A stretch of 64,000 bases of DNA from Desulfonatronospira thiodismutans ASO3-1 (GTDB taxonomy: Bacteria; Desulfobacterota; Desulfovibrionia; Desulfovibrionales; Desulfonatronovibrionaceae), in contig NZ_ACJN02000003.1 in the NCBI RefSeq assembly GCF_000174435.1, positions 512,263 to 576,262 on the forward strand. Direction: 5' to 3'. The translations under genes and the position numbers were made by a program. Position 1 is the stretch's first letter. Every line of letters starts with the position of its first letter. Under the pieces are notes generated by a model. That model was not told the DNA's origin. It saw only the letters and a program-made list of their open reading frames with translations, and ran no database searches. This document shows positions 1 through 64,000 of the stretch, piece after piece.

Positions 1-38
1 GTATTCAAAACGAAAGGTGATGTGCACCAGTTTCATAT

Positions 39-3000
39 TCAACCTTTTGCACCTTTGGGTTGTTTCCCAAAAAGTCTGAGAATGTAGTTCTGCAGCTGAT
101 CATACAGAGTGTAAACCACCGGGATGACAATAAGGGTCAGGGCGGTGGAGGTAAAAAGACCAGCAGCCACGGCAACGCCCAGGGGGACCCTGGCTTCACC
201 TCCGGCCCCATAGCCCAGGGCTATGGGCGTAATGCCCAGAATGGTGGAGATGGCGGTCATGACCACCGGCCGGAACCTCTCCCGGGCCGCTTCCTGGGCC
301 GCCTGCACCGGTGGTCTTCCCCGGGCCACCAGGACATTGGTATAATCCACCAGCAAAATGGCGTTCTTGGTTACCAGCCCCATGAGCATTATAAGGCCGA
401 TAAAGGCATAAACGCTGAAGTTCAGGTTGAGAAGCCACAAAATGCCGAAAGCGCCCACAGTGGCCAGGGGCAGAGCGGTCATGATGCTTAAGGGGTAGAT
501 GAATGACTCGAACTGGGCCGAAAGCACTAAGTATATAAATATAATGGCAAAAATAAGGGCCAGGGCCAGGTAATAAAACGACTCCTCAAACACCTCGGAC
601 ATGCCGGCCATGCGGTAGTCGGTCCCTGCAGGAAGCTCAGCCTCCAGATATGTTTCCAGCTCGTCCACTGCATCGCCCAGGGCCACCCCCGGAGGTGTGG
701 ATGCAGTAACCGAGGCCGAGCGCACCCGGTCGAAACGGTGAATCTCGCTTGGACCTATGGTTTCCTGGATATGCACCAGGTTATCCAGGGAAACCAGTTC
801 GTCTCTCTGGTTGCGCAGGTATACATGGCGCAGGGCGTCCGGGGTGGTTTCACCGCGGTCCTTTATCTCAGTAATTACATCGTACCTTCGGGCTTCGCGG
901 TCCACGTGGGAAATGTCCACCTCTCCAAACAAATAGCGCAGGGACTGAGAAATGGCCGTGGCCGATACCCACATCTCGGCCGCCTTTTCCCGGTCAATGC
1001 TTACGTCCACCTGGGGCCTGTCCAGCTCAAGATCGGAGCGCACCCCAACATAGTACTCCGAACGGGACTCCATCCAGTCCACCACCTGCTCCTGCACAAT
1101 ATCCAGTTCCTGCAGGTCCGGGTTCTGCAGGACCACTTCCACCGGGTCACCACCTACTCCTCCAGGGGTGATATCAACGGCGAAGGCACGTCCGTCAGGA
1201 ATTTGAGCCAGTCTTTGCCGGTACTGCTGCATTATCTCAGTCTGATGCTTATCCCGCTCATCCCTGGGTACTAAGGTGACAAAGGCCACCCCCTCATTGG
1301 GATGACCCGGTCCGCCTCCACGGCTAAGGCCGATGCCCAGGAAAGTATGGCTGACGTTGGGATCTTCGGCCAGCATTTTTTCAATTCTGGCCGCAAAACT
1401 GTCTGTTTCCGGAAGCGTGGCCCCCTGGGGGGTCTCAAAGACTATCATCATCCTGGAGCGGTCCTCGTCCGGGGCAAACTCCTTGGGAATATTCATGTAG
1501 GCCATGATGCCCGCACCAAAGGCCAGCAGGGCAATAACCACCACTAAGGCCCGCCTTTTGAAGGCCCGGGCCAGAACCCAGGCATAGATGGCTTCCACAT
1601 GGTTCAGATGTCTTTCAGACATCTTGAAAAACCAGCTTTTACGTTCCTTGTACTTCAAAAGCCTGGAACAGAGCATGGGGGTCAGGGTCAGGGCCACAAA
1701 AGTAGAGGCAAATACAGTCACTGCGACCGTAAGGCCGAATTCATAAAAAAACCTTCCGATTATCCCCCCGGTAAAGGCCACCGGGATAAACACCGCTCCC
1801 AGGGACAAAGAGTTGGCAATGGCCGGAAAAGCCATTTCCGTAGTACCCACCCTGGCCGCAGGCAGGGGATCAGCCCCATGCTCCATGTGTCTGAAATTGC
1901 GCTCCAGGATGACAATGGCGTCGTCAACCACTATTCCGATGACCAGGATAAGGGCCAGCATGGTCAGTACGTTGATGCTGAAGCCCAGGACATTTATGGC
2001 TGCCAGACCCGTCAGCAGCGAGGTGGGAATGGCCAGGGCCACAATAATGGTACCCCGCCCGCTTCGCAGGAAAAAAAGGACCACAAACACCACCATTGTG
2101 GCGGCAATAAAAATGGTGGTCTGCAGGTCCCGGATATTTTCCTCGATATATTCCGAGGCATCCATGGCCTCCTGATACTCAAGGCCTGGAGGGAAATTCT
2201 CCGCGGACCGGCGCATGCTCTCCCGGGCCGCTTCAGCCATTTCCACTGTATTGGCCCCGGTCTGGCGCACCAGGCCCAGGCCCACAGTGGGTTCGCCGTT
2301 GAAACGGGCCAGCCGTCTGTATGACTCCACCCCGTCCACGGCCTCTCCTACGTCGGACAAACGAACTGGAGATCCGTCCCTGTGGTCTATAACCAGGTCA
2401 TTAAAGGGCTCGGCCTCGGAAAAGCGGGCCCTGGTGCGGATGGTGAACTCCCTGGTCTTGCCTTCGATACGCCCTGATGGGATGTCCACGTTCTCCATCT
2501 GCACCGTGTCCACCACATCCTGTATAGTCAGCCGGTGAGCGGCCAGCAGTTCGGGATCAATCTTCACCCTGACTGCGTAATCCCTGGACCCGCCCACAAT
2601 GACCCTCCCCACGCCTCGCAGGGTCTCCATTCTGGGCTTCAAAACATCTTCTGCATACCGGGACATGCTCATATCGTCCCAGCGCTCGTCTCCCTGCAGG
2701 GTAAACCACATGATGGGCCCGGCGTCCATATCCATCTTGCGCACCACCGGGGCCTCGGCATCATCCGGAAGGTGCCGCCTGGCCCGCTCCACAGCGTCGC
2801 GAACATCCTGGGCCGCCAGGTCCTGATCCCGCCAGAGCTCAAACTCAGCCGTTACCGTGGCCGATTCCTGCTCAGCCGTGGAGACCAGTTCTTTGAGCCC
2901 TTCAATGGTACTCAGTTCCGCCTCAAGGGGCTCCACCACCTCCTGTTCCAGGATTTCCGGTGCTGCTCCAGGAAGAACCACCAACACGCTCACTACTGGG

Positions 3001-3122
3001 AATTCCACATCCGGGTTTTCCTGAATAGGCATCTGAGTAAAGCCGTACACGCCGAAAATGGCAAGGACCAGAAAGATAACAACGGTCAGTGCTGGACGGC
3101 GGATACACAGATTCCAGATCAC
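39..3122 (-). CDS. RND-family efflux pump, inner-membrane transporter (HAE-1/AcrB type)
   Basis: A 1027-residue proton-driven exporter of the resistance-nodulation-division superfamily, expected to pump hydrophobic or amphiphilic compounds out through a periplasmic adaptor and an outer-membrane channel. The N-terminus (MIWNLCIRRP) leads into the usual first membrane helix. The family's two halves are visible, each with a large periplasmic loop followed by a block of hydrophobic helices (about 335-530 and 850-1010). The conserved VVDDAIVI stretch lies near residue 400. The length is typical. The GTG start follows the TAA of the adaptor gene directly (TAAGTG), so the two are co-translated. No TolC-like gene is present. 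The substrate cannot be told from sequence. Confidence 0.95.
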   Translation of the reverse strand: MIWNLCIRRPALTVVIFLVLAIFGVYGFTQMPIQENPDVEFPVVSVLVVLPGAAPEILEQEVVEPLEAELSTIEGLKELVSTAEQESATVTAEFELWRDQDLAAQDVRDAVERARRHLPDDAEAPVVRKMDMDAGPIMWFTLQGDERWDDMSMSRYAEDVLKPRMETLRGVGRVIVGGSRDYAVRVKIDPELLAAHRLTIQDVVDTVQMENVDIPSGRIEGKTREFTIRTRARFSEAEPFNDLVIDHRDGSPVRLSDVGEAVDGVESYRRLARFNGEPTVGLGLVRQTGANTVEMAEAARESMRRSAENFPPGLEYQEAMDASEYIEENIRDLQTTIFIAATMVVFVVLFFLRSGRGTIIVALAIPTSLLTGLAAINVLGFSINVLTMLALILVIGIVVDDAIVILERNFRHMEHGADPLPAARVGTTEMAFPAIANSLSLGAVFIPVAFTGGIIGRFFYEFGLTVAVTVFASTFVALTLTPMLCSRLLKYKERKSWFFKMSERHLNHVEAIYAWVLARAFKRRALVVVIALLAFGAGIMAYMNIPKEFAPDEDRSRMMIVFETPQGATLPETDSFAARIEKMLAEDPNVSHTFLGIGLSRGGGPGHPNEGVAFVTLVPRDERDKHQTEIMQQYRQRLAQIPDGRAFAVDITPGGVGGDPVEVVLQNPDLQELDIVQEQVVDWMESRSEYYVGVRSDLELDRPQVDVSIDREKAAEMWVSATAISQSLRYLFGEVDISHVDREARRYDVITEIKDRGETTPDALRHVYLRNQRDELVSLDNLVHIQETIGPSEIHRFDRVRSASVTASTPPGVALGDAVDELETYLEAELPAGTDYRMAGMSEVFEESFYYLALALIFAIIFIYLVLSAQFESFIYPLSIMTALPLATVGAFGILWLLNLNFSVYAFIGLIMLMGLVTKNAILLVDYTNVLVARGRPPVQAAQEAARERFRPVVMTAISTILGITPIALGYGAGGEARVPLGVAVAAGLFTSTALTLIVIPVVYTLYDQLQNYILRLFGKQPKGAKG

Positions 3123-4364
3123 TTAAAATCCTCCCCTGAACTGTTCCGCCGTATCAAAACCTTCATCCGGAAGGGACTCGTCCCACTGCCCTGCCCAGTC
3201 ATCCTCCATCTCCTCAACTATCTCCACCCGGGAATCATCTTCGAGCTGCATATGTCCAGCGGTGACCACCAGATCATTTCTGGAAAGCCCTTCAGTTATC
3301 TGCACCAGACCCGGCCTTCGCATGCCGGTGCTGACCATTTGAGCTTTGGCCCTGCCGTTTTCCCGGTCCACGGTAAAAACCATGTAGCCTTCCCGGACTG
3401 CTACCAGGGATTTTTCCGGTATCACTAAGGAGTCCTCCTGTTTTCCCAGGATCTGAGTAGCCTGGGCAAAAAAACCGGGACGCAGAAGATTGTCCGGGTT
3501 TTCAATATCTGCGCGTACCCTGAACTTGCGCGTGGATTCATCGATGGAGGGACTGATGTAGTCCACCTCGCCTTCAAAGCTCATACCGGGGTAAGCCGGT
3601 ACAGCCACCCGCACCTTTTGCCCCAGCTCCGCTTGAGCAAAATACTTTTCCGGTAGAAAAAAAGAAATCTTCAAGGGATCAACCTGATACATGACTGTCA
3701 GGGTTTCCCCCTGGGAAACGAAGGTCCCCGGATCCACAAGGCGCTCGGCGATCAACCCGTCGAAAGGGGCCCGGATGACAGTGTCGTCAATTTCTTCGCG
3801 CACATGTTCCACATCGGCTTCAAGCCTGCGAACCTGGGCTTTTGTGGTTTCCAGGTCCGTCTTTACCTGGTCGTATTCTTCCTGGGAGACCACCTCCTGG
3901 CTGAGCAGAATGGAAAAACGCTGGTGATTTCGTCTCAGGTTCTCCAGCCTGGCCTGGGCTTCCTCCAGGGCGGCCTCCTGGGAGGAAAGACGTCTTAAAA
4001 GCTTTTGCTCCTCAATTTCGAAAAGGAGTTTATCCTTGCCAACGAATCCCCCCTCCTGAAAATGCGCAGCCTTGATCCTGCCGCTGGTCTCGGGCTTGAT
4101 GTCCACTCTTTGTACGGGCCTTAAAGTCCCCACCCCGCGCACAGTCTCCAGCATGGTGATTTCACTGGCCGGGGCCAGCTCCACAGCCACTTCAGGTCTT
4201 TCCCGGGGCTGATCATTCTCTTGCTCAGGTTCGTGTTCCAGGTAAAAATATACCCCAACAGCCAGGATAAGGATCAAAAACGTCCAGGGGCTGAAAATCC
4301 GCCCCAGCACAGTTCTTTTCTGTTTTACTTCCTGGTCCTGAGGGGTGTTTTGCTGGTTTTCCAT
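3123..4364 (-). CDS. RND efflux periplasmic adaptor (membrane fusion protein)
   Basis: A 413-residue HlyD/AcrA-type adaptor that links the RND transporter to an outer-membrane channel. Residues about 25-43 form a single membrane anchor (FLILILAVGVYFYL). A lipoyl-like half follows (VDIKPETSGRI), then a coiled-coil hairpin with many Glu/Gln/Arg residues at about 115-195, the second lipoyl half (RAPFDGLIAERLVDPGTFV) and the beta-barrel. An acidic, low-complexity C-terminal tail (EEMEDDWAGQWDESLPDEG) is slightly unusual. It lies upstream of and abuts the pump gene, so the order is adaptor then pump. ATG start. Confidence 0.93.
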   Translation of the reverse strand: MENQQNTPQDQEVKQKRTVLGRIFSPWTFLILILAVGVYFYLEHEPEQENDQPRERPEVAVELAPASEITMLETVRGVGTLRPVQRVDIKPETSGRIKAAHFQEGGFVGKDKLLFEIEEQKLLRRLSSQEAALEEAQARLENLRRNHQRFSILLSQEVVSQEEYDQVKTDLETTKAQVRRLEADVEHVREEIDDTVIRAPFDGLIAERLVDPGTFVSQGETLTVMYQVDPLKISFFLPEKYFAQAELGQKVRVAVPAYPGMSFEGEVDYISPSIDESTRKFRVRADIENPDNLLRPGFFAQATQILGKQEDSLVIPEKSLVAVREGYMVFTVDRENGRAKAQMVSTGMRRPGLVQITEGLSRNDLVVTAGHMQLEDDSRVEIVEEMEDDWAGQWDESLPDEGFDTAEQFRGGF

Positions 4365-4471
4365 GTTGCTGGTTCTCCAGTTGAAAGTAACAGTTCAGCC
4401 ATTTGCATAAGGCATGGGGATTTGCTCTCCCCTGCTTTCCTTTACAGACAGCTGCAATTTTTATTTAATTA

Positions 4472-4636
4472 TTTAACACTACAGCGAAACTTATTCATTG
4501 ACCTCCGGGGTGTCCCGCACCTACTTGGGAATGATTTCATGAAAGCGCTGGAACTTGCTGAGCAATCAAGTAGGTGCGGGACTGTCCCCAGTTTAGACAG
4601 GTTGAAAAATTTTATAAGTTTCGCTGTAGTGTTAAA
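4472..4636. repeat. MITE-like element with perfect 23-bp terminal inverted repeats
   Basis: Positions 4472-4494 and 4614-4636 are perfect inverted copies (core CACTACAGCGAAACTTAT). A nested perfect 16-bp inverted repeat (GTCCCGCACCTACTTG at 4512-4527, complement at 4567-4582) lies inside, so the 165-bp element can fold into a long two-step hairpin. It encodes no protein. A shorter relative with the same arms is at 35134-35190. Likely a non-autonomous mobile or REP-type element; the parent transposase is not in the window. Confidence 0.75.
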
Positions 4637-4665
4637 AAGGTTAATGTAACACAAGTTTGTAATTT

Positions 4666-5020
4666 TGTAACTATTCTTCAGCGATACGTTCAGGTTGGCC
4701 GGCTTCAGCAGGTGATGAATGGTTACGTCAAGTTATGAATAAGGCACGGTCTGCTCCCCTCCTTGGTTAAGGAGGGTTTGTAACTATTCTTCAGCGATAC
4801 GTTCAGGTTGGCCGGCTTCAACAGATGATGAATGGTTACGTCAAGTTATGAATAAGGCACGGTCTGCTCCCCTCCTTGGTTAAGGAGGGTTTGTAACTAT
4901 TCTTCAGCGATACGTTCAGGTTGGCCGGCTTCAGCAGGTGATGAATGGTTACGTCATGTTATGAATAAGGCACGGTCTGCTCCCCTCCTTGGTTAAGGAG
5001 GGGCTGGGGGTGGTTCGTCC
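4666..5020. repeat. Three tandem copies of a 113-bp repeat ending in the CCCCTCCTT palindrome
   Basis: The word TGTAACTATTCTTCAGCG recurs at 4666, 4779 and 4892, giving a period of exactly 113 bp. Copies differ by only a few bases. Each unit ends with CCCCTCCTTGGTTAAGGAGG, the core found in all other repeat arrays of the window, but the rest of the unit is specific to this site. With the element at 4472-4636 and the octamer tract at 5081-5140 it fills the 795-bp gap between the adaptor gene and the oxidoreductase gene. No gene is seen in that gap. Confidence 0.85.
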
Positions 5021-5080
5021 TGAAAAATCATTTCCTTATCATCCTGACGTAGCCCGATCCAGCACTCACTTTTTTATCTC

Positions 5081-5140
5081 TCCCATACGCCCATACGCCC
5101 ATACTCCCATACGCCCATACACCCATACGCCCATACACCC
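5081..5140. repeat. Simple octamer tract (CCCATACG/CCCATACA/CCCATACT)
   Basis: About seven near-perfect copies of an 8-bp unit (CCCATACG and variants) lie just downstream of the oxidoreductase stop codon. The same octamers form part of the longer quasi-palindromic element seen at about 10819-10925, 24053-24150, 24565-24665, 33455-33550, 33727-33830 and 42880-42975. Confidence 0.8.
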
Positions 5141-5159
5141 TTCCCAGGTCAGCACCTGA

Positions 5160-7448
5160 TTACTCAGCCTCAATACGGCACATCAGAGCTGAATGAGGCC
5201 AGCTGCCGATTTCCGGACTGCAGAATTTCTCGTCCATGGGACAAAGAGTATTGGCATTGGATTCAAATACCCCGAAAAGCTCCGGCCTGGCTTCTTCCCT
5301 TTCAGGAAACCACCAGCCGTGCTGCACATCAACCATGCGCGGATGCATAACAGCGGACTTCTCCAGCTTCACCCTGGTCTCGCCCTGCGGTGATATCACC
5401 TTCACCCACTGACCGTTTTCAAGGCCAAGCTCTTCAGCCGTTTCCGGATTCACCAGCACCAGGGGATCGGGCATCTGCTCTCTGGCCGGCTCGATCTGGC
5501 GCTGCTCCGAGTGGTACATGGGCATAAACCTGCTGCCGGTAATCAGGATCAAGGGAAAATCCCCGGCCACCCGGGAATCTCCCTCAGGACTCCAGGGTGG
5601 CTCTTTATACCTGGGCAGGGGATCATTTCCCAGCTCTTCAAAAATGGATGAATAAAGCTCCACCTTGCCCGAGGGCGTGCCGAAGCCGTGCTTTTCATAT
5701 CTCTTGAATTCCGGCGTGCCCCGAAACCCGTAATCTCTGCTCAGTTCTTCAAAGGTAAGCCCCACTGGTTCCAGGCAGTAGTCAAAGACCTCTTCCAGGT
5801 TCTCCCAGGGCCAGTCCTCTTCCTGTCCGAGCCTCACACCCAGGCCCCGGTAAAAATGATAAGTATCCTTGCGTTCATACATGGGCTCAATCCCCGGGGG
5901 ACAACTCATGCAGAATCCCCCGGTGGTCCACAGCTGGGGCTGCTCCACGGTGGTGGCCGATGGAAAAACATAATCCGCCAGGGCCGCTGACGGCGTCATG
6001 TAGTATTCCATAACCACGTACAGATCCAGAGCTTTCAGGGCCTCAAAGACCATTTTTGAATCCGGAAAGGACAGCATGGGGTTGCTGGCCACGGAAAACA
6101 TGGCCTTTACCGGATAAGGCTCACCGGTGCTGACAGCATGAAATACATCCCTGGCGTGAGCCACGCAGGTCCTGTACATGGACGGCGGGGAAACCATACC
6201 CTGGGGCAGCTTTTTATTGTTTTCCAGGTTGCGCTCCCAGCCTGGAAAGCCGAAAAAGGGATAAGTATCAACGCCCAGCTGTTTGGCCCTTTGTTCAGAA
6301 CTTATGGCCTCAGCCCTGACCAGGTCGAATTCACCCCGGACTTTTGCCGCCTCCGGGGTCTGGCTGAAGGTCTCACCGCCTTCTATTTCCAGGTTCCCGG
6401 TGATGGCCCGCAGAATGGCCCTGGCCCTGGCGCACTGGTTGGAATTGATGCCCTGCTTGTCCAGACCGTAGCCGTAGGGAATCTGGGCCGGGCTGGATTC
6501 TGCGTAAAGCCTGGCTGCCGCCTTTATCTTTTCTGCCGGGACCCAGGTGATTTCACTTACCTTTTCCGGGGTGTACTCCTTTACCGCCTCTTTCAGCTCA
6601 TCAAAGCCCACGGTCCAGTTGGAAACGAACTCCGGGTCATAAAGCTCCTCTTCAATTATCAGCCGGATCCAGCCCAGCATCATGGCCAGGTCTGTTCCCG
6701 GCCTGATCTGAAGCCACATATCAGCAAATTCCACTTCCTGGATGCGCCTGGGATCCACCACGATGAACTTGACCCCTTTGTCCCGGGCATCCTTCAGGGC
6801 CGGCCAGGTCTGCACAGGCGAAGAATTGGCCGCAGCCCGCCCCCAGACCACAATGCACTGCGCCTGGCGCGGATTGCCCCTGGCCATGCCCCCGTAGGTG
6901 GCATATTCCGTGGCGTAGGAAGGGCACATGCAGATATTGTTCACTCCGCAGACGTTGGGGGAGCCGAAAAGGTTGAAAAACCGCCTGCAGTCCCAGTGAT
7001 GGGTACGGCTGGTACCATGGGTAAAGGCCAGAGTTTCCGGCCCGTACTCATCCCTCAGGCCGGCGAGTTTTTCGGCCACCTCATCCAGGGCCTGTTCCCA
7101 GGATATACGCTCCCATTTGCCCTCCCCTCTTTTGCCTTTTCTTTTCAGGGGATAATTTATCCGGTCCGGGTGATGGATATGCTCAGGCATGAGCAGGCCG
7201 CGCTCACAGATAAGCCCCCTGGTCACCGGATGGTCCGGGTCGCCGCTGACCTCGAAGACTTTACCATTTTTCATGTGCAGCAGGGTGCCGCAGCGCGGGT
7301 GGCACAGACCGCAATAACTGCGCCTGACCTCGTCGTGTTCTTCAGGCCCGGCGTTGGGATCGTATGCATATAGGGGCAGCCCTGAAACTGCCAGTGATGA
7401 TGTGACTAAGGCCGAATAATGCAGAAATCTTCTTCTGGTTATGGCCAT
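5160..7448 (-). CDS. Tat-exported molybdopterin oxidoreductase (DMSO reductase family catalytic subunit)
   Basis: A 762-residue Mo/W-bisMGD enzyme. The N-terminus (MAITRRRFLHYSALVTSSLA) is a twin-arginine signal, so it acts in the periplasm. An N-terminal [4Fe-4S] motif follows: C-x2-C-x3-C (CGLCHPRC, about 45-52) with a fourth Cys in LICERG. A Cys in NNICMCPSY (near 172-176) lies where this family places the metal-ligating residue, and the C-terminal domain is the family's molydopterin dinucleotide-binding fold. The start is supported by GGAGG nine bases upstream of ATG. No iron-sulfur partner, membrane anchor or chaperone gene is adjacent, which is unusual for polysulfide, thiosulfate or arsenate reductases. 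The substrate is unknown. Confidence 0.9.
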   Translation of the reverse strand: MAITRRRFLHYSALVTSSLAVSGLPLYAYDPNAGPEEHDEVRRSYCGLCHPRCGTLLHMKNGKVFEVSGDPDHPVTRGLICERGLLMPEHIHHPDRINYPLKRKGKRGEGKWERISWEQALDEVAEKLAGLRDEYGPETLAFTHGTSRTHHWDCRRFFNLFGSPNVCGVNNICMCPSYATEYATYGGMARGNPRQAQCIVVWGRAAANSSPVQTWPALKDARDKGVKFIVVDPRRIQEVEFADMWLQIRPGTDLAMMLGWIRLIIEEELYDPEFVSNWTVGFDELKEAVKEYTPEKVSEITWVPAEKIKAAARLYAESSPAQIPYGYGLDKQGINSNQCARARAILRAITGNLEIEGGETFSQTPEAAKVRGEFDLVRAEAISSEQRAKQLGVDTYPFFGFPGWERNLENNKKLPQGMVSPPSMYRTCVAHARDVFHAVSTGEPYPVKAMFSVASNPMLSFPDSKMVFEALKALDLYVVMEYYMTPSAALADYVFPSATTVEQPQLWTTGGFCMSCPPGIEPMYERKDTYHFYRGLGVRLGQEEDWPWENLEEVFDYCLEPVGLTFEELSRDYGFRGTPEFKRYEKHGFGTPSGKVELYSSIFEELGNDPLPRYKEPPWSPEGDSRVAGDFPLILITGSRFMPMYHSEQRQIEPAREQMPDPLVLVNPETAEELGLENGQWVKVISPQGETRVKLEKSAVMHPRMVDVQHGWWFPEREEARPELFGVFESNANTLCPMDEKFCSPEIGSWPHSALMCRIEAE

Positions 7449-7559
7449 ACTGCCTCCAGTGGTTTGAGATTTGCTGATAATGCTGTGAGTTATAGAAAAT
7501 CCTCGAACATTTGCTTTAAACTGTCAACCAAAACTGGAGGAAAATTTTCACTCCCTCTT

Positions 7560-8218
7560 TGCCATTCTCTTCAAGGTAAGGGAGCTGATTATCGAACCAC
7601 CCCCGGCCCCTCCTTAACCAAGGAGGGGAGCAGATCGAGGAACGGCAACACTCTGTCGCAGGCATCTATCAAATACTTTATCTGAATCGTGATCAAACTT
7701 CCACCACCCAAGCAAGTCCAAGCCACGGTACAGCTCCCCTACTTAGCCAAGGAGGGGTCGGGGGTGGTTGTATGAACTCCCTTCCTTATAAAAATTCCAG
7801 AAACCCACCAACCAAGCAAGTCCAAGCCACGGTACAGCTCCCCTACTTAGCCAAGGAGGGGAGCAGATCGAGGAACGGCAACACTCTGTCGCATGCATCT
7901 GTATAAATACTCCGTCTGAATCGTGATCAAACTTCCACCACCCAAATAGTCCAAGCCACGGTACAGCTCCCCTCCTTAGCCAAGGAGGGGTCGGGGGTGG
8001 TTGTATGAACTCCCTTCCTTATAAAAATTCCAGAAACCCACCAACCAAGCAAGTCCAAACCACGGTACAGCTCCCCTCCTTAACCAAGGAGGGGAGCAGA
8101 TCGAGGAACGGCAACACTCTGTCGCATGCATCTGTATAAATACTCCGTCTGAATCGTGATCAAACTTCCACCACCCAAATAGTCCAAGCCACGGTACAGC
8201 TCCCCTCCTTAGCCAAGG
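7560..8218. repeat. Composite palindromic repeat array, left half (split by the IS at 8219)
   Basis: The 770-bp gap downstream of 7449 is almost wholly repeats. A composite unit of 233 bp (CTTCCTTATAAAAATTCCAG at 7781 and 8014) holds two cores of CCCCTCCTT-(AGCC or AACC)-AAGGAGGGG. One core is followed by TCGGGGGTGGTTGTATGAAC, the other by AGCAGATCGAGG and a stretch with ACACTCTGTCGCA. The array continues beyond the insertion element at 10572. No coding sequence is credible here. Confidence 0.85.
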
Positions 8219-10571
8219 CTGACCTTTACCCACACATGACACCGTGGGTCTGGTCAGGGTCCGGAGGGCATATTGGGATAAGCCTGCGGATTCATAATTG
8301 TGTACATCTCTGTGGCTGTATCCAGGCGTTGCAGGCCTCGCCAAAGGGTTTGGGTTCCAGGAGGACCGTCGCCTTTACGTCCAAGGTGTCCTCCTATTCC
8401 TGCCACCATATATATTGATTGCTGCAGTGATGGTGGTTCTTCTGGAGGCGTGGAGGTTTTGTATACATAACAGCAAAGGGCTTTCCATTCGGCATCACTA
8501 AAAAAAGCTGTGCATGGTACATCGGGAATCTCCCTGCCAAGCATAGTCAGATGATAAATACGCCACGCAACCACCATGTCTACACCAAGGCATGCCTGCA
8601 GGCGATCAGCAGTGCCCAGCTGACGGTTTTTTATACGGCAGCCACTTTTAAGAGTTCTATGATAAACCTCAATCCCCCAGCGGTTTGCATACCAGTTTAC
8701 GCATCTTTTTGCGGTCTGGAAGTCCGGCACCTCTTCGGTGGTCAGCAGCATCCATTCAATAGGATCGGAATGCTCCTGCTCCAGGACATATACAGCCCAG
8801 ACAGTTGCCGGGCCATGCTTATTTAAACGCTTGGGCGGTTTGAGGGTTACCTGGGTAAAGCGGATATCCATCCAGGTATCACGGGCCTTACGCGACCCAC
8901 TGCGTGGAACGTGTATTTTAAGTGATCCGCTTACAGGTTGTTTGAAGACATATTCCCACAGCGAATCATCGTGCAGTTGGCGATTACGCGATTTTTCAGC
9001 TCTGACCAGCAGCCGCGGAGCCTGTGGATCTTCCAGAGCGCTGGAAAAGAGTTCGTATATATCCGATTCCCGGTCCCCAATACTTACCAGCTTGGTATCC
9101 GGGCAGAGTTTTTGAACTTCGCAGACTTTTTCAAAACTGCGAAGCCATTTAATGCTTTCTTTTTGCTCTATGGGCAGTTCTTTACGCCGTTCTCTTTTCT
9201 TTTCATCCTCTGGATCTCTGGCCCAACACTGGGCATCCAGAACACCCAGGGGTATGCCTTCTTCTGTAAAGGCCAGTGTGTCGTGCAGGAGTAGGCCGAT
9301 GAGGGTATCCTCACTGGTACATATAGGCCCCAGGTCACTGGTCATGGGATGCGCACTATAGTTCAAGGTCGTGGTATCCTGAGGAGCAAGGACCACGGGA
9401 TGTTCTTTGATACGTTCAACTGTGGCCTCTTTGTGAGCGTCAAGTATTACATCCATATTTATCCTGGGGTTTTGAAAAAACCTGTAGGCTCCCATTGTCC
9501 GGGCCTTGGAACCGCTGGCTTTTGGTATATCACCTTCAGGGTCTGCAAAAAAATCCTGGGCAATGTTAAAAAGTCGTTGCTTTAGACGATCATCGTAAAG
9601 GCGAATGGCCCCGAACTCGTATTCAGCCCAGTTTTCTGGTTCTTCCGGAAGAGGAATTTCGCCTAATTTCTTTTGAGGTTCACGGCAAAGAACTTCACGC
9701 CAGTTGGAACACAAAGGCTTGAGAAAAATATTTTTTGGAACTCCGTCTCTGCGACCGGCGGTCTGGTTGTCCAGTAAAGTCCAGTTGTCAGCTTTGTAAC
9801 ATGTGCCGGAAAACCTGCCTGGATCAACAAAGGTCTCTACCAGAACGGGGCGTATATTGTATCGTTGTTCCCAGTCCTGGGGCAGCCTGGCCAGGGCTAT
9901 GGATAAAACGTAGGAGGCCAGATTACAAACCTGGACCGTAGGCAGAATTAAAAATCTGGCGTTTCTAAGCACCTGATGCAAATTTGTTCTTCGGGCGGCT
10001 TCACTCCAGCCGATATACTTATCTCTGGCTTTGACTGCCCAGGAAGCTGAATCAAAGGCCAGGGCACCAAGGTGGCCATAGGTGGAGCTGTGTATAAGAT
10101 ATCTCATTTGTGCCCCGCACAAAGAACCGTTGCCCAGGTAATGGTATTGTTCCAGCAGGTGGAAAAAGAGCTTGGAATCTTTGCTGTACCGGCTTGCTAC
10201 CGGATAGACATTGACTTCACCCAACTGGTCCAGTGTACAATCTACGTTTGGAGGCTCAAAATTATTGCTGGCAGCCTTTTTTTGTTGAAAATCATAAAAC
10301 TGTTCTTTCTGGGGAAGCTCAAGGATGTTTCTCCGGTTGAGTTCAGCCAGAGTTTTTCGACAGCTTACCTGGCAAAGATTTCCATTGGCGGCTCTCCAGT
10401 CCAGCTTTTGGCAAACAAGCCTTGAGAGTTCGCGCATGGACATGGAAGGCTGCTCGTTGATCGTTGCCTGGACCCAATTCAACGTATCCTTGGAGAAATA
10501 TTGACCGCTGATATACATGCCATAACGCTTAACTCCTCATGGCCCCGGTGTCAAGCGTGTGCGAGGCTCAG
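8219..10571 (-). mobile_element. Complete IS4-family insertion sequence (2353 bp) with 10-bp target duplication
   Basis: The ends are imperfect inverted repeats of about 26 bp. Left starts CTGACCTTTACCCACACATG, right (inverted) starts CTGAGCCTCGCACACGCTTG, and both continue with ACACCG or the like. The flanks carry the direct duplication TTAGCCAAGG at 8209-8218 and 10572-10581. Removing the element and one duplication restores an intact CCTTAGCCAAGGAGGGG repeat core, which proves the insertion. The IS4 family is known for 9-13 bp duplications and a YREK signature, both seen here. The single gene is intact, so the element may be active. Confidence 0.93.
8254..10518 (-). CDS. IS4-family transposase with N-terminal DruA-like (DUF4338) domain
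   Basis: A 754-residue fusion. Residues about 60-290 match the DUF4338/DruA pattern: LLEQYHYLG, NARFLILP, ETFVDPGRFSGTCYKADNW. The rest is a Tn5-like DDE transposase: first Asp in VLAPQDTTTLNYS, second in SIGDRESDIYELF, and the Glu within a perfect Y-x2-R-x3-E-x6-K signature (YANRWGIEVYHRTLK). It would cut and join the IS ends. The domain pairing is known in databases as far as I recall, and the DruA part is otherwise best known from the Druantia anti-phage system. Here it sits in an IS with clear ends, so a transposition role is more likely than defence. The reading frame is complete. Confidence 0.92.
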   Translation of the reverse strand: MYISGQYFSKDTLNWVQATINEQPSMSMRELSRLVCQKLDWRAANGNLCQVSCRKTLAELNRRNILELPQKEQFYDFQQKKAASNNFEPPNVDCTLDQLGEVNVYPVASRYSKDSKLFFHLLEQYHYLGNGSLCGAQMRYLIHSSTYGHLGALAFDSASWAVKARDKYIGWSEAARRTNLHQVLRNARFLILPTVQVCNLASYVLSIALARLPQDWEQRYNIRPVLVETFVDPGRFSGTCYKADNWTLLDNQTAGRRDGVPKNIFLKPLCSNWREVLCREPQKKLGEIPLPEEPENWAEYEFGAIRLYDDRLKQRLFNIAQDFFADPEGDIPKASGSKARTMGAYRFFQNPRINMDVILDAHKEATVERIKEHPVVLAPQDTTTLNYSAHPMTSDLGPICTSEDTLIGLLLHDTLAFTEEGIPLGVLDAQCWARDPEDEKKRERRKELPIEQKESIKWLRSFEKVCEVQKLCPDTKLVSIGDRESDIYELFSSALEDPQAPRLLVRAEKSRNRQLHDDSLWEYVFKQPVSGSLKIHVPRSGSRKARDTWMDIRFTQVTLKPPKRLNKHGPATVWAVYVLEQEHSDPIEWMLLTTEEVPDFQTAKRCVNWYANRWGIEVYHRTLKSGCRIKNRQLGTADRLQACLGVDMVVAWRIYHLTMLGREIPDVPCTAFFSDAEWKALCCYVYKTSTPPEEPPSLQQSIYMVAGIGGHLGRKGDGPPGTQTLWRGLQRLDTATEMYTIMNPQAYPNMPSGP

Positions 10572-10581
10572 TTAGCCAAGG

Positions 10582-10940
10582 AGGGGTCGGGGGTGGTTGT
10601 ATGAACTCCCTTCCTTATAAAAATTCCAGAAACCCACCAACCAAGCAAGTCCAAACCACGGTACAGCTCCCCTCCTTAACCAAGGAGGGGAGCAGATCGA
10701 GGCATGGCAACACTCTGTCGCATGCATCTGTATAAATACTCCGTCTGAATCGTGATCAAACTTCCACCACCCAAGCAAGTCCAAGCCACGGTACAGCTCC
10801 CCTCCCTCAGGAAGAAAGTATGGGTGTATGGGGGTATCCATGTGTGGGTGTAAAGATATTTTCACTCCCATACTCCCATACGCCCCTACTCCCACACGCC
10901 CCTACTCCCATACACCCATACTTCTTAACCCCGGGGGTGG
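10582..10940. repeat. Repeat array, right half, plus one quasi-palindromic CCCATAC element
   Basis: This continues the 7560-8218 array after the IS. It has a CCCCTCCTT-AACC-AAGGAGGGG core near 10670-10690 and the conserved ACACTCTGTCGCATGCATCT segment. At 10800-10935 a different element follows: GTATGGGTGTATGGGGGTAT, a centre GTGTGGGTGTAAAGATATTT, then CCCATAC octamers and a final CATACTTCTTAACCCC. The two halves are roughly reverse complements, so the element can fold. It lies immediately downstream of the EAL-HDOD gene. No gene is seen. Confidence 0.8.
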
Positions 10941-10980
10941 TTGTACGAGATCCCTTCCTTATCATCAATCATCCTTCTCT

Positions 10981-12285
10981 TTACACCAGATCCAGAAACT
11001 GCCTGGCCCTGGCAGTAGCCTGGTTCTGGATCCGGGCGGCGTCCTCCCGGGAAACGCCCAGGTGCTTTAATGTCCGTTCCACTATATCCCACTGCCCTCG
11101 TTCCCCGGCCATGGCCAGGTCCAGCCAGGCCTGCATCTCCGGGTTTCTCCCCATAAGCACGTCACGCAGGCGCTCATCCAGGGAAATCTTCTGCACAATC
11201 TCCTCCATGGGCTGGGCCAGCAGAGCATCCAGGGAGGAAAAAAGCCCGAGCAGAAACATGGAGTCCGATTCCATGCAGACCGCTTCCCCCCGGTCGCACA
11301 CCGCCTCCAGAAACCACGCCCTCTGCAGGCAGAAAAACAAAAGCTCCCTGGCCCGGGGCGAGGGGTCCATGTCCGCAAGCACCAGCACCCGCAGCCAGGC
11401 TGCGATCCTTCTCTGGCCCAGCATGGTGACTGCCTGGGATATGGATTTTACATCGTAGGCAAGCCCCATTCCAGGAGAATTTATATAACGCAGCAGCCGG
11501 TAGCTAAGGGATACATCACCCTTGATGATTTCGCTTATGCGCGTAAAGTCCAGATCCGGCCGGCCAAGCTCCTGCAGCAGGTTGACCTTGGAAATACGGC
11601 TGGAGGAAAGCTTTTTACCGGAAACCAGCTGGGGCCTGCTGAAGAAAAATCCCTGGAAATAGGAAAATCCCAGCTCCCTGCAGCAATCAAACATTTCCAG
11701 GTCCTCCACCTTTTCCGCCAGCAGGAGGCACTTATGTCTTTGCAGGTCATTTACAATCCGCTCAAGCTCATCCCGATGCATGCCCAGTACATCAACCTTG
11801 ACCAGGTCAGCCAGTTCCAGCAGGGGCTCATAACCAGGGCTGCCCACAAAATCGTCCAGAGCCAGGCTGTAGCCTTCCTCCTTTAGTTGAATGCATATCT
11901 CCAGGATTTCCCTGTCCGGCCTGACGGTCTCCAGGATCTCCACCACTGCCGTCTCTGGAGGCAGTGCCCTGGGACTGCCTCCAAGGAGCATGGATGCAGG
12001 ATAGTTTATCAGGACCCGCTGATTTTCCCGCAGCCATTCCGTGGCCAGGCCGAACCCATCGGCTATCACCCTTGAGGTGGCCAGGTCGCCGTCCTGAAAC
12101 GCAGCGCTCTGACTCCCGGCACCTTCCCGGAACAAAAGCTCGTAGCCCCAGATATTCATCTCCCGGTCAAATACCGGCTGCCTGGCCACATAGACATTGT
12201 CCGGGCCTGTGCCTTCATCACTGTTGACCTGCCTGCTGTCCTGAATCATCTCCAGTATCACTCCGCTTATCTGATATATCCACAA
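10981..12285 (-). CDS. EAL-HDOD (YuxH-like) signalling protein, EAL domain probably degenerate
   Basis: 434 residues. Residues about 32-235 form a YuxH-type EAL-like domain (RQPVFDREMNIWGYELLF, then ALDDFVGSPGY, VKVDV, LAEKVE, QGFFFSRP). Residues about 240-430 form an HDOD domain (VSLSYRLLRYINSPGMG). The EAL triad is replaced by ELL, and the usual metal-binding positions of active c-di-GMP phosphodiesterases are not all present, so a binding or scaffolding role is more likely than hydrolysis. The frame opens with TTG at 12285, with AGGAG four bases upstream. An in-frame ATG at 12249 is an alternative. Transcribed away from the adjacent kinase operon, with about 700 bp between them. Confidence 0.85.
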   Translation of the reverse strand: MWIYQISGVILEMIQDSRQVNSDEGTGPDNVYVARQPVFDREMNIWGYELLFREGAGSQSAAFQDGDLATSRVIADGFGLATEWLRENQRVLINYPASMLLGGSPRALPPETAVVEILETVRPDREILEICIQLKEEGYSLALDDFVGSPGYEPLLELADLVKVDVLGMHRDELERIVNDLQRHKCLLLAEKVEDLEMFDCCRELGFSYFQGFFFSRPQLVSGKKLSSSRISKVNLLQELGRPDLDFTRISEIIKGDVSLSYRLLRYINSPGMGLAYDVKSISQAVTMLGQRRIAAWLRVLVLADMDPSPRARELLFFCLQRAWFLEAVCDRGEAVCMESDSMFLLGLFSSLDALLAQPMEEIVQKISLDERLRDVLMGRNPEMQAWLDLAMAGERGQWDIVERTLKHLGVSREDAARIQNQATARARQFLDLV

Positions 12286-12433
12286 CTAACTCCTGAGAGC
12301 AGCAAAAAATCTCCTGAATTCGCCCCGGGCATGTTGAACAGCCACCCGTCAGCCGTTCACCAGCGAGCTTATAACGGCTTTGTTCACTTGTGACATCCAA
12401 CTCGGGCCAAGCGGGCATGTCCGCAACCCATTT

Positions 12434-12567
12434 TTTTCCACGCAAAGGCGCTAAGATCGCAAAGGGAAGGCAGCCTTGTCCAAAACCATGTCCCGGTTTT
12501 GGACAATACACCTGGTTTGCGTCTTTGCCATTGCGTACTTAGCGTCTTTGCGTCTTTGCGTGAAAAT
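12434..12567. repeat. Inverted intergenic repeat (CGCAAAGGCGCTAAG type) enclosing a hairpin
   Basis: Left arm (CCACGCAAAGGCGCTAAG, from about 12438) and right arm (CTTAGCGTCTTTGCGTCTTT, from about 12538) are imperfect inverted copies. Between them a perfect 12-bp stem (TTGTCCAAAACC at 12476-12487, complement at 12495-12506) closes a 7-base loop. The rest of the 12286-12981 gap is AT-rich and presumably holds the divergent promoters. No gene is seen. The arm sequence resembles an intergenic repeat common in many bacteria (from memory). Confidence 0.65.
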
Positions 12568-12722
12568 TTTCTTGTTTTTTATGACAAAGTTTCAGGAGTA
12601 AATCACTAATGTATATATCTCCAAAAGTCCATGACGCAGCGGATTTCAGCCAGGTCCCGCACCTGCCCTTATTCCTCTGGAAAATGCCTGTAAACAGACG
12701 ACTTTCTCCCTTCACCTCTTTA

Positions 12723-12741
12723 AAATGACAATTTTGTCATT
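12723..12741. promoter_or_regulatory. Short palindrome, possible operator, in the divergent intergenic region
   Basis: AAATGACAATTTTGTCATT is a dyad (AATGACAA / TTGTCATT apart from the centre) in an AT-rich stretch about 240 bp before the REC-HD-GYP start. Its form suits a dimeric regulator. No regulator can be assigned, and no clear -10/-35 pair was identified. Confidence 0.35.
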
Positions 12742-12981
12742 ATATTATTTGCAAATACTATGTTTAAGATAGTTTACACGGGCACAGGCAAGTCTTACAG
12801 GAAGACATCGATGTTATCTTAAATATAACCCGGCCCGGATTTTCACACGCCGGACATCCGCTCTTTTTGTAAGCCGTCAGATATACCGGCTGCTATCTTC
12901 TGCAATACTTACTTCCGAGGCCAGGCTTACCTCAATCTGCAACCATATCACCCTGAAATTCCAACCTTACAGGCTTATAGA

Positions 12982-14067
12982 ATGAACAATCACCAGGACA
13001 AAAAAAACATTATGATAATTGACGACACCCCGGCCAACCTCAAGCTTCTGCAGGAGATGCTTCAGGGCAGGGGCTACAGGGTCATGGCCTTCCCCCAGGG
13101 GGAGATGGCCCTCAAGGCCGCCGCCCGCAAGCCCCCGGATCTCATCCTTCTGGACATCAGGATGCCCGGCCTGGACGGCTTCCAGGTCTGTACGCGTTTC
13201 AAGGAACAGGAAGGACTAAAAGACATACCCGTCATCTTCATCAGCGCTCTCAATGATCCCAGCGACAAGGTCCAGGCCTTTGCCGCCGGCGGGGTGGATT
13301 ATGTAACCAAGCCCTTTCATCCCGAAGAGGTCCATGCCAGGGTGGCCACCCACATCCGGCTGCGGGGCCTGCAGAAACAGGTGGAGGACTACAATCTGCA
13401 CCTGGAAAAACAGGTGGAAGAAAAGGTCCGGGAAATTTCCGAATCCCAGCTGGCCACCATTCATGCCATGTCGGAACTGGTGGAGCTGCGCGACGTGGAA
13501 ACCGGCGGTCACATCGCCCGCACAAGCAATCTGTGCAAAGCCCTGGCCCACCAGGTAAGCCGGGAATCAGCCTGTGCTTCCCAGGTGAACAGCGACTTTA
13601 TTGACAATATTTCCCGGGCAGCGCCGCTGCACGATATAGGCAAGTTCGGCATCCCCGACAGCATCCTGCTCAAGCCGGACAAACTCACTAAGGAAGAATT
13701 CGAAAACATGAAGTCTCACTGTGAAATCGGGGGCAGAACACTGCAGAAGGCTCTGGAACGCTACCCAAAAAACACCTTCCTCAGCATGGGTGTAGATATC
13801 GCCTGGTACCACCACGAAAAATGGGACGGCAGCGGTTATCCCCTGGGCCTGTCCGGGGAAAGCATACCCTTGAGCGCCAGGATAATGGCCCTGGCTGATG
13901 TCTATGATGCCCTGCGATCCAGCCGGCCCTACAAAAAGGCCTTTTCCCACCAGGAGAGCCTGCGCATAATTCAGGAAGGTTCGGGGACACACTTCGACCC
14001 TGAGCTTGTCCAGGCCTTCACGGCCATAGAGGACCGGATCTGCAGCATTCTAACCCAGGAGTCCTGA
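12982..14067 (+). CDS. Response regulator with HD-GYP c-di-GMP phosphodiesterase output
   Basis: 361 residues. An N-terminal receiver (about 9-125) has phospho-acceptor Asp in LILLDIRMPG, switch residues in FISAL and Lys in VTKPFHPEEV. A short coiled coil follows, then a complete HD-GYP domain (about 160-345): HDIGKFGIP for the metal-binding HD pair and HHEKWDGSGYPLGL for the GYP motif. All visible catalytic positions are kept, so it should hydrolyse c-di-GMP under phosphorylation control. It is first in a plus-strand run and stops two bases before the next ATG, so it is probably co-transcribed with the hybrid kinases downstream. Confidence 0.93.
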   Translation: MNNHQDKKNIMIIDDTPANLKLLQEMLQGRGYRVMAFPQGEMALKAAARKPPDLILLDIRMPGLDGFQVCTRFKEQEGLKDIPVIFISALNDPSDKVQAFAAGGVDYVTKPFHPEEVHARVATHIRLRGLQKQVEDYNLHLEKQVEEKVREISESQLATIHAMSELVELRDVETGGHIARTSNLCKALAHQVSRESACASQVNSDFIDNISRAAPLHDIGKFGIPDSILLKPDKLTKEEFENMKSHCEIGGRTLQKALERYPKNTFLSMGVDIAWYHHEKWDGSGYPLGLSGESIPLSARIMALADVYDALRSSRPYKKAFSHQESLRIIQEGSGTHFDPELVQAFTAIEDRICSILTQES

Positions 14068-14069
14068 AC

Positions 14070-16424
14070 ATGAAAACCGGCAATGCATCTTCCAGTGAAC
14101 GCCGCTGTCCGGAAAAGAGCCATGATGAGCAAAGCCTCATACTGCAGCTTAAAAACCTGCAGCATGTCTACCACCGGCTCTTGATGCACATGCCCGACGG
14201 ATGCGCCCTGTTGAGCAGGCAGCCTGGTTCAGGCAAAGAAGAGGAGTTCTTTATCCAGGAGGTCAATCCTGCCTTTGAAGACATGACCGGGGCAGCCGGG
14301 CAGGAACTTATGGGCAGGTCCACCCTGCAGGCCCTGCCGGAGCTGGCAACCAGGCTGAACCGGGCCTGTATGCAGGCCATGGGAGGCACCCAGCCCGTCG
14401 ACTTTCAGCACTTTCTCTCCAGCCAGGCCAAGTACTTCGAGGTCAGGGTCTTTGCTGTGGGGGAAAATATCTGCATGGGCGTCTTCAGCGAGGTCACCGG
14501 TCGCATGCACTTCCAGGAGGCCCTGCGGGAAAGCCGGGAAAAGTACCGGACCATTGCTGATTTTACTTATGACTGGGAATACTGGCTGTCCCCGCAGGGG
14601 GAATTTCTGTATATTTCTCCCTCGTGCAAGCGGGTGACAGGCTACACCCCGGAAGAATTCAAATATGATCCCGATCTTTTCCGGCGCATCATCCACCCTG
14701 ATGACCTGCCCCTGCTTAACTGCCTCAAGTCCTGTGACCATGAACTGCAGCAGGAATCGCATTCTGAAACCGACTTCAGAATAAGAACCAGGGACGGCAG
14801 GGAAGTATGGATAAGCCACAGCTGCACTCCAGTCTTCTCCGAAACCGGTGAATACCTGGGCCGCAGAGGCAGCAACCGGGACATAACCGATCGCAAGGTT
14901 GCCGAGAACAGGCTGCAGGAATTCGCCGTAGAGGTGGAAACCCAGAACCTGGAACTGGCCAGGGCCAGGAACAGGGCCCAAGAAGCCAGCAAAGCCAAAA
15001 GCACCTTCCTGGCCAATATGAGCCACGAGATCCGCACTCCCATGAACGCCATCCTGGGTTTTGCCCAGGTCCTGGAGCAGGACCCGGACCTGACTCCCAG
15101 GCAGGCCGGTCATCTCAAGACCATCACCCGCAGCGGCAACCACCTGCTGCGGCTCATAAACGACATCCTGGACATGTCCAAGATAGAGGCCGGACAGGTC
15201 CAATCTTCCCCTGAGGACTTCGGACTCGTGGATATGCTTGAGGACATGGGGCTTATGTTCAGCTCCAGGGCCGAGGCCAAGGGTCTGCAGTTCATACTGG
15301 AAAGAGATCGCCATCTGCCCGGGAATATCCGGGCTGACCAGGGCATGCTCAGGCAGATCATGGTCAACCTCCTGGGCAATGCCGTCAAGTTCACCAGTTC
15401 CGGCGGCGTGGCCTGCAGGGTTCGCACTGAACCGGCACAGGACACTGGTGAAAAAGATGATTCCAGGCTTCGTCTCACCATTGAAGTCGAGGATTCTGGG
15501 CCGGGAATCCAGGAAATTGATCAGCAGAAGCTCTTTGAACCTTTTCAGCAGGCTGAAGAAGGCATCAAAGAAGGAGGCACCGGCCTGGGCCTGGCCATCA
15601 GCCGCAGCTTTGCCAGGCTCATGGGCGGGGACATAGAAGTCAGCAGCACTAAGGATCGCGGCAGTCTGTTCAGAGTGCATATCCTGGTGGAGACCTCCAC
15701 AGGACCGCCAAGGACAGAAAAAAAACCTGAAAGAATCATCCAGGGCCTCCAGCCCGGCACAGGACCGGTGCGCATCCTCATAGTGGACGACAGACTGGAC
15801 AACCGCAGCCTTCTGCAGGCCATCCTGGAGCCCATGGGCTTCGAGACCCGCCAGGCTGAAAACGGGGCCCACTGCCTGGAAATATTTCAGGACTGGCCGC
15901 CACATGCAGTGCTCATGGACATGCGCATGCCCGTCATGGACGGCTACGAAGCAGTAGAGAGGGTCAGGGGGCTTCCCGGCGGCAGGGATTGTTTCATTAT
16001 GGCTGTCACCGCCAGCGCCTTTGAAGAGGACAGACAGGAGATCCTGAATACAGGAGTCGACGCTTATCTGCGCAAACCCTTCCAGAATGTGGAACTCCTG
16101 GAGGAACTGGGCAAAGGACTTCATCTGCAGTATATATATGCGTGCAATGATGCCCCGGGGGAAAATGCTGCAGGACCTCATGCATGCCTTGCCGCCCCCG
16201 GCTTGCCAGGGCATATCCTGGAAGATCTAAGTCTTGCCGTTTCCGAGGGGGACATTCTGGTCCTGGAAAAAATCGCCGGAAAACTGCACAGGACAGACCC
16301 GGATGCAGCAGACACTCTGCTGAAGATGATCCAGAACTATGACTACCGGGGAATTGAGTCCTGGCTCAAGCAGGTGGAGGAACAAAATGAGACACAGTAT
16401 GCAGAAGACACTGATGATAATTGA
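14070..16424 (+). CDS. PAS hybrid histidine kinase (PAS-PAS-HisKA-HATPase-REC)
   Basis: 784 residues with no signal peptide or membrane helix, so cytoplasmic. Two PAS domains (about 30-145 and 155-285) precede a coiled coil, HisKA with His near 319 (MSHEIRTPMNAILGF), HATPase_c (NLLGNAVKF, DSGPGI, GGTGLGL), and a receiver from about 567 (LIVDDRLDN, acceptor Asp in AVLMDMRMP, Lys in LRKPF). The last ~65 residues form a small helical segment also seen in the kinases at 17522 and 27531. AGGAG eight bases upstream supports the ATG. The downstream gene starts inside its 3' end (38-bp overlap), so the two are translationally linked. The PAS ligand is unknown. Confidence 0.93.
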   Translation: MKTGNASSSERRCPEKSHDEQSLILQLKNLQHVYHRLLMHMPDGCALLSRQPGSGKEEEFFIQEVNPAFEDMTGAAGQELMGRSTLQALPELATRLNRACMQAMGGTQPVDFQHFLSSQAKYFEVRVFAVGENICMGVFSEVTGRMHFQEALRESREKYRTIADFTYDWEYWLSPQGEFLYISPSCKRVTGYTPEEFKYDPDLFRRIIHPDDLPLLNCLKSCDHELQQESHSETDFRIRTRDGREVWISHSCTPVFSETGEYLGRRGSNRDITDRKVAENRLQEFAVEVETQNLELARARNRAQEASKAKSTFLANMSHEIRTPMNAILGFAQVLEQDPDLTPRQAGHLKTITRSGNHLLRLINDILDMSKIEAGQVQSSPEDFGLVDMLEDMGLMFSSRAEAKGLQFILERDRHLPGNIRADQGMLRQIMVNLLGNAVKFTSSGGVACRVRTEPAQDTGEKDDSRLRLTIEVEDSGPGIQEIDQQKLFEPFQQAEEGIKEGGTGLGLAISRSFARLMGGDIEVSSTKDRGSLFRVHILVETSTGPPRTEKKPERIIQGLQPGTGPVRILIVDDRLDNRSLLQAILEPMGFETRQAENGAHCLEIFQDWPPHAVLMDMRMPVMDGYEAVERVRGLPGGRDCFIMAVTASAFEEDRQEILNTGVDAYLRKPFQNVELLEELGKGLHLQYIYACNDAPGENAAGPHACLAAPGLPGHILEDLSLAVSEGDILVLEKIAGKLHRTDPDAADTLLKMIQNYDYRGIESWLKQVEEQNETQYAEDTDDN

Positions 16425-17553
16425 CGATTATCCTGAAAACCTCAAGGTCCTCCAGGAAATGCTCGAAGTCAGCGGGTACCGGGTGGTGGCCTTTCCCAGC
16501 GGTCCCCTGGCCCTCAAGGCGGCTGACAAAAATCCCCCGGACCTGATCCTTCTGGACATCAAAATGCCTGAAATGGACGGATTCGAGGTCTGCCGCAGGC
16601 TCAAAGCCCATGATAAACTCAAGGAAATTCCAGTAATATTCATCAGTGCCCTGGACCAGGTCCAGGACAAGATCCGGGCCTTTTCCCAAGGCGGGGCCGA
16701 CTACATCACCAAGCCTTTTCACCCTGAAGAGGTCCATGCCAGGGTGACAAGCCACCTGGCCTCCAAGTCCCTTCAGGATCTGCTGTACAGCCACAGCCTC
16801 CAGCTGGAAGAAACCGTCCGGGAACGTACCCGGGAACTTATAGCCGCCAACAAGCAGCTGCAGAACATGCAGCGCCTCAAAAACAGTTTTCTGCGCATGC
16901 TTTCCCATGAGCTGCGCACCCCGGTCAACGGACTCCTGGGCATCAGCCAGGTTCTTCTGGATATCTGCCCCATGGACAATGACCTGCAGCAGCTCAGGGA
17001 AAACTTCTTTCTCAGCCGCAAACGCCTCAACAATCTCATTGAAGACGCCTCCACCATCGCCGGCATGGACAGTTTTGCCCGGGACGGCTACCAGAGGGTA
17101 TCCATATGGGAATATCTGGATGCGGCCCGCAACTGCCTGCAAAAAGTATCCGTAACTGTTGACCGGGAAGAACTTCTGAAGCAGATTTATACCAGCCAGG
17201 ATATGACTCTTTTCAACAGGACCATGGAAACCATACTGCGCCTGGGGCTCTGTTTTTCCTCCAACAGGTCCTTGCTGCAGCTCTTTACAGAAGTAGACGG
17301 GCAAAACCTTGCTTTGAAAATCCATCTGGACAATCTGGAGCTCACAGCCCGGGAAACTGAAACTTTTTTTCACATGGATTCCGAGGTAAGAGGATATTCA
17401 GCCGCCCAGGACCTGGCCCTGGCCCCGGTTGTGGCCCACGAGTTCCTGCTGGCCTCCGGGGGCGGACTTCGGCTTTTTAAGGAGGAAAACCGCACTGGAT
17501 GGCTGGAAGCCTCCATAAAAATTGAAACAGGAAAAAATAAAATTGTCGCATAA
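16387..17553 (+). CDS. Receiver-HisKA protein with degenerate ATPase domain (pseudokinase)
   Basis: 388 residues from the ATG at 16387 (GGTGGAGG just upstream; the frame is open further 5' but without a good site). The receiver is normal (IIDDYPEN, acceptor Asp in LILLDIKMPEMDG, Lys in ITKPFHPEEV). HisKA keeps its His (MLSHELRTPVNGLLG). The C-terminal region that should be HATPase_c has no recognisable N box and no GxGL ATP lid: the N-box region reads TMETILRLGLCFSSN and the lid region reads VVAHEFLLASGGGLRLF. It is therefore unlikely to autophosphorylate and may act as a phosphotransfer partner or receiver-controlled dimer. It overlaps both neighbours, within an operon of sensors. Confidence 0.85.
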   Translation: MRHSMQKTLMIIDDYPENLKVLQEMLEVSGYRVVAFPSGPLALKAADKNPPDLILLDIKMPEMDGFEVCRRLKAHDKLKEIPVIFISALDQVQDKIRAFSQGGADYITKPFHPEEVHARVTSHLASKSLQDLLYSHSLQLEETVRERTRELIAANKQLQNMQRLKNSFLRMLSHELRTPVNGLLGISQVLLDICPMDNDLQQLRENFFLSRKRLNNLIEDASTIAGMDSFARDGYQRVSIWEYLDAARNCLQKVSVTVDREELLKQIYTSQDMTLFNRTMETILRLGLCFSSNRSLLQLFTEVDGQNLALKIHLDNLELTARETETFFHMDSEVRGYSAAQDLALAPVVAHEFLLASGGGLRLFKEENRTGWLEASIKIETGKNKIVA

Positions 17554-20500
17554 AACCTTTCTTTTCAAAGACCTGGTGGACCTGGAGCGCCTGCAGGGCA
17601 TGTTTGAAAACTACGCCGCCTCCACCGGATACAAAATCGGCATCCTGTCCTATCCCGGCCAGGAAATGCTCATCAGTACAGGCTGGAAGGACCTGGGCTC
17701 CAGGTTCAAGAGCTTTCAGCTGGTTACCGGTGACAGCCTGAACCCGGGCAAGCATCCATACACTGCGGACAATGCCCGGCACCGGGTATGCATCCGGGAG
17801 AGCCCGGACGGTTACCTGGAAGGCATCGCCCCTGTGCTGGTGGACGGCACCCTGATGGCCAGTATCTTTATGTCCGCCCCGGAAACTTCAGCTCGTCCTG
17901 ACGGGGAAGACCCGGACGCAGATGAGTCTTCTCCGGCTGATGACAGGTCCTTTCAAAGCGCCCTGGCCTTTCTGTCTGAAATGGCCGCCATGCTGGGGGA
18001 CCAGGGACTGGCCGAGCTTCGTCTGCGCCGGACATCCAGGAAACTGGAAAAAAGCGAAGCCACCTTTAAAAGCCTGGTGGAGCACCTGCCCCAGCGCATA
18101 TTCATCAAGGATCTCAACTCGAACTATGTCACCTGCAACCAAATATACGCCGGGGATGTAGGCCTGACCCCGGAGGAAATACCCGGTAAAACCGATTTCG
18201 ACCTGCACCCCGAAGAACTGGCCCGCAAGTACCGCCGGGACGATCACCGGGTAATAACCCAGGATGCTCCCCTGGAACTTGAAGAAAGTTACAGCAGAGG
18301 GGACAGCTCTTTGTGGATCAGTACCACCAAGGTGCCCTACCGGGATGAATCAGGCAATATAATCGGAGTACTGGGCATCTTCCAGGACATAACCAGGAGC
18401 AAGGAGCAGCAGGCCGAGCTTAAATACAAGGAACAGCTTCTAAAAAACATTGTGGACACCCAGTCCGAGCTCATATGCAGGTTTCTGCCCGACGGCACTC
18501 TGACCTATGTCAACCCGGCCTACTGCCGGTATTTCAACAGGGATGAACAGGACCTTCTGGGCAGGGTATTCCTGCCCATGGTCCATGATGATGACCTGCA
18601 GTATGTCCAGGAATGTTTTTCCTCCCTGGGACCCGACAGACCGGAAATCACCTACCAGCACCGTATCAGGCTGCCTGACGGCCAGATCCGCTGGCAGGAG
18701 TGGACCGACCGGGCCTTTATTGATGAACAGGGCAAAGTCTTTGAATACCAGGCCGTGGGCAGGGATATCACCGAGCACAGGCAGGCGGTCAACTCCCTGC
18801 AGGAAAGCGAGCAGCGCTACCGGGGCCTGGTGGAGTCCCAGAATGACCTTATTGTCCGGGTGGACCCGGACAACAGGCTCACCTACGTCAATGACACTTA
18901 CTGCAAGGTGTTCGGCAGGACCAGGGAAGAACTTCTGGGCAGTTCCTTCACCCCCCTGGTTCACGAAGAGGACATAGAGGATACTCTCAAGGCCATGGAA
19001 GATCTCAAAACCCCTCCCTACAGGGCCCAGATGCAGCAGCGGGCCATGACCGTGGACGGGTGGCGCTGGATCCACTGGGAGGACAGCGCCTTACTGGATC
19101 AGCAGGGCCGGATTGTGGAGATCCAGGGGGTGGGCCGGGACATTACAGACCTGAAAAAGGCCCAGGAGGACCTGCAGCAAAGCGAGAAAAACTTCCGCCT
19201 CATTTTTGAAAACTCACCCGTGGGCATGGCCACCCACGAGATACTCTTAGATGAGCACGGCCGGCCCGTGGACTACATATTTCTGGATGCAAACCCGGCC
19301 TTTGAAACCCACACCGGCCTGTCGGCCCAGGAAGTCACCGGCCGCCGGGCCACAGAGGTCCTGCCGGGGATCGAGAATTCATCTTTTATTGACACCTACG
19401 CCCAGGTGGCCTTTTCCGGCAAGACTGCAAACTTCCAGGAATTTTCACCGCCCCTGAACCGCCACTTTATGATCAGCGCCTACCAGATGGCCCATGGGCA
19501 GTTTGCAGCCTCATTTATCGACATTACAGAACTGGAGAAAACCCGCCGGGAACTTGTCCGGGCCAAGGAGGCAGCCGAAGCAGCCAGCCAGGCCAAGAGC
19601 ACTTTCCTGGCCAACATGAGCCACGAGATACGCACCCCCATGAATGCCATCCTGGGATTCGCCCAGATCCTGGAAAGGGATTCAACTCTTGGCCCCGACC
19701 ATGCCAGGCATGTCCAAAGCATCTCCCGAAACGCCGATCATCTTCTGAGCATTTTAAATGACATCCTGGACATGTCCAGGATAGAGGCCGGGCAGATTGA
19801 ACATAACCCCAGGGATTTCAACCTGCATCAGACTTTCGAGGATCTGGAGCTCATGTTTATCCCCCGGGCCGTATCCAAAGGGCTGGAGTTGACCTTTGAA
19901 AAGAACGGTTCCCTGCCCCGTGCCGGCCACGCCGATCCGGGCATGCTGCGCCAGATCATGGTCAACCTTCTGGGCAACGCCTGCAAGTTCACCTCCCAGG
20001 GCGAGGTGACCTTCCGCATCTCTGCAGAAAAAAACTCAGAAGCCTGCGGCACCGGCCAGGGCGGTTTCACGCTCAACGTCCAGGTCCAGGACAGCGGTCC
20101 AGGAATAGACCCGGAGGAAATGGACAGAATTTTTGATCCCTTTCACCAGGGCGGGCGTGATCCAGGTGAAGGCGGCACGGGCCTGGGCCTGCACATCAGC
20201 CGGAAGTATGCCCGCATCATGGGCGGAGACCTGAGCGTTTCCCCCCACACTGAAAAGGGCAGCTTATTTTGTCTCCAGGTGCCGGTTCAACAGGCAACCA
20301 GGCCTGTAGAAGACGGAAAACCCCCCAGCGGCAGAGTACAGTCCCTGCCTGCGGACATGGCCCCTGTGCTGGTCATGGTGGTGGATGACAAAAAGGACAA
20401 CCGCTCCATGCTGGTGGAACTTCTGCGTCCCCTGGGCTTTGAAACAGTGGAAGCAGCAGACGGCCGGGAGGCCCTGGATCTTTTTCAGGAGCGCTGCCCA

Positions 20501-20995
20501 CAGGCCGTGTTAATGGATATACGCATGCCCGGGATGGATGGATATCAGGCCATCAAAAGCATCAGGCAGGTTGCCGGTGAACAGGGTCCGTTTATCGTGG
20601 CCGTTACCGCCTTTGCCTTTCAGCAGGACAGGGAGGCTGCCCTTGCCGCCGGGGCGGACGAATATCTGAGCAAGCCGTTTCAGCCCGAGGATCTTTTCAG
20701 GCTCCTGGGGCAGGGACTGGCAATCGAATATGTCATGTCTGATACCCGGCAAGACCAGCCACAAGGCCTGTACCAGGAAAAAATGCTGCCAGCGGATCTG
20801 GACCCGGAAACCATAAGTAAAATGCGCAGTGCCCTGGAAGAAGGTGACGTACGCCTGCTAAAAGAACTCATATCCAGCATCCGCAAGAAGCATCCCCAGA
20901 CCTCGGATACCATGATGGAAATGGCTGAGAGGTTTGACTACATACAGCTGGAAACAATGCTGGATCAGGCCCGGTCCGGGCAGAACCGGGAATAG
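17522..20995 (+). CDS. PocR-like/multi-PAS hybrid histidine kinase
   Basis: 1157 residues. The N-terminus (about 15-125: DLVDLERLQGMFENYAASTG) resembles a PocR-type ligand-sensing domain. Four PAS domains follow (from about 180, 305, 430 and 554), then HisKA (MSHEIRTPMNAILGF, His near 701), HATPase_c (GGTGLGLHISRKYA), a receiver (VVDDKKDN near 953, acceptor in AVLMDIRMPGMDG) and a ~65-residue helical tail shared with two other kinases here. The start is uncertain: TTG at 17522 overlaps the previous gene, and TTG at 17543 has AGGA at a better distance. The third and fourth PAS domains closely match PAS domains of the next gene but in swapped order. Confidence 0.92.
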   Translation: MKQEKIKLSHKTFLFKDLVDLERLQGMFENYAASTGYKIGILSYPGQEMLISTGWKDLGSRFKSFQLVTGDSLNPGKHPYTADNARHRVCIRESPDGYLEGIAPVLVDGTLMASIFMSAPETSARPDGEDPDADESSPADDRSFQSALAFLSEMAAMLGDQGLAELRLRRTSRKLEKSEATFKSLVEHLPQRIFIKDLNSNYVTCNQIYAGDVGLTPEEIPGKTDFDLHPEELARKYRRDDHRVITQDAPLELEESYSRGDSSLWISTTKVPYRDESGNIIGVLGIFQDITRSKEQQAELKYKEQLLKNIVDTQSELICRFLPDGTLTYVNPAYCRYFNRDEQDLLGRVFLPMVHDDDLQYVQECFSSLGPDRPEITYQHRIRLPDGQIRWQEWTDRAFIDEQGKVFEYQAVGRDITEHRQAVNSLQESEQRYRGLVESQNDLIVRVDPDNRLTYVNDTYCKVFGRTREELLGSSFTPLVHEEDIEDTLKAMEDLKTPPYRAQMQQRAMTVDGWRWIHWEDSALLDQQGRIVEIQGVGRDITDLKKAQEDLQQSEKNFRLIFENSPVGMATHEILLDEHGRPVDYIFLDANPAFETHTGLSAQEVTGRRATEVLPGIENSSFIDTYAQVAFSGKTANFQEFSPPLNRHFMISAYQMAHGQFAASFIDITELEKTRRELVRAKEAAEAASQAKSTFLANMSHEIRTPMNAILGFAQILERDSTLGPDHARHVQSISRNADHLLSILNDILDMSRIEAGQIEHNPRDFNLHQTFEDLELMFIPRAVSKGLELTFEKNGSLPRAGHADPGMLRQIMVNLLGNACKFTSQGEVTFRISAEKNSEACGTGQGGFTLNVQVQDSGPGIDPEEMDRIFDPFHQGGRDPGEGGTGLGLHISRKYARIMGGDLSVSPHTEKGSLFCLQVPVQQATRPVEDGKPPSGRVQSLPADMAPVLVMVVDDKKDNRSMLVELLRPLGFETVEAADGREALDLFQERCPQAVLMDIRMPGMDGYQAIKSIRQVAGEQGPFIVAVTAFAFQQDREAALAAGADEYLSKPFQPEDLFRLLGQGLAIEYVMSDTRQDQPQGLYQEKMLPADLDPETISKMRSALEEGDVRLLKELISSIRKKHPQTSDTMMEMAERFDYIQLETMLDQARSGQNRE

Positions 20996-21033
20996 ACGGG
21001 ACCGGTTCCTGTTTGCGGCAGAGGAAGCGTTTT

Positions 21034-23781
21034 ATGCTGGAAAAGACTTTCGGCGAAAGAGTCAGGCTGTTCAGGGCCTTGAAGAACCTGACCCAGGGCC
21101 AGCTTGCAGACATGCTGGACATAAGCAGGCATCACATGGGCTGCCTGGAACGCGGCGAATCCGGACCATCCTTCGGGCTCATCAGGAAACTCTGCACCCT
21201 GCTGCAGGTACACCCAGCAAGCCTGTTTCTCTCTTCAGACCAGGAACCAGAGTACCCGGAAGAATCCCAGGTGGACACGTCACCTTTGCAGCAGATCCCC
21301 TTCATGTCCGGCCACGGCACCTGGAACATAAGTATCCCTAACGGTCCTGAAACCTGGTCCCGACAGCTGTGGCAAACCCTGGGGTACTCTACCAGCAGGG
21401 AGCCCTCCCTTGGTTTATTTCTAAAGCACGTTCACCAGGAATCCAGGCAGGCCTTTGAAGCCTTTTACCGGCAACTGGCTTCCGGAAGCATTCCTCCCCC
21501 GGAATCGTTCTGGATCACCCGACGGGACGCAGTCCAAAGGAAAATCCAGGCCAGAGGGGATATCATCAAAGGACCCGGGAGCAGCTCTCCCCTGGCCTGC
21601 CTGAGCCTCCTGGACATTACCGAATGGCTGGAGATGCAGCATCATCTCATGTACAACCAGAATCATCTGCAGAATGCGGTCCTGCAGAAGACCAGGGCTC
21701 TGTCCCGGGCCGTGGAAGAGACCAGGCAGGAACTTGAGCTTCGCAAGGCAGCCCAGGAATTCGCCCGGGAACAGCAGGAAAAAATGGAGAGCATCCTGAA
21801 CAACATGGACGACGGGGTCTGGTCCGCATCCTGGCCTGATATGGATATCCTTTTCATCAGTCCCTCCCTGTCCGGCATATTCGGATACTCAACTGCAGAA
21901 CTGCAGAAAAACAACAATCTCTGGTTTCAGGCCATACATTCCGAAGACAGGCACATAGTGGAAAAATCCCTGCTTGACCTGCCCCGGGAAAAACGCAAGA
22001 GCTTAGAGTACCGGATAGTCCGGCCGGACGGGGAAATCAGGTGGATAAACGACCGCCACTGGCTCATACTTGATCCCTCCACCGGCACTCCTGTCCGGGT
22101 GGACGGGCTGACAGTGGACATAACCCAGCGGTTGCAGATTCGCAGACAACTGGCCGAAAGTGAAGAAAAGTTCCGGAGCCTGACCCTGAATGCCCCGGTG
22201 GGCATAGCCATGCATGAAATAGTGCTAAACCCCCACGGCGACCCCGTGGACTACATCTTTCTGGATGTGAACCCGGCCTTTGAAACCCAGACCGGGCTGA
22301 AACCATCGGAAGTACTGGGACGCCGGGCCTCCCAGGTCCTGCCCGGCATTGAAAACACTTCCATTTTGTCTTTTTTCGGCCAGGTTGTATCCAGCGGTGA
22401 TCCCATGGACTTTGAATTTTATTCCAGTCCCCTGCAGCGCTTTTACATGGTCCATGCCTATAAGATATCCCACAGGCGCTTTGCCGCGGTCTTTATCGAT
22501 ATCACCAGTCAAAAGCAGATGGAGCAGGCCCTGGGGGAAAGCGAAAGGCGCTACCGCGGCCTGGTGGAGTCGCAAAATGATCTCATAGTCAGGGTGGATA
22601 CCGATAACAGGCTCACCTACGTCAATGATACCTATTGCAGGACCTTCGGCAGGACCAGGGAAGAACTAATGGGCAAATCCTTTACTCCCCTGGTGCACCA
22701 GGATGATATCCAGGCTACTCTTCAGGCCATGGAGGGACTCAAGGTGCCGCCCCACCGCATCCAGGTGCAGCAGCGGGCCATGACTGTAGACGGCTGGCGA
22801 TGGATATTCTGGGAAGACAACGCTGTTCTGGATGAGCATGGACACATCGTGGAAATCCAGGGTGTGGGCCGTGACATAACCGAACTCAAATCCCGGCAGG
22901 TACTGCTGCAGTCCATATTCCAGGCCAGCCAGGACGTATCCTTTGTGGTCACCCAGAACATGCCCCACTCCGGAGACATCATCCTGGAATTCAGCCCGGG
23001 GGCTGAAAACCTTTTCGGCTACTCCAGGGAAGAAGTCCTGGGCAAACCTGTGGCCATGCTGCATGATCCCGCTGACATACCCAGGTTTCCGGATATCCAC
23101 AGGACCCTGAAAGAAAATCAGCCCTGGAGGGACAAGGTCAACCTGGTGCGCAGAGACGGCAGTACTTTCCCGTCTCTTTTTACAGTCTATCCCTTCGAAT
23201 ATGACGGCAAAGACTCCACCCTGGGGGTGTCCATAGACATTTCCGAGCTGGAACAGGCCAGAAAGATCCTGGAAAAAACAGCCATAACCGATCACCTCAC
23301 AGGGCTCATGAACCGCAGCAGATTCGACCAGCTCATGGAGGAAGAATGGCGCAGGGCCAAGCGTGGAGGACATTGTCTGTCAATACTCATGCTGGATATA
23401 GACAACTTCAAGCAGTTCAATGACTTTTACGGGCATATCCAGGGGGACAGGTGTCTGCAGAGGATAGCCGGTATCCTTTCAGCCTGCCTCATGCGGGCAG
23501 GCGACGTCCTGGCCCGTTACGGCGGAGAAGAGTTCATAGCCCTGCTTCCGGATACCCCGCTGCAGTCAGCTGTTGTCGTGGCTGAAAAAATGCGCATGTC
23601 TGTAGAAAACCTGGGCATGCCCAATACAGGTTCCCAGGCAGGACCATTTGTATCAGTCAGTGCCGGAGTTGCCTCGTCCTGTCCCTTCCCGGGCATGTCC
23701 CGGCAAGGACTGATCCATCAGGCGGACATGATGCTTTACAAGGCCAAAAGCCTGGGACGCAACACGGTTGCGTGGCAATAG
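21034..23781 (+). CDS. XRE helix-turn-helix / multi-PAS / GGDEF diguanylate cyclase fusion
   Basis: 915 residues from ATG 21034 (GAGGA nine bases upstream). Residues about 5-62 are a Cro/CI-type helix-turn-helix (FGERVRLFRALKNLTQGQLA, then ISRHHMGCLERGES). A PAS-like region and coiled coil follow, then four PAS domains and a C-terminal GGDEF domain (about 745-910) with intact GGEEF active site and an RxxD inhibitory site (RAGD) five residues before it. It should make c-di-GMP and show product inhibition. A sequence-specific DNA-binding domain on the same chain is unusual. It may localise synthesis at DNA or act as a PAS-controlled regulator. Last gene of the plus-strand run; repeats follow. 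Confidence 0.92.
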   Translation: MLEKTFGERVRLFRALKNLTQGQLADMLDISRHHMGCLERGESGPSFGLIRKLCTLLQVHPASLFLSSDQEPEYPEESQVDTSPLQQIPFMSGHGTWNISIPNGPETWSRQLWQTLGYSTSREPSLGLFLKHVHQESRQAFEAFYRQLASGSIPPPESFWITRRDAVQRKIQARGDIIKGPGSSSPLACLSLLDITEWLEMQHHLMYNQNHLQNAVLQKTRALSRAVEETRQELELRKAAQEFAREQQEKMESILNNMDDGVWSASWPDMDILFISPSLSGIFGYSTAELQKNNNLWFQAIHSEDRHIVEKSLLDLPREKRKSLEYRIVRPDGEIRWINDRHWLILDPSTGTPVRVDGLTVDITQRLQIRRQLAESEEKFRSLTLNAPVGIAMHEIVLNPHGDPVDYIFLDVNPAFETQTGLKPSEVLGRRASQVLPGIENTSILSFFGQVVSSGDPMDFEFYSSPLQRFYMVHAYKISHRRFAAVFIDITSQKQMEQALGESERRYRGLVESQNDLIVRVDTDNRLTYVNDTYCRTFGRTREELMGKSFTPLVHQDDIQATLQAMEGLKVPPHRIQVQQRAMTVDGWRWIFWEDNAVLDEHGHIVEIQGVGRDITELKSRQVLLQSIFQASQDVSFVVTQNMPHSGDIILEFSPGAENLFGYSREEVLGKPVAMLHDPADIPRFPDIHRTLKENQPWRDKVNLVRRDGSTFPSLFTVYPFEYDGKDSTLGVSIDISELEQARKILEKTAITDHLTGLMNRSRFDQLMEEEWRRAKRGGHCLSILMLDIDNFKQFNDFYGHIQGDRCLQRIAGILSACLMRAGDVLARYGGEEFIALLPDTPLQSAVVVAEKMRMSVENLGMPNTGSQAGPFVSVSAGVASSCPFPGMSRQGLIHQADMMLYKAKSLGRNTVAWQ

Positions 23782-23869
23782 CCGCCTGATCTCGCCCGAC
23801 CGGAGAAGCTGTGGCCTGAAGCCTGACACAAAAAAAATGTATACAAAAAGTCAGGATGAAGTTAACCTG

Positions 23870-24962
23870 GATGAAAAATGTTTATAAGGAAGGGAGCTCA
23901 TACAACCACCCCCGACCCCTCCTTGGCTAAGGAGGGGAGCTACACCGTGCCCTGGACTTACTTGGGTGGTGAAAGTTTAATCAAGATCCAGACGCAGAAT
24001 TTATACAGATGCATGCGACAAAATGTTGCCACCCCTCAATCTGCTCCCCTTAAGAAGTATGGAAGTAGGGGCGTATGGGAGTATGGGAGTAAAAATATCT
24101 TTACACCCACACATGGATACCCCCATACACCCATACTTTCTTCCTGAGGGAGGGGAGCTACACCGTGCCCTGGATTTACTTGGGTGGTGGAAGTTTAATC
24201 AAGATCCAGACGAAGTATTTAGACAGATGCCTGCGACAAAATGTTGCCACGCCTCAATCTGCTCCCCTCCTTGGCTAAGGAGGGGTTGGGGGTGGTTCGA
24301 TACTTAGCTCCCTTCCTTACCTGGCTTTCTTCCCAGGCCAAGAAGGGGAGCTAAACCGTGGCCTGGATTTACTGAGGAAACGGACTTCTGGAATTTTTAT
24401 AAGGAAGGGATCTCATACAACCACCCCCGGCCCCTCCTTGGCTAAGGAGGGGAGCTACACCGTGCCCTGGATTTACTTGGGTGGTGGAAATTTAATCAAG
24501 CTCCAGACGGAGTATTTAGACAGACGCCTGCGACAAAATGTTGCCACCCCTCAATCTGCTCCCCTTAAGAAGTATGGAAGTAGGGGCGTATGGGAGTATG
24601 GGAGTAAAAATATCTTTACACCCACACATGGATACCCCCATACACCCATACTTTCTTCCTAAGGGAGGGGAGCTAAACCGTGGCTTGGACTTACTTGGGT
24701 GGTGGAAGTTTAATCAAGATCCAGACGAAGTATTTATACAGAGGCCTGCGACAAAGTGTTGCCACGCCTCAATCTGCTCCCCTCCTTGGCTAAGGAGGGG
24801 AGCTACACCGTGCCCTGGACTTACTTGGGTGGTGAAAGTTTAATCAAGATCCAGACGGAGTATTTAGACAGATGCATGCGACAAAATGTTGCCAAGCCTC
24901 AATCTGCTCCCCTCCTTGGTTAAGGAGGGGTCGGGGGTGGTTCGATACTTAGCTCCCTTCCT
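23870..24962. repeat. Large intergenic repeat field, inverted orientation
   Basis: About 1.1 kb between the GGDEF fusion and kaiC consists of repeats. At least five CCCCTCCTTGG(C/T)TAAGGAGG cores occur (near 23917, 24267, 24435, 24779 and 24909). These units are the reverse complement of those at 7560-10690. Two copies of the quasi-palindromic CCCATAC element lie at about 24053-24150 and 24565-24665, nearly identical to each other. Open frames exist only because the repeat lacks stops; they share repeat-derived peptides and are not genes. Confidence 0.85.
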
Positions 24963-25046
24963 TTAACAATTAACAAATAACAGATAACAGATAACAGATA
25001 ACAGATAACAATTAACAATTAACAAATAACAGATAACAAATAACAC
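24963..25046. repeat. AT-rich tandem repeat (AACAGAT / AACAATT / AACAAAT units) upstream of kaiC
   Basis: An 84-bp run of about ten imperfect 7-10 bp units (TAACAGATAACAGATAACAG) ends 12 bases before the kaiC ATG. It occupies the leader and probable promoter region, so unit number could affect expression. No -10/-35 pair can be assigned with confidence. Confidence 0.75.
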
Positions 25047-25058
25047 CAAGATCAAACC

Positions 25059-26747
25059 ATGACTCAACACAACAACTACTTATCCAAATCCCCCACAGGC
25101 ATCCAGGGCTTAGACGAAGTTCTGGACGGAGGCCTGCCCAGCGGCAGATCCACCCTGGTCTGCGGCTCCGCCGGCTGCGGCAAGACCCTGCTGGGCATGG
25201 AGTTTCTCATCCACGGGGCGCAACAGTTCCAGGAGCCCGGAGTCTTTGTGGCCTTTGAAGAAACAGAAGAGGACCTGGCCCGTAACGTAGCCTCCCTGGG
25301 CTATGACCTGACCTCCTTGGTGCAGGAACGGAAAATGCTGGTGGAATACGTTCACGTTGCCCGGGAAGAAATCCAGGAAACCGGGGAGTTCAGCCTGGAA
25401 GGACTGTTCATCCGCCTGGAACATGCCATCAACACAACAGGGGCCAGGCGGGTGGTCCTGGACACCTTGGAGACCCTTTTTTCCGCCCTGCCCAACCACT
25501 TTATCCTGCGGGCCGAGTTGCGCCGCTTAGTGCGCTGGTTCAAGGACAGGGGCGTTACTGTCATACTCACGGGTGAGCAGGGCGAAGGCACCATGACCCG
25601 CCATGGCCTGGAGGAATATGTCTCGGACTGTGTAATCATGCTGGATCACCGGGTGATCAACGAGGTCTGCACCAGACGTCTGCGGGTTGTCAAATACCGT
25701 GGATCCACCCACGGCACCAACGAATATCCCTTCCTGATAGATGGCAAAGGCTTTTCAGTACTTCCGGTCACCTCCTTGAACCTGCAGCACAGGGTGTCAA
25801 CTGAACGTGTAAACACAGGCATCACCGGCCTGGACAACATGCTGGACAACCAGGGCTATTACCGGGGCAGCACTGTTTTGATTTCCGGCACCGCCGGTAC
25901 CGGTAAATCCAGTATCGCCGCCCATTTTGCCGACGCTGCCGGCAGGCGCGGCGAAAAGACCCTTTATTTTACCTATGAAGAGTCCCCTCACCAGGTTCTG
26001 CGCAATATGAGTTCAATAGGGATTCACCTTGAACCCTGGATAAACCAGGATGTGCTGAGATTCGAGGCTGCCCGGCCCAGTGTCTACGGCATTGAAATGC
26101 ACCTGGCCAGAATAATGCAATGCGTCAAAGAGTTTCAGCCTTCGGTGGTCATAGTCGATCCCATCAACTCCCTTCTGGGGGAAAGCAATCAGCCTTCGGT
26201 CAAGGCCATGCTCATGCGCCTGGCGGACTTCCTCAAAGGCCAGGGAATTACAGCCCTGTTCACCAGCCTGACCATCGGGGGCAGGCACCAGGAAAGCACT
26301 GACACCGAGATATCCTCGCTGATCGATACCTGGCTTCTTCTGCGGGATATTGAAATAAGCGCAGAGCGCAACCGGGGCATTTACATCCTCAAATCCAGAG
26401 GCATGAACCACTCCAAGCAGATCCGCGAGTTTATTCTCACTGACCATGGTGTGGAACTGGTGGACGTTTACGCCGGAACAGAGGGCATACTCACAGGTAC
26501 AGCCAGGCTGGCCAGAGAAGCCCGGGACCGGGCCGAAAAGAATAAGCGCAGCCGCCGGATCCAGCAGAAAAAACACGATATTGAAAACAGGCGTAAGGCC
26601 TTAGAGGCAAAGATATCCGCCATGCAGGCAGAGTTTGAGAGCCAGGAGGCAGAGATAAACATGCTGATTCAGGAAGAGCAGAATCAGGAACAGCTCATGG
26701 AACAGGACATGGACGAAATCACTAAGAGCCGGCAGGGCAGATTATAG
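25059..26747 (+). CDS. kaiC: KaiC-family double-ATPase (circadian clock-type protein)
   Basis: 562 residues with two RecA-like domains. The first has Walker A GSAGCGKT with catalytic Glu pair FEE. The second has GTAGTGKSS with YEE. The region matching the phosphorylation loop of cyanobacterial KaiC reads EISSLID, so residues 419-420 are Ser-Ser rather than Ser-Thr. The C-terminus (about 490-562) is a charged, Gln/Glu-rich coiled coil, longer than a typical A-loop tail. KaiC proteins hydrolyse ATP and autophosphorylate. Together with the two kaiB genes and kinase downstream this forms a Kai-type cassette without kaiA. The ribosome site upstream of ATG 25059 is weak. Confidence 0.95.
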   Translation: MTQHNNYLSKSPTGIQGLDEVLDGGLPSGRSTLVCGSAGCGKTLLGMEFLIHGAQQFQEPGVFVAFEETEEDLARNVASLGYDLTSLVQERKMLVEYVHVAREEIQETGEFSLEGLFIRLEHAINTTGARRVVLDTLETLFSALPNHFILRAELRRLVRWFKDRGVTVILTGEQGEGTMTRHGLEEYVSDCVIMLDHRVINEVCTRRLRVVKYRGSTHGTNEYPFLIDGKGFSVLPVTSLNLQHRVSTERVNTGITGLDNMLDNQGYYRGSTVLISGTAGTGKSSIAAHFADAAGRRGEKTLYFTYEESPHQVLRNMSSIGIHLEPWINQDVLRFEAARPSVYGIEMHLARIMQCVKEFQPSVVIVDPINSLLGESNQPSVKAMLMRLADFLKGQGITALFTSLTIGGRHQESTDTEISSLIDTWLLLRDIEISAERNRGIYILKSRGMNHSKQIREFILTDHGVELVDVYAGTEGILTGTARLAREARDRAEKNKRSRRIQQKKHDIENRRKALEAKISAMQAEFESQEAEINMLIQEEQNQEQLMEQDMDEITKSRQGRL

Positions 26748-26825
26748 CCTGCATTTATCTTTTAAGCCTTACATTCGGCATGGTTTTCCTTGAAAAGACC
26801 AGACAGTAAACAACGGAGAAAAACA

Positions 26826-27164
26826 ATGAGCGACCAGAACCAGGAACCTGATGACGACATGAGGCAGCAGGATACGGACAGCGGCATGTGGAACCTGAGG
26901 CTCTATGTGGCCGGCCAGTCCAGCAAATCCCTGACTGCTTTTGCCAACCTCAAAGCCCTGTGTGAAGAACATCTGCAGGGGCGCTACACCATCGAAGTAG
27001 TCGACCTGATAGAAAATCCTCAACTGGCCAAGGGTGACCAGATCCTGGCCGTTCCTACTCTGGTGCGTAAGCTGCCGCCGCCCCTCAGGAAAATTATCGG
27101 GGACCTCTCAGACACTGATCGTGTCCTGGTGGGCCTTGATCTGAAACAGCACGAAACCGAATAA
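26826..27164 (+). CDS. kaiB: KaiB-family protein (first copy)
   Basis: 112 residues from ATG 26826 (ACGGAG ten bases upstream; an upstream in-frame TTG at 26790 is less likely). The acidic N-terminal ~20 residues ([14 protein letters not shown]) precede the thioredoxin-like KaiB fold: [49 protein letters not shown]. KaiB binds the first ATPase ring of KaiC after a fold switch. It follows kaiC by 78 bases and precedes a second kaiB by 16 bases, so the genes form one operon. Confidence 0.93.
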
Positions 27165-27180
27165 CTGTACGAGGCTCAAT

Positions 27181-27519
27181 TTGGGTTCCACCAAAAACAG
27201 AAGCACTGCTGAAAAATTTCAGCAAATCCTGGATCAAGGCCCACAGGAAACTTACCTGTTGCGCCTTTATGTCGCCGGAACCTCGCCCGCCTCTGCCAGG
27301 GCCATCAAGAATATCAGGCGAATCTGTGAGGAACACCTGCCGGGGCGTTACCATCTTGAGGTCATTGACCTTTACCAGCAACCGGAACTCAAGCTGCCAG
27401 AATGTGTCGTCACCGCCCCCACCCTGATAAAAGAACTGCCGCCTCCCCTTCGCTGCATTATCGGTGACATGTCCAACACCAGCCGGGTGCTGGCCGGCCT
27501 GGATATAAAAGTCAGATAA
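27181..27519 (+). CDS. kaiB: KaiB-family protein (second copy)
   Basis: 112 residues with TTG start at 27181 (GAGG six bases upstream; no ATG is available before the fold). It has the same KaiB core as the preceding gene (LLRLYVAGTSPASARAIKNI, VIDLYQQPELKL, VTAPTLIKELPPPLRCIIGD) but is clearly diverged elsewhere, including a basic N-terminus (GSTKNRSTAEKF). Two non-identical KaiB proteins next to one KaiC suggest a mixed or competing assembly. It ends 11 bases before the kinase gene. Confidence 0.92.
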   Translation: MGSTKNRSTAEKFQQILDQGPQETYLLRLYVAGTSPASARAIKNIRRICEEHLPGRYHLEVIDLYQQPELKLPECVVTAPTLIKELPPPLRCIIGDMSNTSRVLAGLDIKVR

Positions 27520-27530
27520 AAAGCTTTCAA

Positions 27531-30296
27531 ATGGTTATGCACGACAAAACACAGGATGCAAAGGATCTGCAGCAGGAAAACGCAGAACTGAGAGCCAGGC
27601 TGGAAGATACACAGGAAACACTGCGGGCCATTAGAAGCGGAGAGGTGGACGCCTTAGTGGTCTCAACGGACCAGGGAGAGCAGGTTTTCACCCTCAAGGG
27701 GGCGGACCACCCATTCCGGGTGCTCATGGAAGACATGAGTGAAGGCGCCCTGACCCTGTCCAGTGACGGCATCGTCCTGTACGCCAACCAGCGCTTTGCC
27801 GAGATGCTTAAAAGCCACCTGAACCTGGTTGCAGGCTCGGACCTGGTGCAGTGGATTCAATCCGGCCACCGCTGCCGCTTCTATTCTCTTTTGCAAGGCC
27901 AAAGCGGCCAGAGGTCCAGTGGAGAAATCAATCTGGTTGATTCCCAGGGGGCTCTTGTTCCGACTCAGTTTTCCCTGACCCCTCTGGAAACACAGGACAT
28001 CCAGGGCGCTTTCTGTGCCGTGGTCACTGATTTAAGCGAACACAAGCGCCTGCAGGAAATAAAGGCTGCTGAGCAGACGGCCAGGGCCAGGGCCCAGGAA
28101 GCAGAACGTTACAGTGAAACCCTGGAAAGCCTGGTGAGAGATCTTAATAAAGCCAGAAAAGGACTAAAGGAAAATCAAAACTTCCTGGAATCAGTACTGG
28201 ACACCATCCAGGACGGCATAGTCGTTCTGGACAAGGACATGAACATAATAAAGACCAATAGAGTAATTCAGAACCTGTACTCCCTGGATCACTCCCGTCA
28301 GGAAAAATGCTACACAGCTTTTCATGGCCGCCGCGAACCATGTGACCTCTGCCCCACATCCAGGGCCATGCAGACCGGGAACCTGGAGGTGGAAGAAATA
28401 CCAATAATCCAGAATGGAGTTGAAACCGGAACCATGGAAGTCTTTGCCTATCCCATGCGGGATGAGCAGGGAAATATTACCGGCGTTGTGGAATACGCAA
28501 GAGATATCAGCAAGGTCAAAAGAAACCGGCAGGCCCTGAAAAGAAGCCAGGCTCTGCTGTCCAGAACCCAGGAAATCGCTGACATCGGCAGCTGGGAAAT
28601 GGACCTGGACAAAGACGTTTTGACCTGGTCGGATCAGGTATATCGCATGTTTGGCTATGCCCCGCAATCTTTCCAGCCGGGCTACCAGTCTTTTCTTGAT
28701 GCAGTACACCCCGAAGACCGGGAATCTGTGCACAAGAAATACCTGGAGTCAATGCTCGACGTATCTCAGGGCTTTGAATTCGAACACCGGATAGTCAGGG
28801 CTGACAGTCAGGAAGTGCGTTATGTCCGGGAACAGGGTTTACACGAATTAGACGATGCAGGACGTGTGGTCCTCTCCTATGGGGCCATCCAGGATATCGC
28901 GGAAAACAAACTTGCCGCTGACAAACTCCGCGAAAGAGAGGAAAAATACCGGGCCCTGGTGGATCAGTCTGTGGAAATGATATACCTGCACGACATGGAA
29001 GGCCGGTTTATCGAAGTCAATGCCGCTGCAGTCAGCAATACCGGGTATACCAGGGAAGAACTGCTGAGCATGAACGTCTTTGATCTGCACACTGACCAGT
29101 TAAGCCAGGAGGAGGTTAAAAACTACTGGCAATCCATGCTCCCCGGCCAATCCATGACTGTGGAAACCGAACACCACAAAAAGGACGGCTCGGTTATTCC
29201 TGTAGAAGTCAAAATCGGCAAAATCTATTACAGCAACCAGGAGCATATCATGGCCCTGGTACAGGACATCACCGAGCGCAAACAGGTACATCAGGAACTT
29301 ATCGCCCGCAGGTCCGCCGAAGAAGCCAACAGGGCCAAAAGCCGTTTCCTGGCCAACATGAGCCATGAAATCCGCACCCCCATGAATGCTGTCCTCGGGT
29401 TCGCCCGCATGCTGGAGAACGATCCAGCTCTTCCGGCCAAGCAGGCCGCCCAGGCCGGGACCATTGTGCGCAGCGGGGATCATCTGCTTCAGCTGCTCAA
29501 CAGCATCCTGGACATGTCCCGTATAGAGGCGGGCCAGAGCGGACTTCACCCTGAAGACTTTCATCTCCCTGGCCTGATTGATAAATTGATGACCATGTTT
29601 GAATTGAGCGCTCAGGACAAGGGCCTTGAACTTGTACTGGAAAAAGATCCCCATCTCCCCCCGGATCTGCATGCCGACCAGGGCAAGCTGCTGCAGATCC
29701 TGACCAACCTTTTAAGCAACGCTATCAAGTTTACCAGCACCGGGGAAGTAAAGCTGACCATAAGCTCAAAACCACCTGGGCCTGCTGATACTGCCTGTGA
29801 AGAACAGGACCTGGGCCTGGTATTCCAGGTGCAGGATTCCGGTCCGGGAATAACTGCGCAGGATCAGGCACAATTGTTTGAACCTTTTTTTCAGACCCAG
29901 AATAAAATGCATCCCGGCGGGACCGGTCTGGGCCTGACCATCAGCCGGGAATACGCTGTTCTCATGGGGGGCAACCTGACAGTGAGCAGCCAGGAGGGCC
30001 GGGGCAGCTGTTTTCGTCTGGAAATACCTGTAAAAAGAGCCCGGACTCAAACCACCCCCCGGCAACCCGCCTCTGCTATGCAGAAGCCCCAGGCCGACAG
30101 GGGTCCGCCCGGCTTTGATCACTCCGTAACCCAGGAGATCTGCGAAGCAGTATCCCAGGGAGATGTGGTCAAGCTCATGCAGACCCTGGACGAAGCCGCC
30201 GGCCAGGACCAGGAATCGGCCGTGAAACTCAAAGATATGGCCCGTAATTTCGAGTATGACAGAATCATGCACTGGCTGAACCATTCCGGTGCTTAG
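27531..30296 (+). CDS. Multi-PAS histidine kinase of the kai cassette
   Basis: 921 residues, cytoplasmic. A coiled coil with the motif AIRSGEVDALVV (about 30-45) leads into four PAS domains. The second holds a Cys cluster (CYTAFHGRREPCDLCP, near 262-277) that could bind a metal or cofactor. HisKA has His near 612 (MSHEIRTPMNAVLGF), and HATPase_c is complete (NLLSNAIKF, DSGPGI, GGTGLGL). There is no receiver, so a separate response regulator must take the phosphate. The next gene, which starts with a receiver, is a candidate. The last ~60 residues match the helical tail of the kinases at 14070 and 17522. Co-transcribed with kaiC-kaiB-kaiB, it may be an input or output kinase of the Kai system. 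Confidence 0.92.
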   Translation: MVMHDKTQDAKDLQQENAELRARLEDTQETLRAIRSGEVDALVVSTDQGEQVFTLKGADHPFRVLMEDMSEGALTLSSDGIVLYANQRFAEMLKSHLNLVAGSDLVQWIQSGHRCRFYSLLQGQSGQRSSGEINLVDSQGALVPTQFSLTPLETQDIQGAFCAVVTDLSEHKRLQEIKAAEQTARARAQEAERYSETLESLVRDLNKARKGLKENQNFLESVLDTIQDGIVVLDKDMNIIKTNRVIQNLYSLDHSRQEKCYTAFHGRREPCDLCPTSRAMQTGNLEVEEIPIIQNGVETGTMEVFAYPMRDEQGNITGVVEYARDISKVKRNRQALKRSQALLSRTQEIADIGSWEMDLDKDVLTWSDQVYRMFGYAPQSFQPGYQSFLDAVHPEDRESVHKKYLESMLDVSQGFEFEHRIVRADSQEVRYVREQGLHELDDAGRVVLSYGAIQDIAENKLAADKLREREEKYRALVDQSVEMIYLHDMEGRFIEVNAAAVSNTGYTREELLSMNVFDLHTDQLSQEEVKNYWQSMLPGQSMTVETEHHKKDGSVIPVEVKIGKIYYSNQEHIMALVQDITERKQVHQELIARRSAEEANRAKSRFLANMSHEIRTPMNAVLGFARMLENDPALPAKQAAQAGTIVRSGDHLLQLLNSILDMSRIEAGQSGLHPEDFHLPGLIDKLMTMFELSAQDKGLELVLEKDPHLPPDLHADQGKLLQILTNLLSNAIKFTSTGEVKLTISSKPPGPADTACEEQDLGLVFQVQDSGPGITAQDQAQLFEPFFQTQNKMHPGGTGLGLTISREYAVLMGGNLTVSSQEGRGSCFRLEIPVKRARTQTTPRQPASAMQKPQADRGPPGFDHSVTQEICEAVSQGDVVKLMQTLDEAAGQDQESAVKLKDMARNFEYDRIMHWLNHSGA

Positions 30297-30348
30297 GGTT
30301 TGTCATAAAATAAGTGTTACATAATGCTTGCATAATCTGGGGGTTTAT

Positions 30349-30373
30349 CGCTCCCACGCTCTGCGTGGGAGCG
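30349..30373. repeat. REP-type perfect hairpin (CGCTCCCACGC)
   Basis: CGCTCCCACGC and its exact complement are separated by TCT, giving an 11-bp stem. A second short inverted repeat (GACCGCTCCTGCGGTC) follows. It lies in the 220-bp gap after the kai kinase. It could act as a transcript-stabilising hairpin or weak terminator but has no T-run. The sequence type is common as a dispersed intergenic palindrome in many bacteria (from memory). Confidence 0.6.
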
Positions 30374-30518
30374 TAGCCCGACCGCTCCTGCGGTCATTTC
30401 TTATCCAAATTTGTTGACTTTATTTCTTTCAACCAGGAACGAAGAACCAGGAACTTTGAACTCTCAAGTTAATAAGCTTTTTAAAAAATACCAACCATCA
30501 AACAGGAAGCAATATACA

Positions 30519-32456
30519 ATGCAACAGGAATTTCACCAGGCCAGAATAATGATTGTGGACGATACCCCGGCCAACCTCAACCTGCTCATGGATATGCTCC
30601 TTAAAAAAGGGCACCAGGTTGTGGCCTTCCCCAGCGGTCAACAGGCCCTGGAAGCCGCCTCGAAAACCCCGCCGGACCTCATCCTCCTGGACATAAGAAT
30701 GCCCGGCATGGACGGATTCGAGGTCTGCAGGAAACTGAAACAGGACCCGGATCTTCAGGACATCCCGGTTATTTTCATAAGCGCACTGCAGGATGTATCG
30801 GACAAGGTTCAGGCATACAATACAGGGGGCGTGGATTATGTAAGCAAGCCCTTTCAGCCCGAAGAAGTCTACGCCAGGGTGGAGACCCACCTGCGTCTGA
30901 ACCGCCTGCTGCGGGAAAGCGAAGAGAGCCGCCGCGTTCTTATAGAAGAACTGCCGGACATCATTGTCCGTTTCGACCGGCAGGCCAGGCATGTTTCTGT
31001 TTCAGACAATATCCGGGACCTGGGCATAACCGAACCCGGAGAATACATCGGCAGGACCCACCGTGAACTGGGGTACTCCGAGTCCTGCTGCCGCTTTTGG
31101 GAAAAATCCATCGCCACAGTCTTTGACTCCGGAGAACCTCTGGAGGAGGAAATGAGCCTCTACAGCGGGGACAATGAAGGACTGATACATAATGTCCGCA
31201 TGGTTCCGGAACGTGACAGCAGCGGCAATATCGTTACCGTGCTGGCCATCAGCCGGGACATAACCCTGCAGAAGCAGGCCCAGCAGGCCCTTTTAAATGC
31301 CAAAAAGGATGCCGAAGCCGCCAACCAGTCCAAAAATGAATTCCTGGCCAACATGAGCCATGAGATCCGTACCCCCTTAAACGGCATTGAAGGCATGATG
31401 CAGATGCTCCTGTCCACTCCCCTGAACTCAGAGCAGCAAAAATTCATTGAAATGGGACACCAGGCCTCCAGGCGAATGACTGAACTCCTCTCGGACATCC
31501 TGGATCTCTCCCGCCTGGAAGCCGGTCGGGAGGACGTCAGCAAAAGAACCTTCAACCTGAAGGATGTGTGTGATTCCCTGTGGGATCTGCTGGGAATCAA
31601 GTCCCGGGAAAAAGGCATCCCTTTGACCTTCAACCTCTCGCCCTCCCTTCCGGACACCCTCATGGGGGACTCCACCATGGTCCGCCAGATCCTCTTCAAC
31701 CTTGTGGGCAACGCCCTCAAATTTACGGAACACGGACAGGTCACTCTGGACATCCATCCCTTGCCCCAGTCGCATCAGGATCAGCTGCAGGTGCTGTTCA
31801 CCGTCTCGGACACCGGGCCGGGCATCCCCGATGACAAGCAGGACAGGATTTTCAAGCCGTTCGACATGGTAAACGGCTCCCTGACCCGGAAACATGAAGG
31901 GAAAGGCCTGGGTCTAACCGTAACCCACCGCCTGGCAAAGCTCATGGGCGGCACAATATCCGTTGACAGCGCTGAAGGACAGGGCACATCCATATACGTT
32001 ACACTGCCCTTTGAAACCGTGCCGGAAACCAGGCCTGCTGAAAATGAGAGGGTCAATGAATATGAAAAGCCTGCCGGGATGCGCATCCTTATCGCGGAAG
32101 ACGACTCCCTGAGCCGGATTTTTTTCGAAAAGATACTCCAGGGGGAAGGCCACCGGGTGGAGTCAGTGGAACACGGAGACCAGGTCATGTCCAGGCTGGC
32201 CATGAATGACTACGACTGCATACTTATGGACATAGAGCTTCCAGGCATAAGAGGCGACGAGATAACTACCCGGATCCGGGCTGCAGACAACCTGGGAGCC
32301 AAAAAGGATATTCCCATCTTTGCGGTAACCGCCTACACCCAGCCCGGAGACAGGGAACATTTTCTGAAAGCAGGCATGGATGACTACCTGCCCAAACCCC
32401 TGGGCATACAGGAATTCAGAGAGGCCTTCAAAAAGCACGGCCTGGTGCGGTCATAA
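30519..32456 (+). CDS. Hybrid kinase REC-PAS-HisKA-HATPase-REC
   Basis: 645 residues from ATG 30519 (AGGAAG upstream; the frame is open further 5' through non-conserved sequence). The first receiver (about 9-125) has LILLDIRMPGMDG and Lys in VSKPFQPEEV. A PAS domain (about 140-255) precedes HisKA (MSHEIRTPLNGIEGM, His near 281) and HATPase_c (NLVGNALKF, DTGPGI, GKGLGL). The second receiver starts near 521 (LIAEDDSLSR, acceptor in CILMDIELPG, Lys in LPKPLG). Receivers at both ends suit an intermediate relay. It lies about 220 bp after the kai-cassette kinase, whose phosphate it could accept. Confidence 0.92.
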   Translation: MQQEFHQARIMIVDDTPANLNLLMDMLLKKGHQVVAFPSGQQALEAASKTPPDLILLDIRMPGMDGFEVCRKLKQDPDLQDIPVIFISALQDVSDKVQAYNTGGVDYVSKPFQPEEVYARVETHLRLNRLLRESEESRRVLIEELPDIIVRFDRQARHVSVSDNIRDLGITEPGEYIGRTHRELGYSESCCRFWEKSIATVFDSGEPLEEEMSLYSGDNEGLIHNVRMVPERDSSGNIVTVLAISRDITLQKQAQQALLNAKKDAEAANQSKNEFLANMSHEIRTPLNGIEGMMQMLLSTPLNSEQQKFIEMGHQASRRMTELLSDILDLSRLEAGREDVSKRTFNLKDVCDSLWDLLGIKSREKGIPLTFNLSPSLPDTLMGDSTMVRQILFNLVGNALKFTEHGQVTLDIHPLPQSHQDQLQVLFTVSDTGPGIPDDKQDRIFKPFDMVNGSLTRKHEGKGLGLTVTHRLAKLMGGTISVDSAEGQGTSIYVTLPFETVPETRPAENERVNEYEKPAGMRILIAEDDSLSRIFFEKILQGEGHRVESVEHGDQVMSRLAMNDYDCILMDIELPGIRGDEITTRIRAADNLGAKKDIPIFAVTAYTQPGDREHFLKAGMDDYLPKPLGIQEFREAFKKHGLVRS

Positions 32457-32530
32457 AAGCTCCCGGTAACTGGAGACAAAGGGGAAACCAGCGCATAGAC
32501 AGATGGTAAACATTCAGGGGGGCATGTACC

Positions 32531-32638
32531 GGCAAGGGGGACAGTCCCCGCGACACTTTTACTGCACAAACACAAAATTTCAGAGGCGAAACTTTGTGAA
32601 ACTGCTTAATCAGTACTTAGCGGGGACAGTCCCCTTGC
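32531..32638. repeat. REP-like inverted pair built on GGGGACAGTCCCC
   Basis: Left copy at 32531-32551 (GGCAAGGGGGACAGTCCCCG) and right copy at about 32620-32638 (GCGGGGACAGTCCCCTTGCC) face each other. Each copy is nearly palindromic itself. The same GACTGTCCCC word follows the inner stem of the element at 4472-4636, so the families may be related. Lies in the ~300-bp convergent gap between a hybrid kinase and cheX; no gene in the gap. Confidence 0.6.
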
Positions 32639-32760
32639 CTTGTGCCATTAGTCACCACTGAGGTCCCTCTGAATGCTTACGACAGATGCCTGCGAAAGCA
32701 GTGTGCCGTGCGTTAAGCTGTACAACAGTGTTTTTTATATACTGGACATGGACTAAGCAT

Positions 32761-33237
32761 TCACCCGATACAAACTTCGATGCTTAGAGAGCCATGGCTT
32801 GTATCCAGGGGGATGGCCAGAATGGCTCTTTCGGATACATGACGTATGGTATGATTCTTACCGGTGACTACACTGGGCGTACCCGCTTCAAAAATCATAT
32901 CCATTTCCACCAGATCTTTTCTTGCCTGGCCACAAATCATGTTGGTCATTTCTCCTACAGCATCTTTTACTTCATCATTGACCTCGGGATACTCCTCCCC
33001 GAGCATGCTGCCCACAATCCCCAGTGCGGAAGCTTCTGAGAAAGTAACTGACATGGAGCCCTTTGCCGAGCCGCTTTTGCTGCTGAAACCGATAATGCCC
33101 GAGACATCACCTACAGCCTTCTGGTCTTTTTTAATGTAGGCCTTCCCCAGACCAGCCTTGACCATGGCCATGGTTTCCAGAACATTGATACCGGCCTGCG
33201 CAAATATCACTATGATTTTTTTAACCTTTTCTGTCAT
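32761..33237 (-). CDS. cheX: CheX-like CheY-P phosphatase
   Basis: 158 residues, matching the CheC/CheX/FliY phosphatase fold. The catalytic Glu and Asn lie in VGEMTNMICGQARKDL (ExxN, about residue 93-96), and a conserved Pro follows in EAGTPSVVTG. The family dephosphorylates receiver Asp residues. No chemotaxis genes (CheA, CheW, MCP, flagella) are near, so its partner here is more likely one of the many stand-alone receivers in this island. It is encoded on the opposite strand to its neighbours, between a hybrid kinase and a repeat field. Confidence 0.88.
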   Translation of the reverse strand: MTEKVKKIIVIFAQAGINVLETMAMVKAGLGKAYIKKDQKAVGDVSGIIGFSSKSGSAKGSMSVTFSEASALGIVGSMLGEEYPEVNDEVKDAVGEMTNMICGQARKDLVEMDMIFEAGTPSVVTGKNHTIRHVSERAILAIPLDTSHGSLSIEVCIG

Positions 33238-33423
33238 GCAAGCTCCTTAAATAATACATCCAGCTTCAAGTCTCCGGCACCCCCACCCCAATCACTCCAG
33301 CATTATTTGGTTGTTGTTTAAGTTACTGGATTAAACATAACTCTGTAAACAAGATGAAATACAAGATAATTAAGATAATTTTATACAAAAATGTAATAAA
33401 AAGTTACCAGGAACAACTTAAAG

Positions 33424-33840
33424 AAGGGATCTCATACAACCACCCCCGGCCTTAAGAAGTATGGAAGTAGGGGCGTATGGGAGTATGGGAGTAAAAATAT
33501 CTTTACATCCACACATGGATACCCCCATACACCCATACTTTCTTCCTGAGGGAGGGGAGCTAAACCGTGGCCTGGACTTACTTGGGTGGTGGAAGTTTAA
33601 TCAAGATCCAGACAAAGTATTTATACAGATGCCTGCGACAAAATGTTGCCACGCCTCAATCTGCTCCCCTCCTTGGTTAAGGAGGGGTCGGGGGTGGTTC
33701 GATAATCAGCTCCCTTCCTTACCCGGCCTTAAGAAGTATGGAAGTAGGGGCGTATGGGAGTATGGGAGTAAAAATATCTTTACACCCACACATGGATACC
33801 CCCATACACCCATACTTTCTTCTTGAGGAAGGGGAGTTTA
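33424..33840. repeat. Repeat array with two quasi-palindromic CCCATAC elements
   Basis: The 670-bp gap between cheX and the next receiver gene holds two near-identical copies of the CCCATAC element (about 33455-33550 and 33727-33830; AAGAAGTATGGAAGTAGGGG to CCATACTTTCTTC). They flank one CCCCTCCTTGGTTAAGGAGG core near 33668-33689. Orientation is the same as in the 23870-24962 field. The remaining ~180 bp upstream of 33424 is AT-rich (AAGATAATTAAGATAATTTT) and may hold the cheX promoter. No gene. Confidence 0.8.
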
Positions 33841-33907
33841 CACCGTGCCCGTAATCCTGTACTTCCTGAAGACATGCTCCACAAAAAAATAAACAACGGG
33901 ATGCGGT

Positions 33908-34393
33908 ATGAGTGTTTCCATTTTATTCGTGGATGACGAGCAGATGGTCCTGCAGGGGCTCAAAAGAGCCCTTTACTCCATGCGCAGGGAGTGGAAAATG
34001 CATTTCGCCCAGAGCGGCAGGGAAGGCCTGGCCATATTGCAGGAGCATGAGCTGGATATCGTGATTTCGGATATGTATATGCCGGAAATGGACGGAGCGG
34101 ATTTCCTGAGCCTGGTGCAAACAGAGCATCCCCAGGTGGTCCGGATTATTCTCTCGGGACATTCTGACCATGCACTTCTACTCAGGACCATCATCCCGGC
34201 CCATAAGTTTCTGCACAAGCCGTGCTCCAAGGACATCCTGGTAAACGCCGTGAACAGGATTCTGCTGGCACGCAAGTTTGTAGAGGACCCTGCTCTCAGG
34301 TCACGGATCAACCAGATAGGTACACTGCCACCCACCCCCTGTTTTACCCCCTGGCAATCGAGGCCCTGGGCAGGGATTTCCACAAGGAAGTAG
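33908..34393 (+). pseudogene. Response regulator receiver, 5' part of a frameshifted REC-HDOD gene
   Basis: The frame encodes a complete receiver (about 1-120): ILFVDDEQMVLQGLKRAL, acceptor Asp in IVISDMYMPEMDG, and Lys in FLHKPCSKDILVNAVNRIL. It then runs into RSRINQIGTLPP, the usual start of an HDOD linker, and ends in unrelated residues. The expected continuation (THPLFYPLAIEALG) is in another frame from 34330, so one base appears to be missing near 34328-34333. If expressed as is, it gives a 161-residue stand-alone receiver. A sequencing error cannot be excluded. Confidence 0.8.
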
Positions 34394-35133
34394 CGGCTAT
34401 ACTCCCCTTTGACGTAGCCATGGTGGCCAACATCATGAAGGTGGTCATGAACTCCTTTGCAGGTGACTCTAAGACACCTTCAACCCTGGAAGCGGTTTCA
34501 CAGACCCTGGGAGTGGAAATGATCAAGGAACTTATCTGCCGCCGGGAGGAATTTGCCGCATACCAGGATTTTCTGTATCCTGACTACTCAATTCTCCAGC
34601 TATGGAGGCACAGCCTGAGAACGGCCAGGTATGCGGCCGCCATTGCCGCCACCCAGAGCAGTGACCCTCTTTTTGTGGATCAGTGCTATACTGCAGGGCT
34701 TCTGCACGATGTAGGCAAGATGGTCTTGCTGCTTAAATTCGGTGAAGAATATGTCCAGAGCCTCAAAAAGACCATGCAGGAGGAAATACCGGTCAGGGAT
34801 GCAGAGACCCGGGCATTTAACACCACTCACGAGGCAGCCGGTGCTTATCTGCTCTGTTTATGGGGTCTGCCACTAAAAACCCTGGAAGCCGTGGCGTTTC
34901 ATTCCCGGCCGGGATATACCAGGGGAGCGGAATTCAAACCCGTGACAGCCGTACACGTGGCCAACATCCTGGACCATTATTTTCTGGGCTTTTCAGCCCG
35001 GCACAGCAAAAGACAGCTGGACCAGAGCTTTCTGGAAAAAAACGGGTTCATGGAGAGAATGCCCGTCTGGAAAAAGGCCTGTGCCAGTGTTTACGCCAGG
35101 GAAATCCAGGAACAGAAAAAACTAATTTTTTAG
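34330..35133 (+). pseudogene. HDOD domain, 3' part of the frameshifted REC-HDOD gene
   Basis: From THPLFYPLAIEALGRDF this frame encodes a full HDOD domain (AMVANIMKVVMNSFAGD, then TAGLLHDVGKMVLLLKFGEE, then THEAAGAYLLCLWGLP). HDOD domains are HD-related, usually non-catalytic signalling modules, and REC-HDOD is a very common pairing. No good start with a ribosome site lies before the domain: the frame's own ATG at 34222 is out-of-frame receiver sequence. This half is probably translated only if the shift is absent or suppressed. It ends at TAG, immediately followed by the inverted repeat at 35134. Confidence 0.8.
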
Positions 35134-35190
35134 CACTACAGCGAAACTTATTGAGATACGATATTCTATTGTATAAATTTCGCTGTAGTG
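35134..35190. repeat. Short inverted repeat related to the MITE-like element at 4472
   Basis: CACTACAGCGAAACTTA (35134-35150) and TAAATTTCGCTGTAGTG (35174-35190) are inverted copies matching at 16 of 17 positions, with a 23-base loop. The arm is the same as that of the 165-bp element at 4472-4636. It starts right after the HDOD stop codon and ends 21 bases before the HD-GYP ATG, so it forms a hairpin in the intercistronic region. Confidence 0.75.
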
Positions 35191-35211
35191 TCAGCAGGAA
35201 AACCGGTATTT

Positions 35212-36507
35212 ATGAGCAGCCAGGCGGCAGAAAAGGTCAGCGTGGACCAGCTACAGGTGGGAGTCTATATTCAGTTGCAGGAAGTCTGGTACATGCATCC
35301 CTTTCTGCGCAGCAGCTTCTTGATAAAAAAGGAGAAACAGATCCAGGCCCTCAGGGACTCCGGCATCAAAGAAGTACTTTATGTACCTGAGAAAAGCCAG
35401 AGACCATGTCTGCCGGCCAGGAAGAAAAAGCCTGCTGAACCGTTACAAAATGAGCAGGAGAAGGACACAAGCCCTGATGAAAACATTTCCGGACAGGTAT
35501 GGGAAACCAAGCAAAGACGCATCAAACAGTTCAGTAATATCCAGGAGCGCATAAAAAAATGTTCCCGTCAATATAAAAACACGGTGCAGAAGATGCCCTC
35601 CATGCTGAATGATATTTTTGCCGGCCGGGAAGAAGGCATGCAAAACGCTCAGGAAGTGGTCTCGGAAATGGCACAGACCTTTCTGTCTGAAACCACCGCT
35701 GTAATGCACCTCATGGATGCCGAAGAAGCGGACATGGACCTTGCCTACCATTTTCTCAACGTTTCCGTGCTGTCCATGATGATAGGCGAAGCAGCCCAGC
35801 TGCAGGAAGAAGACATGAAGCATCTTGGCATGGGTGCTTTACTGCATGACCTGGGCAAACTCAGGATTGAAAAGAAACACCTGCGCAAACCCAGGGAGAT
35901 GCTCAGCAAGCATGAGCTGAAATTATTGAAAATGCACCCCCAATACGGTGTTGAAACTCTGTGCGCCATCAAAACAGGACCTCCTCAACCGGTAAAGGAG
36001 ATAGTCCGGCATCATCACGAAGCCCTGAGCGGAATCGGGTATCCCCAGGGACTAAAGGCGGACAGAATTTCCTACTTGACCAGGATCACCACCCTGGCCA
36101 ACATCTTCGACAACCTGTGCAATCCTTACAACCCTGAACAGGCCATGTCCCCGCATCACGCCCTTTCTTTTATTTACAGGAGATACGACCTGATCCTGGA
36201 TATGCATCTGGTATCCCTTCTGGTTAAAAGGCTGGGGGTTTACCCTCCTGGTTGTATTGTTGAGCTCTCCACTAAAGAGGTGGCCAAGGTCATGGCCGTG
36301 GATCCGGCAAAGCCGTTAAGGCCTCTTATCCTCCTGTATGACCCGGATGTACCCAGAAAACATGCTGCTGTTTTCAACATGGACGAAGACAGGGATCTAT
36401 TCATAGATAGATGCCTGAATCCGGAAGAGCTTTCCCAGGAAGCCGCCAGGTATCTGAAGCCCAGGCAGAAAGTCGCATATTATGCAGAAGAAGTACCGGA
36501 AAAGTAA
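35212..36507 (+). CDS. HD-GYP domain protein (DUF3391-type N-terminus)
   Basis: 431 residues from ATG 35212; an in-frame GTG at 35188 lies inside the inverted repeat. The N-terminal ~70 residues (VSVDQLQVGVYIQLQ, then LRDSGIKEVLYV) match the domain that often precedes HD-GYP. The HD-GYP domain (about 170-340) keeps HDLGKLRIEKKHL and HHEALSGIGYPQGL, so c-di-GMP phosphodiesterase activity is likely. A C-terminal region of about 90 residues (GCIVELSTKEVAKVMAV) is common in this group. It follows the REC-HDOD gene and may share its transcript. Confidence 0.9.
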   Translation: MSSQAAEKVSVDQLQVGVYIQLQEVWYMHPFLRSSFLIKKEKQIQALRDSGIKEVLYVPEKSQRPCLPARKKKPAEPLQNEQEKDTSPDENISGQVWETKQRRIKQFSNIQERIKKCSRQYKNTVQKMPSMLNDIFAGREEGMQNAQEVVSEMAQTFLSETTAVMHLMDAEEADMDLAYHFLNVSVLSMMIGEAAQLQEEDMKHLGMGALLHDLGKLRIEKKHLRKPREMLSKHELKLLKMHPQYGVETLCAIKTGPPQPVKEIVRHHHEALSGIGYPQGLKADRISYLTRITTLANIFDNLCNPYNPEQAMSPHHALSFIYRRYDLILDMHLVSLLVKRLGVYPPGCIVELSTKEVAKVMAVDPAKPLRPLILLYDPDVPRKHAAVFNMDEDRDLFIDRCLNPEELSQEAARYLKPRQKVAYYAEEVPEK

Positions 36508-36626
36508 CTGTTTTCCAGCCGGAGAGTCTTTTTTGAGGATTATATAATCAGATGCACCTGCAAAAAGTCGGGGAATGAAAAATTCACAAATCAAAAATCA
36601 ACATAACTCTTTGATTTCACTGCCTG

Positions 36627-36726
36627 CCCCGTGAAATAACTCCTTGGAGTTCCCGAAGGTATTTCACTGGGGACCTCTGACCTCTGATCTCTGACGTCTG
36701 TAACTGCAAAAATGACTTTTTGCAGT
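36627..36726. promoter_or_regulatory. Two hairpins in the leader of the REC-PAS kinase gene
   Basis: The first stem pairs CCCCGTGAAATA (from 36627) with TATTTCACTGGGG (to 36672). The second pairs ACTGCAAAAA (36703-36712) with TTTTTGCAGT (36717-36726) around TGAC. The second ends 11-23 bases before the possible starts at 36738/36750. Neither is followed by a T-run on the plus strand, so leader structures or dispersed palindromes are likelier than terminators. No gene in 36508-36737. Confidence 0.4.
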
Positions 36727-36749
36727 CACATCTAATCATGGGGTATTAT

Positions 36750-39086
36750 ATGCAAAAAGTACTAATAGTAGAAGACTCCGAATCTTTTGCCCTCTTTTTG
36801 AACAAGGCATTGATTAAAAACGGATATGATGTTTCAGCCCAGGTGAAAACCGGGGAAGCCGCTCTGGAGCACATCAGGGAAAATGACCCTGATGTCATCC
36901 TCATGGACATCAATCTGGACGGTGAACTGGACGGAATTGAAGCCGCCGAACTTATCCGCCGGGAAAAAAACATTCCTGTTATCTACGTGACTTCCCAGTT
37001 CAACGAAACAGTCATGCACCGGGCCGCCCAGACCCTGCCCTACGGGTACCTTTGCAAGCCCTTTAATGTCCATCACCTTCTGGGGGTGCTGGACATAGCT
37101 CTGCGCAAGAGACAGGTGGAAATAAAGCTGGAGAAATCCAGGCTGCAGGCGGAACAGGAACTGCGCCTGGCCAAGGAGCAATGGGAAGATACCTTTGATG
37201 CTGTTCCCGACCTCATAGCCGTCATCGACCAGGAACTCAAGATCGTGCGGGCCAACAAGGCCCTGTCCGACAGGCTGAACATGGACAGGGAGGAAATAAC
37301 AGGAAGCCACTGTTACCGTGTAATAGACGGAACAGACAGTCCCCCGGAGTCATGCCCCTTTTTCGATTCAGAAAAAACGGGCAGATCTCACGGGGAGGCA
37401 TATAAGGCAAGTCTCGGGGGATACTTTGACATAAGCTGTACCTCGGTGAAGGGACTGCAGGGAGGTAAGGCCAGGGTCAATGTGCTCAGGGATATCACCC
37501 GGCGTAAAGAATTCGAGGAAAATCTCAGGCGTAGCGAAGAACTATACCGCCGTCTGGCCGAGGACATGCCCAATCTTCTGTGCACTTTTCTGCCCGACAG
37601 CACCCTGACCTATGTCAATCAGGCCTATTGCGATTTTTTTCAGAAGAACAGGCATGAACTTGTGGGACAGAAATGGCTGGATTTTCTGCCCCGGGAGCAA
37701 AGACACGCAGTCAGAGAACATCTTGCCACGATTAAACCTGAAAACCCCTTTGTGTCCTATGAACATGCCGTGCACAGGCCCGATGGTTCAGTGAGCTGGC
37801 AAAAATGGCACGATCGGGGAATTTTTGAAAACCAGGAACTGTTATACATCCAGTCCATCGGGGAGGATATAACCGACAGAAAGCTGGCCAGTGAAAGACT
37901 AAAGGAAAACGAAAAAATCCTTAAGTCAGTGCTGGAATCAATCCATATAGCCATGATCATTATGGATTTAAACACAGGCAAGGTCTTAAGGACCAATGAG
38001 GTAGCCCGGGAATACTTTTATGCAGACGATTCAGCAGAAGCGGATTTTGAAAAAAAGATACTGCCTGTAATTTTGAAGGGAAAAAACAGCCTGTCCTCTT
38101 TCGCATCCAGCCTGCCCGTATTCAACAGGGAGGTAAAGATAAACGATGTATCCGGCAGGCTTGTCCCTTTCCTGTTCTATGCCTTTCAGAGCGAATTTCA
38201 GGGAGTGGAGAGTGCAGTGCTGATTTTTTACGATATCTCCCAGCGCAAGAACCTGGAGATGCAGCTGGCCCACTCCCAGAAACTGGAGGCGGTGGGGGAA
38301 CTGGCTGCAGGCATAGCCCATGAAATAAATACCCCCAGTCAATACGTGGGCGATAACACACGTTTTTTACAGGAGGCCTTTACTGATCTGCAGCAGCTTC
38401 TGGACCTTTATCTGCGCTTGGAAAAAGAAGTGCATGCAGCCGGCAATGATGAACTGCTGCAGAAGATACGGCAAGCCAGAGATGAGATGGACCTGGATTT
38501 TATCCTTTCCGAGATACCCCGGGCCATTGAGCAGTCCCTGCAGGGCCTGGACAGGGTAAGTACCATTGTCCAGGCCATGAAGAGATTTTCCCATCCAGGG
38601 GGTGAAGAAGAAAGGGTGCTTTTTGATCTCAACGAGGCTTTGACCAATATCATCACCATTTCCCGCAACGAGTGGAAATATACTTCCGAGGTCAAAACCG
38701 ATTTTGCAGAGGATCTTCCCCAGGTGGCGGTTTATCCCAATGACCTGAACCAGGCCTTTTTGAACCTCATTGTCAACGCGGCTCAGGCCATCCAGGAAAA
38801 AGAACAAAAGAGCGGGGGAAAGGGGGTTATTTTTATTTCCACCCGGGCCGTTAACGGTTACGCTGAAGTCAGCATCCAGGATACAGGCAAGGGCATCCCT
38901 GAGTATTACCAGGACAGAATATTCGACCAGTTTTTCACCACCAAGCCCGTGGGCAAGGGTACGGGACAGGGGCTGGCCATTACCTATTCCATCATTGTGG
39001 ACAGGCACGGAGGCCAGATCAACCTTGACTCCAGGGAAGGTGAAGGCACGACATTTACTGTCCGCCTGCCGTTAACAGATGCTTAA
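36750..39086 (+). CDS. Receiver-PAS sensor kinase of the NtrB-like type
   Basis: 778 residues if begun at ATG 36750 (another ATG at 36738). An N-terminal CheY-like receiver (VLIVEDSESFALFLNKAL, acceptor in VILMDINLDGELDG, Lys in LCKPFNVHHL) is followed by three PAS domains (about 135-490). The first PAS has a Cys pair region (CYRVIDGTDSPPESCP). The HisKA is of the shorter type (GIAHEINTPSQYVGDNTRFL, His near 524), with a helical insert before HATPase_c (NLIVNAAQAI, DTGKGIPEYYQDRIFDQFF, GKGTGQGLAI). No C-terminal receiver. The gene stands alone, with hairpin-rich gaps on both sides. Confidence 0.9.
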   Translation: MQKVLIVEDSESFALFLNKALIKNGYDVSAQVKTGEAALEHIRENDPDVILMDINLDGELDGIEAAELIRREKNIPVIYVTSQFNETVMHRAAQTLPYGYLCKPFNVHHLLGVLDIALRKRQVEIKLEKSRLQAEQELRLAKEQWEDTFDAVPDLIAVIDQELKIVRANKALSDRLNMDREEITGSHCYRVIDGTDSPPESCPFFDSEKTGRSHGEAYKASLGGYFDISCTSVKGLQGGKARVNVLRDITRRKEFEENLRRSEELYRRLAEDMPNLLCTFLPDSTLTYVNQAYCDFFQKNRHELVGQKWLDFLPREQRHAVREHLATIKPENPFVSYEHAVHRPDGSVSWQKWHDRGIFENQELLYIQSIGEDITDRKLASERLKENEKILKSVLESIHIAMIIMDLNTGKVLRTNEVAREYFYADDSAEADFEKKILPVILKGKNSLSSFASSLPVFNREVKINDVSGRLVPFLFYAFQSEFQGVESAVLIFYDISQRKNLEMQLAHSQKLEAVGELAAGIAHEINTPSQYVGDNTRFLQEAFTDLQQLLDLYLRLEKEVHAAGNDELLQKIRQARDEMDLDFILSEIPRAIEQSLQGLDRVSTIVQAMKRFSHPGGEEERVLFDLNEALTNIITISRNEWKYTSEVKTDFAEDLPQVAVYPNDLNQAFLNLIVNAAQAIQEKEQKSGGKGVIFISTRAVNGYAEVSIQDTGKGIPEYYQDRIFDQFFTTKPVGKGTGQGLAITYSIIVDRHGGQINLDSREGEGTTFTVRLPLTDA

Positions 39087-39199
39087 GCGGCCCCGGTGAA
39101 ATCAGCTGCGCTGTCCTTCGGCCCCGGTTAAGCATAAGAAGGCTTCACGGGGTAAAAATTTCACAGGGCAAGCCGGAAGCCGCAGATTGCATTAACCAT

Positions 39200-39253
39200 C
39201 CAGCACTCACTTTCTTCCGGCACTCATGAATGCAGGAAAAAAGTGAGTGCTGG
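39200..39253. repeat. Intergenic hairpin (CCAGCACTCACTTT)
   Basis: CCAGCACTCACTTTCTTCC (39200-39218) pairs with 39235-39253 at 18 of 19 positions around a 16-base loop. It lies in the 470-bp convergent gap between the sensor kinase (ending 39086) and the REC-HD gene (ending 39558). A single arm of the same word is found near 5059. The rest of the gap has only short direct and inverted words (for example GGCCCCGGT twice near 39089-39127) and no credible gene. Confidence 0.6.
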
Positions 39254-39557
39254 AGTGATAACCTTTTGGCCTGGCTTCCGCCTGTCCCGTTTAATTGCTC
39301 GCAGAGCAAGCCCGAAGGGCATTAAACTGGGAGCCAGGACAAAGATGATTTTCTCTTCATCAATCTCTTAATCCTGTCAATCCTGTCAAAAAACTCTTTT
39401 ATTTATTGGGTTGCGGGCAAAGCCCGCCTGAAGCTTCTCAGCGGTAGTTCCTGACGTCAGGCACACTCTGAATACTTACACAGAGCCCGGGCATGCCCTA
39501 AGCTGGCTTCAAGTCTTTCAATCGCCGGCGCTGAAGCACTTTTATAAACCAGGTATT

Positions 39558-40739
39558 TCAACCCGATTCTTTAGCCTTTTTTTTCTCCCTTAGCTTCTGC
39601 GGAGGTACCAGGACAGAAAAAGGCTGTTTTACTCCATAGGTCTCATCAAGATTTCGCAGCTTGTCCACCTGGTTAAGGCTTAGCTCGCTGCCACTGCGCA
39701 GCAGAAGCATCCCGCTCAGAGAATAGATTTCTTCCGTGACCACCATGTAGGGCACAAGCTCATTTATGCGCACCTGCTTGAGCTCGTACTCGTCTTCCAT
39801 CTGCAGAACTTCTATAAAATTTCTAATGACAGCGGGGTCATAACGCCCCTTGCGGTCCAGCATGCGCAGCAGGGTATTTTTGCGGGAATATCCGCGGTTC
39901 ATGAGCAGGTCGTAATCCAGGACAACCTTGAGAATCCTGGCCCCCAGGGGAATATCTTTTCCCCTGATGCCGTCCTCAGGGAAGCCCTGCCCGTTGTAAT
40001 ACTTCTCCTGCTGGGAAATCATTCTGGACATTTCTTCCAGCCTGGGGATTCTGGATATTATATCCGCTGCTATCATTGGGTGCTGGGAAAATGTCTGCTT
40101 TTCTTCCGGGGTCAGTTTTTCTCCGTTTTTGATTTTCAAGCGGATATTCTCAGGCAGTGCCAGCCCTCCTATCTGGGAAAGCAGGGCTCCGGTTTCATAG
40201 AACCAGACGTCTGTTTCTCCCATGTGTACAGCCAGATCCCGGACGAATCTCTTGATCCTTGCAGCCCTGGCCATGGCATCCTCGTTGACCATGCTCAGTA
40301 CATCAGTCAGAGCGCCCACTACCCCGCTGACTGTGCTTTCCATGATTTCTTTTTCGGAAACTATGAGCCTGTACTGGGCAATAGCGTCGTCCAGAGTCCT
40401 TGTGAGCAGATGGGGAGGAACAGGCTTGGTCAGGAAGCGGAATACGCTGCCCTCGTTTATGGCCTCTATTGCGGCATCCAGATCTTCATGGCCGGTGAGC
40501 ATTATGCGTACGCTCTCGGGAAAAAGTTCCCTGACCCGGCCCAGGAACTGAATCCCGTCCATTCCGGGCATCTTCAGGTCAGCCACCACTACCGCATAAG
40601 GGCCTTTCTCGTTTATGGCCTTCAGACCTTCCATGGCTCCTGTGGCGGTATCAACGCTGTAGTTCCTGCGCAGGGATCTCTTGAATCCCTCCAGGATATT
40701 CACGTCGTCATCTACGAACAGAACCTTGTAATCTTTCAC
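39558..40739 (-). CDS. Response regulator with degenerate HD-GYP-like output
   Basis: 393 residues from a GTG at 40739 (CTGGAG six bases upstream). The longer open frame to 40856 begins with TTG in repeat DNA and is rejected. The receiver is intact (VLFVDDDVNILEGF, acceptor in VVVADLKMPGMDG, Lys in FLTKPVPP). The C-terminal half aligns with HD-GYP proteins, but the HD pair is lost (GALLSQIGGLALP) and GYP is GFP in EKYYNGQGFPEDG. It is therefore probably not a c-di-GMP hydrolase. It may bind a ligand or partner. It lies at the minus-strand edge of the signalling island, with repeats directly upstream. Confidence 0.87.
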   Translation of the reverse strand: MKDYKVLFVDDDVNILEGFKRSLRRNYSVDTATGAMEGLKAINEKGPYAVVVADLKMPGMDGIQFLGRVRELFPESVRIMLTGHEDLDAAIEAINEGSVFRFLTKPVPPHLLTRTLDDAIAQYRLIVSEKEIMESTVSGVVGALTDVLSMVNEDAMARAARIKRFVRDLAVHMGETDVWFYETGALLSQIGGLALPENIRLKIKNGEKLTPEEKQTFSQHPMIAADIISRIPRLEEMSRMISQQEKYYNGQGFPEDGIRGKDIPLGARILKVVLDYDLLMNRGYSRKNTLLRMLDRKGRYDPAVIRNFIEVLQMEDEYELKQVRINELVPYMVVTEEIYSLSGMLLLRSGSELSLNQVDKLRNLDETYGVKQPFSVLVPPQKLREKKKAKESG

Positions 40740-40845
40740 TGAGGACTCCAGGGACCGGCCGTATACCGTCCCGGGTTGTTTTTGATATGTTTTATGCCTG
40801 CGATGTCCATACCGGACAACTTTCTGTAGTGGGGAAGGTAGGGAG

Positions 40846-41320
40846 CTGATTGTCAAACCACCCCCGGCCCCTCCTTAACCAAGGAGGGGAGCAGATCGAG
40901 GCATGGCAGCACTCTGTCGCATGCATCTGTATAAATACTCCGTCTGGATCGTGATTAAACTTCCACCACCCAAGCAAGTCCAGGCCACGGTACAGCTCCC
41001 CTCCTTAGCCAAGGAGGGGTCGGGGGTGGTTGCATGAAATCCCTTCCTTATAAAAATTCCAGAAGCCCGCCCCCCAAGCAAGTCCAGGCCACGGTACAGC
41101 TCCCCTCCTTAGCCAAGGAGGGGTCGGGGGTGGTTGCATGAAATCCCTTCCTTATAAACATTCCAGAAGCCCAACACCCAAGCAAGTCCAGGCCACGGTA
41201 CAGCTCCCCTCCTTAGCCAAGGAGGGGTCGGGGGTGGTTGCATGAACTCCCTTCCCTATAAACATTCCAGAAGCCTACCACCCAAATAGTCCAAACCACG
41301 GTTTAGCTCCCCTCAAAACA
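40846..41320. repeat. Tandem repeat array upstream of the REC-HD gene
   Basis: Four CCCCTCCTTA(A/G)CCAAGGAGG cores lie near 40867, 40999, 41102 and 41208. The last three are in ~104-bp units (CCCTTCCTTATAAAAATTCC to TCGGGGGTGGTTGCATGAAA), and a fifth unit is truncated after TAGCTCCCCTC near 41315. They lie in the 660-bp gap between the REC-HD and PRPP synthetase genes, both on the minus strand. No gene; the array separates the REC-HD gene from any promoter further upstream. Confidence 0.85.
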
Positions 41321-41399
41321 TATAAATATTCCCATCAAAATTCTTGCGGGGATACCATATACTTTCCATCCGGAAACTACTTATTTCCGGCTACAAAAA

Positions 41400-42308
41400 C
41401 TACGTAACAAGCTTCCTGCTTATATCCCCGGCCAGGCTCAGAACTTCAAAGGGGTCTGTTCCATCCACCTGCCTGGCCGTCTCCGGGCAGGAGTCCGTGA
41501 GCCAGAAACGCTCAAACCCCTGGTCAATAAAACGCTCCCAGGATTTTTGCGGAAAGACCCCGTGGGTTACATATGCACTGACACTTTTTGCCCCGGCCTC
41601 TTCCAGGGCCTGCCTGCACTTGATCAAAGTCCCCCCGGTCATGACCAGGTCGTCAACAACAATCACGTTTCTGCCCCGGGGCTCTCCCTCCCGGATAATG
41701 ACCCTGCGCCCGTCCTTATCCCGGACTTTGTGCGCTGTTATCAGGGGGTAGCCCTCAAACATGCGCCCGAAACGCTTCCAGGCACCCTCGTCGGGAAAAG
41801 CCACAGCCACGTCAGGCATGCCCTGGATACGCTCCAGCAGCAGAGGAACAGCCGTCTCTAACCTGGGTACTACCTGATCCGAAAAATAAAACCTCTCCTG
41901 CAGGGCATGGATGTCGTAGATAATTATCTGCACCGGGCCGGTCATGGTCCCCGGGACCAGTGAAAGCATCCTGGCCAGGGTGGCTGCCGTGGCGATCTCA
42001 CCCTCCTCGTCCACCCGCTCCATGGTCCCGGTGGGGAAATAAGGCATTATCACCTTCAAAGATTTTACAGCCAGGCGGGGCAGTTCATAGATCACGGACA
42101 ACTGGCTGAAGATCTCCGCCGGGCTGTCCATGGAGGCCAGAAAAACCACATGCGAGTTTCGCAGGCCGATGGCGTCATGTACCATAAGATTGGGGAAGCC
42201 ATCCTGAAAATAATTCCAGGAAATCTCCCCGGACTCGCAGGCTTCACTGGCCTTGCAGATTTTACGTGCAAGATCGTGCATCTGGGGGCAACAAAACACT
42301 TTGATCAT
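41400..42308 (-). CDS. prs: Ribose-phosphate pyrophosphokinase, class II-like
   Basis: 302 residues. The PRPP-binding loop is VIVVDDLVMTGGTL, followed by ECQ-like KCRQALEEAGAKSVSAYVTH. The ATP-side motif reads PYFPTGTMERVDEEGEIATA, and DIHALQERFYF lies near residue 147. As I recall, these resemble plant class II PRS3/PRS4 enzymes more than the common bacterial type with its YARQDRK-like loop. The enzyme makes PRPP from ribose 5-phosphate. The class II plant enzymes are reported to be phosphate-independent with broader diphosphoryl-donor use. Repeats flank the gene on both sides and it is monocistronic. Confidence 0.88.
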   Translation of the reverse strand: MIKVFCCPQMHDLARKICKASEACESGEISWNYFQDGFPNLMVHDAIGLRNSHVVFLASMDSPAEIFSQLSVIYELPRLAVKSLKVIMPYFPTGTMERVDEEGEIATAATLARMLSLVPGTMTGPVQIIIYDIHALQERFYFSDQVVPRLETAVPLLLERIQGMPDVAVAFPDEGAWKRFGRMFEGYPLITAHKVRDKDGRRVIIREGEPRGRNVIVVDDLVMTGGTLIKCRQALEEAGAKSVSAYVTHGVFPQKSWERFIDQGFERFWLTDSCPETARQVDGTDPFEVLSLAGDISRKLVT

Positions 42309-42364
42309 ACAGGCCTCCCCTGAAGTTGATGCCGACTTTTATTTTGCAAATTTAAGCCCTTGTC

Positions 42365-43010
42365 AAGAATTAAGGAAGGGAGCTGATTATCGAACCACCC
42401 CCGACCCCTCCTTAACCAAGGAGGGGAGCAGATCGAGGCATGGCGACACTCTGTCGCAGGCATCTGTATAAATACTCCGTCTGAATCGTGATCAAACTTC
42501 CACCACCCAAGCAAGTCCAAGCCGCGATACAGCTCCCCTCCTTAGCCAAGGAGGGGTCGGGGGTGGTTGTATGAGATCCCTTCCTTATAAACATTTCAGA
42601 AGCCCGCCACCCAAGCAAGTCCAAACCACGGTACAGCTCCCCTCCTTAGCCAAGGAGGGGTCGGGGGTGGTTGTTATATGAAATCCCTTCCTTATAAAAA
42701 TTCCAGAAGCCCACCACCCAAGCAAGTCCAGGCCGCGGTACAGCTCCCCTCCTTAGCCAAGGAGGGGTCGGGGGTGGTTGTATGAGATCCCTTCCTTATA
42801 AACATTTCAGAAGCCCACCACCCAAGCAAGTCCAAGCCACGAGCCACGGTACAGCTCCCCTCCCTCAGGAAGAAAGTATGGGTGTATGGGTGTATCCATG
42901 TGTGGGTGTAAAGATATTTTTACTCCCATACACCCATACACCCATACGCCCATACGCCCATACGCCCATACTTCTTAACCCCGGGGTGGTTGTATGAACT
43001 CCCTTCCTGA
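42365..43010. repeat. Tandem repeat array plus CCCATAC element upstream of the hydrogenase cassette
   Basis: Cores lie near 42411, 42535, 42640 and 42746 in ~104-107 bp units. One quasi-palindromic CCCATAC element follows at about 42870-42980, and the tail GGTGGTTGTATGAACTCCCT ends near 43008. It fills most of the 845-bp divergent gap between the PRPP synthetase gene and the hydrogenase small subunit. The remaining ~140 bp before the hydrogenase start is AT-rich and unique. Confidence 0.85.
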
Positions 43011-43061
43011 CCCCGAACACAAAGTTTTAGTAAACTCCTTTTTTTGGATTTACATTTCCAT

Positions 43062-43089
43062 TAATTACCGCTACTATAAACAGTAATTA
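43062..43089. promoter_or_regulatory. Candidate operator upstream of the hydrogenase cassette
   Basis: TAATTAC at 43062-43068 and GTAATTA at 43083-43089 are inverted copies with a 14-base spacer that includes TATAAA (43075-43080), a possible -10. This is the only unique AT-rich stretch before the small-subunit start at 43154. A confident -35 element at normal spacing was not found. Confidence 0.35.
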
Positions 43090-43153
43090 CACAAAATTCA
43101 CCAACCGGAATTTTCTTTCAGCACCCAACAGGAACGACCAGTAGGAGGCAGGC

Positions 43154-44089
43154 ATGAAGACGGCTTTCTGGATGCAGGCAGGCGGCTGCGGTGGCGACAG
43201 CATGTCGTTTCTGAGCCAGAGCTTTGCCTGCACATCCAATCTGTTCCAGGCCCTGGACATCGACCTCCTCTGGCACCCGTCATTTTCCTGCATAGCCATG
43301 CAGGATCAGAAAAGACTCCTGGAAGACCTGGCAGCAGGTAAAATACCTCTGGATATATTCATCCTGGAAGGATCCGTCATATGCGGCCCCTCTGGGACGG
43401 GCCTTTTCGACACACACATGGGCCGGCCCAGAAAAGACCTGGTACAGCAACTAACCATGCAGGCCGATACAGTCATTGCCGCCGGGACCTGCGCCTCATT
43501 CGGCGGTTTCGGGGCTGACGGGGAGGCCGGATCCACCGGCCTGCAGTTCCACAAAACCCGGCCTGGTGGACTCCTGGGTCCCGATTTTCGGTCCGGCTCA
43601 GGACAACCGGTGATAAACCTGGCCGGATGTCCCTGCCACCACGACGTAATGGCCGGGGCACTGGCAGCCGCAGCCCGCGGTACCGCCATGGACCTGGATG
43701 AATACCACCGACCCCGGGAATGGTACGGAACCATGATCCACCAGGGATGCACCCGCAACGAATATCATGAATACCGGGTGGAGGAATCCGATTTCGGCGA
43801 ACTGGGATGTCTCTTCTTTCACATGGGTTGTGCCGGTCCCCTGGTTCCCGGCCCCTGCAACAAGCTTCTCTGGAACCAGCAGTCATCCAAGCCAAGGGCC
43901 GGGGTGCCCTGTTTTGGATGCACCGACCCTGAATTCCCCGGGAAAAACCCATTTTTTTACACCCAGAACATAGAAGGCATCCCTTTGTCTTTGCCCAACG
44001 GCGTCAACAGGGCCCACTACATGGTCTACAAAAGTATGGCTGCCGCAGCCGCTCCTCTTCGTCTTAAAAAAAGAACCGCCAGGGTGTAG
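43154..44089 (+). CDS. [NiFe]-hydrogenase small subunit, cytoplasmic, probably sensory
   Basis: 311 residues with TAGGAGG nine bases before ATG. No Tat signal is present (the protein starts MKTAFWMQAGGCGGD), so the enzyme stays in the cytoplasm, as in HupU/HoxB-type hydrogen sensors. The proximal-cluster motif, normally CxxC, reads CGGD: the second Cys is Asp 15. The other proximal ligands are present in AAGTCASFGG and NLAGCPCHHD. Distal and medial cluster Cys are present (HQGC, ELGCLFFHMGC, GPCNKLLW, VPCFGC). No FrhG or cytochrome partner is encoded. The gene leads a cassette with the large subunit, a maturation protease, a hybrid kinase and a diguanylate cyclase, pointing to signalling. Confidence 0.9.
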   Translation: MKTAFWMQAGGCGGDSMSFLSQSFACTSNLFQALDIDLLWHPSFSCIAMQDQKRLLEDLAAGKIPLDIFILEGSVICGPSGTGLFDTHMGRPRKDLVQQLTMQADTVIAAGTCASFGGFGADGEAGSTGLQFHKTRPGGLLGPDFRSGSGQPVINLAGCPCHHDVMAGALAAAARGTAMDLDEYHRPREWYGTMIHQGCTRNEYHEYRVEESDFGELGCLFFHMGCAGPLVPGPCNKLLWNQQSSKPRAGVPCFGCTDPEFPGKNPFFYTQNIEGIPLSLPNGVNRAHYMVYKSMAAAAAPLRLKKRTARV

Positions 44090-44123
44090 CCGGAGGCCGC
44101 CATGTTCCAGCAAAAGGACTTTT

Positions 44124-45680
44124 ATGAGTTCCAAAAGTGTCCGCACAAGCCTGAACATCCCCCTGAACCGGGTTGAAGGCGACCTGGAGATCCAGGCCGC
44201 AATAGAGGACGGCTGCATCACGGAGGCAAGGTCTTCGGGGACCATGTACCGCGGGTTTGAAAACATGATGACCGGCCGGGGCACCCTGGACGGACTGGTG
44301 ATAACCCCGCGCATCTGCGGAATCTGCAGCCTGAGCCACCTCACCGCTGCAGTAGAGGCCCTGGAAGACATCAGCGGCACAACCCCGCCGGACAACGCCC
44401 GCAGACTTCGCAATCTGGCCCTGATGGTGGAAATGCTCCAGAGCGACATCCGCCAGAGCATCCTTATGTTCATGGTGGATTTCACCAATGAAGGGGCTTA
44501 TGCATCCCACCCCCTGAGCAGCCTGCTAATGGAACGCTATGCCCCTCTGTCCGGCACCTCCGCCATCCAGTCCATCCAGGAAACCAGGCGCCTTCTGGAG
44601 GTGGTGGCCATCATAGGCGGACAGTGGCCGCATACCTCCTTCATGGTCCCCGGAGGGGTCACCTCCAGCCTGGGTACCCCGGAACTTCTGCGCTGCTGCA
44701 TGATCATTGAGAATTTTCAGAGCTGGTACGAAAAAAATGTCCTGGGCTGTTCCATAAGCCGCTGGCACCAGGTGGATAGTGCCCAGGCCATGCTTGACTG
44801 GCTGGAGGAGATAGAATCCCATCGACAGGGCGATCTGGGCCTTTTCCTGCGCCTGGCCTATGACGCCGGACTGGATACAATGGGGCAGGGACCCGACGGA
44901 TTTCTCTGCTACGGCGGGCTGCCCCTGCCGGAACACACAGAGGTGAAGGGACAGCAAGGCCAGTTCATCCCGGCCGGATTCGCCCGGCACGGCAGCATCC
45001 AGGCCTTTGACCCAGCAAACATCGCCGAAGACATTTCCCAGTGCCCCTACAGCCAGAAGCATACCAGCGTCCATCCCTGGGACAGCAGCACCAACCCGGA
45101 CCCTTACGCACCCCGGGAAAACAGCTATTCCTGGATCAAGGCCCCCAGATACAACGGCCACGCAGTTGAAACCGGGCCTCTGGCTGAAATGCTTGTGCGC
45201 CGTGATCCCTTGTTCACCGACCTTATTCAAAGGCAGGGCTCCAGCGTCCTGTCCCGTCAGCTGGCCAGGCTTACCCGGCCGGCCCGGCTGATTCCGGCCA
45301 TGCTGGCCTGGCTGCGGGAACTGAGCAGCAATCCCCAGGGCAAGTTCTATCACCGGGTTAAAAAAATCCCCGATGGACAGGGAGCCGGTCTTATCCAGGC
45401 TGTACGCGGCGGGCTCGGACACTGGGTGCAGATAGTGGACCAGAAGATCGAGCATTACCAGATCATTACTCCATCCACCTGGAACGGCTCCCCCAGAGAC
45501 GGGGATAATAATCCCGGGGCCTGGGAAAAGGCCCTGGAAGGGACTTTTATAAAAAATCCGGAAAACCCGGTGGAGGCCGGCCATGTGGTGCGCTCCTTTG
45601 ATCCCTGCCTGGTATGTGCTGTGCACAGCCTGCACAGGGGCCGGAAAAAAGGCGTCCTGGTCCTGGGAGGAGGCTTTTGA
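44124..45680 (+). CDS. [NiFe]-hydrogenase large subunit
   Basis: 518 residues with both nickel-binding motifs: RICGICSLSH (Cys 65 and 68) and DPCLVCAVH (Cys 495 and 498, His 501). The active site is thus complete for hydrogen binding and splitting. A 17-residue tail follows His 501 (SLHRGRKKGVLVLGGGF), so proteolytic maturation is expected. Classical regulatory large subunits such as HoxC lack this tail. A start at ATG 44124 is supported by AAAGGAC. The stop TGA overlaps the TTG start of the protease gene (TTGA). In this context a hydrogen-sensing role is likely, but low-rate catalysis cannot be excluded. Confidence 0.92.
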   Translation: MSSKSVRTSLNIPLNRVEGDLEIQAAIEDGCITEARSSGTMYRGFENMMTGRGTLDGLVITPRICGICSLSHLTAAVEALEDISGTTPPDNARRLRNLALMVEMLQSDIRQSILMFMVDFTNEGAYASHPLSSLLMERYAPLSGTSAIQSIQETRRLLEVVAIIGGQWPHTSFMVPGGVTSSLGTPELLRCCMIIENFQSWYEKNVLGCSISRWHQVDSAQAMLDWLEEIESHRQGDLGLFLRLAYDAGLDTMGQGPDGFLCYGGLPLPEHTEVKGQQGQFIPAGFARHGSIQAFDPANIAEDISQCPYSQKHTSVHPWDSSTNPDPYAPRENSYSWIKAPRYNGHAVETGPLAEMLVRRDPLFTDLIQRQGSSVLSRQLARLTRPARLIPAMLAWLRELSSNPQGKFYHRVKKIPDGQGAGLIQAVRGGLGHWVQIVDQKIEHYQIITPSTWNGSPRDGDNNPGAWEKALEGTFIKNPENPVEAGHVVRSFDPCLVCAVHSLHRGRKKGVLVLGGGF

Positions 45681-46129
45681 AAAAGAGTATTGTCTGCATT
45701 GGAAGCATCTGGATAACAGAAGATATGGCCGGACTGCAGGTATATAAACGCCTGCAGGACACTGAGCATCCCCGCACTGTAGAAGTTTTTTTCGGCGGCC
45801 TTTCCGGCCTGAACCTTCTGCCCTTTCTGGAACAGGGCGGCAGGGTGGTTTTTGTGGACAACGTTAAAGGCTTTGCCGCACCCGGCCGGGTGGTGGTCCT
45901 GGATCAAAGCCAGGTCATTGCCTCCCGGGAGCTGCGGCACTATGGTCACGGGGCCGGCCTGCCCTTTTTGCTTACTGTTCTGCCTGAGGTGTGTACCGGA
46001 ACCATGCCCCGGGAAATCTTTCTGGTGGGAATCGAGGAAAAATTTACGTCAGAATCTGTTCAGGAGGCGGCCTGCCTGAGCCTGCAGATAGCCGAGAATG
46101 GACGTTGCTGCCATGGTAAAGAGTTATAA
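45677..46129 (+). CDS. Hydrogenase maturation endopeptidase (HyaD/HybD-like)
   Basis: 150 residues from TTG 45677, which overlaps the large-subunit stop; GGGAGGAGG lies just upstream. The N-terminus (KKSIVCIGSIWITEDMAGLQ) matches the family's GxGNxLxxD(E/D)GxG pattern with the acidic metal ligand kept but Asn replaced by Ser. HxxG-type GHGAGLPF (about residue 95) matches the later conserved His. The family removes the C-terminal peptide of the large subunit after nickel insertion. The tail on the adjacent large subunit is its expected substrate. The kinase gene begins inside its 3' end (32-bp overlap). Confidence 0.87.
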   Translation: MKKSIVCIGSIWITEDMAGLQVYKRLQDTEHPRTVEVFFGGLSGLNLLPFLEQGGRVVFVDNVKGFAAPGRVVVLDQSQVIASRELRHYGHGAGLPFLLTVLPEVCTGTMPREIFLVGIEEKFTSESVQEAACLSLQIAENGRCCHGKEL

Positions 46130-48701
46130 GGACCTGGCCCAGGAAAACGAACTGCTTCGCCGGGAACTGAAAGTTGCCCGGGAAGCAGCTGAAATAACCT
46201 CGAAAATGGTGGTGGAGCAGTTTGAGCAGACCGAGCAGATGCTGCGCCGCTACCGGGAGGCCAATGCCCAGCGCCGGGCCGTTCTTGATGCCGCCTCCAG
46301 AATGTCCATCATTGCCACTGATCTTTCAGGCAATATCACCCTTTTCAATCCCGGAGCGGAAAACCTGCTGGGATATGCATCCAGTGATGTTGCCGGCCGG
46401 ATGAATATACTTTCTTTGCACACCACTGAAGACCTGGAGCGGCATAGAGCCTCATTAAAGGCTACTCTGACCTCAAGTACCGGCATGGAGATATTTGAAC
46501 ATTACACCAGCCTGCAGCAGCATGATACCGGGGAATGGCAGTACATCTGCAGTGACGGCACACTTCTGCCCGTAAGCCTTTCCATCACCTCCATTTATAA
46601 TGCCGAGGGCATGCGGGAAGGTTACCTGTTTACAGCCATGGATCTTACCCTGCGCAAATCCCTGGAACAAAAGCTGGTGGCGGCCAAGGAGGAGGCCGAA
46701 CAGGCCAGTGCCTGCAGAGGTGAATTTCTGGCCCGCATGAGCCATGAGATACGTACCCCCATGAATGCCATAACCGGAATGGCCTACCTGCTGGGAAGCA
46801 CCGAACTGAATCACGTGCAGCAGGACTATGTGCGAAAAATCATTGATTCCGCCGATACCCTGCTGGCAATAATAAATGATATTCTGGATTTCTCAAAGAT
46901 AGACGCCGGCAGGATGGAACTTGAAGAGCTTCCCTTTTCCCTGCAGCAGATTATCGGCAGAATGTTGAATGTGGTCGGGGCCAGGGCGGAGGAAAAAGGA
47001 CTGAAAATCCAAACTCATATCCATCCCGGTGTGCCGGACAGTCTGGTGGGTGATGCTCTAAGGCTTGGACAGATCATCTTGAACCTTTGCTCCAATGCAG
47101 TCAAATTTACTTCCCAGGGAGAGGTAGCCCTTACCGTGACACTACAGAAGGAGCGCCAACACCAGGTCGACTTGCTTTTCTGTGTGAGCGACACCGGCAC
47201 AGGGATTACCCCTGAAAAGGCTGAGCAGCTTTTCCAGGCCTTCCAGCAGGCTGATGGCTCCATTACCCGCAAATACGGCGGATCAGGTCTGGGACTGGCC
47301 ATCTGCAAAGAACTGACCCAGATGATGGGCGGAGAAATCTGGGTGGAAAGCATCCCTGATCAGGGATCAAGCTTTTTCTTTACAGCCTGTTTCAGAAGAA
47401 ATGAACAGGCAGAGCCCGGACCAGACCAGGATTATCCGGACATGGAGGCAGTCAGGGGGACAAGGGTCCTGGTGGCCGAGGACAACACCATAAATCAGCA
47501 GATTATTCACGAATACCTGCGTGAAGCAGGCATAAATGCAACTATTGTGGACAATGGAAAAAAATGCCTGGAAAAACTTCAGCAAAGCCATTATGATCTG
47601 GTACTCATGGACATCCAGATGCCTGAAATGGACGGGCTGGAGGCGGCCCGGAACATCCGCGCCGCAGAGATTACAGAACAGGGCTCACAGGACACAGACC
47701 GCAGGCCACAGAACCATTCCCCCAATCCCCCAACCCCTCAATCCCCAAATTCCTCAATCCCCCAATCCCCAAATCCCTCAATCCCTCAATCCCAGAATCC
47801 CTCAATCCCTCAATCCCAGAATTCCCAAATCCCCCAATCCCTCAATCCCGGCATCCCCATCATCGCCATGACCGCTCATGCTCTGGATACGGACCTGGAA
47901 AAAAGCCTGCAGGCCGGCATGAACGACCATATAACCAAACCTGTGCATCCTGACACCCTGTACCGTATCCTGCAGCGCTGGGCCCCTCAAGCCGCCCGGC
48001 AGGACAGTGCTGTTGGCTCTGCAGGCGGCAACAGCCGGTCTATTGACCTGCAAAAAAGCAGTGAGCATTTGCCCCGGATAAGGGAGATAGACATGGATGA
48101 AGCCATGCAGCGCATGAACTTCAGCCCTGAGCTGGTTATGGAGATGCTTCTGGAATTCAAAAATACCTACAGGTCGGTCCCTTCCCTGTTGCGGCAGTGG
48201 CAGGACCGGGGCAGATGGGAAGACATCCAGGAAAAAACCCATGCCATCAAGGGTGCCTCTTCATATATAGGAGCCGTAAAAGTGCACAGGGATGCCTCCC
48301 TTCTGGAAGAAACCCTGAAATCAGGACAACATAATAAGCAAAACATATCCATACTGCTGCAGAATTTTCTGCACAGCCTGGAGAACTGTCTCTCTTCCCT
48401 GGACAGCCTTGAATCCAGGTCACAGCCAGAGAGTATCTCCCCGTCTCCTCTCGGGGAAAGGGAACAAAGATACGCAGCTGAAATACTTGGAAAGCTTGCC
48501 CGGACCCTGGACCGTGGCGAACTTGCTGATGAAAACCGGATCAGGGAACTGGACGGGATGCTCAGGGGACAGGGGTTTGACGGGCTTTTGAACAAACTTC
48601 TTGAATTTATCAGCGAGTTTGACCATGATGCTGCAGCTGAAGTGGCCCTGAAAATTCAGCAAAGGATAAACGGCAACATCAGTGATACACATGGGACATG
48701 A
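46098..48701 (+). CDS. PAS hybrid histidine kinase with REC and Hpt, coupled to the hydrogenase
   Basis: 867 residues from ATG 46098 (ATG 46113 also possible). An N-terminal coiled coil (about 5-55) could bind the hydrogenase, as reported for HoxJ/HupT partners. PAS (about 56-185), HisKA (MSHEIRTPMNAITGM, His near 217) and HATPase_c (NLCSNAVKF, DTGTGI, GGSGLGL) follow. The receiver starts near 455 (LVAEDNTIN, acceptor in LVLMDIQMPEMDG), carries a ~50-residue Pro/Gln/Ser/Asn insert at about 535-585 and resumes at IPIIAMTAHA. The Hpt domain has HAIKGASSYIGA (His near 715). The chain supports a full His-Asp-His relay to the receiver-GGDEF protein encoded next. Confidence 0.93.
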   Translation: MDVAAMVKSYKDLAQENELLRRELKVAREAAEITSKMVVEQFEQTEQMLRRYREANAQRRAVLDAASRMSIIATDLSGNITLFNPGAENLLGYASSDVAGRMNILSLHTTEDLERHRASLKATLTSSTGMEIFEHYTSLQQHDTGEWQYICSDGTLLPVSLSITSIYNAEGMREGYLFTAMDLTLRKSLEQKLVAAKEEAEQASACRGEFLARMSHEIRTPMNAITGMAYLLGSTELNHVQQDYVRKIIDSADTLLAIINDILDFSKIDAGRMELEELPFSLQQIIGRMLNVVGARAEEKGLKIQTHIHPGVPDSLVGDALRLGQIILNLCSNAVKFTSQGEVALTVTLQKERQHQVDLLFCVSDTGTGITPEKAEQLFQAFQQADGSITRKYGGSGLGLAICKELTQMMGGEIWVESIPDQGSSFFFTACFRRNEQAEPGPDQDYPDMEAVRGTRVLVAEDNTINQQIIHEYLREAGINATIVDNGKKCLEKLQQSHYDLVLMDIQMPEMDGLEAARNIRAAEITEQGSQDTDRRPQNHSPNPPTPQSPNSSIPQSPNPSIPQSQNPSIPQSQNSQIPQSLNPGIPIIAMTAHALDTDLEKSLQAGMNDHITKPVHPDTLYRILQRWAPQAARQDSAVGSAGGNSRSIDLQKSSEHLPRIREIDMDEAMQRMNFSPELVMEMLLEFKNTYRSVPSLLRQWQDRGRWEDIQEKTHAIKGASSYIGAVKVHRDASLLEETLKSGQHNKQNISILLQNFLHSLENCLSSLDSLESRSQPESISPSPLGEREQRYAAEILGKLARTLDRGELADENRIRELDGMLRGQGFDGLLNKLLEFISEFDHDAAAEVALKIQQRINGNISDTHGT
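47715..47850. repeat. In-frame minisatellite inside the receiver domain of the hydrogenase-linked kinase
   Basis: About sixteen copies of an 8-bp unit (CCTCAATC, CCCCAATC, CCCAAATC, CCCAGAAT) run through the coding sequence. Three units make 24 bp, so the protein carries an 8-residue repeat (IPQSPNPS, IPQSQNPS, IPQSQNSQ, IPQSLNPG). The total stays in frame. The insert falls between helix 3 and strand 4 of the receiver fold. Confidence 0.85.
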
Positions 48702-49596
48702 ACCAGCCCGCATACTCATTGTTGATGATGAAAAAATAAACCTCAGGGTCCTGGCGGACCTGCTCAAGGACAAGTACACTATCATGCTGGCCAGAAGCGG
48801 AGAACAGGCTTTGAAGCTGGCCCATCAGGAACCCCGGCCCGACCTTATCCTCCTGGATATTGCCATGCCCGGGATGAGCGGCTTTGAAGTCATCAAAAAG
48901 CTCAAACATGATGATGCAACCAATCACATTCCGGTGATTTTCATAACCGCCCTTGACAGCAGGGAGCAGGAAGAGAAAGGGCTTAAGCTTGGAGCAGTGG
49001 ATTACATCACCAAGCCCATATCCCCTCCCATAGTAAAGATCCGGGTACGCAACTACCTGGATATGCAGCATAAATACAAGCTTCTGGAACAAAAGGCCAA
49101 CCTGGACGGGCTCACGGAGATACCCAATCGCCGCTGTTTTGAAGAGGTGCTGGCCAGGGAATGGCAGAGGGGCAAAAGAAACGCCAGTCCTCTTTCCGTT
49201 GCCATGCTGGATATAGATTGTTTCAAGCAGTACAATGACCACTACGGTCACCAGACTGGGGACATCGCCCTGCAGAGAGTCGCCCGCAGCATCATGGACA
49301 GTCTGAAACGCGCTTCAGACTATGCCGGAAGATACGGCGGGGAGGAGTTCGTCATCCTCATGCCCGAAACTCCCCTGGAGTCGTCGCTGATGGTGGCCGA
49401 AAGAATCCGCTCAGACATTGAAAGCCTTGCCATACCTCATGCCTTATCCAGTATAGCCCCGCATCTGACCGTAAGCATAGGAGTGGCCTCCACCCGGGAT
49501 TACGCCGAATCCGGCCCGGAAGAAATCATCAAACGCGCAGACCAGCATATGTACACGGCCAAACAGTCTGGCCGCAACCGCGTTTTTGGAGAATAA
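48691..49596 (+). CDS. Response regulator diguanylate cyclase (REC-GGDEF)
   Basis: 301 residues from ATG 48691 (in-frame GTG at 48682 also possible); either start overlaps the kinase stop at 48701. The receiver (about 5-122) has ILIVDDEKINLRVL, acceptor in LILLDIAMPGMSG and Lys in ITKPISPP. The GGDEF domain (about 135-300) has the active GGEEF motif and an RxxD inhibitory site (RASD) five residues before it. It is a WspR/PleD-like output: phosphorylation by the adjacent hydrogenase-linked kinase should raise c-di-GMP. Repeats begin within a few bases of its stop codon. Confidence 0.93.
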   Translation: MGHEPARILIVDDEKINLRVLADLLKDKYTIMLARSGEQALKLAHQEPRPDLILLDIAMPGMSGFEVIKKLKHDDATNHIPVIFITALDSREQEEKGLKLGAVDYITKPISPPIVKIRVRNYLDMQHKYKLLEQKANLDGLTEIPNRRCFEEVLAREWQRGKRNASPLSVAMLDIDCFKQYNDHYGHQTGDIALQRVARSIMDSLKRASDYAGRYGGEEFVILMPETPLESSLMVAERIRSDIESLAIPHALSSIAPHLTVSIGVASTRDYAESGPEEIIKRADQHMYTAKQSGRNRVFGE

Positions 49597-49599
49597 AAG

Positions 49600-49852
49600 G
49601 AAGGGAGCTGAATATCAAACCACCCCCGGCCCCTCCTTAACCAAGGAGGGGAGCAGATCGAGGCATGGCAACACTCTGTCGCAGGCATCTGTCAAATACT
49701 CCGTCTGGATCAGGGGTGGTTGTATGAACTCCCTTCCTTATAAAAATTCCAGAAGCCCACCACCCAAGCAAGTCCAAGCCGCGATACAGCTCCCCTCCTT
49801 AGCCAAGGAGGGGTCGGGGGTGGTTGTATGAACTCCCTTCCTTTATTTTTTC
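49600..49852. repeat. Repeat units between the GGDEF gene and the DUF559 gene
   Basis: Starting three bases after the GGDEF stop there is one AGCAGATCGAGG-type unit (core near 49635, ending after CTGTCAAATACTCCGTCTGG) and one ~104-bp TCGGGGGTGGTTGTATGAAC unit (core near 49791). The same pair of unit types recurs right after the DUF559 stop at 50268, so the nuclease gene is bracketed by homologous repeats. Confidence 0.85.
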
Positions 49853-49904
49853 TTGCATTTCGCATAACCTACAACAACCAACGCAACAAACTCAAATCAA
49901 AAAA

Positions 49905-50267
49905 ATGAAATCCGAAATTTACAATCAAAAAAAGCTAAAGCCTCACAGGAAAATACTACGCCGAGAAATGACCCCGGCTGAAAGCAAACTCTGGACGTTT
50001 CTCAAGTCCAAACAGCTTGAAGGCAGAAAATTCAGACGACAGCATAGTGTGGGTCCTTACATCGTAGATTTTTACTGTCCGGCTGAAAGTCTGGTACTTG
50101 AACTGGACGGTGAAGTTCACAACGACCAGATGAGACGAGACTACGACGAGACGCGACAGGAATACATGGAAAACCTTGGGCTGAAAGTGCTTAGATTCGA
50201 AAACCGACAGATATTTACTGATATTGATAATGTGCTGGAATCTATAAAAAAACATTTTAAAGAATAA
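49905..50267 (+). CDS. DUF559 endonuclease-like protein
   Basis: 120 residues from ATG 49905 (the frame is open to 49824 but that part is repeat-derived). It matches the Vsr/restriction-like fold of DUF559: LRREMTPAESKLWTFLKSKQ, then FRRQHSVGPYIVDFYCP, then LVLELDG. The Asp and Glu pattern (IVDFYC, ELDG) fits a PD-(D/E)xK-type metal site. The biological substrate of this family is not established. AT-rich leader (CAACAAACTCAAATC) and composition differ from the GC-rich surroundings, and palindromic repeats lie on both sides, suggesting co-mobility with them. Confidence 0.85.
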   Translation: MKSEIYNQKKLKPHRKILRREMTPAESKLWTFLKSKQLEGRKFRRQHSVGPYIVDFYCPAESLVLELDGEVHNDQMRRDYDETRQEYMENLGLKVLRFENRQIFTDIDNVLESIKKHFKE

Positions 50268-51462
50268 GGAAGGGAGCTTAATATCAAACCACCCCCGGCC
50301 CCTCCTTAACCAAGGAGGGGAGCAGATCGAGGCACGGCAACACTCTGTCGCAGGCATCTGTCAAATACTCCGTCTGGATCGGGGGTGGTTGTTATATGAA
50401 ATCCCTTCCTTATAAACATTCCAGAAACCCACCACCCAAGCAAGTCCAAGCCGCGATACAGCTCCCCTCCTTAGCCAAGGAGGGGTCGGGGGTGGTTGTA
50501 TGAAATCCCTTCCTTACAAGCATTCCAGAAGCCCACCCACCCAAATAGTCCAAGCCCACGGTACAGCTCCCCTCCTTAGCCAAGGAGGGGTCGGGGGTGG
50601 TTGTATGAAATCCCTTCCTTACAAGCATTCCAGAAGCCCACCCACCCAAATAGTCCAAGCCCACGGTACAGCTCCCCTCCTTAGCCAAGGAGGGGTCGGG
50701 GGTGGTTGTATGAGATCCCTTCCTTACAAGCATTCCAGAAGCCCACCCACCCAAATAGTCCAAGCCCACGGTACAGCTCCCCTCCTTAGCCAAGGAGGGG
50801 TCGGGGGTGGTTGTATGAAATCCCTTCCTTATAAACATTCCAGAAACCCACCACCCAAGCAAGTCCAGGCCACGGTACAGCTCCCCTCCTTAGCCAAGGA
50901 GGGGTCGGGGGTGGTTGTTATATGAAATCCCTTCCTTATAAAAATTCCAGAAGCCCACCAACCAAGCAAGTCCAAGCCGCGATACAGCTCCCCTCCTTAG
51001 CCAAGGAGGGGTCGGGGGTGGTTGTATGAACTCCCTTCCTTATAAACATTCCAGAAACCCACCACCCAAGCAAGTCCAAGCCGCGATACAGCTCCCCTCC
51101 TTAGCCAAGGAGGGGTCGGGGGTGGTTGTATGAGATCCCTTCCTTATAAACATTTCAGAAGCCCGCCACCCAAGCAAGTCCAGGCCGCGGTACAGCTCCC
51201 CTCCTTAGCCAAGGAGGGGTCGGGGGTGGTTGTATGAGATCCCTTCCTTATAAACATTTCAGAAGCCCGCCACCCAAGCAAGTCCAGGCCGCGGTACAGC
51301 TCCCCTCCTTAGCCAAGGAGGGGTCGGGGGTGGTTGTATGAACTCCCTTCCTTATAAACATTCCAGAAACCCACCACCCAAGCAAGTCCAAGCCGCGATA
51401 CAGCTCCCCTCCTTAGCCAAGGAGGGGTCGGGGGTGGTTGTATGAGATCCCTTCCTTTTTCT
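50268..51462. repeat. Tandem array of about ten ~104-bp repeats
   Basis: After one AGCAGATCGAGG-type unit (50268-50393), the word CCCTTCCTTA(T/C)A recurs near 50403, 50506, 50609, 50713, 50820, 50926, 51031, 51137, 51241 and 51345, ending at 51449. Spacings are 103-106 bp. Each unit holds the CCCCTCCTTAGCCAAGGAGG palindrome. Groups of adjacent units share variants (GCCCACCCACCCAAATAGTC in three successive units; AAGTCCAAGCCGCGATACAG or AAGTCCAGGCCGCGGTACAG in others), which shows recent local duplication. Open frames on both strands are products of the array. About 115 bp of unique AT-rich sequence follows before the methyltransferase. Confidence 0.9.
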
Positions 51463-51576
51463 CCTTGACAAACATTTCAAAAAATGATTGAAAACGACCT
51501 TCAGATTCAACTTGACTTTTTTAAACAAATATTACCGATAATGACATTCAACATACAAATCACCAAGGAGCAGATC

Positions 51577-52203
51577 ATGAGCTGGATACCGATGGCTGTA
51601 GCGGCATGGGAAAAAATGAGCAGTTCCTCGAAAATTCTGACCTGGCTTTATTCCCGGCCTTACCGCCAGGTTATTGAAAACGAGATCACACTTGCAAAGC
51701 TTGGAAAAGACGACGTTGTGCTGAATATAGGCTGTGGAGCCGTGCCCTTTACTGCCCTGTACATAGCAAAGCTGGCCGGATCCAGGGTTTACGCCCTGGA
51801 TATTGACCCCTGTGCCGCAGGTTACGCCGAAAAGTGCGTAAAAAAGGCCGGTCTTGAGGACAGAATAACAGTCATGCATGCCGACGGTGCCCAGGATTTC
51901 AGGCACAATTTCACAGCATCCATAGTGGCCCTGCAGGCTGCACCCAAAAACAGGATCCTGGAAGTCATGCAGAAAAAATCCCGCCCCGGAGCCAGATTTA
52001 TTTTCAGGCTGGCCAGTTCGCCTTACAAAGATCACTACGACTGTCTTCAGACAAAGATCCGACCCGAAGCAGAAACTTTTCAACCCATGCGCACCTTTGA
52101 CCGTTCTGTACTATATCAGAACAAAGGCCCGGCCGTCAGTGTTCACCCGGCTTTCAATCCTGCAACCGCAGATCCTTCACTTTTGGCCACAAAAGCTGCA
52201 TGA
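51577..52203 (+). CDS. SAM-dependent methyltransferase-fold protein
   Basis: 208 residues from ATG 51577, chosen for AAGGAG six bases upstream; in-frame ATGs at 51484 and 51541 lack this. The SAM-binding motif I is VLNIGCGAVPFTALYIAK and is followed by VYALDIDPCAAGYAEKCV and a HADGAQDF motif. The GCGAVPF loop and IDP acidic strand recall nicotianamine synthase-like enzymes, but similarity is only at motif level and the N-terminal part is short for that family. It overlaps the flippase-like gene by four bases (ATGA), so the pair is one operon. Substrate unknown. Confidence 0.8.
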   Translation: MSWIPMAVAAWEKMSSSSKILTWLYSRPYRQVIENEITLAKLGKDDVVLNIGCGAVPFTALYIAKLAGSRVYALDIDPCAAGYAEKCVKKAGLEDRITVMHADGAQDFRHNFTASIVALQAAPKNRILEVMQKKSRPGARFIFRLASSPYKDHYDCLQTKIRPEAETFQPMRTFDRSVLYQNKGPAVSVHPAFNPATADPSLLATKAA

Positions 52204-53249
52204 ACAGCATGTCCATATCAAAAATAATATTTTTCCTCCTGGGTATTGCAGGCCTGTTGTTCATGGCCCTTATCTTCGGCACCCAGGAACTGGGGCAGGC
52301 CCTGTCCCGCGTCAGCCCACTGGCAGTTGCGGTACTTTTTACCCTGCAGCTTTCCACCCTGCTGGCCAGTGCCTGGATCTGGCACTTCCTGCTGACCCGC
52401 AAAACAAGCATTACTTTTTCAACAGTATTTCTCGTAAACCAGGCCGCCGGGCTTATAGAGAGCCTGACACCGTCTGTGAAATTCGGCGGTGAAGCCGCCA
52501 AGGTTTACCTGTTCAGGCAAAAAACCGGCCAGGCCTATCAGGACCTCGCCGGAACCCTGCTGGTGCACAAGTTTCTGACCATGACCCCCTTTGTACTGCT
52601 GTGCCTGATGCTTGTCCTGCCGGCCTTTTTCATGTTTGAGCTGCCGGGATACTTTTATGCAGCCCTGGCGGTTCTCACCGCCATGTGTGTCGGGCTTGGT
52701 TTTTTATGTTATGGAAGAAAAGGTGAAGAAAGAAATGAAAAGCCCCTTCAGGATGCACCCCGAAAGATCGCCCAGGGCAGACTGGAATCTTTGAAAAAAA
52801 CACCCTCCAGAATTGCACTTTTTCTGCAGCAGTCCCGGCTGGCCGCCTCAAGCCTCTTGTCCACCCGGCAGACCTTTGCGGCCATGCTTGTCTCGCTTGT
52901 TATATGGGTATTTTACCCCGTCAAGGTTTACCTGGCCTGCACCTTTCTGGGCCTGGAAGTGCATCCCCTGATTATCGGCCTGGCAACGCTTTTCGCCTAC
53001 ATGGTCAGCATGGTGCCCCTGCTTCCCGGAGGGCTGGGAACCTACGAGGGAGCCATGGCCCTGTTCTTCACCATGGGCGGTCTGACCCCGGCCGAAGGCC
53101 TGGCCGTATCCCTTCTGTCCAGGCTGACCACATTCTGGTTTCCCCTGCTTGTCTCAGCCCTGTGCTGCCTTACCCTGTCCAGGACATCTCCGCTCTTGCC
53201 GGAAAAGCCCGGCATCCAGGAAAAAGAGCAGGTGAAACAGACTCTTTAA
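52200..53249 (+). CDS. Flippase-like integral membrane protein (UPF0104 / lysylphosphatidylglycerol synthase TM family)
   Basis: 349 residues with about eight hydrophobic helices. The first (IIFFLLGIAGLLFMALIF) starts at residue 8. Typical family sequences are NQAAGLIESLTPSVKFGGEA near residue 80 and YMVSMVPLLPGGLGTYEGAM near 265-285. These proteins are related to the membrane part of MprF and may move lipids or modified products across the membrane. Its ATG overlaps the stop of the methyltransferase gene (ATGA), suggesting that both act on the same compound. The C-terminal tail is charged and cytoplasmic. Confidence 0.88.
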   Translation: MNSMSISKIIFFLLGIAGLLFMALIFGTQELGQALSRVSPLAVAVLFTLQLSTLLASAWIWHFLLTRKTSITFSTVFLVNQAAGLIESLTPSVKFGGEAAKVYLFRQKTGQAYQDLAGTLLVHKFLTMTPFVLLCLMLVLPAFFMFELPGYFYAALAVLTAMCVGLGFLCYGRKGEERNEKPLQDAPRKIAQGRLESLKKTPSRIALFLQQSRLAASSLLSTRQTFAAMLVSLVIWVFYPVKVYLACTFLGLEVHPLIIGLATLFAYMVSMVPLLPGGLGTYEGAMALFFTMGGLTPAEGLAVSLLSRLTTFWFPLLVSALCCLTLSRTSPLLPEKPGIQEKEQVKQTL

Positions 53250-53262
53250 AAAAAATCCTGTT

Positions 53263-53610
53263 TTACCCGCACCTGTCGCTTTTCCTTATCTGCAGACGCT
53301 GATTCAGGCGCTCCAGGTCCTCCTGGATCTCTTCCATTCCTGAAAGATGGGTTTTGAGGATTTCCAGAAGCTGGCTGTGTGCAGGTCTGGAAGAACCGAC
53401 AATCCTGTAGTAGCTCCAGACCCCGCGCCTGCAGTCCTTGACCCATCCTGAATTCTTGAGATAAGCTAAATGCCTGGAAACTGTGGATTGTGGAAGCTGG
53501 AGGGCAAACATAAGATCGCAGACGCATTGCTCTCCCTGAAGCAGCAGGGATAAAAGCCTCAACCTTGTTGTATCTCCCAGGGCCTTGAACAAGCGTACTG
53601 TACCTTCCAT
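53263..53610 (-). CDS. ArsR-family transcriptional regulator
   Basis: 115 residues with a winged helix-turn-helix (FKALGDTTRLRLLSLLLQ, then LPQSTVSRHLAYLKNSGWV). The EQCVCDL sequence near residues 27-33 matches the arsenite/antimonite site of the ArsR archetype, so it probably leaves DNA when it binds a trivalent metalloid or another thiol-reactive ligand. It converges on the flippase-like gene (13 bp apart) and diverges from murJ. No arsenic-resistance gene is near. The C-terminal coiled helix (EILKTHLSGMEEIQEDLERL) is slightly longer than usual. Confidence 0.9.
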   Translation of the reverse strand: MEGTVRLFKALGDTTRLRLLSLLLQGEQCVCDLMFALQLPQSTVSRHLAYLKNSGWVKDCRRGVWSYYRIVGSSRPAHSQLLEILKTHLSGMEEIQEDLERLNQRLQIRKSDRCG

Positions 53611-53785
53611 GGAAAGATATGTTATCCCTACCCCCGGGTCAGGTCAATGCCGAAAATATTATTGACACCACCTTTTGAAGTTGAAAAACCTTGATTTTCT
53701 GACTGATTCAGACTGCCACGGTTACTTGTGCTTTATTACTTACTTCCTTAGTATCACTTGCTCAGCAACACACAGGAAACCCATC

Positions 53786-55333
53786 TTGAGTACCCGAGAA
53801 AGCAAAAGCCCGCCATTTTCATCCCTGGCCCGCAAGGCCTCTGTGGTCGCCGGGGCAACCCTGGTAAGCCGCATCATGGGATTTATCCGGGACCTGATCA
53901 TTGCCTTTACCCTGGGCGCAGGCCCCATGGCCGACGCCTTTTTCGTGGCCTTTCGCATCCCCAACCTGCTGCGCCGTCTTTTCGCCGAAGGTTCCCTGAC
54001 CATGGCCTTTGTCCCGGTCTTTACCAAGATCAAAAAAGAGTCGGGTGCCCAAAGCGCCTTTGCTCTGGCCCGTTCGGTGCAGATCTGGCTTCTTCTGATC
54101 CTGGGTGGCATTACCCTGCTGGCTCTTTTTTTTGCTGCTCCCCTGACCATGCTGGTTGCCCCGGGCTTCAGGGAAGACCCGGAAATCTTTGAAACTACCG
54201 TCACCCTGGTGCGCATCTGCTTTCCCTACATAATCTTTATCTCCTCCGTGGCCCTGTGCATGGGCATTTTGAACTCCATGAACCACTTCATGGCTCCGGC
54301 CCTGGCTCCGGCACTCATGAACATTACTCTTATCCTGTCAGCCCTGGGGGCCTACTACTCCGGGATGAGCGTGGCTCTGGCCCTTTCCTTCGGGGTGCTG
54401 GCCTCGGGACTCATCCAGTGGTTGTTTCAGTATCCTTTTCTGAAAAAATCCGGATTTGGCTGGAGGGGTAATTTTTCTCTCTTTGATCCCGGCGTAAAAC
54501 GAATCGGGAAACTTATGCTGCCCACGGTTTTCGGGGCTGCAGTTTACCAGCTGAACATCCTGGCCGGGACTATACTGGCCTCCTTTCTGGCCTCCGGCTC
54601 CATTGCCTATCTCTATTACGCCGACCGTCTGGTTCAGTTTCCCCTGGGGGTATTTGCCGTAGCCATTGGAACCGCTGCCCTGCCCTCCCTTTCCTCCCTG
54701 GCCGGAGACCGGGATATGCAGGGCTTCAAGGGCACCCTCAACTCATCCCTGAGCCTGACCCTGTTCATTGCCCTGCCCTCCACTGCAGGACTCATTGGAC
54801 TTAGCTACCCTCTAATTGATGTCATATTCGGACGGGGAGCCTTTGGTGACGATGCCGTGCAGGCCACCTCCCTGGCCTTAGTGGGCTTTGCAGTGGGCCT
54901 GCCGGCTTTTTCCTGCGTACGCCCCCTGCTCTCGGCATTTTACGCCCTGGAGGACACGGTTACCCCGGTGAAGATAGCCGTCATCAGTCTGGTGCTGAAC
55001 ATCGCCCTGGGCATCCTTCTCATGCAGCACCTGCAGCACCTGGGCCTGGCCCTGGCAGCCAGTCTATCCTCCTGGGTCAATGTCCTGCTTCTGGGCCTGG
55101 CCCTGGGCCGCAAGACCGGCCCCTGGCTTACCGCCGGCACCAACCTGGTGAAAATGACCCTGGCAAGTTGTGCTTTACTTTTCATGCTAAAATTTGTAAG
55201 TGTAACCTCGTGGATGGCTATGGCCCTTATTCCGGTATGGGCTGTGATTTACTTTGCCCTGGCCTGGATGCTCAAAATACCGGATGCTCAGATCTTAATA
55301 AATTCCCTGAAACATAAAAGCGGGCAAGAATAA
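53786..55333 (+). CDS. murJ: Lipid II flippase MurJ
   Basis: 515 residues from TTG 53786 (AGGAAA upstream). The frame is open 5' to 53675, but those residues do not resemble the family. The MurJ start is typical: ARKASVVAGATLVSRIMGFI, then RIPNLLRRLFAEGSLTMAFV. Fourteen hydrophobic helices follow. The protein moves lipid II across the inner membrane for peptidoglycan synthesis. It diverges from the arsR-type gene with about 175 bp between. The next gene on the same strand begins 55 bp later. Confidence 0.93.
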   Translation: MSTRESKSPPFSSLARKASVVAGATLVSRIMGFIRDLIIAFTLGAGPMADAFFVAFRIPNLLRRLFAEGSLTMAFVPVFTKIKKESGAQSAFALARSVQIWLLLILGGITLLALFFAAPLTMLVAPGFREDPEIFETTVTLVRICFPYIIFISSVALCMGILNSMNHFMAPALAPALMNITLILSALGAYYSGMSVALALSFGVLASGLIQWLFQYPFLKKSGFGWRGNFSLFDPGVKRIGKLMLPTVFGAAVYQLNILAGTILASFLASGSIAYLYYADRLVQFPLGVFAVAIGTAALPSLSSLAGDRDMQGFKGTLNSSLSLTLFIALPSTAGLIGLSYPLIDVIFGRGAFGDDAVQATSLALVGFAVGLPAFSCVRPLLSAFYALEDTVTPVKIAVISLVLNIALGILLMQHLQHLGLALAASLSSWVNVLLLGLALGRKTGPWLTAGTNLVKMTLASCALLFMLKFVSVTSWMAMALIPVWAVIYFALAWMLKIPDAQILINSLKHKSGQE

Positions 55334-55387
55334 TCTGCTTTGCATCCAAAAAACACGCCCGCATAAAACAACAATAGAATCATTACT

Positions 55388-56596
55388 ATGCCAGAATTCA
55401 AGCCTTTACAGTTTTACAGCTACGACTGGTCCCGGCAAGACATTGACCCGGAAAAGGTCATTTCACCGCCTTATGATGTCCTCTCCCAGGAAGACATTCA
55501 GGAACTGGCCCGGGATGAATACAACGTGGTGCACATCGACTCCCCTGTAAGCTACGCTCACGCCCGGGAGCTTCTGGATCAGTGGATAAAAAAGCAGGTG
55601 CTCACCGCGGACCAGCAGCCCAGGTACTACATCCTGGCCTCGGAATATAAGACCCGGGGCAGATCCCGTACCCGCTGGGGGATCATGGGTGGACTAAGGC
55701 TTGAGCCCTTCGGGGAAAACGTATTCCCCCACGAGGAAACATATCCCAAGGCCAAAGAGGACAGGCTCAAACTCATGCAGGCCACCCAGGGGCAGCTGAG
55801 CCCTGTATTCGGGGTCTATGACGACCCGGAGCAATACGTGGAGAAAATCGGGGAAATATGCTCCGGCCAAAAGCCTCTTATCTCTTTTACCCAGGAAGAC
55901 GGCGTGTACAACAGGTTATGGCCGGTACCTGCAGAACATAACCAGCAGATACAAAGCCTGATGCAGGACAGGAAAATCTTCATCGCCGACGGCCATCACC
56001 GCTACGAGACCTCCCTTTATTTCATGCACAATCAGCCGGCAAGAGACAATGCACCGTGGGAATACATATTTATATACTTAAGCAACATCTCCTCGCCGGG
56101 ACTGGAGATCTTTCCTTATCACCGCACGGTTTCCTGGGATAAAGAGTTCGACTGGCAAAAGGTCATGCAATCCGCCGGGAGGTACTTTGATATAATTCCC
56201 AGGGAAGACCACTCTTTCCCGGAAGAAATGCCAAGGACAGACATGCTCATGCTGTGCCTGCCGCACATAAATTATCTGCTCATCCCCCGTCAGCCCGGAG
56301 AGGATATATTCGACAAAATCGGGGCATACGTTCTGGACCGGGTTATGCTTCGCGATATTATGGGCCTCGACGATGAGCAACTGGCTTCGGGAAAATACCT
56401 GCACTACACCCACGAAGAAGATCTGACCCTGGAAAAGGTCAGAAGCGGGGAACTGCAAGCGGCTTTTTTCCTGCAATCCGTACCCATCAATATAATGCAG
56501 GAGGCCTGCCAGGCCGGGCGGGTCATGCCCAGAAAATCCACCTTTTTCTATCCCAAGCTGCCCACGGGCATGCTCTTACATCTCTGGGACAGGTAG
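55388..56596 (+). CDS. DUF1015 family protein
   Basis: 402 residues with the family's opening pattern (FKPLQFYSYDWSRQDIDPEK, then ISPPYDVLSQEDIQEL) and internal IADGHHRYETSLYF (about 195-210). The function of DUF1015 is not established; the HHRYET stretch resembles a conserved active-site-like motif. It is cytoplasmic and has no signal peptide. It lies between murJ and a tRNA methyltransferase on the plus strand, 17 bp before the latter. Confidence 0.9.
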   Translation: MPEFKPLQFYSYDWSRQDIDPEKVISPPYDVLSQEDIQELARDEYNVVHIDSPVSYAHARELLDQWIKKQVLTADQQPRYYILASEYKTRGRSRTRWGIMGGLRLEPFGENVFPHEETYPKAKEDRLKLMQATQGQLSPVFGVYDDPEQYVEKIGEICSGQKPLISFTQEDGVYNRLWPVPAEHNQQIQSLMQDRKIFIADGHHRYETSLYFMHNQPARDNAPWEYIFIYLSNISSPGLEIFPYHRTVSWDKEFDWQKVMQSAGRYFDIIPREDHSFPEEMPRTDMLMLCLPHINYLLIPRQPGEDIFDKIGAYVLDRVMLRDIMGLDDEQLASGKYLHYTHEEDLTLEKVRSGELQAAFFLQSVPINIMQEACQAGRVMPRKSTFFYPKLPTGMLLHLWDR

Positions 56597-56613
56597 CGCT
56601 TAAGAAGAAGCAT

Positions 56614-57363
56614 ATGAAACAGGGCGGTGCAGAAGACCTGTTCCCGCGCGGGTTGGCCCAGCCTGAAGCTGGCTTTCGCTTCTCAGTGGACTCTTTATTA
56701 TTGTCTGTCTTTTTAGTCCCGGGAAATAACTGGAAGGTTCTGGATCTTGGATGCGGGTGCGGCGTGGTGGGCCTAGGTCTTATTCTGGCCAACCCGGGAA
56801 AAGAGATCCAGGTCACTGGAGTGGACAATGATCCGGAAATGATCGAGTGCGCACGCCAGAACAGCCGCGCTTTGTGCCTGGAAGAAAAATCTTCATACAG
56901 GCTGCTGGACGTAACAAGCCTTGACTCCCAAAGCCTCGCCCCTGAGAGCTTTGACCTGGTCCTGGCCAACCCTCCCTACCGTGATGAACGCTCCGGGAGG
57001 ACTCCGGAAAATCCTGGAAAAAAATCCGCACAGTTTGTGACAAAAAACTCGCAGCTGGATTTTTTCCAGGCTGCTTTTTTTGCTCTTAAAAACAGAGCCG
57101 CTGCCGGCTTTGTCTATCCAGCCTCAAGGCTGGACCAGCTGCTGCTAAACCTTGACCGGTCCAGGCTGAGACCAAAAACCATCCTGCCGGTTTACGGCAG
57201 GGCCGGAAAACAGGCCTCGCTGGTCCTGGTTAAGGCCCGCAAGAATTCCGGGCCAGAGCTTTCCATGCTTCCCCCGCTCATTCTCTACGACGAACATAAC
57301 AGTCTTACGCAGCAGGCCAGAGAATTCTGCCCTTTCCTGGAATGCAATCAAGGCAGGGAATAA
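56614..57363 (+). CDS. tRNA1(Val) adenine-37 N6-methyltransferase-like protein
   Basis: 249 residues. Class I SAM-dependent fold: motif I VLDLGCGCGVVGLGLILA, acidic strand VTGVDNDPEMIECA, and the N6-adenine motif NPPY in DLVLANPPYRDERSGR. This is the arrangement of YfiC/TrmN6, which methylates A37 of tRNA-Val. It could also be a related N6-methyltransferase with another RNA target. The N-terminus (EDLFPRGLAQPEAGFRFSVD) resembles the substrate-binding start of that family. It ends one base before the convergent stop of cbiA, so no intergenic terminator separates them. Confidence 0.85.
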   Translation: MKQGGAEDLFPRGLAQPEAGFRFSVDSLLLSVFLVPGNNWKVLDLGCGCGVVGLGLILANPGKEIQVTGVDNDPEMIECARQNSRALCLEEKSSYRLLDVTSLDSQSLAPESFDLVLANPPYRDERSGRTPENPGKKSAQFVTKNSQLDFFQAAFFALKNRAAAGFVYPASRLDQLLLNLDRSRLRPKTILPVYGRAGKQASLVLVKARKNSGPELSMLPPLILYDEHNSLTQQAREFCPFLECNQGRE

Positions 57364-58812
57364 TTATTTGCAGACAATATCCGGACAGGGACCAGTGCTT
57401 TTCTGGACATGTTCCCTGAATATCCCGGCCGCACGGACGAAATTGACCGCCCAGTTTTCAACGCTGAAGGCATGTACGTGGGCATAGCCTGCCAGGACAT
57501 TTCTGTACAGAAGTCCGTCCTTGTAGTCGGCCATGCCGGTGCCGCGCTCCATGCGCATGCAGAACCTGGCCTCAGGAGTCAGGGAGAGGCACCTGGAATA
57601 GTGAAACTCGTGGCCTACAATGGTATCGCCGGTGGAATAGAAAGGATTGGGCTCAATGATGCCTGCCCGGATATACCCGTGCCCCTGGGGTTTTTTATAT
57701 ACCCTGGTCTGGACATTGAACACCCCGGCCATGTCGAAATCCTCCCCTTCATAGTGAAGACTTTCGGCCAGATACATGAAGCCGCCGCATTCAGCATAGA
57801 TGGGCAGGCCCTGGTCAGCCAGATCCTTTACTTTTTGCCTGGCAGCGACATTGACTGAAAGCTCCCGGGCGGAGGTCTCGGGAAAACCTCCTCCCAGATA
57901 AAGCCCGTGTATCCGGGGCCAGTCTTCAGGGGTGAGCAGGCTCAGTTCCACCAGTTTTGCCCCCTGCTGCCTGAGGGCATCCAGGTTTTCCTGATAGTAG
58001 AACCAAAGCGCCCTGTCCCGGACCACTCCGATGACGGCTTCTTCCTTGGGAGGGCCTGATGAAACCTCCTGGACATGATTCTGCGTCTTGGTGCAGGCTG
58101 GTGCAGTACCGGCAATGTTCAGGACCAGTTCAACATCGATATTGTCCTGGACCACTTTGCCCAGGGCCCTGAATATCTCGTCCTGTCCCTGGTACTCCTG
58201 GCTGGAGATAAGCCCCATATGTCTTTCCGGAATGGGAGTGTCTTTAAGCTTGGGCAGTGCGCCCAGAACAGGTACATCAGTATACTTTTCTATACTTCGC
58301 CGGGTAATGTCTCTGTGCCTGGCCCCTGCAGTCTGGTTAAGGATTACTCCTGCCAGATCCAGGTTCTCCTCGAACATGGCGCAGCCCTGGACAATGGCCG
58401 CAGTGGTCCTGGTGACCTTGGTGCAGTCCAGAACCAGAAGCACCGGTGACTCAAGAATCCTGGCCAGCTCGGAAGTAGAGCACGACCCCCGGGTGTCCAT
58501 GCCGTCAAAGAGGCCGCGGTTGCCCTCAATAACAGCCAGGTCATGGGTGCCGGCAAAGGAGGAAAAAAAGAATTTTATGCGCGAGGTGGAAAAGAGAAAA
58601 GGGTCCAGATTGGACGCATGCTGACCTGAGGCCAGTGAAAGCCACTTAGCGTCTATATAATCCGGGCCCTTCTTGAAAGCTTTAACTTTAAAGCCCTGCT
58701 GTGTAAACAACCAGGTCAGGGCCAAGCTGATTATGGTTTTTCCGGAGCCTCCCCTGAGGCCGGATATGGTTATTCTGGGAAAACTCTGCTGGTGCAAAAG
58801 GCCATTAATCAC
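57364..58812 (-). CDS. cbiA: Cobyrinate a,c-diamide synthase
   Basis: 482 residues with GTG start at 58812. The N-terminal ATPase has GLRGGSGKTIISLALTWLF and VIEGNRGLFDG. The C-terminal type-1 glutamine amidotransferase has the nucleophile Cys in PIYAECGGFMYLAES and His in IVGHEFHYSR. It amidates the a and c side chains of cobyrinate (or hydrogenobyrinate) in corrinoid synthesis. In several Desulfovibrio genomes this gene follows dsrD, and that order holds here. The link may reflect siroheme amidation for sulfite reductase, but that is inference from context. It lies 27 bp after dsrD and is probably co-transcribed. Confidence 0.93.
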   Translation of the reverse strand: MINGLLHQQSFPRITISGLRGGSGKTIISLALTWLFTQQGFKVKAFKKGPDYIDAKWLSLASGQHASNLDPFLFSTSRIKFFFSSFAGTHDLAVIEGNRGLFDGMDTRGSCSTSELARILESPVLLVLDCTKVTRTTAAIVQGCAMFEENLDLAGVILNQTAGARHRDITRRSIEKYTDVPVLGALPKLKDTPIPERHMGLISSQEYQGQDEIFRALGKVVQDNIDVELVLNIAGTAPACTKTQNHVQEVSSGPPKEEAVIGVVRDRALWFYYQENLDALRQQGAKLVELSLLTPEDWPRIHGLYLGGGFPETSARELSVNVAARQKVKDLADQGLPIYAECGGFMYLAESLHYEGEDFDMAGVFNVQTRVYKKPQGHGYIRAGIIEPNPFYSTGDTIVGHEFHYSRCLSLTPEARFCMRMERGTGMADYKDGLLYRNVLAGYAHVHAFSVENWAVNFVRAAGIFREHVQKSTGPCPDIVCK

Positions 58813-58839
58813 TGTAAGACATGAACAAAAAACTCTGAA

Positions 58840-59070
58840 TTAGCCTTCTGCGGTCTTGCCGGCTCCCTTCATGCCGTACATGGTGGTACTGCCGCTGGAC
58901 CAGTAAACCAGCTTTTCTTCCTGAACCAGTTCGCTCAGGAGCTTCTTTACTTCTCTGGCCTTCATATCCGGAAAAATCTTGGTAAAGTCATTGAAATAGA
59001 ACTTGGTCTTTGATCCTGACTTGGACTCCAGAAAATTGATAATTTCCTGTTTTGCAGCTTCTTTGTCCAT
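58840..59070 (-). CDS. dsrD: DsrD, dissimilatory sulfite reductase-associated protein
   Basis: 76 residues, the usual length. It matches the small winged-helix DsrD family (INFLESKSGSKTKFYFNDF, then KAREVKKLLSELVQEEKLV, then TTMYGMKG). DsrD is conserved in sulfate reducers and has been reported to stimulate sulfite reduction by DsrAB allosterically. It follows dsrB with 66 bp between, including a strong hairpin at 59090-59117, so its level relative to DsrAB may be set after transcription. Confidence 0.95.
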   Translation of the reverse strand: MDKEAAKQEIINFLESKSGSKTKFYFNDFTKIFPDMKAREVKKLLSELVQEEKLVYWSSGSTTMYGMKGAGKTAEG

Positions 59071-59089
59071 TTCGCCTCCTATTGGTTTA

Positions 59090-59117
59090 AGACGCCGCCC
59101 TTAATCGGGCGGCGTCT
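59090..59117 (-). promoter_or_regulatory. Intercistronic hairpin between dsrB and dsrD
   Basis: AGACGCCGCCC (59090-59100) pairs perfectly with 59107-59117 around a 6-base loop. On the minus strand it follows the dsrB stop by about 20 bases and is not followed by a U-run. It therefore looks like an mRNA-stabilising or processing hairpin, or a weak terminator that would lower dsrD and cbiA readthrough, rather than a full terminator. Confidence 0.6.
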
Positions 59118-59136
59118 GGCATTGCTGTAATTCAAG

Positions 59137-60300
59137 TTAGAACTTGAAGTTGGTGGTCTGTCTCCAGGTGTAGTAAGCCGGATCACGGAAATCATCAATG
59201 AGATGATGGGTGAATTCCAGACCGGTAACTTCAAAGAAGCGCTCCCAGCCGATGCGCTCGGCCCAGTCGCCGAACCTCTCGTACTTTTTGGCACCCTTGA
59301 CGTAGGCGTCCACCAGTTGGCGCATGCACTTGGCCAATGAAGGCCAGCGCGGGGTCTCGTTGGGAATGAAGGCCACAACCACCTTGGAGAACTTGGGCTC
59401 ACTGATACGGTTGGATACCTTTCCACCGGCCATGATGACCAGTCCGTCGCCTTCGGCGTCGGTCAGGGGCAGAGCCGGGCACATGGTGTAGCAGTTGCCG
59501 CAGAACATGCAGCGCTCGTTCTTGATGGCCACGGTCTTGACTGTCTTTTCCTCACCGGTGCGGTCATCGGTGATGGTGGTCTTGGCGGGGCGGATAGCCG
59601 CTGTAGGACATGCAGCTACTGCCAGGGGAATCTCGCAGAGGTTTTCCACCTCTTTGTGGTCGATGATGGGCGGCTTGCGGTGATAGCCCAGGATAGCGAT
59701 ATCCGAGCAGTGCACAGCACCGCACATGTTCAGGCAGCAGGCCATGGAGATGCGCAGCTGAGCCGGGAACCTCATCTGCTGAAATTCCTCGAACAGCTCG
59801 TCCATGACTACCTTGACTGTGCCTGAGGCGTCCGAGGCCGGAGTGTGACAGTGAATCCATCCCTGAGTATGAACGATATTGGTCAAGCCGGCACCAGTTC
59901 CGCCCACGGGGAACTTGTAGCTGCCGCCTTCATGCTTGCGGCTTTGCAGGTCGTCCTTGAGGGGCTGGACCTTGTCCTTGCTGTCCACCATGAACTCGAT
60001 ATTGTTGCGGGTAGTGAAGCGCAGGTAGCCGTCACAGTGCTTGTCTGCGATCTCCAGGGCCTCGCGCAGGGTTTCTGTACCCATAAGGCGGGGAGAGCCG
60101 CAGCGCACGGTGTAAACCTCGTCACCACTTTCAGCCTTGTGCATGAGTACGCCTGGCTCCAGGATCTCATGCCACAGCCATTTGCCTTTGTTGTTTTTGA
60201 TTACCGGAGGCAAAAACTCTGAATAATGCCTGGGGCCGATGTCGGTAATGCGATCTTCCATCGGCTTGTCTGGATTGTATCCGGATGAAATAAAAGCCAT
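59137..60300 (-). CDS. dsrB: Dissimilatory sulfite reductase beta subunit
   Basis: 387 residues. It has the catalytic siroheme/[4Fe-4S] ligand pattern of sulfite reductases ([16 protein letters not shown], near residues 185-200) and an inserted ferredoxin domain ([16 protein letters not shown], near 255-270). The enzyme reduces sulfite, with DsrC as co-substrate, in the last step of sulfate respiration. It is translated 11 bases after the dsrA stop, the normal dsrAB arrangement, at standard length. ATG start with AAGGAGG just upstream. Confidence 0.97.
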
Positions 60301-60311
60301 TTCTTACCTCC

Positions 60312-61625
60312 TTATTTCGGATGACGTGATCTGTAATCGTTGATGTCGCGCTCAAAACCGCCGGGCACTTCTTCTTCTTTCCAGAAGATGTAGGGATTGT
60401 GCCTGGGCTCGGAGACATGCCTGGGATCGGGATCAATGCCGGTGACTTCAAGCAGCTTCTGGAAGCCTTGGCGCTTCATGGTCTCGCCCAGCCTTTCGCG
60501 GTTCTTGCCTTCTTCCATCCACCAATCCCAGATATTCTCGATTACTTCCTTGACTCCGTCATAGGATTCATCAACCTTCATGAAGGGCACCAGCAGAGAG
60601 CCGAGCTGTGCTCCATCCAGGATGGGGGCTTTGGCGCCGCAGAGGATGCTCAGGCCGCGGTCATTGCCGATGCGCAGGGCACGGGGCATGACGTTGATGC
60701 AGTGCATGCAGCGGGTGCATTCCCGGTCGTTGATGTTCAGCTTGCCGCCTTCCATCCACATGCACTTTGTGGGGCAAAGATCAATGACTTCCTTCTGGAT
60801 GTCGAAGGGACCCCAGTCCTTGCCGGCGTGAGCGCCGCCGTTGGGCTTGATCTCGCCGCCCACGTAAGCAGCCACGGCCTCCTGATCGATGCGGATATCA
60901 TCCCGCCAGGTGCCGATAAAAGACATATCAGCGCGGGCTATGGAGGCCACGCAGCCATTGGGGCATCCGTCGAACTTGAATTTGAACTTGTAGGGAAAGG
61001 CGGGCCTGTGCAGCTCGTCCTGGTACTCCATGGTCATCTGGTAGCACAGCTCCTGGGTGTCGTAACAGGCCCATTCGCAGCGGGACTCGCCCAGACAGGC
61101 GGCCGGGGTGCGCAGGTTGGAGCCGGAACCGCCCAGATCCTGATCCATCTTGTGGGTGAGCTCGTAAAAGATCTCTTCAAGCTGCGGAGTGGTGGTTCCC
61201 AGAAGAACAATGTCCCCGGTGGAGCCGTGCATGTTGGTCAGGCCGCTGCCGCGGAAATCCCACAGATCGCAGAGCTGGCGGAGATAATCGGTTTTGTAGT
61301 ACTTGCCTGCAGGCTGGTTGACGCGCATGGTATGAAAATGCGCAACACCGGGAAATTTTTCCGGCTGATCGCAGTAGCGCCCGATGACTCCGCCGCCGTA
61401 CCCGAAGACACCGACAATGCCGCCGTGCTTCCAGTGCACTTCCTTTTCCACATAGGAAAGCTCCAAAAGCCCCAGGAGATCGTCCACCACATCCACCGGG
61501 ATCTGGAATTCAATCTCGTTCTGCTTCTGTTGCCTGGACCCTGCCTGCCTTTTCAGATCAGCCACGAAACTCGGCCATGCGCCGCTTTCGAGTTGATCCA
61601 GCAAAGGAGTTTCATGTTTAGGCAT
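60312..61625 (-). CDS. dsrA: Dissimilatory sulfite reductase alpha subunit
   Basis: 437 residues, the same length as Desulfovibrio DsrA. The siroheme-cluster Cys lie in ACLGESRCEWACYD (about 175-190) and DGCPNGCVAS (about 215-224), and the ferredoxin domain in CPTKCMWMEGG and CTRCMHCINVMPRAL. As the cytoplasmic partner of DsrB it forms the alpha2beta2 sulfite reductase. The start ATG has GGAGG upstream. The 252-bp gap upstream (61626-61877) presumably carries the promoter; no clear sigma element was identified. Confidence 0.97.
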   Translation of the reverse strand: MPKHETPLLDQLESGAWPSFVADLKRQAGSRQQKQNEIEFQIPVDVVDDLLGLLELSYVEKEVHWKHGGIVGVFGYGGGVIGRYCDQPEKFPGVAHFHTMRVNQPAGKYYKTDYLRQLCDLWDFRGSGLTNMHGSTGDIVLLGTTTPQLEEIFYELTHKMDQDLGGSGSNLRTPAACLGESRCEWACYDTQELCYQMTMEYQDELHRPAFPYKFKFKFDGCPNGCVASIARADMSFIGTWRDDIRIDQEAVAAYVGGEIKPNGGAHAGKDWGPFDIQKEVIDLCPTKCMWMEGGKLNINDRECTRCMHCINVMPRALRIGNDRGLSILCGAKAPILDGAQLGSLLVPFMKVDESYDGVKEVIENIWDWWMEEGKNRERLGETMKRQGFQKLLEVTGIDPDPRHVSEPRHNPYIFWKEEEVPGGFERDINDYRSRHPK

Positions 61626-61877
61626 TGCAAATCCTCCTTAAGATTATGTTTACTACCCTGTTTATAAAAACCGCCCCACCTCGTTAGCCGGTACGGTGAC
61701 GGCTTAACCACTGGACTGACGTTGCGTGCAGCCGAATTTCGTGATTTTTCCCACAATGAAGGTCTGATGTCAATAGTAATTTCCAAACTGAGCCATGGAT
61801 TCGGCATTTCAGCAATTTCTTCCATTTAGCCGGTTATACCCCCCATCCCTGACCCCCATGAGGGCTCTCCTGGAGAA

Positions 61878-62495
61878 TCAGCCCGTCTGTTCCAGCTCCT
61901 GCCAGATTTCGGGAGCTACTTCATAGCCGGTTTCCTGGGCCTTCTTGAAGTACTTACTGGCCGCTTCAAAATCCTGCCTGTCCATGCAGGCAAGGCCCAT
62001 GGTATTGTAGGCCGGGCCGAAATTGGGCTCGAGATCAACAGCCTTCTGGCACTGCTGCAGGCAACCTTCCAGATCCCCCTGCATATAATAGGCATTGCCC
62101 AGGGTTGCATGGGCCTGCACAAACTGGGGATCAAAGGAAATGGCCCGCTTCAGGGAGGCAATGGCCTTGTCCACGTCGCCGCGCTGCAGGTGGACAAACC
62201 CCATGTTGCCGTGCGGCACAGCAAAGCGGTGCCTGATTTTGCTGGCCATTTCATTGTAACTGAAACAACCATCCAGGTCACCTTCGTTCATGGCTATACC
62301 GCCAAGCTGTACATAAGCCTCGGCCAGGTCGGGAGATTTGCGGATGGCCTCCTGCAGATACTGCCTGGCGGTCTCAAAGTCACGCAGGGCCATGTAATGC
62401 ACTCCTAAATTGTAGTTGGTCACCCCGCACTCGGGATTCTTGGCCAGTCTGGCTTTTAGTTCCTGGATCTTTTCTTCAATGCTGCTTTGAGTCAT
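61878..62495 (-). CDS. TPR-repeat protein
   Basis: 205 residues built from about five tetratricopeptide repeats after a short N-terminal helix. Typical repeat pieces are GVHYMALRDFETARQYLQEA, NMGFVHLQRGDVDKAIASL, TLGNAYYMQGDLEGCLQQC and TMGLACMDRQDFEAASKYF. There is no signal peptide, so a cytoplasmic scaffold is likely. It is the last gene of a three-gene minus-strand operon with the 119-residue protein and the CxxCxxCC protein, upstream of dsrA. Partner unknown. Confidence 0.9.
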   Translation of the reverse strand: MTQSSIEEKIQELKARLAKNPECGVTNYNLGVHYMALRDFETARQYLQEAIRKSPDLAEAYVQLGGIAMNEGDLDGCFSYNEMASKIRHRFAVPHGNMGFVHLQRGDVDKAIASLKRAISFDPQFVQAHATLGNAYYMQGDLEGCLQQCQKAVDLEPNFGPAYNTMGLACMDRQDFEAASKYFKKAQETGYEVAPEIWQELEQTG

Positions 62496-62525
62496 ATATG
62501 CTCCTGGTAAAATATTTTTGCAGGA

Positions 62526-62885
62526 CTACCTTTCCTTGTATTCCTTGTTTTCCCTCTTGAGAAGCTCGCTGTACCACAGGGAAAACTCGTACATGGCCCG
62601 GATCCTGTCCTCGTCATTAATGATGCCCATGCACATTTCCAGAACACCCTGACCATAGGAATTGCTGTACTCCCTGGGCGGGCGTTCATGCAGAAACATG
62701 CGCATAAGTTCCTTGCTGGTCCTCTGGGTCCCGTCACGCCTGATCTCGATGGGATTTTTGGGTTCCTGAAAAGGATCCCAGCGATCATAGCCTATCCTGT
62801 CGATGAATTTTTTCCTGCGCGGGGCCAGTGAATCGTATATGGCTTTTTTGTGCCTGTCCTGTTCCTGTCTGTTTTCCTCGCTCAT
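62526..62885 (-). CDS. Conserved hypothetical protein (119 aa)
   Basis: I do not recognise the family. The protein is strongly charged and mostly helical, with no Cys pair, signal or membrane segment. It starts MSEENRQEQDRHKKAIYDSL, has an aromatic middle (IGYDRWDPFQEPKNPIEIRR) and ends in a charged helix (WYSELLKRENKEYKER). It lies three bases after the stop of the CxxCxxCC gene and 30 bp before the TPR gene, so all three should be one transcript. Its place near dsr genes suggests a sulfate-reducer-specific role, by inference only. Confidence 0.8.
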   Translation of the reverse strand: MSEENRQEQDRHKKAIYDSLAPRRKKFIDRIGYDRWDPFQEPKNPIEIRRDGTQRTSKELMRMFLHERPPREYSNSYGQGVLEMCMGIINDEDRIRAMYEFSLWYSELLKRENKEYKER

Positions 62886-62888
62886 GAA

Positions 62889-63614
62889 CTACTCTCCGGA
62901 TCCCAGCACCCATTCCCGGGTGGGTCCTTTCTGATCTTTGGAAGTTGTTTCGCATGAATTCTGTGCAGCCTCAACCCCCAGGTATTCCCGGTCATACTCG
63001 GTAAGCAGGGCCATGGAAACAGGCACCAGGACAGTATGCAGTTCAACATACTTAGTCCCTATGCCTTTGGCCAGTTCCTGGCTCAAGTGCAATAACTGCT
63101 CATGCAGCTTGTGCATATCCACTGTAGGATACTGTACTCCCGGCTCAAACCTGGACATGGAGCAGGAGACAGTATTTTCTCCTATTTTCATGGGCAGCCC
63201 GTAAAGACGACAGGTCAGCGGCCTGGATTCGTAAAGAATGCACTTGCCTTCCATCAGAAGAGGGCACTGAACTCTTTCTTTACCCGCCTTTTTCAGAATC
63301 TCTTCCTCAGAGGCCCCGCCTTCATGTTCCTTGAAGAGCTGCTTTTTTATCTTGTGGGTCCTGCGGTCAGCCTTGTCTGCTTCCACCAGGACCATGTTCC
63401 TCAAGCTGGTGTCCAGCTCCTGAAACCTGTGGTTCAGATACAGGGCCTCCACCAGGGACAGGTCAAAAAGGGCATAACAGCAATCCGTGCAGCCGTCATC
63501 GCAGCGCACCTCGCCCGGGAAATCCCCCTTCATCTTGTGAAATATACTGTCAACGCCCTGCATCAATTGCTCATATCTTGAAAAATAAGGGCTTAAATCT
63601 ATGCCTGAATTCAT
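62889..63614 (-). CDS. YkgJ-family CxxCxxCC zinc/iron-chelating protein
   Basis: 241 residues. It has the cluster-type motif CDDGCTDCCYALFDLSLVEA (Cys near 38-46) and a second group CPLLMEGKCILYESRPLTCR (near 116-136), the usual pair of the YkgJ family, thought to bind zinc or an iron-sulfur cluster. Substrate unknown. It is the first gene of a minus-strand operon with the 119-residue protein and the TPR protein. The ~200-bp region upstream separates it from the ferredoxin gene. Confidence 0.88.
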   Translation of the reverse strand: MNSGIDLSPYFSRYEQLMQGVDSIFHKMKGDFPGEVRCDDGCTDCCYALFDLSLVEALYLNHRFQELDTSLRNMVLVEADKADRRTHKIKKQLFKEHEGGASEEEILKKAGKERVQCPLLMEGKCILYESRPLTCRLYGLPMKIGENTVSCSMSRFEPGVQYPTVDMHKLHEQLLHLSQELAKGIGTKYVELHTVLVPVSMALLTEYDREYLGVEAAQNSCETTSKDQKGPTREWVLGSGE

Positions 63615-63760
63615 GGTTCCTCCTGATACCAGTTCTCTACAGATACAGGACCTTTATAGTATCTTTTTTTTCTGTTCACAACTGTCAATCTTAATCAAAT
63701 TTTAATCACCTCACGGGTGTAAAAAAAACTTCAGCACCCTGCCGGACACAGGACAAAAAA

Positions 63761-63788
63761 GAAGGGGAGGGCCAAGGCCCTCCCCTTC
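63761..63788 (-). terminator. Intrinsic terminator of the ferredoxin gene
   Basis: GAAGGGGAGGGCC (63761-63773) pairs with GGCCCTCCCCTTC (63776-63788) around AA, giving a 13-bp GC-rich stem. On the minus strand it is followed by TTTTTT. It starts 24 bases after the ferredoxin stop codon, so the ferredoxin mRNA should be monocistronic. Confidence 0.85.
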
Positions 63789-63811
63789 TTATCATCTGCG
63801 CAAAAGCAAGA

Positions 63812-64000
63812 TTACTGCTCTGTTACGGTAATAGCGCCCTCTTCACAGACTTCCACACAGGACTCACAGCCCAGGCACTCTTCCATGTTCACGGGATCAG
63901 CCTTGCCGTCCTTGAGCTCGAATACTTCAACGGGACATACGTCAACACATTCACCGTCGCCGTTGCATTTTTCCACATCTACAGTTACCAGGTAAGACAT
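63812..64000 (-). CDS. Ferredoxin with one Asp-containing and one standard cluster motif
   Basis: 62 residues, complete at the window edge (ATG at 63998-64000). Two cluster motifs are visible. The N-terminal one reads C-x2-D-x2-C-x3-CP (CNGDGECVDVCP), with Asp where the second Cys is expected. The C-terminal one is C-x2-C-x2-C-x3-C (CLGCESCVEVC). Seven of the eight usual Cys in these motifs are present. In Desulfovibrio africanus Fd III and Pyrococcus ferredoxin, Asp at this position gives a cluster that converts between [3Fe-4S] and [4Fe-4S]. It is a soluble low-potential electron carrier and very acidic. A strong terminator follows it. Confidence 0.95.
   Translation of the reverse strand: MSYLVTVDVEKCNGDGECVDVCPVEVFELKDGKADPVNMEECLGCESCVEVCEEGAITVTEQ

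Follow-up and report, generated by a model that had tools for sequence, protein, structure and literature searches.

Diguanylate cyclases of the WspR/PleD type take their input from a receiver domain. They provide the PDB structures closest to the GGDEF domain of the protein described here, in which both the A-site and the I-site are intact, and they differ from it in having no DNA-binding head. A head of that kind is found on the degradation side of c-di-GMP turnover, in PdeL (YahA) of E. coli, an HTH(LuxR)-EAL trigger phosphodiesterase that is described, in the passages of two papers that deal with it, as an activator of its own expression that binds its promoter region at an imperfect palindrome (PMC5052742, PMC12564702). 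As characterised in those passages, PdeL resembles our protein in joining an N-terminal DNA-binding head, here a putative one, to an enzyme of c-di-GMP turnover, but it degrades c-di-GMP through its EAL domain and carries a LuxR-type head without a PAS stack, whereas the protein at this locus is a predicted cyclase with an XRE-PAS head (PMC5052742, PMC12564702). By analogy, it is best read as the mirror image of PdeL, a putative counterpart on the synthesis side.

Individual features of the protein also recur in other regulators. BldD is a c-di-GMP-controlled regulator with an XRE-type DNA-binding domain, but it has no enzymatic domain in the account given and binds tetrameric c-di-GMP via RxD and RxxD motifs of its helical C-terminal domain (PMC4151990). 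The MltR/MmyB-like structure 3pxp, a Foldseek match to our head model, likewise places an N-terminal XRE domain before a PAS-like domain, and the alignment spans both domains of the head; the whole-chain root-mean-square deviation is nevertheless about 16 Å at 12-13% identity, and neither a further PAS domain nor an enzyme appears in the part of the source that describes it (PMC3406030). In the FG214 heme switch, an N-terminal HTH precedes a PAS domain whose state governs dimerisation and DNA binding, although no cyclase is described there and the likeness holds at the level of the HTH-PAS arrangement, not of the HTH family (PMC13060918). Finally, the section on PopA indicates that GGDEF proteins which are degenerate but have kept their I-site intact can serve as c-di-GMP receptors (PMC5052742). 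Neither an XRE-GGDEF protein nor an XRE-PAS kinase family was found in the literature searched, which comprised open-licence papers only and leaves their absence unproven.

Architecture and genomic setting of the predicted cyclase

The gene lies at 21034..23781 on the plus strand of the 64-kb stretch of DNA analysed (the window) and encodes, from an ATG start, 915 residues arranged as XRE, divergent PAS, coiled coil, four further PAS domains and GGDEF, in a reading frame that shows no damage. The original prediction had placed an XRE domain, several PAS domains and an intact GGEEF plus RxxD site on one chain with its own ribosome site, and all of this was confirmed by Pfam and by the sequence, including a Shine-Dalgarno-like AGAGGAAG (21020..21027, plus strand) spaced 6 nt from the ATG. 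The predicted combination of XRE, PAS and intact GGDEF on a single chain is real and rather unusual; the 4.1-Mb genome holds 36 HTH_3 matches, and this gene is the sole one on a frame longer than 307 residues.

The XRE (Cro/C1-type) helix-turn-helix comprises five helices (residues 2-64; 21037..21225, plus strand, like all features of the gene given below). It is assigned by Pfam (HTH_31, residues 6-62, 34.8 bits against a cut-off of 27; HTH_3, residues 11-62, 29.2 bits against a cut-off of 23), by the structure model and by PDB matches, Foldseek and VIA-align placing it near C.AhdI (rmsd 1.1), SinR and ClgR. Its recognition helix (residues 32-39; 21127..21150), located by the model and alignments, belongs to the class HxGC[LI]ERG. 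AlphaFold2 modelled the first 250 residues with a mean pLDDT of 87.8 and a pTM of 0.54, the linker at residues 69-89 being poorly predicted. The model further contains a second domain (residues 92-194; 21307..21615), which has no Pfam call and which the same two comparisons place near FixL and LOV PAS domains, followed by a coiled-coil signalling helix (residues 196-249; 21619..21780). On the strength of the model and the fold comparison, the protein therefore has five PAS domains rather than four. Pfam matched no MmyB-type ligand-binding domain in it at E-values up to 1.

The remaining PAS domains were called by several Pfam models, which cover up to four stretches: residues 273-358 (21850..22107), a domain of approximate bounds at 22195..22490, residues 506-615 (22549..22878) and residues 643-738 (22960..23247). 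The chain ends in a GGDEF domain (residues 750-910; 23281..23763; 166 bits in Pfam) whose nearest PDB structures are those of WspR. Its I-site RAGD (residues 821-824; 23494..23505) is separated by five residues, the canonical cyclase spacing, from the A-site GGEEF (residues 830-834; 23521..23535), and the protein shares 45% identity with a receiver-GGDEF protein, itself intact, that is encoded in the same window. It appears able to make c-di-GMP.

The cyclase gene is the last of five closely spaced genes (starts at 12982, 14070, 16339, 17522 and 21034). The first (12982..14067, plus strand) encodes a receiver joined to an HD_5 domain of HD-GYP type, a candidate c-di-GMP phosphodiesterase; the second encodes a PAS hybrid kinase, the third a receiver with HisKA, and the fourth (17522..20995, plus strand) a PocR-PAS-hybrid histidine kinase that ends 38 nt upstream of the cyclase ATG. 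An EAL-HDOD gene (10981-12285, minus strand) diverges from the run. Because the cyclase gene comes last in this signalling run, its promoter may sit about 8 kb upstream, and prediction returned no promoter-like site on the plus strand from 19474 to 21034; self-regulation from within the run would therefore act at a distance or via an unseen internal promoter. Two PAS segments of the cyclase gene are DNA copies of parts of the upstream kinase gene, 22498-22890 matching 18764-19156 (77.1% over 393 bp) and 22195-22355 matching 19217-19377 (74.5% over 161 bp), with their order swapped between the two genes. The cyclase and the PocR-PAS kinase may for this reason sense related cues.

Several further features of the surroundings were recorded. 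An inverted repeat, GAACCGG-N12-CCGGTTC (20983-21008), extends across the stop of the upstream gene just 5' of the Shine-Dalgarno-like site and could couple translation. The divergent intergenic region contains TTGTCCAAAACC, a perfect inverted repeat of 12 bp whose arms stand 7 bp apart (12476-12506); present in a single copy in the window, it is possibly a terminator or hairpin. Just 3' of the cyclase lie a KaiC-like gene (25059-26747) and two KaiB-like genes (26790-27164 and 27181-27519), identified with NCBIfam, and then a PAS hybrid kinase (27531-30296; Pfam). Repeated short ORF-like stretches at 23878-24843 and 50410-50862, with the near-identical peptides HTTTPDPSLAKEGS and MEVGAYGSMGVK, are probably a dispersed intergenic repeat.

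The XRE-PAS head as a recurring module

Beyond what had been predicted, the head proved to be a recurring XRE-PAS module, carried mostly by histidine kinases. We define the head family by a full-length match to XRE, divergent PAS and coil, with the first 250 residues as query. Scored with a head profile from which it had been left out, the window protein reached 267 bits (residues 2-258). When its head was shuffled, not one of 2000 copies matched at the N terminus, such matches as arose coming only via the unshuffled part. Full-length matches also occur in further genomes from the family and the order. At E 1e-15, 98 of 199 genomes sampled from the class gave some head match, many of them XRE-only or PAS-only; at E 1e-28, with at most nine candidates scored per genome, a head was found in one of 297 genomes sampled from the phylum, the window's own. 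A scan of named genomes yielded three head loci, two in Desulfomicrobium, which we take to be a member of the order Desulfovibrionales, and one in an unclassified Proteobacteria MAG. The head was matched in part by 22 plasmid records, in none of them over 80% of its length. No full head was found in the six other genomes of the genus, which makes a footprint for the window gene impossible. PADLOC matches were to generic HTH-bearing models and were set aside.

The comparison set comprises 47 Pfam-annotated relatives from the same order (Desulfovibrionales-like), or 48 heads with the window protein. Dropped before these counts were L038 and L104 (head cut short), L105-L108 (match confined to the XRE part or little more) and the genome_contigs records L086-L088, of which L086 and L087 duplicate L049 and L050. 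A histidine kinase is the output in 25 of the 47 (L100 is cut by its contig and L027 has a partial ATPase), and one more, L034, runs off its contig end. No recognised enzymatic output was found in 20 of the 47, some of whose frames may be assembly damage: 14 have PAS domains (L026 also GAF), four end in GAF and two are heads alone of about 222 residues. Five sister pairs of such output-less heads, from different genomes, have near-equal lengths (L029/L054, 509/509; L030/L032, 621/621; L035/L037, 854/848; L036/L039, 686/692; L101/L102, 223/222). With no enzymatic output in these 20, the XRE domain is the only evident output there. The stand-alone heads, L101:2535-3203 (minus) and L102:2204-2869 (plus), share a CAAACTGTGG[TA]TTTGTT element about 50 bp upstream.

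GGDEF occurs in one relative, L023, so that two of the 48 head proteins carry it, one with a dead active site; GGDEF under this head is rare, in line with the earlier expectation that GGDEF proteins seldom carry a DNA-binding head. The tree joins the window head to L023 and L043 (98/91). These two are close heads of one genome, L023 with GGDEF and L043 without, which shows outputs being exchanged beneath a stable head. In the XRE-PAS protein L023 (2480-5236, minus), SSKEF replaces the A-site while the RxxD I-site is kept, and the PopA precedent makes it a candidate c-di-GMP-sensing XRE regulator.

Within the head, the XRE domain is the best-conserved part. Mean column entropy across the 48 heads is 1.74 bits for XRE, 2.50 for the coil, 2.65 for PAS and 3.45 for the linker, and a start downstream of the XRE domain, which had been named as an outcome that would undo the original prediction, is on this account unlikely. 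G7, R14 and E39 are invariant and Q21, the helix-2 glutamine, is present in 47 of the 48; the window head keeps all of these together with the near-invariant L24, P45 and S46. In phage repressors the helix-2 glutamine contacts DNA. The XRE head of the family looks like a working DNA-binding module.

Operator-like palindromes in front of head genes

Aligned upstream DNA of related head genes contains conserved dyads of 21 bp, in which two 9-bp arms flank a 3-bp spacer. In four of seven groups tested, the dyad score was reached by none of 500 column shuffles; these are the Desulfomicrobium group (seven rows, for which L088 was nevertheless included), g21 (five rows) and the pairs L024/L051 and L092/L093. 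The other three gave no dyad signal (five-row f4, 229/500 shuffles; L035/L037, 113/500; L031/L038, 229/500). Dyad geometry alone was dropped as a test: upstream enrichment was seen at spacers of 5, 8 and 12 besides 3, perhaps from terminators, and motif and helix class were therefore used instead.

Motif M1 (ACACGTAATnnnATTACGTGT, up to three mismatches) lies upstream of all eight heads with the recognition helix SLEHx[NS]K[IL]ERG and of none of the 39 others; M2 (AAACAAGATnnnATCTTGTTT, up to four mismatches) lies upstream of all six Desulfomicrobium-group heads and also of L041 and L091, and M3 (AnnCAACCTnnnAGGTTGnnT, up to three mismatches) upstream of 12 heads, the consensus being drawn in part from the same sites, so that neither these counts nor the Markov copies of upstream regions that reach the limit (0/490 for M1, 1/490 for M2 and 8/490 for M3) are independent tests. 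Taken together, M1, M2 within the Desulfomicrobium group and M3 give 26 of the 47 relatives an operator-like site, and none of the three types was found upstream of the other 21. Across the 47 loci (366.8 kb), 28 of 29 hits lie upstream of a head gene and no more than 400 bp from it, and the remaining one is an M3 site in L055. We also trained a weight matrix on 12 sites and applied it to upstream DNA from 30 further members, with no training site among them. No Markov copy out of 200 did as well as L033, L090, L091 and L103, of which L033 shares a clade with three training sites, and one did as well as L052 and L055; L101 (2/200), L037 (3/200), L023 (6/200) and L041 (7/200) were weaker, and the remaining 20 members were matched by at least 11 of 200.

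At genome scale, all 12 genomes that carry a head with the SLEH helix type contain a single M1 site (up to three mismatches), which in every case immediately precedes the head gene; the test included the full heads of G069, G078, G091, G105 and G162, which are without Pfam annotation. Where the SLEH helix type is lacking, M1 is absent from four of five genomes, G083 having one site with three mismatches. M2 (up to two mismatches) is found at the head gene in all six Desulfomicrobium-group genomes with a head, G036 having one extra, weaker site elsewhere; at the same limit there was no site in either of two same-genus genomes without a full head or in four further genomes. Across both tests, the site stands directly before the head gene and is unique, or nearly so, in 18 of 18 genomes. 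A single site at the head gene is the trace that a dedicated autoregulator would be expected to leave. Because the palindrome type tracks the recognition helix and the pattern holds in every one of these 18 genomes, it is very probable that the head works as a DNA-binding module that regulates itself, which suggests that head-bearing sensors may control their own production. In the Desulfomicrobium group, a second conserved block, GTATGACA or GTAAGACA, was noted about 225 bp before the start and upstream of the operator (L044, L047-L050 and L089).

An autoregulated transcription factor had been one suggestion for the window protein. That idea finds good support in the head family through the palindromes that track the recognition helix; the operator candidates of the window gene, both close to it and where the run begins, are all weak. 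Its recognition helix class is shared, among the 48 heads, only with L023 and L043, and neither M1 (up to three mismatches) nor M2 (up to two) has a site in the window's genome. One candidate, ATACTATGTTTAAGATAGTTT (12755..12775, strand unassigned), lies in the divergent promoter region of the run; it is the best matrix site at the run start and comes fifth within the window, its score being equalled by 30 of 500 Markov copies of the region. The other, ATCGAATATGTCATGTCTGAT (20723..20743, strand unassigned), lies inside the upstream gene and resembles the dyad upstream of L023 at 14 of 18 positions, a score reached by 2 of 159 window tiles (five comparisons). No perfect match to the core of this dyad exists in the two genomes beyond these two places, from which the pattern had been chosen, and the window's genome has one further site with a single mismatch. 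We treat both candidate operators as leads. A palindrome, ATGACAATTTTGTCAT (12725-12740), was rejected as an operator, since TGACAANNTTGTCA occurs at two places in the genome against one for the reversed control and is unenriched.

Proposed mechanism and rival readings

We propose, with a probability of roughly 0.55, that the window protein is a soluble, bifunctional protein, at once an active diguanylate cyclase and an XRE DNA-binding autoregulator. In this model, the XRE head would bind DNA as a dimer, most likely at a single palindromic operator before its own transcription unit, while the PAS stack and coiled coil would sense a cytoplasmic cue and set the conformation of the dimer. The GGDEF dimer would make c-di-GMP, and product bound at the I-site could shut the cyclase off. 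One conformational switch in the PAS-coil dimer would then change cyclase activity and DNA occupancy together, and the run of phosphodiesterase, kinases and cyclase would be adjusted by its own last gene. We infer both the binding of DNA by the window protein and the coupling between PAS state, cyclase activity and DNA binding, and that the regulation is repression is a guess. The further ideas in the original prediction, that c-di-GMP is made at a specific locus and that DNA binding is controlled by the protein's own product, are so far unsupported.

The same chain could instead be an ordinary PAS-GGDEF cyclase that gained an XRE-PAS head by domain shuffling, with the XRE domain acting as a non-binding dimerisation or folding cap. 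The chain is indeed a mosaic, two of its PAS segments matching the adjacent kinase gene as DNA copies at 77% and 75%, and no relative of its whole architecture was found in 18 genomes of the family. Its HTH_3 score of 29.2 bits is below those of several relatives (L023, 41.2; L024, 43.9; L028, 56.8), and solved enzymes with an XRE-fold head exist, HppE being among the structural matches; to our knowledge, the XRE-like part of HppE has no proven DNA role. Against a non-binding cap, however, the frame is undamaged and the window head retains every one of the conserved residues from G7 to S46 named above, and we regard this account as somewhat unlikely. The emphasis could also be reversed, making the protein primarily a one-component transcription factor whose GGDEF domain senses c-di-GMP or GTP with minor catalysis, along BldD- or PopA-like lines. 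Here the nearest GGDEF-bearing head relative, L023, has lost its A-site and kept RxxD, enzyme-less heads are common (20/47), and the close heads L023 and L043 of one genome differ in having or lacking GGDEF; yet the A-site of the window protein is complete and its identity with the intact receiver-GGDEF protein of the window is 45%, which leaves this reading decidedly doubtful.

A different objection concerns the palindromes, which might be operators of another regulator and not of the XRE heads. The evidence for them is computational, and one site per genome would fit any dedicated regulator. Nevertheless, from genus to genus the type of operator varies with the recognition helix of the XRE domain, the sites are absent from both Desulfomicrobium-group genomes without a head gene, and M1 is absent from four of the five genomes that lack the SLEH helix type; an unrelated regulator therefore seems very improbable to us. 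Returning to the bifunctional autoregulator, its most far-reaching form is a speculation that we hold to be unlikely: all head enzymes, histidine kinases for the most part and an active cyclase here, would be their own dedicated regulators, each on a private palindrome before its own gene, with the PAS signal switching the enzyme and DNA release together and, in the window protein, product binding at the I-site feeding back on DNA occupancy.

The strongest result is the set of putative private operators of XRE-headed kinases and their relatives, matched to recognition helices, rather than the GGDEF fusion. It is usual to regard the input as the sole control over a sensor kinase or cyclase, and the head family appears to couple both kinds of enzyme physically to DNA, through an operator that is recognisable in the sequence, varies along with the recognition helix and is close to unique within each genome. 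This opens a testable question, namely whether a kinase or cyclase sits on its own promoter and is released by its signal or its product, and the head family would offer a natural helix-to-operator series for XRE domains.

Follow-up and report, generated by a model that had tools for sequence, protein, structure and literature searches.

A group 2c-type [NiFe] hydrogenase cassette of Desulfonatronospira thiodismutans as a putative hydrogen sensor linked to c-di-GMP synthesis

In anoxic sediments, as in syntrophy, hydrogen is a central currency; among bacterial [NiFe] hydrogen sensors, the only ones known to us to have been tested control hydrogenase genes by means of sigma54 activators. The locus described here raises the question of whether a hydrogenase encoded next to a histidine kinase and a diguanylate cyclase could convert hydrogen into a c-di-GMP signal. 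Through a sensor of this kind, the supply of hydrogen would bear on attachment, motility and aggregation, for instance in sulfate reducers living near hydrogen-producing or hydrogen-consuming partners. The locus lies in the window, that is, the whole stretch of 64,000 nucleotides that was analysed (contig 3, 512263-576262, of the 4.1 Mb genome of D. thiodismutans ASO3-1), and its features are collected in Table 1. We give a probability of roughly 0.7 to the reading that the cassette is a cytoplasmic hydrogen-sensing module of group 2c, predicted to control c-di-GMP synthesis via a kinase relay.

Table 1. Positions in the window of the cassette genes and of the domains of the kinase
Feature	Position	Strand	Basis
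[NiFe] hydrogenase small subunit, group 2c type, without signal peptide	43154..44089	+	PF14720 + PF01058
[NiFe] hydrogenase large subunit	44124..45680	+	PF00374, E 8e-81
HycI/HyaD-type hydrogenase maturation protease	45677..46129	+	PF01750, E 3e-8
Hybrid histidine kinase: N-terminal motif, PAS, HisKA, HATPase, REC, Hpt	46113..48701	+	Pfam, homologue starts
Kinase N-terminal helical motif, 43 residues, candidate hydrogenase-docking helix	46140..46268	+	alignment, profile, AlphaFold
Kinase PAS domain	46269..46643	+	Pfam, structure model
Kinase HisKA + HATPase_c; H-box ARMSHEIRTPMNA, N- and G-boxes intact	46716..47387	+	
Kinase REC domain, split by repeat-encoded insert	47466..48000, end approximate	+	
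Kinase Hpt domain (THAIKG)	48144..48350	+	
REC-GGDEF diguanylate cyclase: receiver Asp, GGEEF active site, RASD inhibitory site	48682..49596	+	

The initial annotation had described five plus-strand genes that follow one another with a 34-bp gap or overlaps, and translations and Pfam matches agree with it, as all five open reading frames were found, adjoining or overlapping, with the proposed identities. The gap of 34 bp separates the two subunit genes. For the protease, the first start listed is 45614, but the TTG at 45677, which shares a TTGA with the stop of the large-subunit gene, is most likely the one used; similarly, the kinase most likely starts at the ATG at 46113 rather than with the ORF from 46098, because homologues start there. 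From this ATG, the kinase overlaps the protease by 17 bp, and the kinase and cyclase ORFs overlap by 20 bp. The lack of a Tat signal, also claimed at the outset, is borne out by the small-subunit ORF, which has no in-frame start 5' of 43154 and whose N-terminus (MKTAFWMQAGGCGG) leaves no space for one. The same holds for the lack of a cytochrome partner: no cytochrome, ferredoxin or diaphorase gene adjoins the cassette, the neighbours being a phosphoribosyltransferase gene, a REC-HD-GYP gene and, past repeat arrays, unrelated genes. Promoter and terminator scans gave no signal above chance level.

To place the hydrogenase, genome contigs were scanned with four small-subunit queries and the best 80 of 288 relatives were taken, the nearest named one among these being a Desulfonatronospira MAG (80% small-subunit identity); viral contigs scanned with the large subunit gave no match. 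Plasmid-borne references were of 2a type (Runella, Octadecabacter, Mesorhizobium, Mycobacterium, Sphingopyxis, Sulfobacillus, Thermus) and of 2b type (Cupriavidus necator pHG1 HoxBC, Azospirillum, Paraburkholderia, Bradyrhizobium, Fuscovulum). In a tree of the concatenated subunits, 2a (100/100), 2b (100/100) and a clade bearing the N-terminal motif described below (99/97), with the window cassette in it, are each supported, and a 93-row tree agrees, with the window hydrogenase inside a 26-row subclade (98). Methylococcaceae relatives (L075, L091) also fall within the motif-bearing clade. On these trees, unrooted and drawn from the midpoint, 2c is closer to 2a than to 2b. Membership of group 2b (HoxBC/HupUV) and of group 2a (Huc-like) was ruled out by tree and residues. 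The large subunit, which the initial annotation had supposed to belong to a sensory lineage, lies in a group-2 clade apart from the energy-conserving 2a and from 2b, and the c-di-GMP-linked group 2c that was named there corresponds to the text of HydDB (PMC5037454), where 2c is 'Diguanylate cyclase-linked (putative)', of undetermined role, and may sense hydrogen via c-di-GMP production. In addition, Flood et al. (PMC4853749) report that aquatic sulfate reducers and methylotrophs carry 2c hydrogenases, with cyclases and phosphodiesterases linked to them, and quote the L2 motif SFDxCLVCTVH. The window enzyme, likewise a cytosolic group-2 hydrogenase with a diguanylate cyclase link, clearly fits HydDB group 2c, a label assigned by matching descriptions rather than HydDB 2c sequences. 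Its L2, SFDPCLVCAVH, agrees with the quoted motif at 10/11 positions, ending in CAVH rather than CTVH, and T, A, S and C are all found at that position inside the supported clade.

At the level of residues, the [NiFe] ligands of L1 (PRICGICSLSH) and L2 are intact. The L1 His is replaced by Gln in most 2b enzymes, the gas-channel pair is Ile/Met here, Ile/Phe in most 2b and Ile/Leu in most 2a, and the SFDPCLVC of the window corresponds to S[FY]DSCLVC in 2a and to SFDPCMVC in most 2b. Moreover, the large subunit continues for 17 residues past the L2 His, whereas this tail is of 0 residues in 6/6 plasmid-borne 2b references. In the small subunit, the ligands of the medial and distal clusters are present, and residue 15, at a ligand position of the proximal cluster, is Asp (CGGD) in place of the Cys of 2b and the Asn of 2a. 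This Asp is a new observation and suggests a proximal cluster unlike that of HoxB, which is a [4Fe-4S] cluster. The best solved relative of both subunits, Huc (2a) of Mycobacterium smegmatis (PDB 7utd/7uus), likewise lacks this second proximal Cys and has a C-terminal tail, and it contains three [3Fe-4S] clusters (PMC10017518).

The five-gene order, expected to recur if the cassette is a functional unit, is kept in many other genomes. Specifically, with loci annotated by profiles built for this analysis, hydrogenase, kinase and REC-GGDEF genes follow in order in 23/23 subclade loci with enough sequence, the window cassette included, and a recognised protease gene is present in 21 of them; the intact order argues against a chance assembly. 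The hosts are Desulfonatronospira, Desulfohalobiaceae, Desulfopila, Desulfogranum, Desulfofustis, Desulforhopalus, Desulfamplus, Desulfocicer and Desulfobacula. Both the H-box of the kinase and the RxxD I-site of the cyclase are retained in 23/23, and every variant listed has the receiver, GGEEF and ATPase motifs. In detail the subclade varies: two loci have no PAS, one has the Hpt split off and those of Desulfamplus lack both protease gene and tail. The window REC-GGDEF protein shares with the PleD/WspR type the receiver Asp, the GGEEF and the RxxD inhibitory site, and differs in that its gene accompanies those of a hydrogenase and its hybrid kinase; having receiver Asp, GG[DE]EF and I-site, it is predicted to be an active diguanylate cyclase. 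In four loci (L062, L066, L073 and L116; three Desulfamplus and one other Desulfobacteraceae), the large subunit is HoxC-like and ends at the L2 His, and a recognised protease gene is found in 0/4. This hints that the neighbouring protease may process the tail, although faintly, because many tailed loci outside the window subclade are also without a recognised protease. In L066, L107 and L123, the small- and large-subunit genes lie 1.4 to 4 kb apart, suggesting insertions between them.

A possible link between hydrogenase and kinase is offered by a helical motif of about 40 residues (kinase ORF residues 15-57, ENELLRRELKVAREAAEITSKMVVEQFEQTEQMLRR...), which opens the protein after the hydrogenase in the window cassette and in 76/80 fetched loci, the remaining four (L056, L076, L109, L115) being cut or disrupted. 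What follows the motif is a kinase with or without PAS or, in L098 and L104, a PAS-PAS-GGDEF protein and, in L118, a class III cyclase; the motif profile had no match below E 1 in the other ORFs of the 80 loci. As these loci helped to build the profile, specificity was checked genome-wide. Among 395 Desulfobacterota genomes, 12 strong matches in 11 genomes all lie beside a group-2c-type hydrogenase, including that of an apparent exception (G065), which also carries a large subunit next to the motif gene; one partial match (E 0.009) is without hydrogenase. A further 13 genomes of other groups, a set in which the presence of matches is partly by construction and their absence elsewhere is not, hold 14 matches, one per such hydrogenase and none elsewhere, with two of each in one genome. 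Over 56 partners, mean pairwise identity is highest in the motif (0.64), ahead of linker (0.53), HisKA (0.47) and PAS (0.38). AlphaFold models the motif as a single long helix (construct residues 6-63, mean pLDDT 85.8) that runs into the PAS fold. The motif has no credible match among solved structures in the PDB and no counterpart in Pfam, and it precedes the first Pfam domain; likewise, no copy was found in plasmids or in 2a or HoxJ/HupT proteins, and the HoxJ/HupT N-terminus differs. It is a candidate hydrogenase-docking helix and likely the plug between hydrogen sensor and signal output. Since it also sits on PAS-GGDEF and class III cyclase proteins, the constant part is the motif and not the kinase.

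The simplest version is found in Actinomycetota, where a motif-PAS-PAS-GGDEF protein directly follows the large subunit and there is no kinase (L098, 3991-5520; L104, 12491-14071). The Schekmanbacteria protein (L118, 6325-7587) joins the motif straight to a class III adenylate/guanylate cyclase and matches neither kinase nor PAS. Because such direct fusions need no kinase, these cyclases of other phyla argue that the hydrogenase may act by contact on a dimeric output. A plasmid of Ideonella dechloratans (L037, 7044-12745) carries small-subunit, large-subunit and protease genes and then a PAS-GGDEF-EAL protein without the motif; its large subunit (44.5% identity) is on a long branch outside the motif-bearing clade.

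Across the clade, the first gene of an output type that runs in the same direction within 4.5 kb was counted as the output, so that some assignments are by neighbourhood. For 63 loci, the output is GGDEF in 29, HD-GYP in 20, a receiver only in 8, a class III cyclase in 4, and a PP2C and a sigma54 activator in 1 each; representative cases were confirmed by Pfam, and 53/63 outputs make or break a nucleotide second messenger. The tree requires at least 13 output changes, and at least 5 when GGDEF is set against all other outputs, which points to a stable input module with exchanged outputs. We incline slightly to the broader view that the docking helix, rather than the kinase, couples 2c hydrogenases to interchangeable outputs (c-di-GMP synthesis or breakdown, class III cyclic nucleotide synthesis, phosphatase, sigma54 activator). 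That is, it would form part of a plug-in hydrogen sensor, kinase-free in some phyla, through which hydrogen directly sets second-messenger levels across many phyla. A hydrogenase grouping with 2b (L166, genome G235) is accompanied by a REC-HD-GYP gene and by a hybrid kinase that has REC and Hpt but not the 2c motif; here, in a further and distinct case, a sensor-like hydrogenase is tied to c-di-GMP turnover.

How could the window cassette work? Gene order, its conservation, intact signalling motifs, clade and exclusive motif are read from the sequences themselves, and from them we infer docking, hydrogen as the signal, the phosphotransfer route and a response of either sign. The HycI-type protease would cut off the C-terminal tail of the large subunit, finishing maturation, and the mature small-large hydrogenase would dock on the N-terminal helix of the kinase and perhaps also on the PAS. 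Hydrogen binding or turnover at the [NiFe] site would change the hydrogenase in its redox state or its conformation, and the altered state, passed via helix and PAS, would modify kinase activity. Phosphate may then travel from the kinase His to the REC Asp, the Hpt His and, finally, the receiver Asp of REC-GGDEF, whose phosphorylation would set dimerisation and c-di-GMP synthesis. In the HoxJ system, hydrogen halts phosphorylation (PMC10073562), and as the HoxJ/HoxA kinase is off with hydrogen, the sign of the c-di-GMP response cannot be assumed here. HoxBC-HoxJ-HoxA and HupUV-HupT-HupR likewise combine a cytoplasmic group-2 hydrogenase with a PAS histidine kinase and presumed protein-protein signalling; the window set differs in its tail and protease, in the L1, proximal-cluster and gas-channel residues given above, in its REC-Hpt hybrid kinase with an unrelated N-terminus, and in having a GGDEF output rather than a sigma54 activator. 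The initial annotation had the activator replaced by a c-di-GMP synthase, which is apt as a description of the REC-GGDEF output but not as a simple descent from HoxBC-HoxA, 2c being nearer to 2a.

An alternative that we consider unlikely is that the hydrogenase is a Huc-like catalytic uptake enzyme with an unlinked acceptor, the kinase and cyclase being merely co-transcribed and the PAS reading another signal. Huc is indeed the nearest solved structure, maturation tail and protease are kept, unlike in the proven sensor HoxBC, and real catalysis with electron transfer is possible, because all Fe-S ligand positions but one Cys are intact; moreover, the kinase PAS could respond to a different signal. 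However, the accessory genes of 2a (HucM, NHL, NifU-like, TPR, DUF1641) are absent, there is no gene for an electron acceptor, signalling genes are linked, and the motif-bearing partner is kept clade-wide, whereas some members have lost the PAS or had it replaced. Somewhat less probable still is a hydrogenase that senses cell redox, or the balance of hydrogen, CO and oxygen, and passes electrons to its partner or withholds them. An Asp in place of the proximal Cys would alter cluster type or potential, and an unknown electron acceptor is discussed in work on the RH (PMC5665086), but the L1 and L2 ligands are those of an intact [NiFe] site and the PAS is devoid of an invariant Cys or His for metal or haem. 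It is highly improbable that the relay chiefly serves other receivers, with REC-GGDEF a side branch or insulated from the kinase: the Hpt is the least conserved domain (0.44) and sister lineages have different outputs, but in 23/23 subclade loci the REC-GGDEF gene adjoins that of the kinase, in most of them overlapping it or lying <50 bp away, and the identity of the REC-GGDEF receiver across the subclade is 0.75.

With respect to the favoured reading of the cassette as a hydrogen sensor, the role of 2c as a diguanylate cyclase-linked sensor is already published as a prediction, of which the window cassette is a well-supported further member; no experimental test of it was found in open-access papers. 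To our knowledge, judged from such papers, neither the exclusive motif nor the plug-in arrangement of outputs has been described before. A motif of 43 residues is a small and precise target that renders the long-standing 2c prediction directly testable, and it could help in constructing hydrogen-responsive sensors.

The host genome encodes HypD, for active-site assembly, and has 19 GGDEF matches (18 besides that of the cassette) and at least 6 PilZ matches over the Pfam cut-off. A REC-HD-GYP gene (39558-40856, minus strand), likely a c-di-GMP phosphodiesterase, and a REC-PAS-kinase gene (36720-39086, plus strand) lie 2-6 kb upstream of the cassette. The other [NiFe] hydrogenases of the host are two Mvh-like sets beside Hdr genes, neither near the cassette; in one of them, the large subunit (L049, 7709-9157, minus strand), beside MvhG/MvhD- and HdrA-like genes, has an in-frame TGA in L2 (AYDPU), probably for selenocysteine. 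As for the kinase, the best fold matches of its PAS are generic PAS, FixL, LOV and NifL. Its REC is interrupted between alpha3 and beta4 by a degenerate 8-bp repeat (CCAATCCC; 47714-47849, 17 units, 79% match) that encodes a Pro/Asn/Gln/Ser-rich loop, and at this site the kinase of the nearest relative carries another insert that is not made of repeats. Since a change of one unit shifts the frame, the array could be phase-variable. Finally, arrays of a 104-bp tandem repeat flank the cassette on both sides (40963-41314, 3.4 copies; 42500-42838, 3.2; 50379-51457, 10.3), and each unit includes a palindrome (CTCCCCTCCTTAGCCAAGGAGGGG) that occurs in 28 copies in the window.
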